NCBI RefSeq assembly: GCF_900102885.1
Contig: NZ_FNGE01000002.1
Coordinates: forward strand, 1-64,000
From: Paracoccus chinensis
Lineage (GTDB): Bacteria > Pseudomonadota > Alphaproteobacteria > Rhodobacterales > Rhodobacteraceae
Direction: 5' to 3'
DNA: 64,000 nt
This document shows, piece after piece, positions 1-64,000 of this stretch (position 1 is the first letter of the stretch; each line of letters begins with the position of its first letter). Under the pieces are notes generated by a model. It was given only the letters and a program-made list of their open reading frames with translations. It ran no database searches and was not told the origin of the DNA. Both the position numbers and the translations under genes were made by a program.

Positions 1-51
1 CATCACCTTGGACAACCTGTGGCGAAAGCCGCAACGCTGAGCGTTTCTTTC

Positions 52-174
52 CCGGTCTGGTGGCCATAGCACGAGCGAAACACCCGATCCCATCCCGAAC
101 TCGGCCGTTAAGCGCCGTCGCGCCAATGGTACTGCGTCTCAAGACGTGGGAGAGTAGGTCACCGCCAGACCTGG
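52..174 (+). rRNA. rrf: 5S ribosomal RNA
   Basis: The sequence has the 5S fold: the outer helix pairs CCGGTCTGG at the 5' end with CCAGACCTGG at the 3' end. The conserved CCCATCCCGAACTCGG loop and GGGAGAGTAGG segment lie between them. It is the last rRNA of an operon whose 16S and 23S genes lie upstream of the window. The exact ends are judged from the helix and may be off by one or two bases. Confidence 0.95.
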
Positions 175-261
175 AAAGAAACGCACATCTCTCTGAAACG
201 ATCGCACCACCCCCCGCACCCAAAAACCCGCGGGGAACCCGCTGCACAAACGCAGCACGGA

Positions 262-338
<77 letters not shown>

Positions 339-367
339 AACTCTTGCAATATATCCGCTACATGCGC

Positions 368-390
368 AGCGCCCCACGGGGCGCTTTCTG
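368..390 (+). terminator. rho-independent-like terminator of the rrn operon
   Basis: AGCGCCCC and GGGGCGCT form a perfect 8-bp stem (368-385) with a two-base loop, followed by a short T-containing run (TTTCTG). It lies 30 bp after tRNA-fMet, so it most likely ends the rRNA operon transcript. Confidence 0.7.
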
Positions 391-1164
391 CGTTCCGCAA
401 GCGTGTCAGCAAAGCACAGGCGGTGGATGGCAGGACATGGTGCAAAAATGAGGGTCCGATTGCGGTACTCTCGCACTGTGTTCTGGAGTGCAGCCTGGGG
501 CCGTGACATTACTCCACCGCGACGTCCCTCGGTTTGCCGTCGATTTTGCCTCACCACGCAGGCGCAGACGGCACGAGGGGAAGTCGCTGCACCAAACACA
601 GGTCCTCGGAATAATCGAGGGACAAAATCAACACATCGCCTTGACTGCATGCCGTCGGCGACGGCCCTGTGTGGGCCCCGGATCGGGCCCGGTCAGGTTC
701 TGCAAGCTTATTATGGCGGCATGAACCTCTCTCACGCCCGGCGGCTGAGGCACTCGAGGTTTGAGCCTGCGAAGGCACTGGCTCCAAAGAACAGGCGAAC
801 AGCGGCAACTTGAAACGGCTACTGGCCGACACGACGCTGCCAGCACGTACTAATGGACTCGTCGCGATCGAAGCCAATGGAAGCTACCGGTCCGAGAGCC
901 ATGGCTAAGGCATAACCATACAGAGCGTACGACGGACAGCGGTGCTTACGACGATGCGGGATCCTGATATAGGGCGTCCACTATGCAGCCAGGCCGGATC
1001 GACCGCGCTCTCTGCCCACGCAAGGCCCTGGGCAGCCCAAGAACATAGGCAGAGGGTCTGCTTAGCGCGGTTTGCGCCAGCTATGCGCCCTCGTCAGCCC
1101 CCTCAGTATCGGCAACTCTCTGGACAGGGCAAGGTCGACCGCAACCTTCAACAGGCCGACCCGA
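391..1164. other. gene-free, apparently decayed stretch
   Basis: I see no convincing gene in these 774 bases. The open frames are short, have no usable start signals and resemble no family I know. At about 808-852 one plus-strand frame reads NLKRLLADTTLPA, which resembles the C-terminal coiled coil of IS3-type OrfA transposases, but stops and frame changes surround it. This could be a worn insertion sequence remnant; the resemblance is weak. Confidence 0.3.
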
Positions 1165-3146
1165 TTATCCCAACTTCAGCAGGTTCCCGATCGCCGTGTG
1201 GACCTGCGCTGTGTCGAAGGGCTTGGCCAGGAGGGTCGCAGCCCGTGTCGGCAGTTCGTCAGCATCCGCGCGGAAACCCGAGATGAAGAGTACCGGCAGA
1301 TCATTGCGACGCTCGCGCAGCAATTCGCAAAGGCGAGGACCATTCAACTGCCCTGGCATCACGCAATCGGTGACCAGAAGATCGATACTCGCGGGATCCA
1401 GTGCCTCTGCCGCTGCGTCGGCGCTATCAAAGCTGGTGACTGCGCAGCCCAGCTCGCTGAGCATGCCGCAGGTGACATCGCGCAGCGCGTCGTTGTCCTC
1501 GACCACGGCCACGCGCAACCCGGTCAGGTCGACCGCGGCAGCATGCGGGGCGTCCTGGGCCAGTCCCGCGGGGTTCTGCATCGGCGGCAGGTAGAGATGT
1601 ACGGTCGTGCCCTCGCCCGGCGCGCTCTCGATCCGCAGCCCGCCCCCCGACTGGCGCAGGAAGCCATAGATCGAACTCAGCCCCAGCCCCGTGCCCTTGT
1701 CCGGCCCCTTGGTCGTGAAGAAGGGCTCCAGCGCGCGGGTCTGGGTTTCCGCGTCCATGCCCGTGCCGCTGTCGCTGACCGACAGGCGGAGGAAGGGCTG
1801 GGCCGGCAGGCCCGCCATCGCGGCCTCGTCCGTATCCAGTTCGACCAGCCGCGCCGTCACCGCCAGGCTGCCGCCGTCGGGCATCGCGTCGCGGGCGTTC
1901 ACCACCAGATTGACGATCGCTCCCTCGAACTGCGAGGCGTCGATCCACACCGGCGGCAGGTCCGCGGGGATGTCCAGCGTCGCGGTGACGGTCTCGCCCA
2001 GCACGCGTTCGAACAGCCCGCGCAGGCGATCCATCTCCGATGTCACGTCCAGTTCGCGAGGTTGCAGCTTCTGCCGGCGGGCAAAGCCCAACAGCCGCTT
2101 GGTCAAGTCGGCGCAGCTTTGCGCGGCCTGCAGCGCAAGCGCCAGCCGCCCGCGGCTGCGGTCGTCCAGCTCGGCGGTAGCCTGCACCCGGTCCAGCGAG
2201 CCGATGATGACGCCCAGCATGTTGTTGAAATCATGCGCGACCCCGCCCGAAAGCTGCCCGATCGCCTCGAGCTTCTGGGCATGGGTCAGCTGCTCCTCCA
2301 GCCGCTTGCGGCTGGTGATGTCGGTGACGACGCCGGAAATCATCAGCCCGTCCTCGCCCTCATCGCCGGCGCTGGCGCGTTCCATCATCCAGCGCTCGTC
2401 GCGGCCACACTGGATGCGGTATTCGATCTCGTAGCCTTGGGGCAGCGCGGCCAGCGCCGCCGCCAGCCGCGGCCGGTCGTCGAGATGGACGCGGTCCATC
2501 CAGTCGCCGATGACGAAATCGGGATCGTCCGCCGCCCCACAGAGCACCTGGACATTGCCACCAACGAAGCGGCGCGCCTCCTCGCCCGGCTCGATCACGA
2601 ACAGCGCCAGCGGCAGCGCGTCCAGCACCAGCGCCTGGGTCATCAGCGTGCGTTCCAGCTCGCGCGCGACCTCGGCCTCGCGGGCGCGGACGGCGAGGTT
2701 CTCGGCCATCAGCTGGCGCTCGGCCTCGGCCTTCAGCGCGATCTGGCGGCGCTGCTCGTAAAGCTGGGCGAAGACCTGCACCTTGGACCGCAGGATCAGC
2801 GGCTCGGCGGGCTTCAGGACGTAATCGACAGCGCCTGCGGCATAGCCCCGGAACTGGTGCGAGGTCTCCTTGTCGACGCCCGACAGGAAGATGATCGGCA
2901 CGTGGCGCGAGCGTTCGCGCTGGCGGATCAGCTCGGCGGTCTCGTAGCCGTCCATGCCGGGCATCCGGACGTCCAGCAGGATCACCGCGAATTCGTGGCG
3001 CAGCACGGCGCGCAGGGCCTCGGCCCCCGAAGACGCGGTGACGACCGGATGGCCGAGATCGGCCAGCACGGCCTGCGCCGCGACCAGGTTGGCCTCGTCG
3101 TCATCGACGACGAGGATCCGGGCCGGCGCGTCGGCCGCGGCGCCGC

Positions 3147-3150
<4 letters not shown>
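1165..3150 (-). CDS. hybrid sensor histidine kinase (receiver - PAS - kinase - receiver)
   Basis: This 661-residue cytoplasmic protein has no membrane segment. An N-terminal receiver (about 10-125) has acidic pair VVDDD and phosphoacceptor D60 in [12 protein letters not shown] coiled coil (about 130-175), a PAS-like segment (175-280), a HisKA domain with H306 in GGVAHDFNN and an ATPase domain with SGTGMD and KGTGLGL follow. A C-terminal receiver has D595 in [10 protein letters not shown]. The GTG start at 3150 overlaps the upstream kinase stop in GTGA, so the two are translationally coupled. An input receiver on a kinase suggests it is driven by phosphotransfer, perhaps from the upstream multi-HAMP kinase. 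The ligand and output are unknown. Confidence 0.9.
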
Positions 3151-8384
<5,234 letters not shown>

Positions 8385-8397
8385 GGTGGTTCCGGGA

Positions 8398-8787
8398 TCA
8401 GTCGGCATTGCGCAGGCGGGCCGCGCGCTGCAGCACGGCGGTGAGGTCGTCGGGCATGCAGGGCTTTTCCACCACCGCCACCGGCTTGAGCGCGGCGACG
8501 GCGGGATCGTCGGCCAAGCCGCTGTCGCCCGAGATGAAGATGATGGCGATGTCCTGGTCGCGGGCCATTGCCTCGGCCGCCGCGATCCCGCTGGCCCCGC
8601 CCTTGAGGTTGGCATCCATCAGGGCAATGTCGGGCCGGTGCTGCTGCGCCAGCGCGACCGCGTCGGGAGCGGTGCGGGCGACGCCCACCACCTCGAAGCC
8701 GGCATCCTCGACGAGGTCGGCCAGGAACATCGAGACAAGGACCTCATCCTCGGCGATCAGCACACGGAGCTTGGCAGACGTGGACAT
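8398..8787 (-). CDS. single-domain response regulator
   Basis: A 129-residue stand-alone receiver: acidic cluster IAEDE near residue 13, phosphoacceptor Asp in [11 protein letters not shown] near residue 57, FISGDSG and the conserved Lys in VEKPCMP. There is no output domain, so it probably acts as a phosphate shuttle or by protein contact. It is the first gene of the signalling operon; the next gene starts 13 bp after its stop. Partner specificity is inferred from this linkage only. Confidence 0.9.
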
Positions 8788-9640
8788 GCGGTTCTTTCGA
8801 TAAGGCTAGGAATGAGAGCGCGTTGACAGGTATGGCACGCAGCATCTGGCCGCAATCGTCCGTCTGCAGCTCTCGGGGCTTGGCAGCCCGGAGCGCGCCG
8901 TCACATGCCTCAACTGAAAAAACATGGCTATCGAGAAGGTTGTGCTGATGATGTGACCGCCCACCAATGGCATCTCTGTGCCGAGTGGGTCTGCGACGAT
9001 CCACAGAGGGGAGCGCTCATGTCGCCAGAACCGCGGCAAACCTGAATGATCAATATCGCTGATGGGGCCTTTTCTGCCGCTGTCACGCTCCTGTCATTCT
9101 TTGAGTTCCAGCCTCTGCCTGCGGAAAGGGCGGCGTCCGGGCCTGTGGCAGCCGAGGCAGGTTCCCACAACGCCTCGGAAAAAGCCTCGCTCGAGGAGGC
9201 GGCTGGCGATGTGGCGGCGAGACGCTGGAGAGAGGGTCAGTCCCCTTAATCGCTGAACAAGAAATTGCGCGCTAACCCCGGCCAACCGGATTCCGGCAGT
9301 GCCGGACATGCGAAGGGCGTGGCAGGCCGCAGCAGCCTGCTCGTTTCGAAGCATGGGAAGTGCATCTCCAGCTTCCAAGAGGTCGGCCATCACATCACAG
9401 CCTTCCGACACTTGACCGTAGCCGGAGCGGTCGAGGCGGGATGCCACTATCGCGCGGTCGCAGCGCTGGCGCAGCCTTGCCCACACCATCCAAGCTCGCA
9501 GGCTCATCATTCTGCCGTGCCGCGTCGCAGAGTGAGCAGGTGACAGGCCCTGTCTTCGACACAAGCGATGGACAAGCCGGGAACCTCGGCGGGGACACGA
9601 CGGCCCAGGACCGCAACGGGGTCGAGCACGCGTTGCCCCG
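8788..9640. other. gene-poor stretch upstream of the signalling operon
   Basis: About 850 bases without a gene I can support. The first 100 bases should hold the promoter of the minus-strand signalling operon, but I find no clear -35/-10 pair. A 156-codon minus-strand frame at 9094-9564 has an unusual, Arg-rich composition and no family resemblance, so I do not call it. The neighbouring epoxide hydrolase remnant suggests the whole stretch is decaying DNA. Confidence 0.4.
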
Positions 9641-9646
9641 CATCAG

Positions 9647-10283
9647 TTGCGGTTTTCAGCCAAAGCCATGGCGTCCCTGATAACCGACGCGCTCGGTTAC
9701 CCACGGTTCGAAGCGCAGGGAGGCCACTGGGGCTTGTTCGTCGCGGCAAGGCTCGACCATGCCTGTTCCGACAGGATCTCGGGCATCCACCTGAACTTCA
9801 TGCCGCCACGGCGCGATGCAGGACTGATCGCGGAGCCCACCCCGGAAGAGGCGCGCTATCTTCAGAAATTCGCGCATTTCCTTGGCGAAGAAGCCGGCTA
9901 CCAGGCCATTCAGGGCACGCGCCCACAGACCCTAGCCTACGCCCTGACCGACTCTCCCGCGGGGCTGGCCGCGTGGATAACCGAGAGGTTCCGGGGCTGG
10001 TCGGATTGCGGGGGCGATCAATTCGTCCTTCGGGCCCCATCATGCGCGGGCTCACGACCCTTGGCCGGTTCCCGTGGGCAAAACGGCCGATGTGCCGACC
10101 GGCCATGCGGCCTCCCGGCGAGAGATCTTGCGCCCGCTACGCTCGCTGGCCGCAAGGACCTTTACCGACACCCGGCGGTGCACATCGTTCGAGCGTGGCG
10201 GCCACTTCCCCGCGCTCGAGCAGCCTGACGCCCCCGCGACCGAAATTCGGGCCTTTCTCCGCCTTTGCAGAACCGGGCAGTAG
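9647..10283 (+). pseudogene. epoxide hydrolase remnant (alpha/beta hydrolase)
   Basis: The frame from 9647 reads ITDALGYPRFEAQGG, then HLNFMPPRRDAGL and YQAIQGTRPQTLAYALTDSP, which match the catalytic and cap segments of EphX1-type epoxide hydrolases. The nucleophile motif reads AQGGHWG where the family has GGDWG, so the catalytic Asp is lost. After about 10016 the homologous text moves to another frame (RAHDPWPVPVGKTADVPTGH, later FERGGHFPALEQP). The segment normally between them, with the catalytic acid region, is missing. The N-terminal EHN half is also absent. The gene is thus truncated, deleted internally and frameshifted. Confidence 0.8.
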
Positions 10284-10407
10284 TCTCGCGCACGGATGCT
10301 CAACCCGAGGGCAGGCACCCCGACAGCCCTCCGCAGAAAGGCAACCAGAGCCTTCCGGCCTGCGCGCCGGGGTTGTCCCCCGCGCGCGCGGTGCCTAGGT
10401 TGCCGCG

Positions 10408-11181
10408 ATGGATCAGAAATCCAATCAGACGACTGGAGGCCTGCAGGCCCTGGACGGATTGCCCGACGATGTGAACGGCCTGGCCGTGTTTCTCGACATC
10501 GACGGCACGCTTCTGGACATTGCCGACACCCCCGACGGGATCAGCGTGCCTTCGGGCCTGCCCGCGGCTCTGGCCCGGCTGGCCGCGAGGCTGGGCGGCG
10601 CGGTGGCGCTGGTTACCGGGCGCTCGGTTGCCACGGTTGATCGGCTGTTTCCCGGCCTTCCTGTCGTGATCAACGGGCTGCATGGCGCGGAATGGCGCGA
10701 CGGGGCCGGGCGGGTTTTCGGCGCCGGCGTCACCGACGAGTTCTCGGCGGCCAAGCACCGGCTGCGCGAGCAGGCGGCGCGCTGGCCTGGCGTCATCTTC
10801 GAGGACAAGGGTGCCGCCTTTGCCGCGCATTACCGCCTTGCCCCGGCCAGCGAGGGACAGGTGCGGCACCTGATGCGGGCGCTTTCCGAAAGCGTGGGCG
10901 ACGGATGGAAACTGCAGGAGGGCAAGGCGGTTGTGGAGTTGCGGCCGCGTGGCCGTGACAAGGGAGATGCATTGATGCAGACGATGGGGCACGAGGCTTT
11001 CGCGGGACGGCTGCCGCTGGCGATCGGGGACGACGTGACGGACGAGGCGATGTTCGCGGCCGCGAACCGCTTGGGCGGCCTGTCGGTCCGGGTCGGCACG
11101 GATCGGCGCGACACCCTCGCGCAGGGCCGCGTCGCCTCGCCGGCGGATGTGCGCGCCTGGGTTGAACGGGTGGCGCGATGA
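10408..11181 (+). CDS. otsB: trehalose-6-phosphate phosphatase
   Basis: OtsB removes the phosphate of trehalose-6-phosphate, the second step of trehalose synthesis. The 257-residue protein is a HAD phosphatase. The nucleophile motif is DIDGTLLD (about residues 29-36), followed by VALVTGRS and the cap segment NGLHGAEWR. A Lys-containing KGAAFAAHY and the metal-binding GDDVTDEAMF come later. Its stop overlaps the next start in ATGA, so the three genes form a coupled otsB-GH15-otsA operon. Trehalose serves in osmotic and desiccation protection. Confidence 0.93.
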   Translation: MDQKSNQTTGGLQALDGLPDDVNGLAVFLDIDGTLLDIADTPDGISVPSGLPAALARLAARLGGAVALVTGRSVATVDRLFPGLPVVINGLHGAEWRDGAGRVFGAGVTDEFSAAKHRLREQAARWPGVIFEDKGAAFAAHYRLAPASEGQVRHLMRALSESVGDGWKLQEGKAVVELRPRGRDKGDALMQTMGHEAFAGRLPLAIGDDVTDEAMFAAANRLGGLSVRVGTDRRDTLAQGRVASPADVRAWVERVAR

Positions 11182-13013
11182 ACGTCCCCGTCGAATCCCT
11201 CGCCCCCGCCACGACCAGCACGGTCCCGGCCCACTCGCTTGACCTCGGGGTCATCGGCAACGCGGCGGCGGCCGCGCTGGTGGACCGCAACGGCTCGATC
11301 GTCTGGATGTGCGCGCCGCGCATGGATGGCGACCCGATCTTCTGCCGCCTTCTGGGCGGGCCCGCAGGGCAGGGTGGCGGCGACTGGTCGATCACCGTCG
11401 AGGACTTTGCCCACAGCGAGCAGCGCTATCTTCGCAACACGGCGATCCTGGAAACGATCCTGACCGACGGCTCGGGCAACCGGCTGCGCATCCTCGACTT
11501 CGCGCCGCGCTTCAAGGACCTGGGCCGCATGTTCCGCCCCCTGGGCATCGTGCGCATCATCGAGCCGCTGGAGGGCACCCCCCGCGTCCGCGTCCTGATG
11601 CGCCCCCGGCACGGCTATGGCGCCCATGTTCCCGAGATCACGCGCGGCACCAACCACATCCGCTTCATCCTGGGCGACCAGGTGCTGCGCCTGACCACCA
11701 ACGCCCCGGTCGATTTCGTCGAGAACGGCAAGGCCTTCCTGGTCGATCGCCCTTATGCCTTCGTCTTCGGCGCCGACGAGCGGCTGTCGCAGGCCCCCAT
11801 GCAGATCGCCCGCAGCTTCCTGGACCAGACCGCCAGCTACTGGCGCGACTGGGTCCGCTACCTGTCGGTGCCGCTGGACTATCAGGACGTGGTGATCCGC
11901 TCGGCCATCACGCTGAAGCTCTGCGCGCATGAGGAAACCGGCGGCATCGTCGCGGCGCTGACGACCTCGATCCCCGAATACGGGGAAAGCGGGCGGACCT
12001 GGGATTATCGCTTCTGCTGGCTGAGGGATTCCTATTTCACCGTCAGCGCGCTGAACCTGCTGGGCGCGACCCGGACGATGGAGGATTACCTCGCCTATGT
12101 CTCGAACATTGCGGCAGGCTCGCCCGACGGCTACCTGCAGCCCCTGTTCGGGCTGGGGCTGGAACGGCAGGTGGACGAGGAGACCGTTCCGACCCTGCCC
12201 GGCTATCGCGGCCTCGGCCCCGTGCGCAGGGGCAACGCCGCCTATACGCAGGTGCAGAACGACGGCTACGGCTCGGTGATCCTGTCGATCACGCAGGCCT
12301 TCTTCGACGAACGCCTGCCCACCATGGGCGGCGAGGCGCTGTTCACCCGGCTGGAACGGCTGGGGCGGCAGGCGGCCGAGCGCTGGAACCAGCCCGACGC
12401 GGGCCTGTGGGAATTCCGCACCCGCGGCGCCGTCCATACCCATTCCGCCGTGATGTGCTGGGCCGCCTGCGACCGGCTGGCCAAAATCGCGGCCAAGCTG
12501 GCGCTGCCCGAGCGGCAGGCGCATTGGCGGGCCGAGGCCGACAAGATCCGCGAAGGCATCCTCGAACAGGGCTGGAACAAGGAGCTGCAGAGCTTTGTCT
12601 CCAGCTTCGGCGGCCAGGACCTGGACGCGAGCCTGCTGCTGATGCCGCAGATCGGCATCATCCCGGCGCATGACCCGCGCTTCCTGTCCACGCTGGACGC
12701 CTGCGAGAAGCACCTGCGCTTTGGCAACCACCTTTACCGCTACCGTGCGCCCGACGATTTCGGGGCGCCGGAAACCGCCTTCACCGCCTGCACCTTCTGG
12801 CTGATCGACGCGCTGGTCCGCGTCGGCCGGCGCGAGGATGCCCGCCAGATCTTCGACGAGATCCTGCGGACCCGGAACCACCTTGGCCTGCTGTCCGAAG
12901 GGGTGCATGTCGAGACGGGCGAGCTTTGGGGCAACTTCCCGCAGACCTATTCAATGGTCGGGCTGGTCTATGCGGCGATGCACCTGTCCCGCCGCTGGGA
13001 GGATGTCCTTTGA
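11178..13013 (+). CDS. glycoside hydrolase family 15 protein
   Basis: This 611-residue protein has the bacterial GH15 architecture: an N-terminal beta-sandwich (about 20-220) and an (alpha/alpha)6 catalytic barrel. RTWDYRFCWLRDS is the substrate-binding signature. The likely general acid is the Glu of GLWEFRTRG and the likely base the second Glu of ETGELWGNFPQ. Members act as glucoamylases, trehalases or glucodextranases; specificity cannot be read from sequence. Lying between otsB and otsA with a 4-bp overlap on each side, it probably degrades trehalose or a related glucoside, giving synthesis and turnover in one transcript. There is no signal peptide, so it is cytoplasmic. Confidence 0.9.
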   Translation: MNVPVESLAPATTSTVPAHSLDLGVIGNAAAAALVDRNGSIVWMCAPRMDGDPIFCRLLGGPAGQGGGDWSITVEDFAHSEQRYLRNTAILETILTDGSGNRLRILDFAPRFKDLGRMFRPLGIVRIIEPLEGTPRVRVLMRPRHGYGAHVPEITRGTNHIRFILGDQVLRLTTNAPVDFVENGKAFLVDRPYAFVFGADERLSQAPMQIARSFLDQTASYWRDWVRYLSVPLDYQDVVIRSAITLKLCAHEETGGIVAALTTSIPEYGESGRTWDYRFCWLRDSYFTVSALNLLGATRTMEDYLAYVSNIAAGSPDGYLQPLFGLGLERQVDEETVPTLPGYRGLGPVRRGNAAYTQVQNDGYGSVILSITQAFFDERLPTMGGEALFTRLERLGRQAAERWNQPDAGLWEFRTRGAVHTHSAVMCWAACDRLAKIAAKLALPERQAHWRAEADKIREGILEQGWNKELQSFVSSFGGQDLDASLLLMPQIGIIPAHDPRFLSTLDACEKHLRFGNHLYRYRAPDDFGAPETAFTACTFWLIDALVRVGRREDARQIFDEILRTRNHLGLLSEGVHVETGELWGNFPQTYSMVGLVYAAMHLSRRWEDVL

Positions 13014-14410
13014 GCCGGCTGATCGTCGTCTCGAACCGCGTTCCCGACCCCGCCAAGGGACCGCCGGCCGGGGGGCTGGCCGTCGCGCTGAACTCGGCGC
13101 TGGAAAAGATGGGCGGCGTCTGGATGGGCTGGACCGGCAAGTCCAGCGGCGTGAAGGAGCCGGGGCCTCTTCAGTTCGTGGAACGGGGCAACATCACCTT
13201 CGCGCTGACGGACCTGTCGCGGCGCGACCTGGCCGAATACTACACGGGCTTCGCCAACAGTGTCCTCTGGCCGCTCTGCCATTACCGGCTGGACCTGACC
13301 GAATACGCCCGCAAGGACATGGCCGGCTATTTCCGGGTGAACCGTCTCTTTGCGGAACGGCTGCGCCCGCTGATCCAGCCTGACGACATCATCTGGATCC
13401 ACGACTACCACCTGATCCCCATGGCCTCCGAGCTGCGCCGCCTGGGGGTCGGGAACCGCATCGGCTTCTTCATGCACATCCCCTGGCCCTCGCCGGATGT
13501 GTTCTTCACGCTGCCCGTGCACGAAGCGATCATCGACAACCTGACCGCCTATGACCTTCTGGGCTTCCAGACCGAGCATGACGTCGAGAATTTCGCGCTG
13601 GCCCTCAAGCGCGACGGGATCGGGCGCGACATGGGCGACGGCTGGATGGCCGCCTATGGCCGGCGCTTCCAGGCAAAGGCCTTTCCCATCGGCATCGACG
13701 TGGCCGAGTTCGCCTCGACCGCCAGAGAGGCCGTGCGGAGCAAGGCCGTCAAGCGCACCGCCGTCAGCTTCGCCGGGCGCGACCTGATCATCGGTGTGGA
13801 CCGGCTGGATTATTCCAAGGGCCTGACCCACCGCATCGACGGCTTCGAGCGCTTCCTGATCGCCAACCCCGCTTGGCGCGGCCGCACGACGCTGCTGCAG
13901 GTGACGCCGAAGTCGCGCAGCGAGGTGCAGGGCTATTCCGACATGCAGCGGCAGGTGGCCGAGCATGCGGGCCGCGTGAACGGCGCGATGGGCACGCTGG
14001 ACTGGACGCCGATCCGCTACATCAACCAGTCGGTCGGTCGCAACACGCTCGCGGGGCTTTACCGCATCGCGCGGGTGGGACTGGTGACGCCCCTGCGGGA
14101 CGGCATGAACCTGGTCGCCAAGGAATTCGTCGCCGCCCAGAACCCCGCCGATCCCGGCGTCCTCGTCCTGTCCCGCTTCGCCGGGGCCGCGCGCGAGCTG
14201 GACGCCGCGGTGCTGGTCAATCCCTACGATGTCGAGGCGATCGGCAATGCCATCGCCCGCGCCCTGTCGATGCCGCTCGAGGCAAGGGTGGAACGCTACA
14301 CGGCGATGATGGCCAGGATCGAGCAGAACGACATCTCGAAATGGTCCGCGGACTTCCTCGGCATGCTGCAACCCGAGCAGCAGCGCACCACCGAACCGGC
14401 CCTGGCCTGA
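13010..14410 (+). CDS. otsA: trehalose-6-phosphate synthase
   Basis: OtsA (GT20) joins UDP-glucose or a similar donor to glucose-6-phosphate. The start is a TTG at 13010: it follows GGGAGG by 6 bases, overlaps the GH15 stop, and gives the family N-terminus [13 protein letters not shown]. The 466 residues, about the usual length, hold the GGLAVAL loop, the acceptor-site [21 protein letters not shown] and the donor-site [10 protein letters not shown]. Longer in-frame extensions upstream lie inside GH15 and are not credible. It completes the trehalose operon. Confidence 0.95.
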
Positions 14411-14454
14411 AGGCAGCCACCGCGAGATCCGGGGCCGCCTAAGTTATCGAGGAC

Positions 14455-14614
14455 CTGGACCCTGCCTTCCACTGCGGAATGACCGCGCATCATGCCGGGG
14501 CCATCGCCATGCCGGGTTGAACTGGAATACGGCGATGACGAGCAGTCGAAGGCTGGGCTGTCGGAGATGCAGAAGATGACCGCTTGGGTCGAGAAGAACG
14601 CAGGACAGCAGTAA
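14455..14614 (+). pseudogene. DUF305 (CopM-like) gene remnant
   Basis: One frame reads GMTAHHAGAIAM, the metal-binding core of DUF305 proteins (family form GMIPHHxGAIxMA). The text then jumps frame to RVELEYGDDEQSKAGLSEMQ and KMTAWVEKNAGQQ, matching the family C-terminus, and ends at TAA 14614. The N-terminal half and signal peptide are gone and the remaining part is frameshifted. DUF305 proteins are periplasmic and linked to copper handling. In related bacteria they often stand beside a small cytochrome c like the next gene, which supports the reading. Confidence 0.7.
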
Positions 14615-14713
14615 GCACCACGGCCGCCGCTGAACCTGCAAGGACCGATCTGCCGCAGATCTGGAACACGGGCGCATGCCGAACCGGCAAGGCTGTCCTG
14701 TTCGGGCCAGTGC

Positions 14714-15169
14714 CTAGCCACCGTTTCGTCTGGCCTGGATGGCGCGGATGTCGTCGGGCCAGTTCGACTTGATGAAGGACAGGATGGCGGCGATGTCGTC
14801 CTCGGTCAGGATCTCGCCGAAGGCGGGCATGCCCGAGGTCATGGCTACCCCCATGTCATCCAAGACCGCCTGCCCGCCCCGGCGGATGTAGTCCGTCAGC
14901 ATGGCATCGTCATGGTGCCAGGTGTGACCGGAATCGTCATGCGGCGGGGCAGGGAAGGTGCCGTCCGCGCCGGGAAGCTGCCAGTCGGGCTGGCCCTCCA
15001 GCCGTGCTCCGTGGCAGTTCGCGCAATGGATGGCGTAAAGCTCGGCCCCATGCCGCAGTTCGGCGCGCTTGGCGTAGGCCCATCCTGCCCGGAGCGTTCC
15101 ACCGGCCAAGGTTGCGGCAAGCAGCCATGTCGCCGGAAGGACGAGGGCGGATGGAAAGCTTCGGGACAT
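14714..15169 (-). CDS. c-type cytochrome, membrane-anchored
   Basis: This 151-residue protein has an N-terminal hydrophobic segment (about 5-25) that acts as signal or anchor and one haem site CANCHG near residue 45. The axial Met is probably in MTSGMPAFGEIL. The stretch FPAPPHDDSGHTWHH is typical of small cytochromes found near DUF305/copper genes. ILTEDDIAAILSFIKSNWP is the final helix. It should be a periplasmic electron carrier; its partner is unknown. The ATG at 15169 was chosen because it directly precedes the signal segment. The linked DUF305 gene is broken, so it may be an orphan of a former copper module. Confidence 0.85.
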   Translation of the reverse strand: MSRSFPSALVLPATWLLAATLAGGTLRAGWAYAKRAELRHGAELYAIHCANCHGARLEGQPDWQLPGADGTFPAPPHDDSGHTWHHDDAMLTDYIRRGGQAVLDDMGVAMTSGMPAFGEILTEDDIAAILSFIKSNWPDDIRAIQARRNGG

Positions 15170-15447
15170 GGCGGGCAGATTGCGGCCCTTTGCGCGAAGG
15201 TCAACCTTGGCGCTGACAGCGCCCGGGGGAGTGCCCCGGACGTAGCAGGGCAGTAACGTCAGGCGGTCCGCGGCGGCGGAAGGCAATCTCAAGGCACAGG
15301 TCGGCCTCACCCATGGCTCACCGACAGGATCAGGGCCGGAAACCTGCCCTCCCGCTACGTCGCTCTTACTATCAGACCAACTGTCCTCTTGCCTGCGGGA
15401 CCGGGCGCAGCCAATCGGGGGCTGTTCAGGCGAAGGGTGACAACAGG

Positions 15448-16494
15448 ATGGCGCAGCTTTCTCGACCCGGTCCGCGCCGGCTTGGCTGGGGGCTGGCCAC
15501 GGCGGTGCTCGCCGCCACGGGTGCGGGGCTGGCGGTGGCGCTGGGCCTGCCCGCGGCATGGCTGATGGGGGCGATGATCGCCACGGCGGCGGGCGCGCTG
15601 GCGGGGCTGCCGGTCGGGCTCGAACGGGGTCCGCGCGAGGTGGCCTTCCTTCTGGTGGGCATCTCCATCGGCTCCAGCGTCACGCCCGGGATCCTGGGAG
15701 AGGTGCAGGCCTGGCCCGGCAGCATCGCGCTGCTGGTGGCCTCGATCGCCGCGACGATGGCGGTGTCCAGCGTCTATCTCGCGCGGGTGCATGGCTGGGA
15801 CAGGACCACGGCGCGCTTCGCCTCGATGCCGGGGGCGTTCTCGTCGGTCGCCATCATGGCCGCGAACAGCAGCGCCGACCTGCCGCGCGTCATCCTGGCG
15901 CAAAGCCTGCGCGTGTTCACCCTGGTCGCACTGATGCCGCCGGTGCTGTCCCTGGCAAGCGGCGGCGCGATCAGCGGGGCCGCCACGGGGCCGCAGCCGA
16001 CCAACACGCCCCCCGAGGCGCTGGCCGTCTTTCTTGCAAGCGGCGCGGCGGCGATCCTGCTGAACCGGCTGCGCGTACCGGCGGGCACGGTTCTGGGGGC
16101 CATGGTGGTCAGCGCGGGGCTGCATGCCAGCGGCCTCGTGGAGGGGCGCTTTCCGCAGCCGCTGATCATCCTGGGCTTCATCGCGACGGGCGCGGTGATC
16201 GGTGCGCGCTTCCGGGGCACGACGCTTCGGACGGTTGTCCGCACGATGCCGGGCGCCACGGTCAGCATCCTGCTGGCGCTTGGGGTCTCGGCCCTTTTCG
16301 CGGCGGCGGGGGCCTGGATGCTGGGCCTGCCCTTCGGGCAGCTGTGGCTGGCCTATGCGCCGGGCGGGGTCGAGGCGATGGCCGCGATGGCGCTGGTGCT
16401 GAAGCTCGAACCCGCCTTCGTGGGCACGCATCACATCCTGCGCATTCTCGGCCTCAATCTCGTCGGCCCCTTGTGGCTTCGCGGGTCACGTTGA
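15448..16494 (+). CDS. AbrB family membrane protein
   Basis: A 348-residue integral membrane protein with about ten hydrophobic helices arranged as two similar halves, the pattern of Pfam AbrB (PF05145, once called ammonia monooxygenase-like). Conserved family pieces are LPAAWLMGAMI near the start, MPGAFSSVAIMAA mid-protein and the terminal LAYAPGGVEAMAAMAL followed by VGTHHILR. The family may transport or regulate, but no substrate is established, so I call only the family. It converges with the hydrolase on the other strand, 20 bp away. Confidence 0.85.
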   Translation: MAQLSRPGPRRLGWGLATAVLAATGAGLAVALGLPAAWLMGAMIATAAGALAGLPVGLERGPREVAFLLVGISIGSSVTPGILGEVQAWPGSIALLVASIAATMAVSSVYLARVHGWDRTTARFASMPGAFSSVAIMAANSSADLPRVILAQSLRVFTLVALMPPVLSLASGGAISGAATGPQPTNTPPEALAVFLASGAAAILLNRLRVPAGTVLGAMVVSAGLHASGLVEGRFPQPLIILGFIATGAVIGARFRGTTLRTVVRTMPGATVSILLALGVSALFAAAGAWMLGLPFGQLWLAYAPGGVEAMAAMALVLKLEPAFVGTHHILRILGLNLVGPLWLRGSR

Positions 16495-16514
16495 GGAGGA
16501 TGCAGGCGTAGCCG

Positions 16515-17396
16515 TCAGGAACCCCCCTTCAGGAAGCCCCCGATCTCGGCCGTGACGCGCTCCGGTTCCTCGAGATGCAGCCAGTGGGTCGTGCCGGGAA
16601 TGACGAGAAGCCGCCCGCTGTCGCACAACCCCACGGCGTCCCGCGCCACGTGGCGTTCCAGCGCCGCGTCCCTTTCGCCCCATAGCACAAGGGTCGGTGG
16701 CAGGATGCGCGCCGGTTCCGCGGGCCTTCGGCGCCGGCGCAGGGCACGGTAATAGTTCAGCATCGCGCTCAGGCGTCCAGGCTGGCCCCAGGCCGTGGCG
16801 TAACGGTCGAGATCGCCGGGGCGGAAGGTGTCGGGCCTTGCGCTGCCGCGCATCATCGCGCGCAGACCTGCAAATCCCAAGGGGCGCAGCATCGCCTCGG
16901 GCAGCAGGGGCAGCTGGAACAGCGCGGCATAGCTGCTGCGCAGGGCTTGCGTCGGGTGCCTCAGCGCTTGGCCGAGAAGGTCGGGATTGGGCGCGTCGAG
17001 GATCACCAGCCGCCCGATCCGGCCCGGGTGGCGTGCCGCCGTGGCCCAGGCGATCACGCCGCCCCAGTCGTGACCCACGAGGTCGAAGCGGTCCGCCCCG
17101 AAACTGTCCGCCAGCGCCAGCACATCCGCCACCAGAAGGTCGAGGTGGTAGCTTGCGATGCCGCGCGGCGCGTCGCTGAGATTGTAGCCCCGCATGTCCG
17201 GCACGACCACGTGGAAGCCCGCCTCGGCCAGCGGCGTGATCTGGTGGCGCCAGGCCCACCAGAACTCGGGGAAGCCGTGCAGCAGAACCACTAGGGGGCC
17301 GGTCTCGGGGCCCGCCTCGACGACATGCAGCGACAGGCCGTTCACCTGCCGCCTGCCCGGGCGCCATCCGGGCGCGAGGAGTCCGCTGTCCGACAT
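16515..17396 (-). CDS. alpha/beta hydrolase, epoxide hydrolase/haloalkane dehalogenase type
   Basis: A 293-residue protein. VVLLHGFPEFWWAWR carries the oxyanion HGFP motif. LVGHDWGGVIAW is the nucleophile elbow with Asp instead of Ser, which points to epoxide hydrolase or dehalogenase chemistry rather than esterase. VLWGERDAAL should hold the acid region and GTTHWLHLEEP the catalytic His. The ATG at 17396 follows GGGAGG at good spacing; further upstream the frame lies in unrelated DNA. The substrate is unknown. It is intact, unlike the epoxide hydrolase remnant at 9647. Confidence 0.88.
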   Translation of the reverse strand: MSDSGLLAPGWRPGRRQVNGLSLHVVEAGPETGPLVVLLHGFPEFWWAWRHQITPLAEAGFHVVVPDMRGYNLSDAPRGIASYHLDLLVADVLALADSFGADRFDLVGHDWGGVIAWATAARHPGRIGRLVILDAPNPDLLGQALRHPTQALRSSYAALFQLPLLPEAMLRPLGFAGLRAMMRGSARPDTFRPGDLDRYATAWGQPGRLSAMLNYYRALRRRRRPAEPARILPPTLVLWGERDAALERHVARDAVGLCDSGRLLVIPGTTHWLHLEEPERVTAEIGGFLKGGS

Positions 17397-17446
17397 CGGG
17401 GAAGCCTCCCTTCCGTTCGAAAGCCTGCCCTGCCGCCTGTCCGGCG

Positions 17447-19228
17447 TCAGAGGCTGCTCAACCCCCAGACCATGGCGATCAGCGGCGTGCCGACCAGCAC
17501 GACAAGGATCGACAGGGGCAGCCCCAGCCGCCAGTAGTCGCCAAAGCGATAGCCGCCCGGCCCCATGACCAGCGTGTTGCATTGGTGCCCAATAGGGGTG
17601 AGGAAATCGCAGGCGGCCCCCAGGGCCACGGCCATCAGGAAGGGGTCCGGGTTCAGGCCCAACCGCTCGGCAAGGCTGGCCGCGATGGGCGCCATCACCA
17701 GCACGGTCGCTGCGTTGTTCAGGAAGGGCGTCACCGCCATCGCCAGCACGATCATCAGCCCCAGCGCGACCAGCGGCGGCACGTTGCCCGCCACCCGTTC
17801 GAGGCCCGCCGCGATCAGGTCGGTCCCGCCGGTGGCCTGGATCGCATTGCTGACCGGGATCAGCGCGGCCAGCAGGACGATCACCGGCCATTCGATCGAC
17901 TCATAGGCCTCGTCCATCGTCATCACGCGCAGAAGCAGGACCAGGGCCGCCGCGCCTGCAAAGGCCACGGCCACGGGGACCACATGCGCGGCCACCAGCA
18001 CCATCGCCGCCGCCAGGATCATCAGCGGCAACCAGCTGCGCTTGCGGCTGCCGAGCGCCACGTCGCGCTGGCTGAGCGGCAGCACGCGCAGCTCGCCCAG
18101 GGACGGCGCCAGACGCTCGCGCGTGGCCTTGAGGATCAGGACGTCGCCCACCTCCAGCCGCAGCCGCCGCAGCCGCCGCGTTAGGCGCTGGCCGCTGCGG
18201 CTGACCGCCAGAAGCTGCAGCCCGTGGCGGCGCAGCAGATGCGCCTCGGCTGGGGTGCGGCCGACCAGCGCGGAATCGGCCGTGACGACGCCCTCGGCCA
18301 CGACGCTGTCGGCGTCGGCCTCCTCGTCCTCGGCCACCTCCTCGCCGGCCAGGCGCAGGCGGGCGCGGGCCACGACGCGCTCCAGGTCGTCGGGCTCACC
18401 GCTCAGCAGCAGCACGTCCTCGGCCTGCAGGAGGCTGTCGGGACGAGGGGCATGGCGGCGGAAGCGTTCCCGGATGATGGTGGTGACGCGCAGGCCGCCT
18501 TCGGCCAGGGCCTCGAGTTCGGCCACGGTGCGGTCGACGAAGGGCGAACCCTCGGGGACGCGGGCCTCGGTCGAATATTCCTCGATGTTGAAGGCCGCGT
18601 CCATGGACCGGCTGGCGGCGCGGCGGTCGGGCAGCAGGCGATAGGCGAAGGACAGGAAGACCACGCCCAGCCCGGCGATGACGATCCCCACGGGCGTATA
18701 GTCGAACATGCCGAAGGGCTTGCCCAGGATGTCCTCGCGCACCTTGGACACCAGGATGTTGGGCGAGGTGCCCACCAGCGTCACGATCCCCCCGATCAGC
18801 GAGCCGAAGGCCATGGGCATCAGCATATAGGACAGGGGCGTGCCCGTGCGCCGCGACAGCTGTGCCGCGACCGGCATCAGCATGGCCAGCGCGCCCACGT
18901 TCTTTGTGATCATGGACAGGACGGTGACGGCCGAGACCAGCACGGTGACCTGCGCCTGCGCGCCCTTGAGGTTGCGCAGAAGCGGGCGCATCGCCGTTTC
19001 CACCGCGCCCGAGCGCGCCACCGCCGCCGAGACCAGCAGGGCGGTCGCCACGATGATCACCACGTCGTCGCCGAAGCCGGAAAAGGCCTCGGTCGCGGGG
19101 ATGATCCCGATCAGCACGCCCGCCAGCAGTGCCAGCAGTGCCACGAGGTCATAGGGCAGACGGCCCCAGATGAAGAGGCCAATCGTGACGGCCATCAGGC
19201 CGAAGGCGAGCGCTTGGTCGAGGGTCAA
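17447..19228 (-). CDS. SLC13/DASS-type permease with two RCK_C domains
   Basis: This 593-residue protein has two blocks of membrane helices (about 5-200 and 395-590) around a cytoplasmic region with two TrkA_C/RCK_C domains (about 210-380; for example GSPFVDRTVAELEAL and DSALVGRTPAEAHLLRRHG). LVGTSPNILVSKVRED and its C-terminal counterpart NNAATVLVMAPIAASLAERL are hallmarks of the sodium/divalent-anion symporters. Homologues carry sulfate, dicarboxylates or other anions. The start is TTG at 19228; the next ATG would remove part of the first helix. It faces away from the TerB-like gene. Confidence 0.88.
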   Translation of the reverse strand: MTLDQALAFGLMAVTIGLFIWGRLPYDLVALLALLAGVLIGIIPATEAFSGFGDDVVIIVATALLVSAAVARSGAVETAMRPLLRNLKGAQAQVTVLVSAVTVLSMITKNVGALAMLMPVAAQLSRRTGTPLSYMLMPMAFGSLIGGIVTLVGTSPNILVSKVREDILGKPFGMFDYTPVGIVIAGLGVVFLSFAYRLLPDRRAASRSMDAAFNIEEYSTEARVPEGSPFVDRTVAELEALAEGGLRVTTIIRERFRRHAPRPDSLLQAEDVLLLSGEPDDLERVVARARLRLAGEEVAEDEEADADSVVAEGVVTADSALVGRTPAEAHLLRRHGLQLLAVSRSGQRLTRRLRRLRLEVGDVLILKATRERLAPSLGELRVLPLSQRDVALGSRKRSWLPLMILAAAMVLVAAHVVPVAVAFAGAAALVLLLRVMTMDEAYESIEWPVIVLLAALIPVSNAIQATGGTDLIAAGLERVAGNVPPLVALGLMIVLAMAVTPFLNNAATVLVMAPIAASLAERLGLNPDPFLMAVALGAACDFLTPIGHQCNTLVMGPGGYRFGDYWRLGLPLSILVVLVGTPLIAMVWGLSSL

Positions 19229-19322
19229 TTCCGGGGGTCACTCCGCAGGGGCAGGGCGGAACCGCGCGGCCCGCTGGCCGGTTCCACCGGGCGTCGGACA
19301 CGAGGGCAGGGCGGTGGACATC

Positions 19323-19880
19323 ATGGGATGGATCTTCAGGACGGCGCGCAACCGCGACGGACAGGCGCATGCGCTGGAGGCGCAGGCGCAGGAGGTGGCG
19401 CCCGCGCCCGCGCCGCTCCCGCCCGTTGCAGCCGAGGGGCTGGAACTCGCGCTGGGCGCCAAGCTGCTGGACGGCTGGCTGTCGAACCGCAGGCAGGTGC
19501 TGGTCCCGCACACGCTGAACTTCCGCGTGCTCGCGCCCGAGGAATCCGCCCTGCTGGTCGATGTCATGGCCGCCGCCGCCCAGGGGGATGGCGAGGTGGA
19601 CCCGCGCGAGGCCCGGCAGCTGCCGCTGACGCTGGAGCGGCTTGGCGCGGGCGAGGCCGAGACGCGGCGGCTGGAAGCCGCGCTGGCCGAGCCGCAGCAT
19701 CTCGGCCAGCTTCTGTCGCGGGTCGAGGAGGCGGGCCTGACCACCCATGCCTATGCGGCGGCGCTGCTGGCGATCAACCGGCGCGGCGGGGTGAACCGCG
19801 CCTTTCTTGACTATGTCGCGCAACGGCTGGGGCTGTCGGCCGAGGTGGCAGGCAGCCTCGAGCGCCGCTACCGCACCTGA
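19323..19880 (+). CDS. TerB-like protein
   Basis: A 185-residue, mostly helical protein. The N-terminus is Ala/Gln/Pro-rich. The core from about residue 70 (SALLVDVMAAAAQGDGEVDPREARQL begins it) matches the TerB/DUF533 fold, with acidic GDGEVDPRE as the possible metal site. TerB proteins are linked to tellurite resistance or envelope stress, but function is poorly defined. ATG 19323 is the likely start; an in-frame GTG at 19314 is possible. The 3' end overlaps the CBS gene on the other strand by 13 bp. Confidence 0.75.
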   Translation: MGWIFRTARNRDGQAHALEAQAQEVAPAPAPLPPVAAEGLELALGAKLLDGWLSNRRQVLVPHTLNFRVLAPEESALLVDVMAAAAQGDGEVDPREARQLPLTLERLGAGEAETRRLEAALAEPQHLGQLLSRVEEAGLTTHAYAAALLAINRRGGVNRAFLDYVAQRLGLSAEVAGSLERRYRT

Positions 19881-20332
19881 ACGGGCCGGGCCTCGGGCGC
19901 GGCCTCGGTCCCATGGCCTTCGGTCAGGTCGCGCAGCACCGTCTGGACCGACCCGCTTTCCACCAGAAGATGGCGCGCGACATCGCCCAGGGTCAGCCAG
20001 CCGATCACCCGGCCACCGTCGTCCCGCACGGCCAGCCGGCGGATGTGATGGGCGGCCATCAGGTTCATGGCGTCCTGCAGGCTGTCCTCCTCGCCGCAGC
20101 CGATCACGGGGCGGGTGGCGATGGCGCCCACGGTGACCTCGGCGCCGTTCAGCCCCCTGGCCACGACGCGGTACAGGATGTCGCGGTCGGTCACGACACC
20201 CTGCAGGTCCTCGGCCGTGCCCACGGGCAGCGCGCCCACGTCCAGTTCGCCCATCAGTTCGGCCGCCTCGGACACGGGGACCTCGGCGGGGATGAACTCG
20301 ACATAGAGGGCCATGATCTCGCCCACCCTCAT
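19868..20332 (-). CDS. CBS-domain pair protein
   Basis: A 154-residue protein made of two CBS domains (about 1-65 and 75-145). The motifs GVVTDRDILYRVVARG and VIGWLTLGDVARHLL close each domain. CBS pairs bind adenosyl nucleotides and act as energy sensors. It is last in the operon kinase-receiver-CBS; its ATG overlaps the receiver's stop (ATGA). That suggests it tunes the signalling pair, which is inference. Confidence 0.88.
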   Translation of the reverse strand: MRVGEIMALYVEFIPAEVPVSEAAELMGELDVGALPVGTAEDLQGVVTDRDILYRVVARGLNGAEVTVGAIATRPVIGCGEEDSLQDAMNLMAAHHIRRLAVRDDGGRVIGWLTLGDVARHLLVESGSVQTVLRDLTEGHGTEAAPEARPVQVR

Positions 20333-20700
20333 GCCACGGCCCCCAGCGCGGCGTCGATCTGGGTCAGCAGCTTGGAAAAGTCGATCGGCTTGGGGTGATA
20401 GTCGTCGCAGCCCGCGGCCAGCGCCTTTTCCCGGTCGCCCGCCAGCGCGTGCGCCGTCAGCGCGATGATCGGAATGGCGGCCGTGGCCGGGTCGTCCTTG
20501 AGCTGGCGCGCGACCGTCCAGCCGTCCATCACCGGCAGGTTCATGTCCAGCAGGATCACCTGCGGGTGCTCGGCCCGCGCCATCTCCAGCCCCGCCTGCC
20601 CGTCATGAGCCAGCACCACGTCATGTTCCCGCCGCTTGAGACGCCGGGACAGAAAGTCCCAGATCTCGGGCGTATCCTCGACCAGCAGCAGTTTCGCCAT
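20329..20700 (-). CDS. single-domain response regulator
   Basis: A 123-residue receiver without output domain: LLVEDTPE acidic pocket, phosphoacceptor in VILLDMNLPVMDGW, IALTAHAL and KPIDFSKL with the conserved Lys. It resembles the DivK group and the detached receivers of hybrid kinases. Its start overlaps the upstream kinase stop in TGATG, so it is coupled to the hybrid kinase and is probably a phosphate acceptor in that pathway. Confidence 0.9.
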   Translation of the reverse strand: MAKLLLVEDTPEIWDFLSRRLKRREHDVVLAHDGQAGLEMARAEHPQVILLDMNLPVMDGWTVARQLKDDPATAAIPIIALTAHALAGDREKALAAGCDDYHPKPIDFSKLLTQIDAALGAVA

Positions 20701-23700
20701 CAGTCCCGTCCTTCCTTCTTCGTTCCCGCGCGCTCGGCCGCGATGCGCTTCAACTCGTCCAGCAGTTCGTCAACGCTGTCCTCGCCCGGCTGGATCACCT
20801 GCCGCACCTGATCGCGCAGGCGCGCGCGCTCCTCGGGCGGCAGGCCCCCTTCGGTCAGGGCGATGACCGGGATCGCCCGCAGGTCGGGGCTGCGGCGCAG
20901 GCGGCCCAGCAGGGCGAAACCTTCGACCGCGGGCAGGTCCAGGTTGACGAGGATCAGGTCCGGCCGCCGTTCCGCGATCCGCAATTGGGCGGCAGAGGCA
21001 TTGGCGGCCTCCGTCACATCCCAGCCCTCGCCGGTCAGAAGGCGGCCCAGTTCATCGCGCGTGGGCGCGTCGCTTTCGACCACCAGCGCCAGCCCGGACG
21101 GCACGGCCGAGGGCAGGCGGTGGCGGTCCACGGTTTCCTTGAGCCGCTGCCAGTCCACGGGCTTGGTCAGGTAGTCGGCGGCCCCCAGCGAATAGGCAAG
21201 GCCGGTTTCGCGGATCATGGACACCATGATGACCGGGATCTCGGCCAGCTGCGGGTCGGCCTTCAGCGCCGACAGCACGGCCCAGCCGTCCATGCGGGGC
21301 ATCATCACGTCCAGGATGATGGCCGAGGGCGCGATCTCGCGCGCCAGCGCCAACCCGTCCTCTCCGTTCGCCGCCGCCGCCACGGCCAGCCCGTCGCGCC
21401 CGAGGAACCGCGTCAGAAGATCGCGCATGTGCGGGTCGTCGTCGATGACCAGCACGCGGTCGGTAGGACCGGCTTCGCCGCCCGGCTCTGCGGCCGCGGT
21501 GTCTGGACCGACCGGATGGCGCACGTCGGCGGGAAGGGTCAGGGTGAAGCTCGTCCCTTCGCCTTCAGCGCTGTCCACGGCGATGGTCCCGCCCATCATC
21601 TCGGCAAAGGCCTTGGTCAGCGCAAGCCCCAGGCCCGTGCCACCGAAGCGGCGCGTGGTGGACACGTCGGCCTGGGTGAAGCGCTGGAACAGCTTCTCCT
21701 GCTGTTCGGGCGTCATGCCGATGCCGGTGTCGTCCACGCGGAACTCAAGCCAGTCGCCCCTGCGGGTGGCGGTCAGGGTGACGCGGCCGTTCTCGGTGAA
21801 CTTGGCCGCGTTCGACAGCAGGTTGAACAGGCACTGCCGCAGCTTCACGGGATCCGACTGCATGGCACCCAGATCAGGGGCAACTTCAGCCGTGAAGCTG
21901 TTGTCCTTTTTCGCCATCAGCCCCTCGACGGTGGCGCAGACCTCGTCCACCAACGGGGCCACGTCGAAGGCCTCGACCTCGACCTCCATCTTTCCGGCCT
22001 CGATCTTGGACAGGTCCAGAACGCCGTTGATCAGCGACAAGAGGTGCCGGGCGCTGACCTCGATCTTGCCCAGGTCCTCGGCCATGTGGGCGGCGGCCTC
22101 TCCCAGGTCCTCGGCCTCCTCCTCCAGCAGCTCGGCATAGCCGATGATGGCGCTGAGGGGCGTGCGCAGCTCGTGGCTCATGTTGGCGATGAACTGGCTT
22201 TTCGCGAGGTTGGCCTCTTCTGCGGCCATCTTGGCAGCGGCGAGGTCCTCCTCGCGGCGGCGGCGCTCGGTCACGTCCCAGGTGATGCCCAGGGCATAAA
22301 GGCCACGCCCGAAGGGCCGCCGCTCGACCGAGCCGCGGGCCACGGCCCAGCGCACCTCGCCCCCTTCGCTCCCAAGGCGGAACTCAAGATCGAACTCGCC
22401 CTGCTCGCGCCGGGCCTGCTCGAAGGTGGCGGCGACATGCGGGGCATCCTCGGGATGGATGCGGGCCAGGAACTCGGCGGCGGGCAGCTCGCCCTCGGCC
22501 GCGGGCAGGTCGAAGAGGGTGCGGAAGCCCTCGTCGGCCTCCAGCACCTCGCGGTCGAAGTCCCAGGTCCAGGACCCGATCCGCGCCACCTGCAGGGCAA
22601 AGCGCAACCGGCGCTCGGCCGCCAGCGCGCGGGCCTCGGCCTGGCGCTGGGCGGTGATGTCGGTGCTGGTGCCGAACCAGCGGGTGACGCGGCCGTCCTC
22701 GTCGGGGATCGGCACAGCGCGGGACAGGAACCAGCGATAGCGTCCGTCCTGGCCGCGCAAGGGGAAGGTGTCCTCCCACACGGTCCCGGCCTCGATGGCG
22801 GCGCGATAGGACTCCTCGGCGCGGGCGGCGTGGTCGGGGTGATGCAGGGACCACCAGCCCCAGCCCTCCATCTGGCTGAAGCTGCCGCCGGTATAGTCGT
22901 ACCAGCGCTTGTTGAACCAGTTGATCGCGCCGCTTGCGTCGGCGATCCAGGTCAGTTGCGGCAGCTTCTCGGCAAAGGCGCGGAACTCCTCCTCGCGGTC
23001 GCGCAGCGCCGCCTCGGCGCGCCTGCGGCGCAGGTACTGGCCGACCTGCTGGCCGATGGCATTGGCGCTGTCCAGAAGGTCGTCCCCGCCTTCGGGCGCC
23101 GCGCGGGCGTAAAGCTCGATCACGCCCAGCACGCGGCGGCCAAGGCGCGCGGGCACGGCCATGGCCGCCACGAAGCCTGCCGCTTGCGCCGCCTTGCGCC
23201 GTCCGGCATCACCGAGGTCCAGGGACTTGATGATCTCGCCCTCTTCCCAGGCCCGCCCGGCCAGGTCCTCGCCCCGGTCCAGCGTCAGGTCCATCGTGGC
23301 CCCGACCAGCGCCTGCGCGTCCAGCCCCGGCGCGACCCAGCTCGCCTCGGGGGCAAGCTGCCGCTCGCGGTGGTTCACCGCCCAGAAGAACCCGGCCTGA
23401 AAGCCGAGGCTGCCGCCGACGGCCGCCAGCAGGCGCGGCAGCACCTCCTCGATCTCGGCGCTGCCCGCGAGCATCCGGCTGACCGTGACCTGCAGCGCCA
23501 GCCGGTCCGAGGCGCTGCCCTGGCGCGCGGTGTCCACCATGGTCACGACGCTGCCCGCAAGCTCGCCCCCCTCGATCAGCGGCCATGCGGAATATTCGGC
23601 GGTGAAGAAGCTGCCGTCCTTGCGCCACAGCACCTCGTTCGACAGCCGCACCGCGCGGCCGGTCAGGCGGGTGGCCAGCAGCGGACAGGCGGATTGCGGA

Positions 23701-23909
23701 AAGGGTGAGCCGTCGGGATGGCTGTGGTGGATCAGCTCGTGCATGTTCCGCCCCAGCACCTCGTCCGCCGCATAGCCCAGCATCTGCAGCGCGGCCGGGT
23801 TGGCATAGGTGCAGCGCCCCTCGGCATCGAGGCGGTAAAGGCCGAAGCCCAGCGCGTCCAGCATGGCGCTTTCGGCGGGCAGCGGGGCAGGGGAAAGGGG
23901 TGAGTCCAA
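20700..23909 (-). CDS. hybrid histidine kinase with PAS-GAF-PAS-PAS sensor
   Basis: A 1069-residue cytoplasmic kinase from a TTG at 23909, placed 5 bases after GAGG; ATG 23864 is an alternative. Domains in order: PAS (15-130), GAF (140-300), two more PAS/PAC (315-430 and 440-560), HisKA with H579 in [10 protein letters not shown], ATPase with GGTGLGLAL, receiver 1 with D867 in [11 protein letters not shown], receiver 2. In receiver 2 the phosphoacceptor position is Asn (N989, [13 protein letters not shown]), so it probably cannot be phosphorylated. Four sensory modules suggest several cytosolic signals or a redox/light cofactor. It heads the operon with the receiver and CBS genes, and diverges from pabB across about 150 bp. 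Confidence 0.88.
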
Positions 23910-24060
23910 GGGTGCCTCGTGGAACGGCAGGGCGCATGTGCCTCGCTCAACTCGGGCCGGGCGTTGCCGTTCCGGCGTGGCGATTGCCTGGACACGGCAC
24001 GGCCTGTAAAGGGCGGCGGGACCCTGGCCATGGCGGGTTGCTGCGCCTAGAGGGATTGCG

Positions 24061-25188
24061 TTGGCGCCTGTGATATCCTGCGAATTCGGCCCAGGCGGCA
24101 GGCCCGCCCTGTTCCGCGACCCCTCGGCGCTGGTGCTGGCCCATGCCTCCCACGAGGTGCTGCCCGCGCTGGAGCGGCTGGAACAGGCCCGCCGCGCGGG
24201 CAAGTGGATCGCGGGCTGGCTGTCCTACGAGGCGGGCCACGCGCTCGAGGACCGGCTGCGGCCCCTGATGCACGAACCGCCCGGCCCCCTGCTGGCCTTC
24301 GGGGTCTTCGACGCGCCCGGGAAGGACCAAGCGGCCCCCGAGGAGGAGGTCCGCCTTTCGCCCTTCCGCCCCCTGGTGTCGCGCGACGCCTATGAGGCCG
24401 CCTTCGCGCGTGTGCAGGCCTATATCCGTGCGGGCGACTGCTACCAGGTCAACCTGACCTTTCCGCTGGAAAGCCGGATGGAACGCGGCTCGCCCTGGGG
24501 CCTTTACCGCGCGCTGCAACGGCTTCAGCCGGTGGGATTCGGGGCCTGCGCCGACCTGGGCGGGCCGGTGGTCGTGTCGCGCTCGCCCGAGCTGTTCCTG
24601 CGGCTCGAGTCCTCGGGGCGGATCGAGACGCGGCCCATGAAGGGGACCGCGCCGCGCCATCCCGACCCTGCGCGCGACGCGGAACTGGCGGCGGGCTTGG
24701 CGGCGTCCGAGAAGAACCAGGCCGAGAACCTGATGATCGTGGACCTTCTGCGCAACGACCTGGCGCGGATCTGCCAAGTGGGCTCGGTGCGGGTGCCGGA
24801 ACTGTTCGCGGTGGACAGCTTTGCCACGGTCCACCAGATGAGTTCGCGCGTGACGGGGCAGCTTGCCGCCCCCGCGAGCCTTCCCGATCTGATGCGCGCG
24901 CTGTTCCCCTGCGGGTCCGTCACCGGCGCCCCCAAGATCCGCGCGATGGAGATCATCCGCGAGGTCGAGCCCTTCGCGCGCGGCGTCTATTGCGGCAGCC
25001 TGGGCTGGATGGGGCCGGACGGGGCGGGCTGCTTTTCCGTGGCGATCCGCACGCTGTCGGTCTGGCCGGACGGGCGCGTCACGCTGAACGTGGGCGGGGG
25101 CGTGGTGGACGATTCGACCGCCCCCTCGGAATGGGAGGAGGCGCTGTGGAAGACCCGCTTCGCGCTGCCGCTGACGACCCCGGGCTGA
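24061..25188 (+). CDS. pabB: aminodeoxychorismate synthase component I
   Basis: PabB turns chorismate and ammonia into 4-amino-4-deoxychorismate for folate synthesis. The 375-residue form is about the usual length for the stand-alone enzyme. The TTG at 24061 lies 7 bases after GAGGG; GTG 24070 is possible. Signatures of the chorismate-binding domain are visible: the active-site Lys in [28 protein letters not shown], and [17 protein letters not shown]. The 3' end overlaps pabC by 43 bp, so the two steps are translationally coupled. Confidence 0.94.
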
Positions 25189-25781
25189 GGCTGATCGAGA
25201 CGGCGCTGTGGGACGGCGCGGCCTGTCCGCGGCTGGAGGGGCACCTCGCGCGCCTGACGGCCAGCGCGGCGGCGCTGGGCTGGCCCTGCGACGCCAGGGC
25301 TGCAGGGGCCGCGCTGAAGGGAGAACCGGGCACGCCCGCGCGCCTGCGGCTGACCCTAGACTGCGCGGGGATGCTAGAGGTCGCGCGTGCGCCTTTGCCG
25401 CCCTCGCCGCCCGAATGGCGGCTGGGGCTGGCCTCGGCGCGGCTGCACTCGGCCGACCCCTGGCTGCGGCACAAGACCACGCGGCGCGCGGTCTATGACG
25501 CGGCCCGCGCGACGATGCCCGAGGGTCTCGACGAGCTTCTGTTCCTCAACGAGCGGGGCGAGGTCTGCGACGGCACCATAACCACGCTGTTCTTCGACCG
25601 GGGCGAGGGGCTGCGCACGCCGCCCCTGTCCTGCGGGTTGCTGGCGGGTGTGCTGCGCGCCGAACTGCTGGCAGGCGGACACTGCCGCGAGGAAAAGCTG
25701 CTGGCCGGCGATCTGCCGCAGGTGCGCCTATGGGTCGGCAATGCGCTGCGAGGGCTGATGCCGGCGCGCTGGCAGCGGTGA
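25146..25781 (+). CDS. pabC: aminodeoxychorismate lyase (class IV PLP fold)
   Basis: PabC splits pyruvate from aminodeoxychorismate to give p-aminobenzoate. The 211-residue protein is a short member of the branched-chain aminotransferase fold IV. HKTTRRAVYDAA holds the likely PLP Lys. FLNERGEVCDGTITTLFF and LSCGLLAGVLRAELL form the cofactor and substrate site. The GTG at 25146 follows GGGAGGAGG and lies inside the end of pabB. A bare pabB-pabC pair without pabA is seen; the glutaminase must be elsewhere. Confidence 0.85.
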   Translation: MEDPLRAAADDPGLRLIETALWDGAACPRLEGHLARLTASAAALGWPCDARAAGAALKGEPGTPARLRLTLDCAGMLEVARAPLPPSPPEWRLGLASARLHSADPWLRHKTTRRAVYDAARATMPEGLDELLFLNERGEVCDGTITTLFFDRGEGLRTPPLSCGLLAGVLRAELLAGGHCREEKLLAGDLPQVRLWVGNALRGLMPARWQR

Positions 25782-25896
25782 GCCGGGCCGGGCGCCGGGC
25801 GTTGGCGGCATCATGTCGCGGCCCTTGCCCCTTTGGTGTCCGGCCCGACGGGCTTACGTCAGGCATCAGTCACAGGCGCGAGGACGAGGTCTGAAG

Positions 25897-26385
25897 ATGC
25901 GGAACACTCACGGGATCGGCCGGCGGGCCATTCTGGCCGGAATGGGCGCTCTGCCCCTGCTGCTGGCGGTCGGAAGGGCAGGGTGGGCCGCAACCCTGCC
26001 GCTTGTGACGGTAACCAAGGATCCGAGTTGCGGCTGCTGCGGCGCCTGGGTCGATCATCTTCGCGCCGCGGGCTTCCCCGTGCGGGTCGTGGAATCGGAC
26101 GACGTGGACGCGCTCAAGTCGCGGCTCGGGGTCCCGGCCGAGCTTGCCTCGTGCCATACCGCCGAGGTCGAGGGCTATGTCGTCGAGGGCCATGTCCCCG
26201 CCGCCGCCCTGACGCGCCTGCTGGCCGAGCGGCCTGCGGCGACGGGGCTGGCCGTGCCGGGGATGCCCGCGGGCTCGCCGGGCATGGATTACCCGGGCAC
26301 CGTGCCCGAGCCCTACGAGGTGGTCCTGTTCGGTTCGAAGGGGCAGGAAACCTTCGCCCGCTTCCTAGGCGGGCGGCAGGTCTGA
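25897..26385 (+). CDS. DUF411 periplasmic metal-binding protein
   Basis: A 162-residue exported protein: an Arg-containing N-terminus (GRRA) followed by a hydrophobic stretch (about 10-32, ending AGWAA), probably a Tat or Sec signal. The mature part has KDPSCGCCGAW, the CxCC metal site of DUF411, then LASCHTAEVEGYVVEGHVPA. The family is associated with copper resistance. The ATG at 25897 follows GAGG. It stands alone here, but the window also has a DUF305 remnant, so this region may have been richer in copper functions. Confidence 0.85.
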   Translation: MRNTHGIGRRAILAGMGALPLLLAVGRAGWAATLPLVTVTKDPSCGCCGAWVDHLRAAGFPVRVVESDDVDALKSRLGVPAELASCHTAEVEGYVVEGHVPAAALTRLLAERPAATGLAVPGMPAGSPGMDYPGTVPEPYEVVLFGSKGQETFARFLGGRQV

Positions 26386-26604
26386 GGTCCCGCCCGGGTC
26401 AGTGAAGGGCGGCGGCCTGCCGGATCATGGCCGGGCCGCCCGGTGCGTTTCAAACGGCATCCAGGCGCGAACCGGCCTTCGCTGACGGCCATGCAGACCT
26501 GCGCCCAGCGCAAGCCTGACCGGCGCGTCAGGCGAGCCAGCTTCACATTCTTCGCGCCCCGGCGGTAAGGGCATCCTTGCCATCTGCAGCCGAGGAGACC
26601 TGCC

Positions 26605-28112
<1,508 letters not shown>

Positions 28113-28135
28113 GGCAGCAGGGCGGGCGCATCACC

Positions 28136-28185
28136 ACCGCCTGACAGCCGGGGCAGGAGAGCATCTGTCCCGGCTGTCAGGCGGT
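28136..28185. repeat. 17-bp perfect inverted repeat
   Basis: ACCGCCTGACAGCCGGG (28136-28152) and its exact reverse complement (28169-28185) flank a 16-base loop. It starts 24 bp after the CoA-transferase stop and probably acts as its transcription terminator or mRNA end. It has no T-run, so it may also be a repeat family of this genome. Confidence 0.65.
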
Positions 28186-28225
28186 GACAGCCCGGACAGG
28201 TCATGCCGCGAAGCAAGGAAAAAGA

Positions 28226-28247
28226 GCCGAGGCAGCGATGCCTCGGC
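28226..28247 (-). terminator. bidirectional terminator, probably the displaced tRNA-Arg terminator
   Basis: GCCGAGGCA and TGCCTCGGC form a 9-bp stem around GCGA, with T runs on both strands (CCTTTT on plus, CTCTTTTT on minus). Reading the minus strand, it lies just beyond the left 46-bp copy of the tRNA-Arg 3' end. Before the element inserted it would have followed the tRNA directly, so it is probably that gene's own terminator, now about 11 kb away. Confidence 0.7.
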
Positions 28248-28257
28248 CCTTTTGGAA

Positions 28258-28303
28258 ATGGCGGACCCGGAGCGATTCGAACGCCCGACCCCCAGATTCG
28301 TAG
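28258..28303. repeat. left attachment site (attL), 46-bp tRNA-Arg 3' copy
   Basis: These 46 bases are identical to 39380-39425, which include the 3' end of tRNA-Arg(ACG) up to the anticodon arm. After 28303 the match ends (C here, T in the tRNA). No 5' half of the tRNA lies beside it, so this is the displaced target end left by site-specific integration. Confidence 0.93.
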
Positions 28304-28388
28304 CCTGACCCACGGCTTTGAATCTAAAGGGAAAATCTCGCAACCGGCGCTGGATGGCGTAGTTTCGGATCAATGGGTTACGAAATCG

Positions 28389-28763
28389 GTGCAAACCGGC
28401 ACGGACCCCGAAAACGAAAACCCCGGCGCGCTGGCGGGCGCAACCGGGGTCAAACTGCATAGCAGTAGTGTCACCCACGAACATACTCTGAACCGCCTGC
28501 GGACTGCAAGCGCCCTGGCCTGTGCAGTCGCAGCCTGTGACCCGGACGACCGCGTTCCCTTCCTGGAGCGGCTGCTGGAGGAACTGCGCCCCGGCTGGCC
28601 GCAGGTGCCGTTCCTCTGCGGCGTGATGGAGGAAGCCGGGTTCTGGGCTGACATGGCGTCCCGCGTGGAGCTGAAAGCCTACTGCCTTGCCAGCTATCAG
28701 CGGATGACCCCGGCCGATCAGGCCGCGTTCCTCGGCTATGTGCAGGGGAGGGATGCGGCATGA
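28389..28763 (+). CDS. hypothetical protein, first gene of the element
   Basis: I do not recognise this protein. From the GTG at 28389 it has 124 residues: a polar N-terminal part, then a helical C-terminal part from about residue 30 (LNRLRTASALACAVAAC, FLERLLEELRPGWPQVPFL, ELKAYCLASYQRMTPADQAA). The frame stays open further upstream, but that part is translated tRNA repeat and is not real. The start is uncertain. Its stop overlaps the Toprim gene in ATGA, so it is coupled to the replication genes. Confidence 0.6.
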   Translation: MQTGTDPENENPGALAGATGVKLHSSSVTHEHTLNRLRTASALACAVAACDPDDRVPFLERLLEELRPGWPQVPFLCGVMEEAGFWADMASRVELKAYCLASYQRMTPADQAAFLGYVQGRDAA

Positions 28764-29647
28764 ACGCGCTTTACCCGGCCAGCCTAATAAATCCTGCACC
28801 GCGTCGTCGCGCCACCTCGGCCGAGATGGAGATCAGGGCGCGGTTTCTGATCGACTATGCCGAGGCGCACGGCCCGGTCACTGTCCGCCAGCTCTTCTAT
28901 CAGGCCACGGTCGCCGGGCTACCCGGCATCGAAAAGACCGAGGATGGATACAACAAGGTGCAGGCGCAGGTGCTGACCCTGCGGCGCGAGGGGCGGATGC
29001 CCTATCACTGCATCGCAGACGCCACCCGCTACATGCGGAAGCCGCAGACGTTCGACGGCTGGGAAGATGCGCTGCGCGACACCGCCCGGTTCTATCGGAA
29101 ATCGCTCTGGGCCGAGTCCACCGTGGATGTGGAAATCTGGTTGGAGAAATCGGCGCTGGCTGGCGTGATCTACCCGGTCACGTCCGAGTTCGACGTGCCG
29201 CTGATGCCGACCGGCGGCTTCACGTCCGAGACCTTCGCGCATGGGGCCGTCGAGAGCATGAGGGGCACCGGCAAGACGCTGGTGATCTATGCGCTCTATG
29301 ACTTCGACCGCAGCGGGCAGGACGCATCCGCCTCGCTGCAAGAGAAGGTCGAGCGGTTCGGCGCGGAATACGGCGTCCACGTGGACTTCTACCACCTGGG
29401 TCTGACCTGCGATCAGGTGAAGAACATGCGCCTGCCGACCCGCCCGGCCAAGCGCAACACCAAGGCCGATCAGCGTTGGCCCTACGAGTTCGCGGCCGAG
29501 CTGGACGCGATCCCGCCCGACGATCTGCGTGATCTGGTCCGCTGGGCTATCGAGCGGCACCTGCCCGCCGATGAGTTGGAGCGCCTGAAAGAGATCGAGG
29601 CCGCCGAACGCGACACGCTGATGAAGTTCATCGGGAGGGCCGCGTGA
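28760..29647 (+). CDS. Toprim-domain protein related to topoisomerase VI subunit A
   Basis: A 295-residue protein. The N-terminal part reads TVRQLFYQATVAGLPG, like the winged-helix region of TopoVIA/Spo11-type proteins. A Toprim domain follows, with the Glu motif in VEIWLEKSALAGVIYPV (about residue 130) and the acidic DxD-type motif in YALYDFDRSGQDAS (about 180). A conserved C-terminal piece is WPYEFAAELDAIPPDDLRDLV. Similar proteins occur in alphaproteobacterial prophages. It probably acts in replication or recombination of the element. The usual catalytic Tyr could be that of LFYQAT, but this is not certain. Confidence 0.75.
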   Translation: MNALYPASLINPAPRRRATSAEMEIRARFLIDYAEAHGPVTVRQLFYQATVAGLPGIEKTEDGYNKVQAQVLTLRREGRMPYHCIADATRYMRKPQTFDGWEDALRDTARFYRKSLWAESTVDVEIWLEKSALAGVIYPVTSEFDVPLMPTGGFTSETFAHGAVESMRGTGKTLVIYALYDFDRSGQDASASLQEKVERFGAEYGVHVDFYHLGLTCDQVKNMRLPTRPAKRNTKADQRWPYEFAAELDAIPPDDLRDLVRWAIERHLPADELERLKEIEAAERDTLMKFIGRAA

Positions 29648-31041
29648 TGGGGGCCTTCGAGATCATGGGCACTATGGACGCCCAGCACCGCGCGGAACGG
29701 GGCATTGATCCGGGCCGCCTGCTGACGGGCCGGGCAGCCGAACTGGCGGACGCGCTGATCCCCATGAACCGCGTCCGGCCGGTGCTGCGGTCCCGGCATC
29801 TGGTCAAGGGCTGGCTGGATCGCGGGGCCATGTCGGTTGTCTATGGCGAGTCCAACGTGGGCAAGACGTTCTTCGCGCTCGATCTGGCAGCGCACGTCGC
29901 GGCTGGGCTGGACTGGCACGGGCACCGCGTCCCCTCGGGCGAGAAATGGGCAGGCCCCGTTCTCTACATCGCCAGCGAGGGCGGAACCGGCATCCGCAAC
30001 CGCATGGAAGCCATGCGGCGCGAGAACCCCGATCTGGACGGCGACAAGCTGATCCTGCTGCCCGCCGGGCTGGACCTCTGCACGTCCGACGATAGCCAGT
30101 GGCTGGTCGAGACGATCCTGACCAAGCTGCCGCAGCGGCCGTCTCTGATCGTCGTGGACACGCTGGCCCGAGCGATGGGGAACGGCGACGAGAACACGGC
30201 CCAGGACATGGGCCAGTTCGTCCGCAGCATCGACCACCTGCGGGCCGAGACGGGCGCGCATGTCATGGTGATCCACCACAGCGGCAAGGACGCCAGCAAG
30301 GGCGCGCGCGGCTCTGGCAGCCTGCGAGCGGCGGCGGACACTGAGATCGAGCTGACCCGCAGCGACGACACAATCATGGCCGAGCAGCGCAAGCAGCGGG
30401 ACATGCCGTGCGATGGCGTGTTCGCCTACACGCTCAAATCGGTGTTCCTTGGACTGGACGATGAGGGGGACCGCGTTACCTCGGCCGTTGTAACGCCCGC
30501 CGAGGCGGTAACGCGCAAGAACAAGGTCCGCCTGACCGGCACCGACAAGATCGGGATGCAGGCGCTGTCCGATGCCCTGGCGCATCATGGCGAGGTCCGC
30601 CAAGGGGATATGTTCCCGCGTTCCCGGCAGTGCGTTTCCTTGGATCGCTGGCGCGAGTTCTGCGACCGACACAGCCTGTCGAGCGGCGAGGGCGATAGCA
30701 GCAAGCGCACCGCCTTCCATAAGCTCAAGAACCGCCTGCAAGATAAAGAGATCGTCCGCATCGTTGATGGCTTCGTCTGGAAGGTGGAGCCTGATGACAA
30801 GCGTTCCCACCGTTCCCAAACCGTTCCCGAGAACGCAGGGAACGTCGGTCATGCTGCCGTTCCCACCGTTCCCGCGCTCTATAAGAGCGGGAACGAGGGA
30901 ACGCTGACCCAGCCGGGCAAAGAGGTTGTCCCCGACCTAGGGGAAAACCCCGCACCTTCCACCGACACCACGCTTCCCCAAACAGGCGCGCGCATCCCGC
31001 TGCCTGACCCCGACACCTTCGACCCGGAGATGTGGCGATGA
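29647..31041 (+). CDS. RepA-like AAA ATPase/helicase
   Basis: A 464-residue protein with a RecA-fold ATPase domain (about 40-260). Walker A is VYGESNVGKTFF, Walker B is SLIVVDTLARAMG, and VMVIHHSGKDASKGARGSGSL is the conserved sensor/arginine segment of RepA-type hexameric helicases. A C-terminal region of about 200 residues is variable. ATG 29647 overlaps the previous stop (TGATG); GTG 29644 is possible. With the Toprim gene it forms the element's likely replication module, comparable to the primase-helicase of other satellites. Confidence 0.82.
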   Translation: MGAFEIMGTMDAQHRAERGIDPGRLLTGRAAELADALIPMNRVRPVLRSRHLVKGWLDRGAMSVVYGESNVGKTFFALDLAAHVAAGLDWHGHRVPSGEKWAGPVLYIASEGGTGIRNRMEAMRRENPDLDGDKLILLPAGLDLCTSDDSQWLVETILTKLPQRPSLIVVDTLARAMGNGDENTAQDMGQFVRSIDHLRAETGAHVMVIHHSGKDASKGARGSGSLRAAADTEIELTRSDDTIMAEQRKQRDMPCDGVFAYTLKSVFLGLDDEGDRVTSAVVTPAEAVTRKNKVRLTGTDKIGMQALSDALAHHGEVRQGDMFPRSRQCVSLDRWREFCDRHSLSSGEGDSSKRTAFHKLKNRLQDKEIVRIVDGFVWKVEPDDKRSHRSQTVPENAGNVGHAAVPTVPALYKSGNEGTLTQPGKEVVPDLGENPAPSTDTTLPQTGARIPLPDPDTFDPEMWR

Positions 31042-31322
31042 CCCCTTCCCCCGTGCCCCTGACCGACGCCAAGGAATATCTGCGTGTGGGCGCCGATGAT
31101 GATGATCTGCTGATCCAGCGTCTGCTGGACGCGGCGGGGCAGGAGCTTGCCCACTACATCGGCCCCGACATGCCCACGGGCGATCTGCCCGACGACCTGC
31201 AACTGGCCGTGCTGGAGCAGGCAGCGTGGCACTATGACAACCGGGGCAGCGTGGACGTGAAGCCCGGCCTTGTGCCTGCGGCTGCCCGCATTGCGGCGCG
31301 CTACAAGCGAGTGCGGCTGTGA
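31038..31322 (+). CDS. head-tail connector protein (gp6-like)
   Basis: A 94-residue protein with the helical plan of HK97 gp6/YqbG-type adaptors: [36 protein letters not shown] and LQLAVLEQAAWHYDNRG. Such proteins form a ring under the portal and receive the tail. Its place before the terminase is unusual. The ATG at 31038 overlaps the helicase stop, and its own stop overlaps the terminase GTG. If this is a satellite, this ring is the likely docking face for a helper's tail. Confidence 0.75.
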   Translation: MTPSPVPLTDAKEYLRVGADDDDLLIQRLLDAAGQELAHYIGPDMPTGDLPDDLQLAVLEQAAWHYDNRGSVDVKPGLVPAAARIAARYKRVRL

Positions 31323-33001
31323 CCGAGGCGAAGCGCCCGAGAGGACGACCGCGCAAGGATGGTCTGCCCGCAGGGTCGCCAGAGGCGCGAGCGGCCGACC
31401 TGCGGTCTGGTCCCAATGGGCAGACTTCCGCGAAACAGGGATACCGGCGTCCACCTGTTCTTTTCCCTCTCCCGAAAAAATCCGGGGAGGAATTGGCCGA
31501 TCAGGCGATTGCCTTCCTTGAGACGCTGACCGTTCCCGAGGGTCCGAAGGCGGGCGAGCCTCTGCAACTGGCCGAGTTCCAGCGCAGGTTTGTGCGGGGC
31601 GCCCTGGCTGACGGCGTGATGGTCGCCTGCCTGTCGATCGGGCGCGGCAACGCCAAGACGGCCCTATCAGCGGGCCTCGCTCTGGGCAGCCTCATGGGCG
31701 TCTGGGACGACCAGCCCAAGCGGGAAATCCTGTTCGCCGCGCGGAACCGCGATCAGGCCAAGACCGCCTTTCAGTTCGTGACCGGCTTTATCGAGGGGCT
31801 GCCCGAGGATGAGCGCGAGCAGTTCATCATCCGGCGCGGGTCCAAGCTGGAAGTCGAGTATCCCGGCAATGGCGGCGGGCTGATCCGCGTCATCCCTGCC
31901 GATGGCAAGTCGATCCTGGGCGGCGCCCCGACGCTGGCGCTGATGGACGAGCGGGCGGCTTGGGAGCGCGAGAAGGGCGACAACCTGGAGAATGCCATCC
32001 TGTCGGGTCTCGGCAAGCGCGACGGCCGGGCGCTCATCATCAGCACGTCCGCACCTGACGACGCCAACACGTTCTCGCGCTGGCTGGACGATCCGCCCCC
32101 CGGCACGTTCGTGCAGGAACACCGGCCCCCCTTCGGGCTGCCTGCCGATGATCTGCCGTCGCTGCTGGAAGCCAACGCCGGCGCGGTCGAGGGCATCGGC
32201 GCATCCCTGGACTGGCTGGTGGCGCAGGCAAAGCGGGCGATTGCGCGCGGCGGATCGGCGCTGTCGTCGTTTCGGAACCTTAACAGGAACGAGCGTGTTT
32301 CCACCGAGGATCGCTCGGTTCTCGTCACAGTTGACGAATGGCTCGCCGGAGAAGTCTCGCCGGGCGATCTACCCCCCCGCGACGGTCCCTGCATCCTGGG
32401 CGTGGACCTGGGCGGCTCGCGGTCCATGTCCGCAGCGGCGTTCTACTGGCCCCAGACGGGCCGCCTGGAGGCTCTGGGCACCTTCCCCGGCAACCCCAGC
32501 CTTGCGGATCGTGGCGCGGCTGACGGCGTGTCTGACCGCTACACCCAGATGCAGGAACGCGGCGAGCTGACGGTGATGGGCGAGGCCACGGTGCCGCCCG
32601 GTCCCTGGCTGGCCGAGATCGTCCGCAAGCTGGACGGCATCACCCCGGCCTGTATCGCGGGCGACCGCTTCCGCCATGCCGAGTTCACCGAGGCGATGGA
32701 CAAGGCGGGCCTGCGTGTCCCGTTCATCTACCGGGGCTTTGGCTGGAAGGACGGCAGCGAGGACATAGAGCGGTTTCGCCGGGCGCTGTTTGACGGCGAG
32801 GTGAAGGGCGTTCCATCCCTGCTGCTGCGGTCGGCGTTCTCGGATGCCATCGTTCTCAATGATCCGGCTGGCAACGCCAAGCTGGCGAAAGCCCGAAGCC
32901 TCGGGCGCATCGACGCGGCGGCGGCAACGGTGCTGGCGGTGGCGCAGGGCCAGCGGATGCTGGCGGCCCCCACCCGGAAAGCGAGGGTGGCATGGGCGTG
33001 A
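31319..33001 (+). CDS. terL: terminase large subunit
   Basis: A 560-residue HK97-type TerL that pumps DNA into the head and cuts it. The basic N-terminus RPRGRPRKDG may bind DNA. The ATPase has Walker A-like SIGRGNAKTALSAG (about residue 105), Walker B LALMDERAAW (about 205) and a coupling segment IISTSAP. The nuclease begins with GVDLGGSRSM (about 360), an RNase-H-type acidic strand. No separate small terminase gene is recognised. The GTG at 31319 overlaps the connector stop. Confidence 0.92.
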   Translation: MTEAKRPRGRPRKDGLPAGSPEARAADLRSGPNGQTSAKQGYRRPPVLFPLPKKSGEELADQAIAFLETLTVPEGPKAGEPLQLAEFQRRFVRGALADGVMVACLSIGRGNAKTALSAGLALGSLMGVWDDQPKREILFAARNRDQAKTAFQFVTGFIEGLPEDEREQFIIRRGSKLEVEYPGNGGGLIRVIPADGKSILGGAPTLALMDERAAWEREKGDNLENAILSGLGKRDGRALIISTSAPDDANTFSRWLDDPPPGTFVQEHRPPFGLPADDLPSLLEANAGAVEGIGASLDWLVAQAKRAIARGGSALSSFRNLNRNERVSTEDRSVLVTVDEWLAGEVSPGDLPPRDGPCILGVDLGGSRSMSAAAFYWPQTGRLEALGTFPGNPSLADRGAADGVSDRYTQMQERGELTVMGEATVPPGPWLAEIVRKLDGITPACIAGDRFRHAEFTEAMDKAGLRVPFIYRGFGWKDGSEDIERFRRALFDGEVKGVPSLLLRSAFSDAIVLNDPAGNAKLAKARSLGRIDAAAATVLAVAQGQRMLAAPTRKARVAWA

Positions 33002-33339
33002 GGGACTACACCCGCCACTCCAAGCGCATCACGCGCGGCCCGCGCTGGCACACGCTGCGGATGGCCGTGCTGGAACGCGACGGCTTCAAATGCGTGGACT
33101 GCGGCAAGAGCCGGGGCCGCCTGGAGTGCGATCACGTCATCCCGGTCCGGCTGCGGCCTGATCTGGCCTACGCCCCCGAAAATTGCGCCATGCGGTGTCC
33201 TTCGTGTCACTCGGCAAAAACCCGGATCGAGGTCGGGAACCCCCCGCCTTCGTATGACCGCCACGGCTGGCGGAAGGCTGTCAACGAACTGACGGCCGAC
33301 AACAAACCCCTATCGAGCAAAGAGGAAACACATGCTTGA
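32992..33339 (+). CDS. HNH endonuclease
   Basis: A 115-residue nuclease with zinc-binding CVDCGK and CPSCHSAKT around the catalytic LECDHVIPVRL (DH) and PENCAMRC (N). HNH proteins next to TerL are needed for cos-end cutting in HK97-like phages, so this packaging set probably uses a cos mechanism. It overlaps terL by 10 bp and the capsid gene by 8 bp. Confidence 0.9.
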   Translation: MGVRDYTRHSKRITRGPRWHTLRMAVLERDGFKCVDCGKSRGRLECDHVIPVRLRPDLAYAPENCAMRCPSCHSAKTRIEVGNPPPSYDRHGWRKAVNELTADNKPLSSKEETHA

Positions 33340-34582
33340 TTCTGTCCGACTGCAACGGCGGCAGTCTGAAATCCGCCAAACCCTGTCGTCGCTGGTCGGC
33401 AAGTCCGATGCCAGCGAGGATGAAATCCGCCAGATGGAAACTCTCGACGGCGAGTATCGCCAGAACGAGATCAAGTATCGCGCGGCGCTGACAGCCGAGG
33501 ATACCGAGCGGCGCGAGGCCGGGGCCGATCTGGAAACTCGCGCCGGGCGGCAGTGGGATGATCTGGTCGCGGGCTTCGAGCTGCGCCAGATCGTCGCCGC
33601 GCTGGAGGAAGGCCGCGCCCTGTCGGGCCAGACGGCCGAGATCGTTTCCGAGATGCGGAGCCACGGCGGTTATCGGGGCATCCCCGTGCCGCTGGCGGCG
33701 CTGGAGCAGCGCGAGCTGGTCGCAGGCACCACGACGAGCGCGGACGTGCCCAAGCCCGTCACGATCCGCCCGCTGATCGACCGCATCTTCCCCGCGTCCG
33801 TCGCGTCCCGCCTGGGCGGCGAGGTCATCAACATCACCTCGGGCGCAGTCGCCATTCCCGTCGCCACGGCGGGCGCGGTGGCAGGCTGGGCACCGACCGA
33901 GGGCGCGAACGTCCCCGGTCCGCAAGCCTTCGACTTCGCGGAACGGATGCTGGAGCCGGACCACACACTTGGCGTCCATATGCGGATCACCCGCAAGGCG
34001 CTCAAGCAGGCGGGCGACGGGCTGGAAGCGGCGATCCGGCGCGACATGAACGCGGCCGTGCAGACCGAGCTGGACCGGGCGATCCTGATGGGCAGCGGGG
34101 CCAATGGCGAGCCTCTGGGCATCATCACCGGCGCGGCCGACTACGGCATCACCGAGACGGCCGTGGGGGCTGCGGCAAGCTGGGCGGCGTTCCGGCAGGC
34201 GGCGGTGGCCTTCATGGACGGCAACCTGGTCAAGTCGCCGGGCGACATCCGCATGGGCTTCAACCCCGAAATCTGGGCGGACCTGGACGACGCCCTGATC
34301 AGCGGCACGGCCGTGTCGCAGTGGGACCGGCTGGTGAAGCACGTTCCCGCCGGGCAGATCGCCCTGGCCCCGACGCTGCCCGAGGGCACGGCGGTGCTGA
34401 CGACGAACACGGGCGGGATTGCCCCGTTCTATGTCGGGATCTGGGGCGGGCTGGACCTGATCCGCGATCCGTTCTCGGACGCGCAATCGGGCACCCTGCG
34501 TCTGACGGCGCTGATGACGGCGGACGTGACCGTGGCGCGCGGGTCGCAACTTGCGATCCTCTCGGGCATCGGGGCACCCTGA
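33332..34582 (+). CDS. HK97-fold major capsid protein
   Basis: A 416-residue capsid protein. Residues about 1-110 are charged and helical (MLDSVRLQRRQSEIRQ onward), like the HK97 delta scaffold that the protease removes. The coat fold follows with RPLIDRIFPASVASRLGG, AIPVATAGAVAGWAPTEG and DLDDALISGTAV. It has a good ribosome site (GAGGAAA). The protease gene follows it directly, the reverse of the common portal-protease-capsid order. Confidence 0.92.
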   Translation: MLDSVRLQRRQSEIRQTLSSLVGKSDASEDEIRQMETLDGEYRQNEIKYRAALTAEDTERREAGADLETRAGRQWDDLVAGFELRQIVAALEEGRALSGQTAEIVSEMRSHGGYRGIPVPLAALEQRELVAGTTTSADVPKPVTIRPLIDRIFPASVASRLGGEVINITSGAVAIPVATAGAVAGWAPTEGANVPGPQAFDFAERMLEPDHTLGVHMRITRKALKQAGDGLEAAIRRDMNAAVQTELDRAILMGSGANGEPLGIITGAADYGITETAVGAAASWAAFRQAAVAFMDGNLVKSPGDIRMGFNPEIWADLDDALISGTAVSQWDRLVKHVPAGQIALAPTLPEGTAVLTTNTGGIAPFYVGIWGGLDLIRDPFSDAQSGTLRLTALMTADVTVARGSQLAILSGIGAP

Positions 34583-35136
34583 TGCTCTGGGGCGGTCACA
34601 ACGGCAGCCTGGAGCTGCGAGCCGAGGGCGGGACCACCCGCCTTCGCGCCACGTTCCCTTATGGGGCCGAGGCGGAAATCGCGCCGGGGCGGTTCGAGCG
34701 GATCGCCCCCCGCGCCTTCGCCGCCCGGATCGAGGCGGGCGAGGATATTCACCTGCTGGCGGGCCACAGCTACGACCGGCCGCTGGCGTCCCGTTCTGCG
34801 GGCAATCTGCGGCTGACCGATGGGGATGATGCCCTGACCGTGGAAGCCGAGATCGAGGAAGGCACCACCTGGGCGCGGGACTTCCTGGCGGCTTATCGGG
34901 CGGGCCTGATAAAAGGGCTGTCCCCGGGCTTTCGTGTTCCGCGTGGCGGCGAGCGGATCGAGCAACGGGCCAGCGGCATCCTGCGGACGATCACGGCGGC
35001 CGAGCTGTTCGAGGTCTCGACCGTCACCCGGCCCGCCTATTCCCAAGCGCAGATCGAGGCGCGGGCATGGGAAACGCATCAGGACCGCCAGCCGGTTCGC
35101 GTCCCCGTCTATGCGCTCAACCGATGGAGGGCATGA
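34582..35136 (+). CDS. HK97-family prohead protease
   Basis: A 184-residue protease of the HK97 gp4 (U35) family. Visible are LLAGHSYDRPLASRSAGNL with the likely catalytic His, LIKGLSPGFRVPRGG with the likely Ser, and the conserved end ELFEVSTVTRPAYSQAQIEAR. It would cut the capsid N-terminus during head maturation. The ATG overlaps the capsid stop (TGATG). Confidence 0.9.
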   Translation: MLWGGHNGSLELRAEGGTTRLRATFPYGAEAEIAPGRFERIAPRAFAARIEAGEDIHLLAGHSYDRPLASRSAGNLRLTDGDDALTVEAEIEEGTTWARDFLAAYRAGLIKGLSPGFRVPRGGERIEQRASGILRTITAAELFEVSTVTRPAYSQAQIEARAWETHQDRQPVRVPVYALNRWRA

Positions 35137-35137
35137 C

Positions 35138-36202
35138 ATGGGGCTGATGGACCTGTTCCGACGCAAGCAACCCACAGAGACCCGCGCGGTTGCGTCCGGC
35201 TTCACGGCCGACCTGATCGCGGCGCGGGCGGAATGGCTGTCCGGCCGGTCGAACACGGCCGAGCTGACGGCGACCGTGCAAGGCTGTGTGAGCCTCTGGG
35301 AAAGCGGCTTCACCCTGGCGGACGTGGCGGGCACCGACATGCTCGACCGGCGGACGCTGGCGATGCTGGCGCGGTCCCTGGCCCTGCGCGGCGAGGCGAT
35401 GTTCCTGATCCGGGACAAGCTGTTGCCCGTCACCGATTGGGACGTGAAAACCCTGCATGGCGAGCCGCGCGCCTATCGCGTGAGCGTGTCGGAGATCGGC
35501 GGCGGCACCTCGGAGACGGTGCTGGCGGGCGAGGTCTTGCACGTCCGCATCGGATCGTCCCCGGTGACGCCCTGGGCCGGGACCGCACCCCTTCACCGGG
35601 CGAGCCTGTCGGCCGAGCTGCTGCAAGAGGTCGAGACGGCCTTGCGCGATGTTTATCGGGACGCGCCCTTGGGCAGTTTGATCGTTCCGCTGCCGGAAGG
35701 ATCGGCCGAGGACATGGCCGCGATGCGGTCCGCCTTCCGGGGCAGGCGCGGGGCCACCCTGGTCATCGAGGGCGTGGCGCAACAGGTCGCCGCAGGGATG
35801 CACCCGCAGCTTGGCCAGCGCCCCGAGGGCCTGACCCCGGACTTGCAGAAGGCCATGACGGCCGAGACGCTGCAAGCCGCCCGTGGCGCGGTCCTGATGG
35901 CCTATGGCGTCCTGCCCGCCCTGCTGAACCCGGCCACCACCGGGCCGCTGGTGCGAGAGGCGCAGCGGCACCTGGCGCAACTGGTCCTGCAACCGATCGC
36001 CATGCTGGTCGCGGACGAGGCGACGGCCAAGTTGGGCAGCGAGGTCAAGCTGGACGTGGTGCGGCCGATGCAAGCTTTCGACCACGGCGGCAAGGCGCGG
36101 GCGTTCGGCGCGATGCTGCAAGCCTATGCCACGGCGAAGGAGGCCGGGCTGGACGGCACCACCCTGCAAGACGCGCTGCAATTCGTAGACTGGCAGGAAT
36201 GA
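35138..36202 (+). CDS. phage portal protein
   Basis: A 354-residue HK97-type portal, which forms the DNA entry ring at one capsid vertex. Typical parts are MGLMDLFRRKQ at the start, LARSLALRGEAMFLI, the GEVLHVRIGSSPVTPWAGTA loop, and ARGAVLMAYGVLPALLNPATTGPL, followed by a long helix. The ATG at 35138 follows GGAGG. It is shorter than many portals (about 400), mainly at the C-terminus. It is the last gene of the structural run; no tail gene follows. Confidence 0.9.
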   Translation: MGLMDLFRRKQPTETRAVASGFTADLIAARAEWLSGRSNTAELTATVQGCVSLWESGFTLADVAGTDMLDRRTLAMLARSLALRGEAMFLIRDKLLPVTDWDVKTLHGEPRAYRVSVSEIGGGTSETVLAGEVLHVRIGSSPVTPWAGTAPLHRASLSAELLQEVETALRDVYRDAPLGSLIVPLPEGSAEDMAAMRSAFRGRRGATLVIEGVAQQVAAGMHPQLGQRPEGLTPDLQKAMTAETLQAARGAVLMAYGVLPALLNPATTGPLVREAQRHLAQLVLQPIAMLVADEATAKLGSEVKLDVVRPMQAFDHGGKARAFGAMLQAYATAKEAGLDGTTLQDALQFVDWQE

Positions 36203-36434
36203 CGAGCTAGGGCCGGGATGCGCCCTGCGGAGTTGTTCACCGCGAAGCATCTGGGATCAGACGGTGAGTGCCCGGCCCTTGGGAGCCACAACCCCGTCAC
36301 GGCGCGGTCGGACCCTTCATCTGGCGCGGCGCAGGCTGGCACGGCGCGAACCGGGGCCATCCGCAGCGCGTGTAAGCGCATCGCCCGCGTCTGGGCAGGG
36401 GCCGATTGCAGCGAGATGTTGCGTCGGCCCCGAT
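36203..36434. other. gene-free junction after the portal gene
   Basis: Between the portal stop and the minus-strand regulator I see no convincing gene. One 77-codon plus frame (36218-36451) has no family resemblance and would run into the regulator. In a tailed phage the tail module would begin here. The stretch might hold the cos/packaging signal or a terminator, but no clear hairpin with T-run is seen. Confidence 0.4.
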
Positions 36435-36815
36435 CTATTCCTGGGGCTTAGTGAACCGAACGTTCATTGTCTCGATGGCTTTCAATCGCTCAATCAACTG
36501 TTCTTCGATTTCTTGAACGCGATCCTCGCGCCTCTTCAGGCTCTCAAAGGCAGCACTGACCGCTTCGCTCATCTTGATGGTCTCTTCCCGCATGAGGCGG
36601 ATTTCGTCCTTTTCCCCGTGGGCAACGGCGTTCTCGATGAAGGCAACAGGATCGCCGAACTTCTCGGCTTCGTTTGCCAGCTTCTGAACCCCGAGAAGGA
36701 TGCCGACGATATGCTGCGACAGGCTGCGCCGTGCTTCGGCAGCGCCAGCCTCAAGGTCAGCCTTCAAGCTGGCCGGCAGCATCAACTTGAACTGAACAAG
36801 ACGATCTTCATCCAT
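36435..36815 (-). CDS. Arc-like ribbon-helix-helix regulator with coiled coil
   Basis: A 126-residue protein from the ATG at 36815 (ATG 36824 possible). The N-terminal VQFKLMLPASLKADLEAGAA begins an Arc/MetJ-type ribbon-helix-helix: a DNA-contacting beta strand and two helices (to about residue 45, RRSLSQHIVGIL). From about 55 on it is a long charged coiled coil, likely for assembly. It is divergent from a second RHH gene with a similar strand (PIQFKLILP). Three operator-like palindromes lie between. It is probably the element's repressor or its antagonist. Confidence 0.8.
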   Translation of the reverse strand: MDEDRLVQFKLMLPASLKADLEAGAAEARRSLSQHIVGILLGVQKLANEAEKFGDPVAFIENAVAHGEKDEIRLMREETIKMSEAVSAAFESLKRREDRVQEIEEQLIERLKAIETMNVRFTKPQE

Positions 36816-36826
36816 GCCGAACATAT

Positions 36827-36887
36827 GGACAAGATTTGTCCTTGACGCCACGGACATTTGTTGTCCATATGGGGACAAGATTTGTCC
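36827..36887. promoter_or_regulatory. three operator palindromes between divergent Arc-like genes
   Basis: GGACAAGATTTGTCC occurs twice (36827-36841 and 36873-36887). A variant, GGACATTTGTTGTCC, lies between them (36852-36866). Each is a palindrome with half-site GGACAA/TTGTCC; the centres are 25 and 21 bp apart. They fill the space between the two divergent RHH genes, so they are the probable binding sites of one or both proteins and cover both promoters. Confidence 0.75.
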
Positions 36888-36898
36888 GTGAGGCGACT

Positions 36899-37048
36899 AT
36901 GAAGCCGATCCAGTTCAAATTGATCCTTCCTCCCGATGTGAAGGCGTGGATCGAGGCGCAAGCCGCCAAGAACCTGCGTTCGCAAAGCGCGGAGATCGTC
37001 GTCTGCCTGCGCGAGCGCATGGATCGCGAAGCTCAACCCCAGACCTAA
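36899..37048 (+). CDS. small Arc-like ribbon-helix-helix protein
   Basis: A 49-residue protein that is little more than one RHH domain: strand PIQFKLILP, helix DVKAWIEAQAAKN, turn, helix SQSAEIVVCLRERMD. It is about the size of P22 Arc. The ATG at 36899 follows GAGG and lies 11 bp after the last operator; the frame extends upstream through the operators, which is not credible. It shares its strand sequence with the divergent regulator, so both may bind the same sites. Confidence 0.82.
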   Translation: MKPIQFKLILPPDVKAWIEAQAAKNLRSQSAEIVVCLRERMDREAQPQT

Positions 37049-37061
37049 GAGGAACATCCCA

Positions 37062-37286
37062 ATGGAAACGAACCAACGCGCTCGCGCGAACAGCGCCCGC
37101 TTGCCAGCCGTTCTGACGCAATCCGAGTGGGACGAACTGCACGACGCCCTGGAGTTGGCGCTGGACGCCTTGGGCGACGGCCCGGCGGACGTGGACATGC
37201 TCTATCTGGTTAACTGCATGATCCATCAGCGTGTCGCTCTGCGGCTGACCCACCTCAAGGCCCGCGCCAACGGGAGGCCCTGCTGA
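37062..37286 (+). CDS. hypothetical protein
   Basis: A 74-residue protein I do not recognise. It is mostly helical and acidic (SEWDELHDALELALDALGDG), with a second helix NCMIHQRVALRLTHLKA. It has a good ribosome site (AGAGGAA) and follows the small RHH gene by 13 bp. Its stop overlaps the next start (TGATG). Its position in the early rightward operon suggests a control or early function. Confidence 0.65.
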   Translation: METNQRARANSARLPAVLTQSEWDELHDALELALDALGDGPADVDMLYLVNCMIHQRVALRLTHLKARANGRPC

Positions 37287-37480
37287 TGGCAACGGTTGCA
37301 GACGTGCAGCACCGCGCCGTGCTGCTGGCCGACATGATCAAGGTTGTCGATCACCTGATGACCGAATCTGACGCGCCAAAGAGCATCAGGGACTTGAGCG
37401 TGTCGCTGATCATGGCCGCCCGCGACATGGCAGGCGAGCTAGTGAACGAGATCGACCGGCTGCCGAGGACTGCGCCCTGA
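37286..37480 (+). CDS. hypothetical protein
   Basis: A 64-residue helical protein of unknown function (VQHRAVLLADMIKVVDHLM, IRDLSVSLIMAARDMAGEL). It starts within the stop of the preceding gene, so it is translationally coupled to it. There is no motif to name. Confidence 0.6.
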   Translation: MATVADVQHRAVLLADMIKVVDHLMTESDAPKSIRDLSVSLIMAARDMAGELVNEIDRLPRTAP

Positions 37481-37493
37481 TCGGGGCATAAAG

Positions 37494-37540
37494 ACCTATT
37501 GCTTTATCAATCGGTCACGCTTATTGTTGTTTCAATAGGT
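37494..37540. promoter_or_regulatory. inverted repeat upstream of the MerR-like gene
   Basis: ACCTATTG (37494-37501) and CAATAGGT (37533-37540) form a perfect 8-bp inverted repeat, 40 bp before the regulator's ATG. The AT-rich stretch between them is unusual for this genome. It is a plausible promoter with operator for the regulator, perhaps autoregulated. Confidence 0.5.
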
Positions 37541-37579
37541 AGGGCGAACGGCTCTGACCGACGCACAGGAGCAATTAAC

Positions 37580-38047
37580 ATGACGCGGATCAAGGTATCC
37601 AGCACAGTCGCGGCGCAGATCGCGGGCATCAACAAGCAGCGGTTCAACGAGGCCGTCGCTGCGGGTTTCTACGAGTGCGCGCCCCGCACCGCCCCAGGAA
37701 AAACGCGCATGTTCGACGTGAACGACGTGCTGGCGCTGAACGTCTATCGCCACCTCACGGAAGAAGGCGTTATCCCCGCGAAGGCGGGGCCGATGACTTG
37801 CGAGCTGCTTCACCTGCTGCGCGCCTATCCCGGCCATGACCGCTGGTTGCAGGTCAAGGATGGCTTCGGCCGCACGACCTGGATTCCTGCCGACCAGTTT
37901 TCCGCCAACTCCGAGTTCATCAGCGGCGTCAACATTGTTTCGACCCGCGACTGGCGGATCGGGGACATGCTCCCTCGCATCATCCACGAGATGGAAGAAG
38001 CCTTCTACAGCGTCCAGCACCCGGACGACCGGACCGACGAGGACTGA
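37580..38047 (+). CDS. MerR/AlpA-like DNA-binding regulator
   Basis: A 155-residue protein. The N-terminus has a winged-helix plan of the MerR/excisionase type (VAAQIAGINKQRFNEAVAAG, then wing RTAPGKTRMFDVNDVLALNVYRHL). The C-terminal part is unknown. Such proteins act in satellites and phages as activators (AlpA) or excisionases. It lies upstream of the integrase, on the same strand. The ATG at 37580 is preferred over a TTG at 37499, which would include the inverted repeat. Confidence 0.7.
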   Translation: MTRIKVSSTVAAQIAGINKQRFNEAVAAGFYECAPRTAPGKTRMFDVNDVLALNVYRHLTEEGVIPAKAGPMTCELLHLLRAYPGHDRWLQVKDGFGRTTWIPADQFSANSEFISGVNIVSTRDWRIGDMLPRIIHEMEEAFYSVQHPDDRTDED

Positions 38048-38050
38048 TCC

Positions 38051-38233
38051 ATGACCCGAGCCGCCACGGTTCCCAACGTCCGCAAGATGGTCAAGCTCGT
38101 TCAGGAGATGGGCTTGACTGTCGCGGGCGTGGACGTGTTCCCGGATGGCGGCTTCCGTGTCCTGACCGCGCAAGAAAAGCAGGACGCGGCCGATGCGGCG
38201 CTGGACGGCTGGTTGAGGTCGCGAAATGGTTAA
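38051..38233 (+). CDS. small hypothetical protein upstream of the integrase
   Basis: A 60-residue protein: a helical N-terminus (VRKMVKLVQEMGLTVAG), a short strand pair (VDVFPDGGFRVL) and a helix. It overlaps the integrase gene by 8 bp. Its size and place would suit an excisionase-like or co-expressed factor, but no motif proves that. Confidence 0.6.
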   Translation: MTRAATVPNVRKMVKLVQEMGLTVAGVDVFPDGGFRVLTAQEKQDAADAALDGWLRSRNG

Positions 38234-39374
38234 GGCGAAGATCAAGGGTGTGAACACTGTCCGCAAGCGCCTCGCTGACGGCACGGTGCGAGCCTACTAC
38301 TATCACCGCGCGACCGGCGCGGCGCTGCCGGGGAAGCCCGGCGATCCTGCGTTCCTGGCTGCGATGGTCGAGGCCGAGAAGATCGCGCCGAAGGACGTTG
38401 GCAACGTCAATGCCCTGATCCGTGATTACCTGCTGTCCCTGACCTTCGAGAAGAAGGCCGCCAGCACCCAGCGCGAATACAAGCGGATGCTGACCGAGCT
38501 GGAGGTGAAGTTCGGCAAGCTGCCGATTCGGGCGCTGGAAAGCCCCCGCGTCCGGGGCGTGTTCCTGGACTATCAGGAAGAGATCGGCCGGGACCGCCCG
38601 CGCGAGGCCGACAACCGGCTGTCGGTGCTGTCCGCCGTGTTCAGCTACGCCGCGCGCAAAGGGCGTATCAAGGACAACCCGCTGGCCGGGTTCGAGCGCA
38701 TCTATTCCGGCGACCGATCCGAGATGATCTGGACCGCCAACGATATCGCCGCGTTCATGGCCGCCGCGCCGCTGGAAATGCAACAGGCGATGATCTTGGC
38801 GCTGCACACGGGCCAGCGATACGGCGACCTGATCCGCCTGCGCTGGTCGGACTTCCGGGGCGAGACGATCAGCCTCAAGCAGAACAAGACCAAGGCCCGC
38901 GTGACGATCCATGTGTCGCAGGCTCTGGCGCGGATGCTGGACGGTATGGACCGGCGCGGACCCTACATCCTGACCCGCGACGATGGGCGGCCCTGGTTTA
39001 CCGAGGGCAACGACAAGGAACTGGGAAAGCAGTGGTCGGCGCACATGATCGCCTGCGGCTTACGCCCGGAAGGCTATGCCGAGCTGTCCAAGGCCCGGAA
39101 GGCCGAGCATCTGCGCTTCAATGATCTGCGGGGGACGGCGGTCACGCTGCTGTCAGAGGCCGGAAATGGCATCCCGCAAATCTGCGCGGTGACAGGGCAC
39201 ACGCTGCAATCCGCGACCCGTATCCTGGAGAAATATCTGGCGATGACACCGGCCTTGTCGAAGGCCGCGATTCTCGCCTTCGAGAACAGCCCGGCAACTG
39301 CTTTTGCAAACCGGCTGCAAACCGGCCCCCAAGGGGCCGACCACCTGCACCTTAAAGCACAAGGAGATCAATAG
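38226..39374 (+). CDS. int: tyrosine recombinase (integrase)
   Basis: A 382-residue integrase. An arm-binding N-terminal part leads to the SAM-like core-binding domain (about 75-165). The catalytic domain has Arg in LHTGQRYGDLIRLRW, a Lys near NKTKARVTI, FNDLRGTAVTLL with Asn where His is usual, VTGHTLQS and the nucleophile Tyr in ILEKYLAMT. It ends 5 bp before the right repeat, the normal place for an integrase that targets the adjacent tRNA-Arg. It should catalyse integration and, with a helper, excision. Confidence 0.94.
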   Translation: MVKAKIKGVNTVRKRLADGTVRAYYYHRATGAALPGKPGDPAFLAAMVEAEKIAPKDVGNVNALIRDYLLSLTFEKKAASTQREYKRMLTELEVKFGKLPIRALESPRVRGVFLDYQEEIGRDRPREADNRLSVLSAVFSYAARKGRIKDNPLAGFERIYSGDRSEMIWTANDIAAFMAAAPLEMQQAMILALHTGQRYGDLIRLRWSDFRGETISLKQNKTKARVTIHVSQALARMLDGMDRRGPYILTRDDGRPWFTEGNDKELGKQWSAHMIACGLRPEGYAELSKARKAEHLRFNDLRGTAVTLLSEAGNGIPQICAVTGHTLQSATRILEKYLAMTPALSKAAILAFENSPATAFANRLQTGPQGADHLHLKAQGDQ

Positions 39375-39379
39375 GATGG

Positions 39380-39425
39380 ATGGCGGACCCGGAGCGATTC
39401 GAACGCCCGACCCCCAGATTCGTAG
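39380..39425. repeat. right attachment site (attR) inside tRNA-Arg
   Basis: These 46 bases equal 28258-28303. They cover the CCA end, acceptor 3' strand, T arm and the anticodon arm's 3' side of tRNA-Arg, so insertion keeps the tRNA whole. The crossover must lie somewhere within the shared 46 bp. Confidence 0.93.
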
Positions 39426-39457
39426 TCTGGTGCTCTATCCAGCTGAGCTACGGGTCC
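39381..39457 (-). tRNA. tRNA-Arg (ACG)
   Basis: A 77-nt cloverleaf with encoded CCA: acceptor GGACCCG/CGGGTCC, anticodon arm CCAGACTACGAATCTGG with anticodon ACG, T arm GGGCGTTCGAATCGCTC. It is the integration target of the element. Reading leftward it now runs straight into the antisense strand of the integrase, since its terminator was displaced to 28226-28247. Confidence 0.97.
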
Positions 39458-39526
39458 GTCGTAGGGCGGCTAACTAGGTGCAGCGGCGGGGGGATGCAAG
39501 CGGAAAAAACACGTCGATGTCGTTTT

Positions 39527-40933
39527 TCACTCCGGCAGCCGGGAAATCTCGCGCGGCAGGCTGATCTGGAACTCGGTGCCCTCGGAATCGCTGCGCATCA
39601 GGTCCAGCCGCCCGCCGTGACCGCGGATCAGGTCGGCGGCGATGGCGAGGCCAAGGCCGGTACCGCCCTTGCGGATGCCGCCGGTGAAGGGCTGGAACAG
39701 GTTCTCGCGCGCCTTCTGCGGCAGGCCGGGGCCGGTGTCGCCCACACGGATGCACCAGTGGCTTTCGTCCTCGGTGGCGGAAATCTCGATGGTGCCGGGG
39801 CGGCGGGTGGCCTCGATCGCCTGGCGCGCGTTGCGGGCGAGGTTCGCCAGCACGCGGTAAAGCTGGTCGCGGTCGGCGCGGATGCGCATGCCTGCCGGGA
39901 TGTCGGCGATGAATTCCACGGTGGCCTCGGGCACGGCCTCGCCCGCAAGCTCCTCGGCCTCGATGACCTCGGCCACCAGGGGGCGCAGGTGGAACAGCGT
40001 CAGCGAGGGCTGGGGCTCCTCGGCCTTGCCGAAGGCCAGCGTCGTTTCGCACAGGTTCACCGCGCGCGAGATCGCCCCCATCAGCTTGGGCGCGGCGCGG
40101 CGCACGGCGGGGTCGGCGCTTTCCTCGAGCCGGTCGGCGAGGATCTGACCGGTGGTCAGGATGTTGCGCAGGTCGTGGCTGATCTTGGCCACTGCCTGCC
40201 CCAATTGCGCCAGCCGCTCGCGCTGCTTCAGCGAGGCGGTGACGGTGCGCTGCATCTGGGCCAACGCGCTTTCGGCCTCGCGCACCTCGCCCATGCTGGC
40301 GCCGGGCGTGATGATGGTGCGGCTGTCCTCGGGCGAGGCGGCATAGGCGATCATGTGGTCGATCACGCCCCGGATCGGGCGCACGATCAGCCGCTGCGTG
40401 GCGAGGTTCAGCAGAAGCGCCGTCATCAGCGAGAAGGCCGCCGAGACCGCCAGCAGGCGCAGGGCGAATTCGATCATGGCCGCGCGCATGGGGGCGGTGT
40501 CCATGGTGATCTCGATCAGCTGGCCTGCCTGGCGCACGGGCTCTCCGATCACGCGGATGACCTCGGGGCGGGGGTTCAGCAGGCGGTGCAACGTATCGCG
40601 GACGCTGACGCCCCAGCTGTCGTCGCGCAGGTCGTAGGTGGCCGAGATCGGCTGCGGCAGCGGTGAGGACAGCACCAGCTGGCGGATGTCGTCGCGGCGC
40701 AGCACGACGTTGAAGACGCCCGCGTTCTCCAGCAGCTCGCTTTCCAGGTCGGCCGCGATTGATTCGTCGGTCGCCAGCAGGGCAAGGCTGGCGATCTGCG
40801 CCCGTTCCAGTCGCGTCTCGAGGTAGTCGCGGCGGAAGTTCGTGACGCTGGGAACGAGAATGAGGATCTCCGCCAGCACCACGAACACGATCGTCAGCAG
40901 GGCGAAGCGGCCGGATATGCTGTTGAAGTTCAT
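39527..40933 (-). CDS. membrane-bound sensor histidine kinase
   Basis: A 468-residue kinase from ATG 40933. The first helix (about 10-32, [19 protein letters not shown]) and the second (about 160-185) enclose a periplasmic sensor domain. A HAMP-like linker ([15 protein letters not shown]), HisKA with the phosphoryl His in [15 protein letters not shown] and an ATPase domain with GDTGPGLP and [13 protein letters not shown] follow. No response regulator is adjacent, so the partner is elsewhere. Its 5' end faces rpmH, with the promoter region in between. Confidence 0.88.
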
Positions 40934-41081
40934 GTCGTCCCGTATCGTCGCAGAGCCGGGCACCGGCAATCGCATCGGCCCTGGCGGCGCTGCGGATCAA
41001 ACATATGTGATGAGCGCGCAGTTCCCAAGGGTGGATGATCGCGCCGTTACGTCTGGAAGAGGATGTCGGGTTGTCGTTTCT

Positions 41082-41110
41082 GTTGACTCGGGCACATGCG
41101 CGTCATATCA
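41082..41110 (+). promoter_or_regulatory. putative rpmH promoter
   Basis: TTGACT (41082-41087), a 17-base spacer and TATCAG (41105-41110) resemble a housekeeping -35/-10 pair, 79 bp before the rpmH start. Position and strength suit a ribosomal protein gene; the -10 is imperfect. Confidence 0.5.
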
Positions 41111-41189
41111 GCCGGGCTTCGCATTCCCGGCGCGCTTGCGTGGGCTGACGGCCCATACCCTGCGCGCCCTTGTTGTTGGAGCTACGACG

Positions 41190-41324
41190 ATGAAACGCAC
41201 CTTCCAGCCGTCGAACCTGGTTCGCGCCCGCCGGCACGGCTTCCGCGCCCGCATGGCCACCAAGGGCGGCCGCAAGGTCCTGGCCGCGCGCCGCGCCAAG
41301 GGCCGCAAGGTCCTGTCGGCCTGA
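41190..41324 (+). CDS. rpmH: 50S ribosomal protein L34
   Basis: A 44-residue, very basic protein starting [19 protein letters not shown] and ending [11 protein letters not shown], a typical L34. It is followed by rnpA and yidD, the conserved order. It is part of the large ribosomal subunit. Confidence 0.98.
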
Positions 41325-41410
41325 TCGGGCATGGGCCTGTGGCCGATGCGCTGACCGCTGACGCCCCGGCACCCGCCGGGGAGGACGGGGCAGGGCGCAA
41401 GGCCGCGGTC

Positions 41411-41812
41411 ATGACCACGATGACCCGGCGCGCGGATTTCCTGCGCGCGGCATCCGCCCGTCGTCAGGGAACGGCGGGCTTTCTGCTGCAGGCACGCCGC
41501 CGCGACCCGGCCGAACCGGTTGAGCCTTCGGGCGCGATGCGGGTGGGCTATACCTGTTCCAAGAAGCTCGGCAATGCCGTGGCCCGCAACCGTGCCAAGC
41601 GCCGGCTGCGGGCGATTGCGCGCGAGGTGATTCCGGCCGAGGGGCGAGGCGGCTGGGACTATGTGCTGGTCGGCCGTCCCGAGGCGACCGCCACCCGCGA
41701 CTTCGCCGAGATGCGCGCGGATCTTGCCCGTGCGCTGGCCCGCGTCCATGCCGGCCCCGAGCCCCGCAGCCCCGATCCGGGCGCCCAGCCCCGCCGAAGG
41801 GGCAAGCGATGA
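41411..41812 (+). CDS. rnpA: ribonuclease P protein component
   Basis: A 133-residue basic protein that assists the RNase P RNA in cutting tRNA 5' leaders. The hallmark is KKLGNAVARNRAKRRLRAIAREV (the RNR motif is in its middle), after RADFLRAASARRQGTAGF and before WDYVLVGRPEAT. ATG 41411 is preferred; related proteins often have an N-terminal extension, so GTG 41339 is also possible. Its stop overlaps yidD in ATGA. Confidence 0.93.
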   Translation: MTTMTRRADFLRAASARRQGTAGFLLQARRRDPAEPVEPSGAMRVGYTCSKKLGNAVARNRAKRRLRAIAREVIPAEGRGGWDYVLVGRPEATATRDFAEMRADLARALARVHAGPEPRSPDPGAQPRRRGKR

Positions 41813-42042
41813 GCCCGATGGCCCGAATTGTTGCGCTGCCGGTGCGCGCCTATCGGCTGCTGCTCAGTCCTTGGGTGGGCCATGCCTGCCGCTTCCAACC
41901 GACCTGCTCAGCCTATGCCTTGGAGGCGCTGGAATGCCACGGAGCGCTGCGCGGAAGCTGGCTGACCCTGCGCCGCATCGGCCGCTGTCATCCCTGGGGC
42001 AGCTGGGGCCATGATCCCGTGCCCCCGAAGACCCGCCCGTGA
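41809..42042 (+). CDS. yidD: membrane protein insertion efficiency factor
   Basis: A 77-residue protein with the family core [35 protein letters not shown] and [18 protein letters not shown]. Conserved Cys residues and an amphipathic N-terminal helix are seen. It usually sits between rnpA and yidC; here yidC lies 9 kb away on the other strand. Confidence 0.92.
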
Positions 42043-42079
42043 CCTGCCGCGCCCGGACCACTCACCTGAAGGCCGCCTG

Positions 42080-42967
42080 ATGCTGGACGACGCCACCGAC
42101 ACCGCCGACGAGACCGAGATTCACCCGCTGTTCCGCGGCGCGCCCTCGTCCACCGAGTTCCGCAAGCTGCGCAAGCGCCTCGTGCGCGAGGTCCGCGCCG
42201 CCATCGAGACCTATCACATGGTCACCCCCGGCGACCGCTGGCTGGTCTGCCTGTCGGGCGGCAAGGACAGCTACACCTTGCTTGCCGTGCTGCACGAACT
42301 GAAATGGCGCGGGCTGCTGCCGGTGGACCTGCTGGCCTGTAACCTCGACCAGGGCCAGCCGGGATTCCCTGCGACGGTGCTGCCCGAGTTCCTGACCGAG
42401 CGCGGCGTGCCGCACCGGATCGAGTACCAGGACACCTATTCCGTCGTGAAGGCCAAGGTGCCCGAGGGGCGCACCTATTGCAGCCTGTGTTCCCGCCTGC
42501 GGCGCGGCAACCTGTATCGCATCGCGCGCGAAGAAGGCTGCAGCGCGGTCGTGCTGGGCCACCACCGCGACGACATCCTGGAAACCTTCTTCATGAACCT
42601 GTTCCACGGCGGCAGGCTGGCCTCCATGCCGCCGAAGCTGCTGAACGAGGAGGGCGACCTGAACGTGCTGCGCCCGCTGGCCTATGTCGCCGAGGCGGAT
42701 TGCGAGCGATTCGCCCGCGCCATGAACTATCCGGTGATTCCCTGCGATCTCTGCGGCAGCCAGGAGGGCCTGCAGCGGATGCAGGTCAAGAAGCTGCTGG
42801 ACGAATGGGAGACCCGCAGCCCCGGCCGTCGGCAGGTGATGTTCCGGGCGCTGACCAACGTGTGTCCCTCGCATCTGCCCGACCCGGCGCTGTTCGACTT
42901 CGCCAACCTCGCGCCGGAACAGGCGCCCGCCGGGGACGTGCCCCGGCTGCGTGATCAGGCGGACTGA
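42080..42967 (+). CDS. ttcA: tRNA 2-thiocytidine(32) synthetase
   Basis: A 295-residue TtcA, which thiolates C32 of certain tRNAs with ATP and an Fe-S cluster. The PP-loop is [14 protein letters not shown] (about residue 58). Cluster cysteines lie in [10 protein letters not shown] and [15 protein letters not shown] 42080 is chosen after a weak AAGG; the longer frame enters yidD. The 3' end overlaps the convergent amidohydrolase by 13 bp. Its place right after yidD is where yidC normally stands. Confidence 0.93.
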
Positions 42968-43833
42968 ACCGGGACGGATTCGCTTTCCGGCCAATGCGCG
43001 AAGGGCAGCACCCGCCCGTCGCGGCGGCTTTCGGCGATGCGGTCGAGGTCGATCTCGGCCTTGACCCAGCCCGGCGCGTCCATCGCCCCTTCGGCCACGA
43101 TCCCCGTTTCCGGCCACAGCCCGTCCGGAGGCGCGTAGATCGCGGCAATGCCCCGGTTCTCGTCGATGGCGGGGTTCCAGTCGCAGTCGCCCACGGTCGG
43201 GGCCTGCACGACGACGCACTGGTTCTCCAGCGCGCGCGCCATGCAGCCGATGCGGACGCGCATGAAGCCCGCCACGCTGTCGGTGCAGCTTGGGGCGAGG
43301 ATGATCTCGGCCCCCGCCTCGGCCAGCTTGCGGGCGAGCAGGGGAAACTCGCTGTCGTAGCAGATGGTGATGCCAAGGCGGCCGACGGGCGTATCAAAGA
43401 CCTGCAGGCCCGGCGCGCCGGTCACGTCCCAGTCCTCGCGTTCGAAGCGGGTCATGATCTGCTTGTCCTGCTGCCCGATCCGCCCCTGCGGCCCGAACAG
43501 CACCGCCCGGTTCACCGGCCGTTTGCCAGGCGAAGGGAAAGCGGGACCCGAAGCGGCGAGGATATGGCAGTCATGTTCCGCCGCCAGCCGCGCGTGGAGC
43601 GCGTCCCGCGCGGCCTCGTGGCGCGCGACCTCGTGAAGGCTGGCTTCCAGGTCGCGGGCGATTTCGTGGCCGCCGAGGCTCGCCAGTTCCATTGCGCCAT
43701 ATTCGGGGAAGACCAGCAGGTCGCAGTCGGCGGCCTCGGCGACCCAAGCCGTGATCTTGGCCTCATAGGCCGACAGGTCGTCGAACCAGTCGAAGGGATA
43801 GGCGGCGGCGGCGATGCGGACGGCGCGGCTCAC
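42955..43833 (-). CDS. carbon-nitrogen hydrolase (nitrilase superfamily)
   Basis: A 292-residue enzyme with the Glu-Lys-Cys triad: E44 in [10 protein letters not shown]124 in QDKQIMTRF and C158 in [10 protein letters not shown]. It should hydrolyse an amide or nitrile; the substrate is not evident. Its start overlaps the stop of the acetyltransferase gene, so three genes (SnoaL-like, GNAT, hydrolase) form one operon, suggesting a shared small-molecule pathway. Confidence 0.9.
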
Positions 43834-44411
43834 AGCGGTTTCATCCAGAACTGCAGTTGCTTGGTCGTCTCCTCGGCGTCGCCCAGGTCGCGCCAGTGGA
43901 AGCTGGCGATGACGCCGGGCAGGGGCTCATAGCCGCGCTTGCGCCAGAAGCCATCGAGCGGGCGGTAGTCGGCGGGCCGGGCCGGATGGTCGGCAGGCCG
44001 GATGACCGAGCAGAAAGCCGAATACCGCCGTCCCAGGCTGCGGGCCTGTTCTTCGCGCCCGTCGAAGAAGGCGTGGCCCAGGCCGTGGCCGCGATATTCG
44101 GGCAGCAAGACCGATTCGGCGCAGTAGAAGATGTCCTCCAGCCGCTCAGGGCGGTCCGCGAAGGCGGCGGCGAAATCCTCGGCGTGGTCCTCCATCGGCG
44201 CGCCGGTGGCGGCCCCGACAATGCGGTTTCCATCCAACGCCGCGACCACGACCGCTCCGGGGGCGGTATAGGCCTTGAGATACTCGCGCTCATAGGCCCG
44301 GTCACCGTCGTAGAGATAGGGCCAGTCGCGGAAGACCGCGATCCGCAGCCGGGCGAGATCGTCCAGCGCCCCCGCCACGGCCTCGCCGGTCAGGATGCGG
44401 GTCGTGATCAC
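43830..44411 (-). CDS. GNAT-family N-acetyltransferase
   Basis: A 193-residue GNAT protein. The acetyl-CoA site is LLPEYRGHGLGHAFFDGREEQA (R/Q-x-x-G-x-G/A type), after AVVVAALDGNRIVGAATG. The GTG at 44411 overlaps the stop of the SnoaL-like gene (GTGA). The acceptor substrate is unknown. It stands in the middle of the three-gene operon. Confidence 0.88.
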   Translation of the reverse strand: MITTRILTGEAVAGALDDLARLRIAVFRDWPYLYDGDRAYEREYLKAYTAPGAVVVAALDGNRIVGAATGAPMEDHAEDFAAAFADRPERLEDIFYCAESVLLPEYRGHGLGHAFFDGREEQARSLGRRYSAFCSVIRPADHPARPADYRPLDGFWRKRGYEPLPGVIASFHWRDLGDAEETTKQLQFWMKPL

Positions 44412-44815
44412 GAGACCTGCCGGATCCAGTCGGCGAGGTTGTAGTAGGTCGTCACCCGCGCGATCTTGCCGTCCCGGATGGCGAAGAAGGTTCCGGCGGG
44501 CAGGCGATAGCTCTGGCCGCGCGCCTCCGGCAGGCCGGGGTCGGTCTTGAGATAGGTGCCGTTCACCACGAACTCGGCGGCGGCGCTGGAGCCGTCCTCG
44601 TTGGCGAAGATCACCATGTCGGTGAGGTTCTCGCGGTAGGTCTCGCTCATGTGCCGGTTGAAGGCGGCGAAACCGTCCTTGCCGCGGCGGATGCCGCCCT
44701 CGTTGACGTGATGCTCGAAATCGTCGTGCAGCATGGCCTCCATCGCCTCGGGTTCGCCCCGGTTGAAGGCGTCGTAATAGGCGGCGATCAGCTGCTTGGT
44801 TTCGGCTTGGGACAT
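44408..44815 (-). CDS. SnoaL-like/ketosteroid isomerase-related protein
   Basis: A 135-residue protein with the NTF2-like cone fold: helix LIAAYYDAFNRGEPEAMEAM, strand DDFEHHVNEGGIRRG and the closing FFAIRDGKIARVTTYYNLADW. Such folds host isomerases and hydratases or only bind ligands. It is the first gene of the operon with the GNAT and nitrilase-type enzymes and diverges from the phosphomannomutase gene. Confidence 0.87.
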   Translation of the reverse strand: MSQAETKQLIAAYYDAFNRGEPEAMEAMLHDDFEHHVNEGGIRRGKDGFAAFNRHMSETYRENLTDMVIFANEDGSSAAAEFVVNGTYLKTDPGLPEARGQSYRLPAGTFFAIRDGKIARVTTYYNLADWIRQVS

Positions 44816-44943
44816 GGGCTTCCTTTCCGTGGTTTCCCAAGGACTAGCGGGGGGCGCGGCGAAGGTCAGCCCCCTCCGAAGGTCGGACGGCTTGCGCGTC
44901 CCTTGCGGCTTGGGCAGGGTCGCGCGACCACAGGAGAACGCCC

Positions 44944-46314
44944 ATGACTGCCCGCACCATCACCTGCTTCAAGGCCTATGACCTGCGCGGCCGCCTGGGC
45001 GAGGAACTCGACGAAGACGTGGCCTGGCGCGTGGGCCGCGCCTTTGCCGCGCGTCCGGGCACGCGGCGGGTGATCGTGGGACGCGACGGGCGGGAAAGCT
45101 CGCCCGCCCTGGCCGCGGCGCTGATGCGCGGGCTGGTCGAGGGCGGCGTCGAGGTGCTGGACCTCGGCCTTGCCGGAACCGAGGAGATGTATTTCGCCAC
45201 CGATTACCTTGGTGCGGACGGAGGGATCGAGGTCACGGCCTCGCACAATCCCATCAACTACAATGGCATGAAGCTGGTGAAGGCCGGGGCCGCCCCGCTC
45301 GATCCCGCGACGGACCTGGTGGAACTGGCGCAGGCGGCGCAGGCGGGCGAGTTCCTCGAGGCTGCGCCGGGCCAGGTGACGGACGCCAGCGGCACCCGCG
45401 CGGACTACGCGCGGCGCGTCTGCGATTTCGTGGAGGCCTCGGCGGTGGGGCCGCTGAAGCTGCTGGTGAACGCGGGCAACGGCGTGGCCGGATCCGCCTT
45501 TGACGCCATCGCGGCGGAACTCGCTCGGCGCGGGGCGCGGCTTCAGATCGTGCGGATCAACCACGAGCCGGACGCCAGCTTCCCGAACGGCATCCCGAAT
45601 CCGCTGCTGCCGGAAAACCAGCCCATGACGGCCGACGCGGTGCGGACGCATGGGGCCGATCTTGGCGTGGCTTGGGACGGCGATTTCGACCGCTGCTTCA
45701 TGTTCGACGAGACCGGCCGCTTCATTCCCGGGGAATATGTCGTGGGGCTGCTGGCCGAGGCCTTCCTAGCCCGCCATCCCGGCGCACGCATCGTCCACGA
45801 CCCGCGCGTCGTCCTGAACACCCGCGACATCATCGCGCGGGCAGGGGGCGAGGCGGTGCAGTCCAGGACCGGCCATGCCTTCGTCAAGCAGGCCATGCGG
45901 GAAAGCGGCGCGGTCTATGGCGGCGAGATGTCGGCGCATCACTATTTCCGCGACTTCGCCCATGCCGACAGCGGCATGATCCCCTGGCTGCTGGTGGCCG
46001 AACTCATCAGCCGCTCGGGTCAGCCCCTGTCCCGGCTGGTAGGCGACCGGATGGCCGCCTTCCCGTCCTCGGGAGAGATCAACTTCCGCCTGTCCGACCC
46101 CGAGGCGAGCCTTGCCCGCGTGCTGGCGGCGATGGAGGCGCAGGCCATCGCCCGCGACGATACTGACGGCATCAGCCTTGAATACCCGGACTGGCGCTTC
46201 AACCTTCGCCGGTCGAACACCGAGCCCGTGGTGCGGCTGAATGTCGAAAGCCGAGGCGACGCCGGGCTGGTCGCGGCGAAGGTGGCCGAGATATCGGCCC
46301 TGCTGGCGGGCTAG
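44944..46314 (+). CDS. phosphomannomutase/phosphoglucomutase
   Basis: A 456-residue alpha-D-phosphohexomutase that interconverts hexose 6- and 1-phosphates for polysaccharide precursors. All four family signatures are present: the catalytic phosphoserine in EVTASHNPINYNG (about residue 100), metal-binding WDGDFDRCF (about 245), sugar-binding GGEMSAHHYFRDF (about 325) and phosphate-binding RRSNTEPVVRLNVE near the end. Its neighbourhood with capsule export genes suggests a role in mannose- or glucose-based surface polymer. Its TAG stop interlocks with the kpsT stop. Confidence 0.93.
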   Translation: MTARTITCFKAYDLRGRLGEELDEDVAWRVGRAFAARPGTRRVIVGRDGRESSPALAAALMRGLVEGGVEVLDLGLAGTEEMYFATDYLGADGGIEVTASHNPINYNGMKLVKAGAAPLDPATDLVELAQAAQAGEFLEAAPGQVTDASGTRADYARRVCDFVEASAVGPLKLLVNAGNGVAGSAFDAIAAELARRGARLQIVRINHEPDASFPNGIPNPLLPENQPMTADAVRTHGADLGVAWDGDFDRCFMFDETGRFIPGEYVVGLLAEAFLARHPGARIVHDPRVVLNTRDIIARAGGEAVQSRTGHAFVKQAMRESGAVYGGEMSAHHYFRDFAHADSGMIPWLLVAELISRSGQPLSRLVGDRMAAFPSSGEINFRLSDPEASLARVLAAMEAQAIARDDTDGISLEYPDWRFNLRRSNTEPVVRLNVESRGDAGLVAAKVAEISALLAG

Positions 46315-46985
46315 TCGCCGATCGTGTCCGGCACGCCCATCACGTATTCGTGGTAGGCGATTGCGTCGTCGATGTTGTCGAAGAACGTCAACTGCGCCCG
46401 GTCCAGCACGGCTCCCATGTTGCACAGCCGCCGGATCATCGGCATCGAGTGGCTGACCACGATGGCCGAGGACCGCTGCATCCGGTCCGCGAAGACGCGC
46501 TGCGACTTTTCCCGGAACTCGGCGTCGCCGACGCTGGTCACCTCGTCCACCAGATAGGTGTCGAAGTGGATGCCCATGCTGCATCCCATCGCCAGCCGTG
46601 ACCGCATCCCCGAGGAATAGGTGCCAAAGGGGGCGCGGTAGCTGTCGCCCAGTTCCGCGAAATCGGCGACGTAGTCCACCAGCGCATCCGTATCGACGCC
46701 GTAGATGCGCGCCACGAAGCGGACGTTCTGCGCCCCCGTCAGGTCGGGGTGGAAGCTGCCCGCAAAGCCCACCGGCCACGAGATCGTGCCGTCCGAGACG
46801 ATCCGCCCTGATGTGGGCAGTGCCGTCCCCGCGATCATGCGCAACAGCGTCGATTTTCCCCCGCCGTTGCGCCCCAGAAGCCCGACCGAGGCGCCGGTCG
46901 GGAAGACCGCGTTCATCCGGTCCGCGACCAGCTTCCGCCGCCCGTCGGTGTAGTAGATCTTGGTCAGGTTCTCGAGCCGGATCAT
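46311..46985 (-). CDS. kpsT: capsule polysaccharide export ATP-binding protein
   Basis: A 224-residue ABC ATPase of the KpsT/CtrD group: Walker A GRNGGGKSTLLR, ABC signature YSSGMRSRLAMG, Walker B TYLVDEVTSVGD and the switch His in IVVSHSMPMI. It would power export of group 2-type capsule with the KpsM permease on the other strand and KpsE. It ends in the CTAG shared with the mutase stop. Confidence 0.92.
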   Translation of the reverse strand: MIRLENLTKIYYTDGRRKLVADRMNAVFPTGASVGLLGRNGGGKSTLLRMIAGTALPTSGRIVSDGTISWPVGFAGSFHPDLTGAQNVRFVARIYGVDTDALVDYVADFAELGDSYRAPFGTYSSGMRSRLAMGCSMGIHFDTYLVDEVTSVGDAEFREKSQRVFADRMQRSSAIVVSHSMPMIRRLCNMGAVLDRAQLTFFDNIDDAIAYHEYVMGVPDTIGD

Positions 46986-46995
46986 CCCCCCCGCC

Positions 46996-48777
46996 TCAGC
47001 GCCGGTCCCGCACGCTGTAGTAGACCAGGATCAGGATCGACCACAGCACGAAGGCGAGCCCCGCCCCCAAGGCCAGCAGCCAGGGGCGCGACGGCTCCAG
47101 CGAGCGTTGCGCCACCGTGGGGGTGATATGGGCGGCCAGATAGCGGGTCTGCCGCTGCGCGGTGGCCAGCGCCGATTCATAGGCGACCCGCGCCGACTGG
47201 TGCGCGCCCTCGGCGAACTCCAGGTCGACCTTCAGGCGCTCGTATTCGCCCATCAGCTGGGCGTAGTTCTCGCCCTCGGGCGTGTCGCCGCCGAACTTGT
47301 CGCGTTCCTGCTCGATCTGCTTCTCCAGCGACTCGACCCGCAGTTCCGCCTGCTTGATGCGCTGGTCGCCGGGCCGGGCGTTCTGGCGCAGCTGGTCCAG
47401 CGCGACCTGCGACTCGGCCAGCTGGCCCTGCAGCGAGGTCATCACGGTCATCTGCGCGCCCAGGTCGATCGTCGGATCCACGATGCGGGTACGCACGCGG
47501 AAGGCGGTCATGGCCTGGCGCGCCTCGGTCAGCACACTGCGGGCCTTTTCCAGCTCGGCCTCGGCCTGCCGGGTGGCGTCCAGTCGCGCCTGGTCCGACA
47601 GCCCGTTCACCACCTTCTCGCTTTCGGTGAAGATCGTGTCGGCGATGGCCTTGGCGTCCTCGGGCGTGAAGGCGCTGACCTTGACGGTGATGATCCCGGC
47701 CGAGTCGTCGTAATAGATGCGGACCTGGCGGCGCCAGTATTCGGTCAGGTCCTCGATGGTGCCTTCGGGATCGAAGGTGAAGACGAAGTCGCGCGGCCAG
47801 GGGCGCGAGAACATGGTGCGGATGTCCAGCGCCGCATCCGTCCGCTGCACCAGGTCGGGCGAGCGGATGAATTCGTAAAGGATGTCGGTGTCCGAGGCCG
47901 TTCCTGAGGACGACCCCCCGAAGATGCCGCCGAACATGTCCATCGAGGGCATGCCTTCCTCCCGGCGGACCGAGAAGCCGACGGTCGAGGAGAACTGGTC
48001 GGTGGCCCGCGTCCACAGATAGGCGCCCCACAGCGCGCTGGGCAGGATCACCAGAAGGAACAGGCTGACGAGCAGCACCCAGTGGCGGCGGCGCGGGCGG
48101 GCCACGGGGGCAGGTTCGGCCACCGGCTGATGGACGCCGCCCGCGGGCGGGATTGCAGGCGGGGGCGGAGACGCGGGCCGCGCGGCAGGCGGCGGCGCGG
48201 CGGGGCGCGCCGGGGCGGGAACCTGCGCGGTCTGGGCTGCCGCGGCGGGCGGCTGGGCGGGCGCTCCTACCGGGCGGGCGGCCGCGGCACGCGCGGCGGC
48301 TGCGGCGGTGGCCGCATCGGCGGGAATCAGGCGACCCGGCGTGGGCTGCGGCGCGGATCCCGCAGGCGTGGGATTCGGCCGGGGCGGCGCGGCTGCGGCC
48401 GCCGGATTGCCGGCGGGCTGGGCTGCGGGTGCGGTGGGCGCGGCCTTGGCAGGTCCAGCCTCTGCGGGCCTTGCGGCGGGCTGGGAATTGGGGACCTGGA
48501 CAGGCGCGGCCCCTTTCGACGCCGCAGGCTTTGGCGTGGCGGGCGCCGCTTGTGCGGGCGAGGAAGCTGCGGCTGCGGGCCTTGCCTCGCCGGGCGATGC
48601 CGGTCGGGCCGGTCCCGCCGCTGCCGAGTTGGCCGGTCCGCCCGCAGCCGGACTTGCCGCCCCGGGCGCGCCCGGCCAGGCCGGGCCGTTCGGCAGTGCG
48701 GGGTGCGAGGCCGGGGCGGGACGGTCCTGGCCCGGCGGCTGTGCCTGGGGCGCGGCTTGGGGACGATCGCTGGCCAT
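46996..48777 (-). CDS. kpsE: capsule export inner-membrane/periplasmic protein with long Ala/Pro-rich N-terminus
   Basis: A 593-residue protein. From about residue 230 on it is a KpsE/CtrB/BexC-type membrane adaptor: first helix 232-256 (HWVLLVSLFLLVILPSALWG), a periplasmic part with long coiled coil (about 425-540) and a last helix near 565-588. The first 230 residues are almost only Ala, Pro, Gly and a few polar residues, a low-complexity cytoplasmic extension not found in classical KpsE (about 380 residues). It may bind partner enzymes or regulators. It lies 10 bp before kpsT and diverges from kpsM. Confidence 0.87.
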   Translation of the reverse strand: MASDRPQAAPQAQPPGQDRPAPASHPALPNGPAWPGAPGAASPAAGGPANSAAAGPARPASPGEARPAAAASSPAQAAPATPKPAASKGAAPVQVPNSQPAARPAEAGPAKAAPTAPAAQPAGNPAAAAAPPRPNPTPAGSAPQPTPGRLIPADAATAAAAARAAAARPVGAPAQPPAAAAQTAQVPAPARPAAPPPAARPASPPPPAIPPAGGVHQPVAEPAPVARPRRRHWVLLVSLFLLVILPSALWGAYLWTRATDQFSSTVGFSVRREEGMPSMDMFGGIFGGSSSGTASDTDILYEFIRSPDLVQRTDAALDIRTMFSRPWPRDFVFTFDPEGTIEDLTEYWRRQVRIYYDDSAGIITVKVSAFTPEDAKAIADTIFTESEKVVNGLSDQARLDATRQAEAELEKARSVLTEARQAMTAFRVRTRIVDPTIDLGAQMTVMTSLQGQLAESQVALDQLRQNARPGDQRIKQAELRVESLEKQIEQERDKFGGDTPEGENYAQLMGEYERLKVDLEFAEGAHQSARVAYESALATAQRQTRYLAAHITPTVAQRSLEPSRPWLLALGAGLAFVLWSILILVYYSVRDRR

Positions 48778-48853
48778 CTGGGCTTTCGCTGCTTCCAATT
48801 TACCGGCAGTTGTTACAGAGCCGACCCAACGAATGCCAGCCTCAGCAGTATAA

Positions 48854-49693
48854 ATGTCCGACAGCCTCACCCATCCGCAAAGGCCCGCACCGCCCGCGCC
48901 CCCGCGGCGTCCGCCGAACGGGCTGTTCCGCATGGTGCGCACCGTGGCGGCCCTGATCCTGCGCGAGATCGCCACGACCTATGGCCGCTCGCCCGGCGGC
49001 TATGTCTGGGCGCTGGCCGACCCGATCCTGGGGGTGGCGCTGCTGACGCTGGTGTTCCAGCATGCGCTGGGCAACACCAATCCGCTGCTGGGGACCAGCT
49101 TTCCGCTGTTCTACGCGTCGGGCTATCTGCCCTTCCAGATGTATCACGACATTTCCAACAAGACCGCGCAGAGCCTGCGCTTCTCGCGTCCCTTGCTGGC
49201 CTATCCCGCGGTGACCTTCGTGGATGCCCTGATCGCGCGGCTGATCCTGAACGGCGTGCTGCATGTCATCGTCTTCACCGTCCTCGTCGGCGGCATTGCC
49301 ATTGTCCAGCGCATACCACTGGTGCTGGATGTCGGCGTCGTGCTGCACGCGCTGGGGCTGACGGTCCTTCTGGGCGGGGGGATCGGCACGCTGAACTGCT
49401 TTCTGATCATGCGCTTTCCCGTCTGGGAACGGGCCTGGTCGATCCTGACCCGGCCGCTGTTCCTGATGTCGGGGATCTTCTTCACCTACGAGCTGATGCC
49501 GTCGGTGGTGCGCGACGTGCTGTGGTGGAACCCGGTGCTGCATCTGGTCGGGCTGATGCGGCGGGGCATCTACGGCGTTTATCCGGCCGACTATGTCAAC
49601 GAGGGCTATGTCGTGACCCTGTCGCTGATCCTGCTGGTCAGCGGGCTGCTGCTGCTGTGGCGGCGCTATCGCGACCTGCTGGAGATGGCCTGA
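48854..49693 (+). CDS. kpsM: capsule polysaccharide ABC transporter permease
   Basis: A 279-residue ABC-2 permease with six hydrophobic helices. Family features are LILREIATTYGRSPGGYVWAL near the first helix and RPLFLMSGIFFTYELMP followed by WWNPVLHLVGLMRRGIYG. It pairs with KpsT. It is divergently transcribed from kpsE, with 76 bp between, and its stop is 4 bp from the engB stop. Confidence 0.9.
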   Translation: MSDSLTHPQRPAPPAPPRRPPNGLFRMVRTVAALILREIATTYGRSPGGYVWALADPILGVALLTLVFQHALGNTNPLLGTSFPLFYASGYLPFQMYHDISNKTAQSLRFSRPLLAYPAVTFVDALIARLILNGVLHVIVFTVLVGGIAIVQRIPLVLDVGVVLHALGLTVLLGGGIGTLNCFLIMRFPVWERAWSILTRPLFLMSGIFFTYELMPSVVRDVLWWNPVLHLVGLMRRGIYGVYPADYVNEGYVVTLSLILLVSGLLLLWRRYRDLLEMA

Positions 49694-49697
49694 AGCC

Positions 49698-50354
49698 TCA
49701 GCCCGCCGTCAGCCCCTCGATGATGGCGCGCAGGGTGGGGATGCCCTCGCCCTTCTCGGACGAGGTCACGACCAGCTCGGGATAGGCGGCGGGGTGCTTC
49801 TGCAACTCGCCCTCGATCTGGATCAGGACCTGCTCCAGCGCGCTGCGCCCCATCTTGTCGGCCTTGGTCACAACCACCTGGAAGGGCACGGCGGAACGGT
49901 CGAGCAGCGTCATGATCTCGTGGTCCACCGGCTTGATGCCGTGGCGCGCGTCGATCAGCGCAAAGGCGCGGCGCAGGTTGGGGCGGCCCGCCAGATACTG
50001 CTTCAGCAGCGCCTGCCATTTCTGCACGACCGCGACGGGCGCTTGGGCGTATCCGTAGCCCGGCAGGTCCACGAGGTAGCCGCGCTCGCCCAAGGCAAAG
50101 AAGTTCAGCTCCTGCGTGCGCCCCGGCGTGTTCGAGGCCCGCGCAATGCCCTTGCGCCCCGTCAGCGCGTTGATGAGGCTGGACTTGCCCACGTTCGAAC
50201 GCCCGGCGAAGCAGACCTCGGGGCGGTCGGCCGGGGGCAGGCCGTCCATGGCGACCACGCCCTTGACGAAATCCACGGGGCCCGCGAACAGCAGGCGTCC
50301 CGCCTCGGCGACCTCGGCTTCTGGTTCTGGGGCAGGGGGGAAGGCAACCTTCAC
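49698..50354 (-). CDS. engB: ribosome biogenesis GTP-binding protein YsxC/EngB
   Basis: A 218-residue GTPase needed for 50S assembly. G1 is FAGRSNVGKSSLIN, G2 NTPGRTQELNFF, G3 LVDLPGYGYA, G4 VVTKADKMG, G5 TSSEKGEG. The GTG at 50354 overlaps the MOSC stop (GTGA). It is third in the yidC-MOSC-engB operon, the conserved order in alphaproteobacteria. Confidence 0.94.
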   Translation of the reverse strand: MKVAFPPAPEPEAEVAEAGRLLFAGPVDFVKGVVAMDGLPPADRPEVCFAGRSNVGKSSLINALTGRKGIARASNTPGRTQELNFFALGERGYLVDLPGYGYAQAPVAVVQKWQALLKQYLAGRPNLRRAFALIDARHGIKPVDHEIMTLLDRSAVPFQVVVTKADKMGRSALEQVLIQIEGELQKHPAAYPELVVTSSEKGEGIPTLRAIIEGLTAG

Positions 50355-51109
50355 AGGACTTCGACCTCGTCTCCGGGGCGGATGGTGCCGCCGGTCTGAA
50401 CTTCGGCGTAGATGCCGAAGTCCTTGTGCCAGAACTGGTCCTGAAGGGCCTGCGGCATGTCCACGTCGGCCCGGCCGGTGGCGGTGTCCACGCCGGTCGC
50501 GGCGCAGCGGCCGATCCGCTCGGTCAGCTTCAGCACGACGGTCTGGCCGATGCGGATACGGTGCAGCTGCATGTCGCGCTCGGCATAAGCGTCCCAGCCG
50601 TCGATCCACAGGTTCGCCCGCCAGCGGCGGGTGCCCAAGGGCTGGCCGAGCCGGCCTTCCAGGTCGCGCAGCGAGGACAGCGACAGGATCGACAGCCACG
50701 GGTGGTTCACGTCGGTCAGCGCCTGCGGCGCCTCGACCAGCTTCGCGGCAGGAGCCTTGCCGCTGGGCGTCCACAAGGGGGACAGCCAGTCCAGCAGGGC
50801 GCGTTCGTCCCGCAGGGGATCAAAGCGCAGCAAGGGCAGGTCGGGATGCGACAGCACCAGGTGATCGCCGTCCCAGCCGCCGCTGATCGCCTGCAGGGGC
50901 GCCGCCGCGACCCCGCGCACGAAGGCGGACTTGGGCAGCCAGCGGCGCAGATCCTCGCCGTCGAGATGCTGGAGCGCCGCCGCGTGCAGGACCGCGAAGC
51001 GGCGGTCGCCGGGCAGGGGCGCGCCCGCGGTCAGGCTGACCTCGGCCAGCTCCTCGCCCCCGATCGACTTGACCGGGTAGCGGAGGATATGGGCCAGCCG
51101 CGCGCTCAT
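50351..51109 (-). CDS. MOSC domain-containing protein
   Basis: A 252-residue protein with MOSC N-terminal beta-barrel (about 3-110, LAHILRYPVKSIGGEEL) and MOSC domain (about 120-250). The latter has RRWRANLWIDGWDAYAERD and the Cys-containing IGRCAATGVDTATGRAD. MOSC proteins handle sulfur or molybdenum-cofactor-linked chemistry. It is conserved between yidC and engB; the reason is not known. Its start overlaps yidC (ATGA). Confidence 0.88.
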   Translation of the reverse strand: MSARLAHILRYPVKSIGGEELAEVSLTAGAPLPGDRRFAVLHAAALQHLDGEDLRRWLPKSAFVRGVAAAPLQAISGGWDGDHLVLSHPDLPLLRFDPLRDERALLDWLSPLWTPSGKAPAAKLVEAPQALTDVNHPWLSILSLSSLRDLEGRLGQPLGTRRWRANLWIDGWDAYAERDMQLHRIRIGQTVVLKLTERIGRCAATGVDTATGRADVDMPQALQDQFWHKDFGIYAEVQTGGTIRPGDEVEVL

Positions 51110-52965
51110 TTCCGGGCGCTGCGCTTGGGCAGGCCCGAGCGGATGTTGCCGAACAGGTCGGGCCGGTGGCCGTGCATCGACATGATCCCGTACTGCTGGA
51201 TGATCGTGATGATGTTGTTGGTGATCCAGTAGAGCACCAGCCCCGAGGCGAAGCCACCCAGCATGAACATGAAGATCCAGGGCATCCAGGCGAAGATCAT
51301 CTTCTGCGCCGGATCGGTGGGGGCCGGGTTCAGCTTCTGCTGCAGCCACATGGTGATGCCCAGCACGATCGCCAGCAGCGGCAGCGACAGCGAATGCAGC
51401 ATGGTCCCCTGCGCGGGCGCGTCCCAGGGGAACAGCCCGAAGAGGTTCAGCAGCGACGAGGGGTCCGGCGCCGACAGGTCGCGGATCCAGCCGATCCAGG
51501 GCGCGTGGCGCAGTTCCAGCGTGACGAAGATCACCTTGTAGAGCGCGAAGAAGATCGGGATCTGCAGGAGCAGCGGAAGGCAGCCCGCCGCCGGGTTGAC
51601 CTTGGCGTTGCGATACAGCGCCATGACCTCCTGCTGGTACTTTGTCCGGTCGTCGCCGGTGCGCTCCTTGATGGCCTCCATCTCCGGCTGAAGCTCGCGC
51701 ATCCGGGCCATCGAGACATAGGACTTGCGGGCCAGCGGGAAGACTAGCGCCTTCAGGATGAAGGTCAGCGCGATGATCGACCAGCCCATGTTGCCGATCA
51801 CGCCGTGCAGCCAGTGCAGCAGGCGGAAGATCGGCTTGGTCAGGAAGTAGAACCAGCCCCAGTCGATCGAATCGACGAAGCGGTCGATCCCCTTTGACTG
51901 CTGGTAGCCGTTGATGGCTTCCCATTCCTTCGCCCCGGCGAAGAGGTAGCTGGAGGAGGTCATCTGCGTGCCGGGCGCGACGGTCTGCATCGGCATGCGC
52001 GTCTCGGCCTGGTAGATGTCGGCGCCCGGCGCGTATTTCACGACCGAGGTGAAGGCTTGGCCGGGCGCGGGAATCAGCGTGGTCATCCAGTACTTGTCGG
52101 TGAAGCCCACCCAGCCGTTTTCCGTGACCTCGGTGATCTCGGCAGGACCCTCGGCGCCGGCCGCGTCGAACTTGGCCATGTCCTTGTACTTGGCCTCGAG
52201 CAGCTGGCCGTCGCTCATGCCGACCGCGCCTTCGTGCAGGATGAAGAAGTTCTGCGTGTCGGGCTGGCCGTGGCGGGCGAGGATGCCGTAGGGGGCGGCC
52301 ACGAAGGGGGCCGAGCCGGTGTTCTCGACGCTCTGCGTCACGGTGAACAGGTAGCGGTCGTCCAGCGCGAAGGTGCGGCGGAAGATCTGGCCCGCGCCGT
52401 TGTCCCAGGCCAGCGTCACCGGCTGGTCGGGGCCAAGCACCGTGCCGCTTTCCACCGTCCACAGCGTCGCGGGCGAGGGGACCCGCGCCGGGTCCACGCC
52501 GGGTCCCGGCATCCAGCCGTAGACGGCGTAATAGGGTTTCTGCACCACGACCTCGGGGTCGGCACCGGGCGCGATGGGCGTGCCCTCGGTCGTCACGCGC
52601 GGCTGCGCGGTCGGCGACAGAAGCCGCACGAAGGGAGAGTTCGGGTCCAGCGTCTCGCGGTAGCCGGTCAGCAGGATGTCGTCGATCCGGCCCCCCGCCA
52701 GCGAGATCGAGCCCTGCAGCGAGGGCGATTCGATGGGGACGCGCGGCGCGGTCAGCACCGGGTCGTCGGCCGCGCCGATCAGGGTCGGTCCCGGCGCCTG
52801 GTCGGCCGGCGCGCTGGGCGCGACTGCCCCGGTCGCCGTCTGCTGCGTCGTCGTCGTCGGGGCCACAGGCTCGGGCGGCGGCGGCGCGAAGAAGGCATAC
52901 CACCCGATCATGACCAGCGCCGACAGCACCATGGCAAGGATCAGGTTGCGGTTGTTGTCGTCCAT
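51106..52965 (-). CDS. yidC: membrane protein insertase YidC
   Basis: A 619-residue YidC of the Gram-negative type. The first helix (about 7-25) is followed by a Pro/Thr-rich linker and the large periplasmic beta domain (about 75-355). The insertase core comes next, with helix SIIALTFILKALVFPLARKS, the cytoplasmic loop RTGDDRTKYQQEVMALYRN, and the last helices around GCLPLLLQIPIFFALYKV. It inserts inner-membrane proteins with or without Sec. It heads the yidC-MOSC-engB operon and is separated from rpmH-rnpA-yidD, its usual upstream genes. Confidence 0.95.
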   Translation of the reverse strand: MDDNNRNLILAMVLSALVMIGWYAFFAPPPPEPVAPTTTTQQTATGAVAPSAPADQAPGPTLIGAADDPVLTAPRVPIESPSLQGSISLAGGRIDDILLTGYRETLDPNSPFVRLLSPTAQPRVTTEGTPIAPGADPEVVVQKPYYAVYGWMPGPGVDPARVPSPATLWTVESGTVLGPDQPVTLAWDNGAGQIFRRTFALDDRYLFTVTQSVENTGSAPFVAAPYGILARHGQPDTQNFFILHEGAVGMSDGQLLEAKYKDMAKFDAAGAEGPAEITEVTENGWVGFTDKYWMTTLIPAPGQAFTSVVKYAPGADIYQAETRMPMQTVAPGTQMTSSSYLFAGAKEWEAINGYQQSKGIDRFVDSIDWGWFYFLTKPIFRLLHWLHGVIGNMGWSIIALTFILKALVFPLARKSYVSMARMRELQPEMEAIKERTGDDRTKYQQEVMALYRNAKVNPAAGCLPLLLQIPIFFALYKVIFVTLELRHAPWIGWIRDLSAPDPSSLLNLFGLFPWDAPAQGTMLHSLSLPLLAIVLGITMWLQQKLNPAPTDPAQKMIFAWMPWIFMFMLGGFASGLVLYWITNNIITIIQQYGIMSMHGHRPDLFGNIRSGLPKRSARK

Positions 52966-53063
52966 CCTCGGACCCCGGCTTCTTGCGAGAAATACGCGCC
53001 GCTTCAAGCGGACCCCCCTGCAAAGGTCAAGCCAATAGCGGGTGAGGGCGCGCCTGCGGCCCC

Positions 53064-54032
53064 TCAGATCGGGGTGACGACGCGTTCCTCGTAAAGCCGG
53101 GCCACGTCCTCGGGGCGGCAGAGGTCGGTCGCAGGCGTCATGCAGGCCGCCGCCGCGGCCGCTGCGGCCAGCGCCAGCGCGTCCGCCACGGCCATCCCGC
53201 GCGCCACCGCCAGCGTATAGCCCGCAACGAAGCTGTCGCCGGCGCCGACCTTGCTGATGACGGGAACGGGCGGCGCTTCGGCGTGCCAGCGCCCCTCGGG
53301 GCAGGCCACGATGTTGCCGTCCGCCCCCCGCGCCACGATCACCGACTGCGCCGCGCCTGCCTGCACGAGGCCAGATGCGAAGTCGGCCGTGTCCTTGCGG
53401 GTGGGCAGGGGACAGCCTGCCAGCCCCTCCGCCTCGGCGTCGTCCATCCGCAGGACCGCGATGGGCGCGTTGCGCGCGGCCGCCACCGCCGCCAGCGCCG
53501 CGCCCGAGGTGTCCACGAACATCCGCGTGTCGCGCCCGGCCATGCGGCGGGCCAGCGACACCGCGAAATCGGGCGGCACGCCGGGCGGGTTCGAGCCGGA
53601 AATCACCAGGATGCCGCCCTGCGGCGCGGCGCCCACGATGGCGTCCAGCGCGCCCCGCACGTCCGAGGGGCGCCATTCCGGCCCCGGCAGGACAAAGCGG
53701 AACTGCGCGCCGTTGCTGCGGTCGATGACCGACAGAGACTGCCGCGTCTCGCCCGGCGCGTTCAGCCGCAGGACGGGCAGGCCGGTTTCATGCAGCAGGT
53801 CGCAGAGCCGCGAGCCCGTCGCGCCCCCCAGCGCCACCAGCGCGCGGGACCGCCCGCCCATGTTGGCAATGGCGCGGCTGACGTTGATGCCGCCGCCGCC
53901 GGGATCGATGTCGGGGGCCTCGCAGCGCAGCTTGAGGTCCGGCACCACCTCGTCGGTGCTGGTCGAGATGTCCAGCGCCGGGTTCAGCGTGACGGTCAGG
54001 ACCGGCGCCTGGGGCTGCGGAGCCAAGATCAT
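53064..54032 (-). CDS. pfkB: PfkB-family kinase (1-phosphofructokinase type)
   Basis: A 322-residue sugar kinase of the ribokinase/PfkB group. TVTLNPALDISTSTDEV and GGGGINVSRAIANMGG bind the sugar phosphate; KVGAGDSFVAGYTLA near the end carries the catalytic Asp and the anion hole. The first motif points to fructose-1-phosphate, fructose-6-phosphate or tagatose-6-phosphate. The start overlaps the stop of the metallopeptidase gene (ATGA), so both are co-transcribed. Confidence 0.88.
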   Translation of the reverse strand: MILAPQPQAPVLTVTLNPALDISTSTDEVVPDLKLRCEAPDIDPGGGGINVSRAIANMGGRSRALVALGGATGSRLCDLLHETGLPVLRLNAPGETRQSLSVIDRSNGAQFRFVLPGPEWRPSDVRGALDAIVGAAPQGGILVISGSNPPGVPPDFAVSLARRMAGRDTRMFVDTSGAALAAVAAARNAPIAVLRMDDAEAEGLAGCPLPTRKDTADFASGLVQAGAAQSVIVARGADGNIVACPEGRWHAEAPPVPVISKVGAGDSFVAGYTLAVARGMAVADALALAAAAAAAACMTPATDLCRPEDVARLYEERVVTPI

Positions 54033-54436
54033 TCCCACCACCGATCGATCCGGGCGATGTCGCCGTCCGACCAGCCGAAGTGATGGGCGAATTCGTGGAT
54101 CACCACGTTGCGGACCAGCGCGCCCAGGCTCACGTCGCCGCGTTCGGCCCATTCGTCCAGGAGCGCGCGGCGGAACAGCCAGACGGTGTCGGGGAAATGC
54201 TGGGGCTGGCTGGGCGACTTCTCGGTCTGGGGGATGCCGTCGTAAAGGCCGGTCAGCTCCAGCGGGTCGTCGATTTCCAGTTCGTCCAGCACGTCCTCGC
54301 CGGCCACGTCCTCGACCCGCAGGATGACCGCGGCGGCATAACCCGCGAACTCGGGCGGCAGGCCCGCCAGGACCTCGCGCGCAAGCGCCTCGATGTCGTC
54401 GGCAGAGGGTGCTGAGGCCTCGGTCCAGTCGGTCAT
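54029..54436 (-). CDS. small zincin-like metallopeptidase
   Basis: A 135-residue protein of the PF06262 type with the zinc motif HEFAHHFGWSD (HExxHxxxxxD) near residue 115, preceded by DTVWLFRRALLDEW. The family is a minimal MetTn-like zincin of unknown substrate. ATG 54436 (MTDWTEAS) is preferred over an earlier in-frame ATG. It diverges from gltX. Confidence 0.87.
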   Translation of the reverse strand: MTDWTEASAPSADDIEALAREVLAGLPPEFAGYAAAVILRVEDVAGEDVLDELEIDDPLELTGLYDGIPQTEKSPSQPQHFPDTVWLFRRALLDEWAERGDVSLGALVRNVVIHEFAHHFGWSDGDIARIDRWWE

Positions 54437-54525
54437 GGCATTCCCTTGGCGGTTGGGCGGCATCGGGGGCCGATATGGACAAGAATCGCCCGGTGTGAAA
54501 GAGCGGGCGGATCAAGGAGACGCCG

Positions 54526-55854
54526 ATGACCACGACCCGTTTCGCGCCCTCGCCGACCGGCCATATCCACGTCGGCAACCTGCGCACCGCCCTGATGAAC
54601 TACCTGATCGCCCGCAAGACCGGCGGCACCTTCATCCTGCGGCTGGACGACACCGACCGCGAGCGGTCGAAGCAGGAATACGCCGACGGCATCCAGCGCG
54701 ATCTGGAGTGGCTGGGGCTGCAGTGGGACCGGATCGAGCGGCAGTCCGATCGGCTGGACCGCTACGCCGAGGCCGCCGACCAGCTGCGCGCCGCGGGACG
54801 GCTTTACGAGGTCTTCGAGACACCGACCGAACTGGACCTCAAGCGCAAGAAGCAGCTGAACATGGGCAAGCCCCCGGTCTATGACCGCGCGGGGCTGAAC
54901 CTGTCGGACGAGGACCGCGCGCGGCTGCGGACCGAGGGGCGCGAGGGCTACTGGCGCTTCAGGCTGGACCAGGAACGGATCGAATGGCCGGACGGCATCA
55001 TCGGCGATGTGTCGATCGACGCGGCCTCGGTCAGCGACCCGGTTCTGATCCGCGCGGACGGGCAGGTGCTCTATACCTTCGCCAGTTCCGTGGATGACGT
55101 GGACATGGGCGTGACCGACATCGTGCGCGGCGCCGACCATGTGACCAACACCGCGACGCAGATCCAGATCATCAAGGCGCTGGGCGGCACGCCCCCGCGC
55201 TTTGCCCACCATTCGCTGCTGACCGGCCCGCAGGGCGAGGAACTGTCCAAGCGCCTCGGCACGCTGTCTCTGCGCGACCTGCGCGAAAAGGGCGTGGCAC
55301 CCGAGGCGCTGCTGTCGCTGATGGCGCGGCTGGGGTCGAACCAGCCCGTCGCGCTGCGGATGTCGCTGGACGAGCTGGCTGAGGGCTTCGACCTTGACCA
55401 GTTCGGCGCCTCGCCCACCAAGTTCGACGCCGAGGATCTGTGGCCGCTGACGCGCGAACGCAACCAGCACCTGCCCTATGAGGCGGTGCGGGACCGGATC
55501 GCGGCCATGGGCGTGCCGGATGACATTGCCGAGCAGTTCTGGTCGGTCGCCCGGCAGAACATCACGCGCTTGGATGATCTGGGCGAATGGTGGACGCTGA
55601 TGCGCGACGGCGCCCAGCCGGTGATCGCCCCCGAGGACGCCGAGTTCGTGGCCCAGGCGCTGGCGATGCTGCCCGCCCGTCCCTGGACCGGGGCGACCTG
55701 GGGCGAATGGACGGGCGCGGTCAAGGCGTCGACGGGCCGCAAGGGCAAGGGCCTGTTCATGCCGCTGCGCAAGGCCCTGACGGGCATGGACCACGGCCCC
55801 GAGATGGGTGAGCTGATGCCCCTGCTGCAAAGGGTGCCCGCCGCCGAGCGGTAA
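54526..55854 (+). CDS. gltX: glutamate-tRNA ligase
   Basis: A 442-residue class I aminoacyl-tRNA synthetase. RFAPSPTGHIHVGNLRTAL is the HIGH region and EELSKRLGTLSL the KMSKS-like loop. The zinc-type insertion seen in some GluRS is not obvious. Length is typical of the shorter alphaproteobacterial GluRS; a second gltX copy is common in these bacteria, so the specificity (tRNA-Glu or also tRNA-Gln) is open. It is followed by a strong terminator. Confidence 0.95.
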   Translation: MTTTRFAPSPTGHIHVGNLRTALMNYLIARKTGGTFILRLDDTDRERSKQEYADGIQRDLEWLGLQWDRIERQSDRLDRYAEAADQLRAAGRLYEVFETPTELDLKRKKQLNMGKPPVYDRAGLNLSDEDRARLRTEGREGYWRFRLDQERIEWPDGIIGDVSIDAASVSDPVLIRADGQVLYTFASSVDDVDMGVTDIVRGADHVTNTATQIQIIKALGGTPPRFAHHSLLTGPQGEELSKRLGTLSLRDLREKGVAPEALLSLMARLGSNQPVALRMSLDELAEGFDLDQFGASPTKFDAEDLWPLTRERNQHLPYEAVRDRIAAMGVPDDIAEQFWSVARQNITRLDDLGEWWTLMRDGAQPVIAPEDAEFVAQALAMLPARPWTGATWGEWTGAVKASTGRKGKGLFMPLRKALTGMDHGPEMGELMPLLQRVPAAER

Positions 55855-55866
55855 GCCCGAAACGAC

Positions 55867-55893
55867 AAAGGCGGCCCGTGGGCCGCCTTTTTT
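55867..55893 (+). terminator. rho-independent terminator of gltX
   Basis: AAAGGCGGCCC and GGGCCGCCTTT form a perfect 11-bp stem with a two-base loop and continue into a T run (six T in all). It begins 12 bp after the gltX stop and can also serve the convergent tonB gene. Confidence 0.92.
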
Positions 55894-55942
55894 CATGCGT
55901 TCCGCCATTGGCAGGGCGGTCCCGCAGGGGGCCGGGTCCGTC

Positions 55943-56869
55943 TTATCTCAGCCTGATCGCAATGGGCTGGGTGAACTGGACCGACTGGCCGCTGGGCGGT
56001 GGAGGCAGGTTCGGCATCCGCGCGGCCTGCCGGGCGAGCGCAGCGTCCACCGAAGGGTCGCCGGTCCCCCGCGCCAGCTGGGCGCTGGTCGCCCCGCTGG
56101 CCGAGACGCTGACGGTGACAGTCGCCTGCACGGTCCCGCCCCGCCGGCCGGAAACGCGGGTCCGGCTCATGTGCTTGCTGACTGTGGCGCCGGCGCGCTG
56201 TTTCCAGCTGGCCTGCGCCTTTTGCGAGTTGCCCCGGGACGAGCTGGAGGTCTGGCGCGACTCGCTCTGGCCCTGCTGACCCTGGCGCGAGGCGCGGGAC
56301 GGCTCGCGCCTTTCTTCCCGCCGCTCGGTCCGGGGCTGCTCGCGGTCGCGCTCGCGCCGCGTTTCACGGCGGGGCTCCTCCTTCGGCTCCTCGCGGGGCT
56401 CTTCCCTGGGCGGCTCGCGCCGGACCAGCCGCTCGGGGCGGCGCAGGGGCGGGGGAACGATGGCGGGCTCGGTTTCCGGGGGCGGGGTGAGGCTTGCGAA
56501 ATCCGGGGGCGGCATCGGCACGACCGGCGGCGGGACGAAGTCCGGCACGGGCTCGGGCGGGGCCAGGTCCGCGAAGTCGGGCGGGAGCAGGGGCTCGATC
56601 TCGGGCGGGGTGAACTCGGGTTCCGGCTCGGGTTCGGGTTCCGTTGCGGGCGGGGTTTCCGGCTCGACCGCTTCCTCGCTGGGGGCAGCGGCAGGTTCAG
56701 GCGCGCCCGCGGGCGGGGGCGCGAGGTCCAGGGGAATCGCCTCCGGTGCGGGGGGAAGGTCCTGCCCGGGCTGGCGCATCGCCCAGGCGGCCACCGCGAC
56801 ATGGGCCGACATCACCAGCGCCCCGACCGCGAGCCAGGCGCCCGCGCCGCCTAGGCGGCCGCCGCTCAT
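55943..56869 (-). CDS. tonB: TonB-family energy transducer
   Basis: A 308-residue protein with an N-terminal membrane anchor (about 10-32, AWLAVGALVMSAHVAVAAWAM). A long Pro/Glu-rich then Arg/Glu-rich periplasmic spacer follows (about 40-215). The C-terminal TonB domain holds RRGGTVQATVTVSVSASG and ends QFTQPIAIRLR. It links ExbB-ExbD energy to outer-membrane receptors for iron or haem. It overlaps exbD in ATGA; the order exbB-exbD-tonB forms one operon. Confidence 0.88.
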   Translation of the reverse strand: MSGGRLGGAGAWLAVGALVMSAHVAVAAWAMRQPGQDLPPAPEAIPLDLAPPPAGAPEPAAAPSEEAVEPETPPATEPEPEPEPEFTPPEIEPLLPPDFADLAPPEPVPDFVPPPVVPMPPPDFASLTPPPETEPAIVPPPLRRPERLVRREPPREEPREEPKEEPRRETRRERDREQPRTERREERREPSRASRQGQQGQSESRQTSSSSRGNSQKAQASWKQRAGATVSKHMSRTRVSGRRGGTVQATVTVSVSASGATSAQLARGTGDPSVDAALARQAARMPNLPPPPSGQSVQFTQPIAIRLR

Positions 56870-57324
56870 GGCGTAGCCGCAAGCGCCGCGGGGGGCGCGC
56901 TGGCGCGGTCCAGCCCGACCAGGGCGATCTTCAGGTAGCCCGAGTCGCGCAAGCTGTTCATCACCTCCATCAGGTCGCCATAGGCCACCGCCTGGTCGGC
57001 GCGCAGGTAGATGCGGGTTTCCGGGTCGCCCTCGGTCGCGGCGGAAAGTTCCGCCGCCAGCGTCCCGGGCGCGATGGCGCGGTTGCCCAGCGACAGCGCG
57101 AGGTCGGGTCCCACCGTCAGCCAGACGGGCGTGTCGGGGCGGCCCGACACGGGCGCGTTCGACACCGGCAGGTCCACGTTGATGTCCACGGTCGACAGCG
57201 GCGCGGCGACCATGAAGATGATCAGCAGCACCAGCATCACGTCGATGAAGGGGGTGACGTTGATCTCGTGGTTCTCGACCAGATCGTCGTCGCCGCCCGG
57301 CTGGTTCCGGATGCCCCCCGCCAT
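56866..57324 (-). CDS. exbD: biopolymer transport protein ExbD
   Basis: A 152-residue protein with one N-terminal helix. ISWF-type entry is replaced by EINVTPFIDVMLVLLIIFMV, which holds the essential Asp of the proton path. The periplasmic domain ends in RADQAVAYGDLMEVMNSLRD. It works with ExbB as the proton-driven motor for TonB. The start overlaps the exbB stop (TGATG). Confidence 0.94.
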   Translation of the reverse strand: MAGGIRNQPGGDDDLVENHEINVTPFIDVMLVLLIIFMVAAPLSTVDINVDLPVSNAPVSGRPDTPVWLTVGPDLALSLGNRAIAPGTLAAELSAATEGDPETRIYLRADQAVAYGDLMEVMNSLRDSGYLKIALVGLDRASAPPAALAATP

Positions 57325-58343
57325 CAGACCCGGAGCCCCGCGGCAGCGCGGTCGAGGTCGCGGCTGACCAGCCGCTCGACGCTCGCCGCCGTTTCGTTCA
57401 GGCGCAGCCGGTAGCCGGTGATCGCGCGGGCGAAGAAGTTGTAGATCACCACCGCCGGGATGGCCGCGACAAGGCCGATGGCGGTGGCCAGCAGCGCCTC
57501 GGCAATGCCGGGGGCCACAACGGCGAGGTTCGTGGTCTGCGCCTCGGAAATGCCGATGAAGCTGTTCATGATCCCCCAGACGGTCCCGAACAGACCCACG
57601 AAGGGCGCGGTCGAACCGATGGTGGCCAGCACGCCCGTGCCGCGCCCGATGTGCCGCGCGGCCCGCGCCTGGATCTGGCCCAGGTGCGAAGCGATGCGCT
57701 CGCGCACGCCGTCGGGCGACAAGCCCGAGGCCGAGCGGTTCAGCTCGCGCGCCGCCGCCCGCAGCATCCGCGCGTCCGGGCCCCGCCCATCCGCGCCGGA
57801 CAGGGCCGCGCGCAAAGATTCGGCCGCCTCGATCCGGCGGGCACCCCGGCCGATCGCGGACATGGCGATCAGGTATTCGAACAGCTTCACGATCAGCACG
57901 GTCCAGGTGACGACCGAGGCGAAGACCAGCCCGAGCATCACTGCCTTCACCACGATGTCGGCCTGCCGGTACATCCCCATCGGCGACAGGTCATGGGGCA
58001 GGGTCTGGGCCGGGATGGTCTCGATGGCCGGAGCCGCCGGTGCTGCCGGGATGGGCGCGGCAGGCGTGGCCGCTTGTTCAGGAGCCGTGGCCGGGACCGC
58101 AGGGGCAGCCACATCGGCCTGGGTGGCAACTGGAGCCGTCGCGACTGCGGGAAGGGACTCGGGCGCAACCCCGGGGACGGCTGCGCTAGGCGAAGGCGCC
58201 TGCTGCGCGGGGGCGCCTGCCGTGGCAGGTGCGGTTTCCTGCCCTTGGGCCAGCGCCGGAGGCGCCACTGCCAGAACGCCGAGGGCGATGGCTGTGGCAA
58301 GCGAAAGGCCGGTCGGGGCGGTGCGGGACAGTTCAGGCTTCAT
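57324..58343 (-). CDS. exbB: biopolymer transport protein ExbB with N-terminal extension
   Basis: A 339-residue ExbB. Residues 1-33 are a signal peptide ending APPALAQG; an Ala/Pro-rich stretch follows to about 120. The core has three helices: [20 protein letters not shown], then [20 protein letters not shown] with [20 protein letters not shown], and [19 protein letters not shown]. The extended, exported N-terminus is known from a subset of ExbB (for example those tied to haem uptake). ATG 58343 is chosen because it starts the signal peptide. It diverges from hemP. Confidence 0.92.
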
Positions 58344-58568
58344 GGACAGACCTTGCTGGGCAAAGTGCGGGCAGGCCGCGTTCAACTCGGGTCCAAACAG
58401 ACCTGACCATTCCTGTCAACTATGTACCGGAACAAGGCCGCCACGAAAGCCGACCGCCTTTGCAGCGCCGGCCCGCACATCGAGGCCTTTCTCCGCAACG
58501 CCGCGCCCGCCACGGCGAACGGCGCTCCGGACCGGAGAGCGCCCCTGCACCCCGGGAGAAATTTTCCG

Positions 58569-58596
58569 TTGACAGACTCGATGCCCGACGTAAGAA
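58569..58596 (+). promoter_or_regulatory. possible hemP promoter
   Basis: TTGACA (58569-58574) followed after 16 bases by TAAGAA (58591-58596) is the best -35/-10 candidate before hemP, 44 bp from its start. I do not see a convincing Fur/Mur, Irr or RirA box, though iron control would be expected. Confidence 0.35.
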
Positions 58597-58640
58597 CTCG
58601 AACATACCCGAGTGAACTTCTCAACTAACAGGAGGCTCAG

Positions 58641-58811
58641 ATGAACGATCTTACCTTCCACGGAACGGATCGCACGCCCGTCCGGATGCCGACCCCCCTG
58701 CATGAAGCGACCACGCTGACGGCAGGCGGCCACCTGGCGCAGATCGCCCTGGCCGACCAGATCTATACCCTGCGGATCACCCGCGCCGGAAAGCTGATCC
58801 TGACCAAGTGA
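58641..58811 (+). CDS. hemP: hemin uptake protein HemP
   Basis: A 56-residue protein starting after a perfect AGGAGG. Its C-terminal half QIYTLRITRAGKLILTK is the HemP signature (PF10636). HemP proteins act as activators or accessory factors of haem-uptake genes. It sits divergent to exbB-exbD-tonB and upstream of bfd and bfr, which supports the iron theme. No haem receptor gene is in the window. Confidence 0.88.
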   Translation: MNDLTFHGTDRTPVRMPTPLHEATTLTAGGHLAQIALADQIYTLRITRAGKLILTK

Positions 58812-58897
58812 TTTCCTCCCCTACGCCCAGCCCCTGACAGGAAGCCCGGCCTCATGCCCTTCTCGTTTCACCTGCCCGCCGCAGCCGGGTTGTCCCG

Positions 58898-59152
58898 ATG
58901 ATCGTCTGCCACTGCATGGGCATCAGCGATGCCGATATCCGGGCCGCGGTCGGCTGGATGCGCGCTTCGGATGCTGATACGATCGTCACGCCCGGCAAGA
59001 TTTACCACGCTCTTGGAAAAAGCGCGGATTGCGGCGGGTGCATGAAACTGTTCGTTGCGACGATGCGCGCCGCTGACGGCTTTGCCGTGGACTCAGGCCA
59101 GAGGGCAGTGCCCCCGGTGCTGCGCGGACTGCGTCAAGGCGCGGCGGGCTGA
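58898..59152 (+). CDS. bfd: bacterioferritin-associated ferredoxin (Bfd-like)
   Basis: An 84-residue protein with the [2Fe-2S] site of the BFD fold: [12 protein letters not shown] (CxC) and DCGGCMKLF (CxxC), with 32 or so residues between. It should pass electrons to bacterioferritin to release stored iron. The C-terminal 20 residues are a variable tail. bfr follows 17 bp later. Confidence 0.9.
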
Positions 59153-59169
59153 AAGCAGAGGGGCTGTCC

Positions 59170-59655
59170 ATGAAGGGTGATCCGAAGGTCATCGACTATC
59201 TCAACGCCGCGCTCAGGTCCGAGCTGACGGCCGTCAGCCAGTACTGGCTGCATTATCGCCTGCAGGAGGACTGGGGCTACGGCCGGATCGCCGACAAGTC
59301 GAAGGCCGAATCCATCGAGGAGATGCACCACGCCGATCGTCTGATCGAGCGGATCATCTTCCTGGAAGGTCACCCGAACCTGCAGAAGCTGGACCCCCTG
59401 CGCATCGGCCAGAACCTGCGTGAAACGCTGGAAGCCGACCTCGCGGCCGAGCACGAGGCGCGCACCCTCTACCTCGAGGCGCGGAAATACTGCTCCGAGA
59501 TCAACGACCAGGTGTCCAAGTCGCTGTTCGACGACCTGATCGAGGACGAGGAAGGCCACATCGACTTCCTGGAAACGCAGCTGTCGCTGATGGACGAGAT
59601 CGGCGTCCAGAACTACGGTCAACTGAACGCCAAGCCCGCCGACAAGGCGGAGTGA
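59170..59655 (+). CDS. bfr: bacterioferritin
   Basis: A 161-residue four-helix protein that forms the 24-subunit iron store. Ferroxidase ligands are in [12 protein letters not shown] (Glu 18), EEMHHADRL (Glu 51 region, with the haem-ligand Met 52 and His 54), LAAEHEART (Glu 94) and [11 protein letters not shown] (Glu 127/His 130). The Met means haem is bound. It is linked to the bfd gene and ends at a strong terminator. Confidence 0.96.
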
Positions 59656-59683
59656 GGCACGGTTTTCAGTCGTAAATGGATAG

Positions 59684-59713
59684 CGCCGCCCTGCAAGGGC
59701 GGCGTTTCAGTTT
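59684..59713 (+). terminator. terminator of the hemP-bfd-bfr run
   Basis: CGCCGCCCT (59684-59692) and AGGGCGGCG (59696-59704) form a 9-bp stem with loop GCA, followed by TTTCAGTTTTT. It lies 28 bp after the bfr stop. Confidence 0.85.
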
Positions 59714-59818
59714 TTGTTGATTGGCTCTGCCCGTTTCCTGATCTTCCAGTTTTTCATTCAGTACCGACTGCGTTAACCTTTTCCCAAGCGGAAAGAAACT
59801 TTGAACCTGCAAAAAAGA

Positions 59819-60778
59819 TCAGCTTTGGCCCTTTCTCAGGCGTTTGAGATGCCGCCGGGCAAACCCGCTTTCAGGATAATCTAGTGCCAAGCGTTCGGTC
59901 GCGGAGATCGCAAGGCGCTTGTGGCCCCGACTCTCAGCCTCGGCCAAGACCTTGCGCTGCCAGTCGATATTCTGGCGCCGCATCCGCAGCCTTCTTGCAA
60001 ATTCGCGGCGGTCAAACTGATCCTGCACAACTTCCTGCACAATCCAGGGCAGCATGCCGAAGGCTTTGAGATAGCGTATCGCGCGATGGCCCATATGGGG
60101 TGCGTGCAATTGCACCACGTTTTCGCCGGTCAGGCGACTTGCATGGGCACGATCCTCGGCCACAAAAGGGTCGTATATCAGGTAAACTCTGGAAGCATGG
60201 GGAATGGCCTCTGCGGCATCACGGAAAGGCAGCAAGTGCCAGTCCCATTTGCGCGCATCGTAGCGATACCGTCCCTCAAATGGGACCAGCTCCCGGGCCA
60301 GGCTGCTTTGGGCGCTGAAGGCGAGCACAACAGAGCCGGGCAGCAAGGCCGAATAGGTCAGAGCAGCATATCCCCCCATTGAGGCGCCGCAGAAGATAAT
60401 GTGCTTGAACTCGCCAAAAAAACCTGTGTCCCGCAGTGATCTGATCAGCCTCGGTGTATCTTCGTTGCGATACCAGTCCTTCTGCCTCGCAATCATGCCA
60501 AGGTTCGAGACGCCGGCTGCTTCTGCAACAGAGGCGAGCCATGGCCGGGAATGTTCGTATTTGCCGACAGTTCCAAGATTGTCGAAGGTGACGAGGAGGA
60601 CATCCGAGCGCCGGATGAACAGGGCATCTACCAAATCTCCTTCCAGCAGGAAATGAGCTGCGCCCTTCGATTGCGCCACATCGGAAATCCGCGGAACCAG
60701 ATGGTAGTGTCGAGAACCAGAGGGATCGCTGGGAGAGTGCGTGTGTGAAATATTCACCACGGAAGTTTGCTTATTCAT
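59819..60778 (-). CDS. alpha/beta-hydrolase-like protein of unknown function
   Basis: A 319-residue protein without signal peptide. KHIIFCGASMGGYAALTYSALLPG is a nucleophile elbow of the GxSxGG type at about residue 130, and APHMGHRAIRYL could hold the catalytic His. The C-terminal 60 residues are basic and helical (RREFARRLRMRRQN). The rest matches no family I can name. Codon use and base composition are less GC-rich than the neighbours. It stands next to a glycosyltransferase-like gene on the same strand, so a role with surface glycans is possible but unproven. Confidence 0.65.
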   Translation of the reverse strand: MNKQTSVVNISHTHSPSDPSGSRHYHLVPRISDVAQSKGAAHFLLEGDLVDALFIRRSDVLLVTFDNLGTVGKYEHSRPWLASVAEAAGVSNLGMIARQKDWYRNEDTPRLIRSLRDTGFFGEFKHIIFCGASMGGYAALTYSALLPGSVVLAFSAQSSLARELVPFEGRYRYDARKWDWHLLPFRDAAEAIPHASRVYLIYDPFVAEDRAHASRLTGENVVQLHAPHMGHRAIRYLKAFGMLPWIVQEVVQDQFDRREFARRLRMRRQNIDWQRKVLAEAESRGHKRLAISATERLALDYPESGFARRHLKRLRKGQS

Positions 60779-61012
60779 AGAAATTCTCTTGCTAGTTTCT
60801 TAGGCTCTTGGAGATGCTGCTAAACGTGCAGAAGAAGCGCCGAATGTTTGTATTGTAAGGGCAAAAGGGAGTTTGTCATCCCTTTCCAGGGGCAAGTTCA
60901 GGCAGGAGAGATAACTCAGGTTCAGCATGTAACAAGCTAGGGTTTGATAAGGTGCCATCCTCTGCGCCGAAGCTCTGAAAATCAGTCCAAGTTGCTATCC
61001 GCATACCCAGAC

Positions 61013-61945
61013 TCAAGCAGCAGGAGGAGCATGTTTCAGTAGATGGGGCTCGGGCGGGATGACGCGGACAAAGCCCGAAGCGATGCATTCAGCCAGGACA
61101 TCCGGCGGCAAGGTCGCCATTTTTAGGTAAAGCTGCTCCAGAGCCGTTTCTCCGGCAAGGGCCGCCTCCGCAATCAGCTTTTGCTGCCGTTGCCTGAACT
61201 TCCCGGCCAAGGGCGTGGCAACATCGCCATTGATCCGTCGAAGGTGCTTTTCCTTCCACAGCTCGGGCGAGAGCGTATCGTAATGCCGCAGGATCATCTG
61301 CTCCGAGACTTCGTGCATCCGAAACCCTGCGATCTCGCTCCTTCTTTTGGCGTGCAGCGGCATTCGCCCGACAGGGGCACGAACCCGGATAAAGGACTTG
61401 CCGATCGGATGACCCCAGAAGCCGTGATTCGACGCTTCCCATATGCCGCCATAGGCGCGCTGCGAGATTTCGCCGTAAGCCTTGCCCCGGCCCTTCCTGT
61501 AGAAGATCTTGAAATAGGGCGTGTCAAACATCCGGTCGCGCTCAGGCACGGAGTCATATACCGCTTCCGCAGTCCGGATGCGGACGCCCCCGACAATGCC
61601 GGGAAGGGCGCCAAGTACCTCGGACACCGCCTGCTCGGACCAGATCAGCTCGTCCACGTCGCAATGCAGGATCCAGTCCGTCGAACACTCGTTTTTGGCT
61701 TGGGTCGCGTTATGCACTTGGCGCTTTTCCAGTGCTTCTGGACGGCCGGACTGCCACCAGCGCTCGTCGCAAACGGTGTTCTGCACCCCATCCCTCTGGA
61801 CTGAGAACGCCATCTCCGGATCGTCATGGAACAGGAACACCTGACGCGCGCCCAAGGCGAGGTAGTGGCACGCAAACAGATCGCAAAGCGAGTGGCTCGC
61901 GCGGACTGTTGCAACCACGCTCCAGGTTTCGGTTGCAAGCTGCAT
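61013..61945 (-). CDS. glycosyltransferase family 2-like protein
   Basis: A 310-residue protein from ATG 61945 (TTG 61975 possible). Visible are an N-terminal strand ETWSVVATVRASHSL, ECSTDWILHCDVDELIW with the DxD metal/sugar-nucleotide motif (about residue 95), and GFWGHPIGKSFIRVRAPVG. The pattern fits the Glyco_tranf_2_4-type proteins common in Rhodobacterales, often of unknown acceptor. Lower GC than the surroundings and the tRNA-Met gene nearby hint at acquisition. The 234 bp between it and the hydrolase-like gene hold nothing recognisable. Confidence 0.75.
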   Translation of the reverse strand: MQLATETWSVVATVRASHSLCDLFACHYLALGARQVFLFHDDPEMAFSVQRDGVQNTVCDERWWQSGRPEALEKRQVHNATQAKNECSTDWILHCDVDELIWSEQAVSEVLGALPGIVGGVRIRTAEAVYDSVPERDRMFDTPYFKIFYRKGRGKAYGEISQRAYGGIWEASNHGFWGHPIGKSFIRVRAPVGRMPLHAKRRSEIAGFRMHEVSEQMILRHYDTLSPELWKEKHLRRINGDVATPLAGKFRQRQQKLIAEAALAGETALEQLYLKMATLPPDVLAECIASGFVRVIPPEPHLLKHAPPAA

Positions 61946-62090
61946 ATCGTCCACGGGGCTTCGACTCTTAAGCAATCCTATAAAGGCAAATGTCAGCCTG
62001 CGTTTGTCCCGGAAGGCGCAGAATCTTTATAGAAAAGATTGCGGCAACGATGCGTAGGCATGCAAGCCTTCGGACGCGTCAGCCTCGGGA

Positions 62091-62167
62091 TGGTAGCGGA
62101 GGAGGGATTTGAACCCCCGACACAAGGATTATGATTCCTCTGCTCTAACCAGCTGAGCTACTCCGCC
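62091..62167 (-). tRNA. tRNA-Met (CAT), elongator type
   Basis: A 77-nt cloverleaf with CCA: acceptor GGCGGAG/CTCCGCT, anticodon arm GAGGAATCATAATCCTT with anticodon CAT, T arm GGGGGTTCAAATCCCTC. The paired first base and the D arm exclude the initiator. A lysidine-modified tRNA-Ile(CAT) would look different in the acceptor stem, so elongator Met is preferred. Confidence 0.92.
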
Positions 62168-62321
62168 CCATGCATCCCGCGAGGGGTGCGCGGGATTTAG
62201 GGCGCGACTCGCGGGGCGTCAAGCGGAATCCGCAAAGCCGCCGCTTGCCTCTGCGGCAAGGGCCGTGCAGGGAAACCGGGGACGCCTCGGGGCGTTTCAC
62301 GGACAAAGCAAGGGGTTGCAG

Positions 62322-63248
62322 ATGGCGGACGATCCGTATGCCGCACTGGGCGTGTCGAAGACGGCCAGCGATGCCGAGATCAAGAAGGCCTACCGCAGGA
62401 TCGCCAAGACGGATCACCCGGACCTGACGGACGATCCGAAGGCGCATGAGCGCTTCAAGGCGGCCTCGGCCGCCTACGACCTGCTGAAGGACCCCGCCCG
62501 GCGCGCCCGCTTCGATCGGGGCGAGATCGACGCCCAGGGGCAGGAGCGTCCTCAGCGCCGCTATTACCGCGACTTCTCGGAGGCGCCGGACAATCCCTAT
62601 CGCGGGCAGGCGGACTACGGCGATTTCTCGGACGTCTTTTCCGATCTTTTTGGCGAGCGCGGCTTCCGGCAGGGGGGCTTCGGGGGCGGTGCGCGCAGCT
62701 TCGACATGCGCGGGCAGGACCACCGTTATACGCTCGAGGTCGATTTCATGACCGCGGCGCGGGGCGGCACGACCCGCATCACCCTGCCGGACGGCAACGT
62801 GCTGGACGTGAACATCCCGGCCGGCACCCGCGACGGCCAGACCATCCGACTGCGGGGCAAGGGCGGCGCGGGCATGGGCAACGGCCAGCCGGGCGACGCG
62901 CTGCTGGCGGTCACCGTGCGCGAGGACCCCGACTGGCGGCGCGAGGGCGACGACGTGACCACGGTGCTTCCGATCTCGCTGGACGAGGCGGTGCTGGGGG
63001 GCAGGGTCCAGGCGCAGACGATCGACGGGCCGGTGATGCTGACGATTCCGCGCGGCGCCTCCTCGGGGCAGAAGCTCAGGTTGCGGGGCCGGGGGCTGGC
63101 CGGGTCAGGCGGCAAGCGCGGGGACCAGCATGTCGAGCTGCGCATCGTCATGCCGCCGCAGGTCGACGACGAACTGGCCCGCTTCATCGAAACCTGGCGC
63201 AAGGACCATGCCTACAACCCGCGCGCCGCAGGGGGGAAAGGACGATGA
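62322..63248 (+). CDS. cbpA: DnaJ-class chaperone (CbpA type)
   Basis: A 308-residue type III-like J protein. The J domain (2-68) has DPYAALGVSKTASDAEIKKA and the HPD motif in KTDHPDLTDD. A Gly-rich linker (about 110-130, GGFGGGARS) leads to the two beta-barrel substrate domains with no zinc fingers (DHRYTLEVDFMTAARGGTTR, MLTIPRGASSGQKLRLRGRG). It stimulates DnaK. Its stop overlaps cbpM (ATGA). Confidence 0.92.
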   Translation: MADDPYAALGVSKTASDAEIKKAYRRIAKTDHPDLTDDPKAHERFKAASAAYDLLKDPARRARFDRGEIDAQGQERPQRRYYRDFSEAPDNPYRGQADYGDFSDVFSDLFGERGFRQGGFGGGARSFDMRGQDHRYTLEVDFMTAARGGTTRITLPDGNVLDVNIPAGTRDGQTIRLRGKGGAGMGNGQPGDALLAVTVREDPDWRREGDDVTTVLPISLDEAVLGGRVQAQTIDGPVMLTIPRGASSGQKLRLRGRGLAGSGGKRGDQHVELRIVMPPQVDDELARFIETWRKDHAYNPRAAGGKGR

Positions 63249-63601
63249 TCCGCCATTCGATGACCCGCGACGAGATCCTGTCGCTGATCCCCGATCTTTC
63301 GCCCGAGGCGCTGGCGGCGCTGACCGAGGCGGGCGTCATCCAGCCCCTTCTGGGCGAGGGCGAGCCGCGCTTCCGCGAAATCGACGCCGCGCGCCTGCAG
63401 CTTGCCGTCGAGCTGGAGGAAATGTTCCGGCTCGACCCCGAGGCCCTGGGGCTGGTCCTGTCGCTGATCGACCAGCTGAACGGGATCAGGGGAGAGATGC
63501 GGGCGGTGCTGGGCGCGCTGGCGGAAGAGCCGCCCGAGACCCGCGCCCGGCTGCGCCGCGTGATCCACGAGACGCGGCTTCTGCGGGTGCGGCGTGAGTG
63601 A
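63245..63601 (+). CDS. cbpM: chaperone modulator CbpM-like protein
   Basis: A 118-residue helical protein resembling CbpM, which binds the J domain of CbpA and inhibits it. It has a MerR-like beginning (LSPEALAALTEAGVIQPLLG, FREIDAARLQLAVELEE) and a C-terminal helix. The coupled cbpA-cbpM pair supports the call. Confidence 0.85.
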   Translation: MIRHSMTRDEILSLIPDLSPEALAALTEAGVIQPLLGEGEPRFREIDAARLQLAVELEEMFRLDPEALGLVLSLIDQLNGIRGEMRAVLGALAEEPPETRARLRRVIHETRLLRVRRE

Positions 63602-63638
63602 GCGAATCCACCTGCGGCCCGGCGGCCCCGCGCCGGAC

Positions 63639-64000
63639 ATGGCCGAGGCTCAGGGTGGCTGCCACTGCGGCGCGGTGCGGTTCCGTGCAGCCCTGGCGCA
63701 GGGGCTGGGTTCGGCGGGCCGCTGCACCTGTTCCTATTGCCGGATGAAGGGCAGCATCTGGGTCACGGTGGCGGACGGGGGCTTCCGGCTGCTTTCGGGC
63801 GCTGGCGATCTGGAAACCTATCGTTTCGGCTCGGGTGTAGCAGCCCATCATTTCTGCCGGGTCTGCGGCATCAACACGCACCACCACCGCAGCTCGGTTC
63901 CCGGCCAGGTCGCCGTCAGCGCGGCCTGCCTTGACGGCGTGAGCCCCTTCGACTTTCTCGAACTGCCGGTCTGGGACGGCGAGCGCGAGGCCTCGGGGGA
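63639..64000 (+). CDS. GFA-family protein (partial, runs off the window)
   Basis: The frame holds the zinc cysteines of the GFA/CENP-V fold: GGCHCGAVRFRA, RCTCSYCRMKG and HHFCRVCGINTHHH. Members are called glutathione-dependent formaldehyde-activating enzymes, but most have unknown function. The start is either ATG 63639 or GTG 63594, which would overlap cbpM by 8 bp. The 3' end is outside the window; at least 120 residues are visible without a stop. Confidence 0.85.
   Translation, partial: MAEAQGGCHCGAVRFRAALAQGLGSAGRCTCSYCRMKGSIWVTVADGGFRLLSGAGDLETYRFGSGVAAHHFCRVCGINTHHHRSSVPGQVAVSAACLDGVSPFDFLELPVWDGEREASG

Follow-up and report, generated by a model that had tools for sequence, protein, structure and literature searches.

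A tail-less, head-encoding element at a tRNA-Arg gene of Paracoccus chinensis is probably a capsid-forming phage satellite from a family found mostly in Rhodobacterales

What is a mobile element that encodes a phage head and its large terminase and no recognisable tail? The question is raised by a discrete element at positions 28258-39425 of the window, that is, of the whole stretch analysed (the first 64,000 nucleotides of Paracoccus chinensis contig NZ_FNGE01000002.1). The original prediction considered it a cf-PICI-like satellite, with a prophage minus its tail genes as the competing idea. We scanned the 16 gene products against Pfam, PHROGs and NCBIfam profiles, and the features are as follows.

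28258-28303, no strand: distal att copy, left element end; 46-bp perfect direct repeat
28470-28763, plus: orf1, small, predicted all-helical; start is an assumption; 24 of the 56 bounded elements have a homologue
28760-29647, plus: topoisomerase-like replication protein; phrog_6247 3.9e-41
29644-31041, plus: RepA-like AAA ATPase (AAA_25); PF13481 1e-40; PHROG primase/helicase families
31032-31322, plus: head-tail adaptor (gp6/Ad1 type); PF05135 5e-11; phrog_40 1e-18; TIGR01560
31319-33001, plus: terminase large subunit (TerL); phrog_9 5.9e-55; PF03354
32992-33339, plus: HNH endonuclease; PF01844 4e-9; phrog_144; profile match in 56 of 56 elements
33332-34582, plus: HK97-type major capsid protein; PF05065 8e-15; TIGR01554
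34582-35136, plus: prohead protease (S78); PF04586 1.1e-24; TIGR01543
35138-36202, plus: portal protein; PF04860 1.9e-12; phrog_12
36435-36878, minus: Arc/RHH-like regulator, divergent; weak PHROG matches; start uncertain (gene caller, 36824)
36836-37048, plus: RHH/Arc-like regulator; weak PHROG and Pfam matches
37062-37286, plus: small protein; no convincing family match
37286-37480, plus: small protein; no convincing family match
37580-38047, plus: possible MerR-like regulator; weak, PF13411 E 0.045; cluster c21, 8 loci
38051-38233, plus: small protein; no family match
38226-39374, plus: tyrosine integrase; phrog_1 8.1e-40; PF00589
39380-39425, no strand: att copy within tRNA-Arg, right element end; 46-bp perfect direct repeat
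39381-39457, minus: tRNA-Arg(acg), integration target, left intact; ARAGORN

The direct repeats are identical at 46 of 46 positions (49 of 50 when extended to 50 bp), enclose 11,122 bp, and the right copy forms the 3' part of the tRNA-Arg(acg) gene on the minus strand. The predicted perfect 46-bp ends and intact integrase at a tRNA-Arg are therefore borne out (identical repeats, ARAGORN, phrog_1 8e-40), as is the claim that no gene is broken, all reading frames of the element being uninterrupted. The first open reading frame had been delimited as 28203-28763; a start upstream of the att site is impossible, and we assume one near 28470. Empty sites were seen within the genus: when att was sought inside the 1.5-kb flank at 29 inspected same-genus loci, drawn from 61 genomes searched, a single copy adjoined the kinase gene in 28 and none was present in the remaining one. 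At L244 and L249, the last part of the left flank (28215-28252) has a counterpart of 37-38 bp (84-87% match) placed 5-7 bp from the att copy, the same arrangement as in the window.

The replication module was recognised as predicted (topoisomerase-like protein, phrog_6247 4e-41; RepA-like ATPase, AAA_25 1e-40), and the regulators, including the Arc-like pair, are present with weak family matches. Among relatives, one (L087) carries a D5-type primase. No defence cargo was detected by PADLOC in eight window proteins; a 726-aa protein of one relative gave a single weak BrxC-like match (E 2e-4).

The element had been credited with a whole HK97 head and packaging set, of which the adaptor, TerL, HNH endonuclease, capsid, protease and portal were found and a recognisable small terminase subunit (TerS) was not. 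The HNH endonuclease is probably part of the packaging machine. Among the element's 16 gene products no convincing TerS family match was obtained in Pfam or PHROGs, and six TerS or pre-TerL queries matched nothing at E≤0.01 in 56 related elements, a search that a divergent TerS could escape. We considered orf1 and a small protein (c9) as hidden small subunits; their predicted-structure models had no PDB match at E≤0.001 (AlphaFold model of orf1: mean pLDDT 87, pTM 0.47). Because no TerS was found, packaging specificity is unexplained.

In the same profile scans, the 16 gene products yielded no convincing match to any tail or lysis family in Pfam or PHROGs, in agreement with the original prediction, in which no tail, lysis or tape-measure gene was recognisable and spare room was small. 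Across the relatives, 54 tail queries against 1,879 open reading frames returned only a tape measure in one element (L107) and one capsid at E 8e-4, which is chance level. The same queries matched 72 of 247 open reading frames of tailed prophages, and 59 of these control matches came from queries not derived from any control prophage; the search is sequence-based, and divergent small tail proteins could escape it. A PHROG scan of non-core open reading frames covered 114 of 192 viral clusters (the longest, with the L107 protein scanned separately) and listed the commonest 25 of 90 matched families; rare matches could hide there, so the tail test rests on the 54-query search. When viral contigs were scanned by pattern for proteins close to that of L107, only the L107 protein itself came up. 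Free room in the 56 elements has a median of 3.3 kb and a maximum of 6.4 kb, which seems too little to hold a tail module.

The compact tail-less layout was sought in other genomes and proved widespread. The TerL relatives confirmed by scanning number 106 in IMG/VR and 207 in GTDB genomes, most of them from Rhodobacterales. Among elements bounded by att repeats, 56 of 60 measure 9-12 kb (median 10.6 kb), with bounds defined by exact repeats of at least 14 bp (at least 18 bp in 36 of 48 in one set), so that chance may account for some of the shorter repeats. All 56 match the profiles of TerL, HNH, capsid, protease, portal and integrase, and relatives are integrated at many different tRNA genes. 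Five relatives (L097, L102, L156, L173 and L212) are contigs of 10.1-10.4 kb whose ends overlap. Had the closest relatives been 35-45-kb tailed prophages, with no compact layout elsewhere, the original prediction would have fallen; this is not what we observed. In the tailed phages found, TerL identity is only about 30%, and the best capsid match by score in the phage collection, Roseobacter phage CRP-811, reaches 27%. The family TerLs form one clade (100/100), and both the tested tailed phages and the E. coli cf-PICI fall outside it.

The head genes are under purifying selection, with median dN/dS values of 0.108 for TerL, 0.146 for capsid, 0.131 for protease, 0.114 for portal, 0.174 for HNH and 0.204 for the adaptor. 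A gp6-type adaptor occurs in 26 of the 56 elements and the head-closure protein Hc1, absent from the window element, in 25, so that 42 carry one or the other. Another protein (c10), present in 29 of the 56 between protease and portal and never alongside the adaptor, is weakly similar to the adaptor (hhalign probability 46%, E 2e-4). That a head-tail joint is kept in elements encoding no tail counts for tail borrowing, and the family very probably borrows its tails from other phages.

In all likelihood, then, the element is an integrated capsid-forming, tail-borrowing phage satellite. It is one in the wide sense, being a small integrative element with phage functions and an incomplete particle set; in our best reading, made from its genes, it would work as cf-PICIs do. 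The integrase would excise the element from the tRNA-Arg gene, and its topoisomerase-like protein and RepA-like ATPase would replicate it. An HK97-type procapsid would assemble on its own portal and be filled by the element's TerL, probably assisted by the HNH nuclease and without a recognisable TerS, and its adaptor would cap the portal. Since recognisable tail and lysis genes are absent, the tail and lysis functions, together with the head-closure protein, would be supplied by a tailed phage sharing the cell. Anatomy and the precedent of cf-PICIs both point to excision on induction, particle formation and use of helper tails and lysis.

Who might the donor be? The same genome holds a tailed siphophage prophage and a cluster resembling a gene transfer agent (GTA), both possible tail donors. 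Tailed prophages with a GTA-type hub were considered as resident helpers and showed no enrichment (3 of 31 satellite carriers, 4.5 expected; both counts were made by eye, with such a hub at ≥62% identity in at least 43 of the family's 295 genomes). Six satellites shared no DNA longer than 18 bp with the tested prophages or GTA region, those of their own genomes included, the same as for a host control stretch.

The heads could instead be tailed by the host's GTA, making the element a GTA parasite, which we regard as very unlikely. GTA-type hub matches at E≤1e-30 occur in 39 of the 42 carrier genomes given (three short and weak), but three of the 42 have no hub at that threshold, and co-occurrence says little because such hubs are very common, with 218 of 295 family genomes matching at E≤1e-300 (the query being a related prophage hub). 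Many relatives have a long adaptor whose nearest match in the panel compared is the GTA adaptor (74 bits versus 10 for HK97 gp6), the best match for 68 of 70, with 28-30% identity in the top pairs; the comparison panel is small, however, and the adaptor of a tailed Labrenzia phage matches comparably (35.6% over 54% of the query). Some carrier genomes also hold prophage hubs of GTA type.

Less likely still is an autonomous entity, a tail-less virus or a capsid-based plasmid, entering cells without a helper. Several relatives look circular, fitting the head cassette into about 10 kb with no integrase seen. In PLSDB no small free plasmid of the family was found: one 1.58-Mb replicon matches at 77%, and the other 19 records stay below 60% (those listed, at most 35%). 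The recognised neck proteins of 42 of the 56 elements, and an adaptor under selection (median dN/dS 0.20), make most sense if a tail gets attached. The window scans yielded no recognisable gene for lysis or host recognition.

Least likely of all is a larger prophage now decaying after loss of its tail genes: the head genes are HK97-type, TerL has a distant relationship to that of HK97-type phages, and a second copy in the same genome (contig C54) begins at a contig end beside a transposase-like reading frame (named by eye), with no integrase among the genes labelled in the first 20 kb, but recurrence of the compact layout across many genomes and tRNAs, intact frames, perfect att ends, dN/dS of about 0.1-0.2 and a gene order that runs the other way in the inspected tailed relatives argue against such decay, so that the competing idea of the original prediction is largely refuted. 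An intact siphophage prophage was rejected, as no tail module adjoining the head genes was found, and so was a GTA, which is a head-tail cluster without integrase or att; the element has both of these, and no tail was found in it.

A capsid-forming satellite therefore remains the preferred reading of the element. Beyond it, we tentatively propose, with somewhat less than even confidence, that these head-making satellites are a lineage of their own, specialised to Alphaproteobacteria, packaging without TerS and split into an integrating branch and an integrase-less plasmid branch (the five relatives with overlapping ends), in which at least one member, L107, has its own tape measure and perhaps dictates the length of the borrowed tail. 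The family adds a large, separate group of self-packaging satellites in a class without such a report in the literature searched, and it would escape searches by signature genes such as AlpA, Pri-Rep and TerS. It suggests that encoding a head alone is the lifestyle of no fewer than two TerL lineages, which share the capsid-protease-portal order. Paracoccus and Rhodobacter become hosts in which to test whether tails are borrowed, whether packaging does without TerS and which neck proteins are chosen.

How does the element compare with known systems? The Streptomyces satellites MulchRoom and MiniFlayer likewise carry head and packaging genes; as described in PMC10690885, they differ in having TerS, direct terminal repeats and Actinomycetota hosts, and they lack key replication genes, which the window element has. 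HK97-type siphophages (HK97, Rhizobium phage RHph_X2_25, a Pusillimonas phage-plasmid and a Sphingomonas prophage) share the HK97-type head and a TerL about 27-30% identical, and all but HK97 itself have an HNH gene near TerL, as in the family. They differ in order: TerL-portal-protease-capsid, preceded by a small subunit or small gene and followed by neck and then tail genes (where the stretch inspected reaches), whereas the element reads adaptor-TerL-HNH-capsid-protease-portal, reversed relative to them. CRP-811 differs as a 32.6-kb tailed phage with TerS. RcGTA-type GTAs share the HK97-type head and an adaptor 28-30% identical to that of long-adaptor relatives; the host's GTA-like cluster, whose capsid and portal are weakly similar to those of the family, has tail genes, and no integrase or att was seen there.

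Our yardstick for cf-PICIs was prophage Sp7 of E. coli O157 Sakai, which we take to be of the EcCIEDL933 type. It too has its own capsid, protease, portal, adaptor, HNH, TerL and integrase with no tail annotated. It differs in a TerL outside the family clade, in its overall order (capsid-protease-portal-adaptor-...-TerS-TerL) and in size (15.5 kb versus about 10.6 kb; the cf-PICI average is given as 14 kb in PMC10803314). Measured against cf-PICI features listed in PMC10690885 and PMC10448857, the family has its own capsid, protease, portal, TerL, HNH and head-tail connector and no tail genes (L107 excepted). No AlpA match was found in the window, which has RHH-like and weak MerR-like genes instead (a protein of one cluster from relatives, c17, reaches AlpA below the cut-off only), and in place of Pri-Rep, not found there, it has the topoisomerase-like and AAA_25 proteins. 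With no recognisable TerS, AlpA or Pri-Rep found, we do not file the element as a strict cf-PICI; the broader prediction of a cf-PICI-like satellite stands on compact recurrence, selection and gene order. Sp7 and the family share the capsid-protease-portal order, and the Sp7 protease is the best panel match for 137 of 138 family proteases, at up to 35% identity.

The element is a bounded, recurrent and selected unit that carries its own integrase and replication genes. It also encodes its own head with portal and adaptor and its own packaging ATPase, and no tail or lysis gene is recognisable in it. Two identical direct repeats of 46 bp bound it, 11,122 bp apart, and none of its reading frames is broken. 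Its parts are, in window order:

28258-28303: left att copy
Left third: orf1, topoisomerase-like protein, RepA-like ATPase
Head and packaging block: gp6-type adaptor, TerL, HNH, HK97 capsid, protease, portal
Right part: divergent Arc/RHH pair, two small proteins, weak MerR-like gene, small protein, integrase (adjoining the tRNA gene)
39380-39425: right att copy, the 3' part of tRNA-Arg(acg)

Family profile scans of the gene products gave no convincing match to TerS, tail or lysis families. The empty insertion site is known because a single att copy adjoins a conserved kinase gene in 28 of the 29 same-genus loci inspected, and because the left flank matches in two loci (L244 and L249), where its end, terminator-like by eye, is separated from that copy by 5-7 bp. 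In Paracoccus sp. 2205BS29-5 (L151), the tRNA-Arg target is occupied by another element. These matches make Paracoccus the probable host genus.

A reading of the element as a remnant, that is, a prophage that lost its tail genes, is rejected on its recurrence, on selection and on a gene order opposite to that in the tailed relatives inspected. Its TerL relatives form a family, with members in both IMG/VR and GTDB. The IMG/VR scan confirmed 106 TerL relatives, of which 80 were kept; 77 of these contigs are no longer than 15 kb, and the first has an identical TerL and the same gene content as the window element. The GTDB scan confirmed 207, and the 80 kept are in the main from Rhodobacterales (20 records are titled Paracoccus); judging by names in the record titles, we take 11 hosts to be Hyphomicrobiales-type and 5 Sphingomonadales-type. 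Wherever contigs and labels permit, the order is TerL-HNH-capsid-protease-portal, the HNH gene being frequently overlooked by the gene caller and recovered by profile search. According to the match listing for 295 host-family genomes, own genome included, TerL occurs at 46% identity or more in 31 (four only as pieces) and at only 27-33% in 6 others. Class-wide, there was a strong match in 1 of 288 genomes and a weak one in two, not counting the own genome; the family is rare across the class. The own genome holds a second satellite on contig C54 (L139, 1-6400), of another subtype (TerL, HNH, capsid, protease, c10, portal), with a TerL 61% identical to that in the window. At the start of the contig it adjoins a transposase-like ORF, with tRNA-Tyr close by, and no integrase was labelled within the 20 kb read.

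To delimit the relatives, we searched for exact repeats of tRNA sequence (at least 14 bp) spanning the head cassette. Such pairs were found in 48 of the 80 GTDB loci (36 of them at least 18 bp), in the window, and in 17 of 22 further family loci that have a tRNA. The window, 16 of those 17 and 43 of the 48 gave 60 elements, after exclusion of L136, whose portal was unlabelled, and of five GTDB loci from genomes seen twice. The median size is 10,564 bp, and 56 of the 60 span 9-12 kb (the others 6.6, 8.5, 16.2 and 17.6 kb). Their targets include tRNAs for Asn, Cys, Lys, Phe, Arg, Glu, Ser, Thr, His, Leu, Met, Ala and Gln, some of which rest solely on short repeats. All 56 have profile matches to TerL, HNH, capsid, protease, portal and integrase.

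Six relatives (L132, L133, L134, L137, L170 and L214) lie away from tRNA genes and all adjoin one shared set of two or three host genes, presumably phosphoglycerate dehydrogenase-like and phosphoserine aminotransferase-like; another integrase cluster, c39, occurs in four of them (L132, L133, L170 and L214). On one 21-kb contig (L106), a second, distinct head-gene set (1-8000, named by eye) with an integrase adjoins the satellite, possibly a tandem arrangement. Two loci with TerL at 32-33% (L140 and L141) have compact-looking maps of TerL, capsid, a small gene, protease and a gene of ~400 aa, with an integrase in L140, and are perhaps a further tail-less family.

Selection was assessed on close, non-independent pairs (85-98.5% protein identity, dS 0.05-1.5), with median dN/dS of 0.108 for TerL (174 pairs, from the first 200 of 875 tried), 0.146 for capsid (197), 0.131 for protease (135), 0.114 for portal (111), 0.174 for HNH (83), 0.204 for adaptor (22) and 0.101 for integrase (20). 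The window genes gave 0.09-0.29 against their relatives.

The closest TerL in the phage collection has 29.6% identity and the best capsid match 27%. The tailed relatives with HK97-like TerL that were inspected have the order TerL-portal-protease-capsid-neck, whereas in satellites the head genes are ordered capsid-protease-portal. A tree of 29 TerL rows, made up of 16 satellites (a thinned set from 184) and 13 others, unites the satellites in a single group with support of 100/100; its sisters, L142 and L143, are laid out similarly, with no HNH labelled. HK97-type phages and the E. coli yardstick for cf-PICIs (Sakai prophage Sp7, presumably of the EcCIEDL933 type) fall outside; these outer joins are unsure, given the great length of the E. 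coli row and the meeting of long branches of which the tool warned. In profile comparisons on a small panel, TerL was nearest HK97, capsid nearest the Roseobacter phage CRP-811 and protease nearest the E. coli element, which suggests a mixed origin.

Tail genes were sought with 54 queries from HK97, the host's cluster resembling a gene transfer agent (GTA), two siphophage prophages, CRP-811 and viral contig L107. Against 1,879 ORFs from the 60 elements and 80 viral contigs, they matched only L107 itself and one capsid (E 8e-4). In a control, the same queries matched 72 of 247 ORFs in seven tailed-prophage stretches, and 59 of 247 without the 12 queries that one of these stretches had supplied. 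Space beyond recognised genes has a median of 3.3 kb and a maximum of 6.4 kb. The exception, L107 (9,878 bp, permuted gene order), encodes a 569-aa tape-measure protein (phrog_1716, 8.5e-38; 2846-4555) directly behind the portal gene and in frame; a pattern-based scan of the viral contigs for close relatives of this protein found none, leaving a single case. Tape-measure genes in other head-coding satellites are described in PMC10448857.

Neck proteins are widespread: the gp6-type adaptor occurs in 26 of the 56 elements, the head-closure protein Hc1 (PHROG) in 25, and one or the other in 42. This retention is the best sequence argument for tail attachment. The window element has the adaptor and no Hc1. 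The c10 protein, in 29 of the 56, never occurs alongside the adaptor; it has no family match and resembles the adaptor weakly.

Candidate tail donors in the own genome, with gene names partly by eye, are a GTA-like head-tail cluster (G000:C42:98038-112668) and a tail-encoding siphophage prophage. We name no helper, since the common tailed-prophage type is not enriched in satellite carriers (present in 3 of 31, where 4.5 would be expected), GTA-type tail hubs are common in the host family anyway, and no shared DNA words pointing to a helper were found. Such hubs were present in 39 of 42 carriers, three as short weak matches, in a test covering 42 of the 80 loci. Genomes G643 (three), G655, G671 and G295 (contig C8) contain tailed prophages whose tail hub is GTA-like, at 53-54% to the host's GTA hub; satellite profiles did not match the heads of these prophages. 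For the E. coli cf-PICI EcCIEDL933, PMC11389934 reports that a helper need not be resident: the 17 prophages of its own strain did not detectably mobilise it.

Five contigs of 10.1-10.4 kb have ends that overlap by 56-144 bp, a pattern as from circular DNA: L156 (10,206 bp), L173 (10,234) and L212 (10,436; record title NODE_42_length_10340_cov_941) from genome assemblies, and L097 and L102 from IMG/VR. No gene on any of them clusters among the integrases, and all five have the small proteins c56 and/or c57, RHH-like by eye. We read the contigs as putative plasmid-living members; packaged, permuted DNA might also give such ends.

In the proposed life cycle, the element would excise and package its own DNA, a helper tail would dock via the adaptor with its own or the helper's Hc1, and particles would be released through helper lysis. 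With no recognisable TerS, candidates for DNA selection are the HNH protein, the N-terminal extension of TerL or some small protein.

As described in PMC10690885, cf-PICIs encode their own capsid, protease, portal, connectors, both terminase subunits and HNH, take tails from elsewhere and are widely distributed across Bacteria; among the signature genes given in PMC10448857 are AlpA and Pri-Rep as well. The passage of PMC10803314 that gives the main hosts does not have Alphaproteobacteria among them, and the literature matches listed describe no such element for this class, though an earlier listing is possible. The element shares head, connector, TerL and HNH with cf-PICIs and, as far as its sequence tells, differs in TerS, AlpA and Pri-Rep; we therefore regard it as cf-PICI-like, probably working as a cf-PICI does, and do not class it as one.
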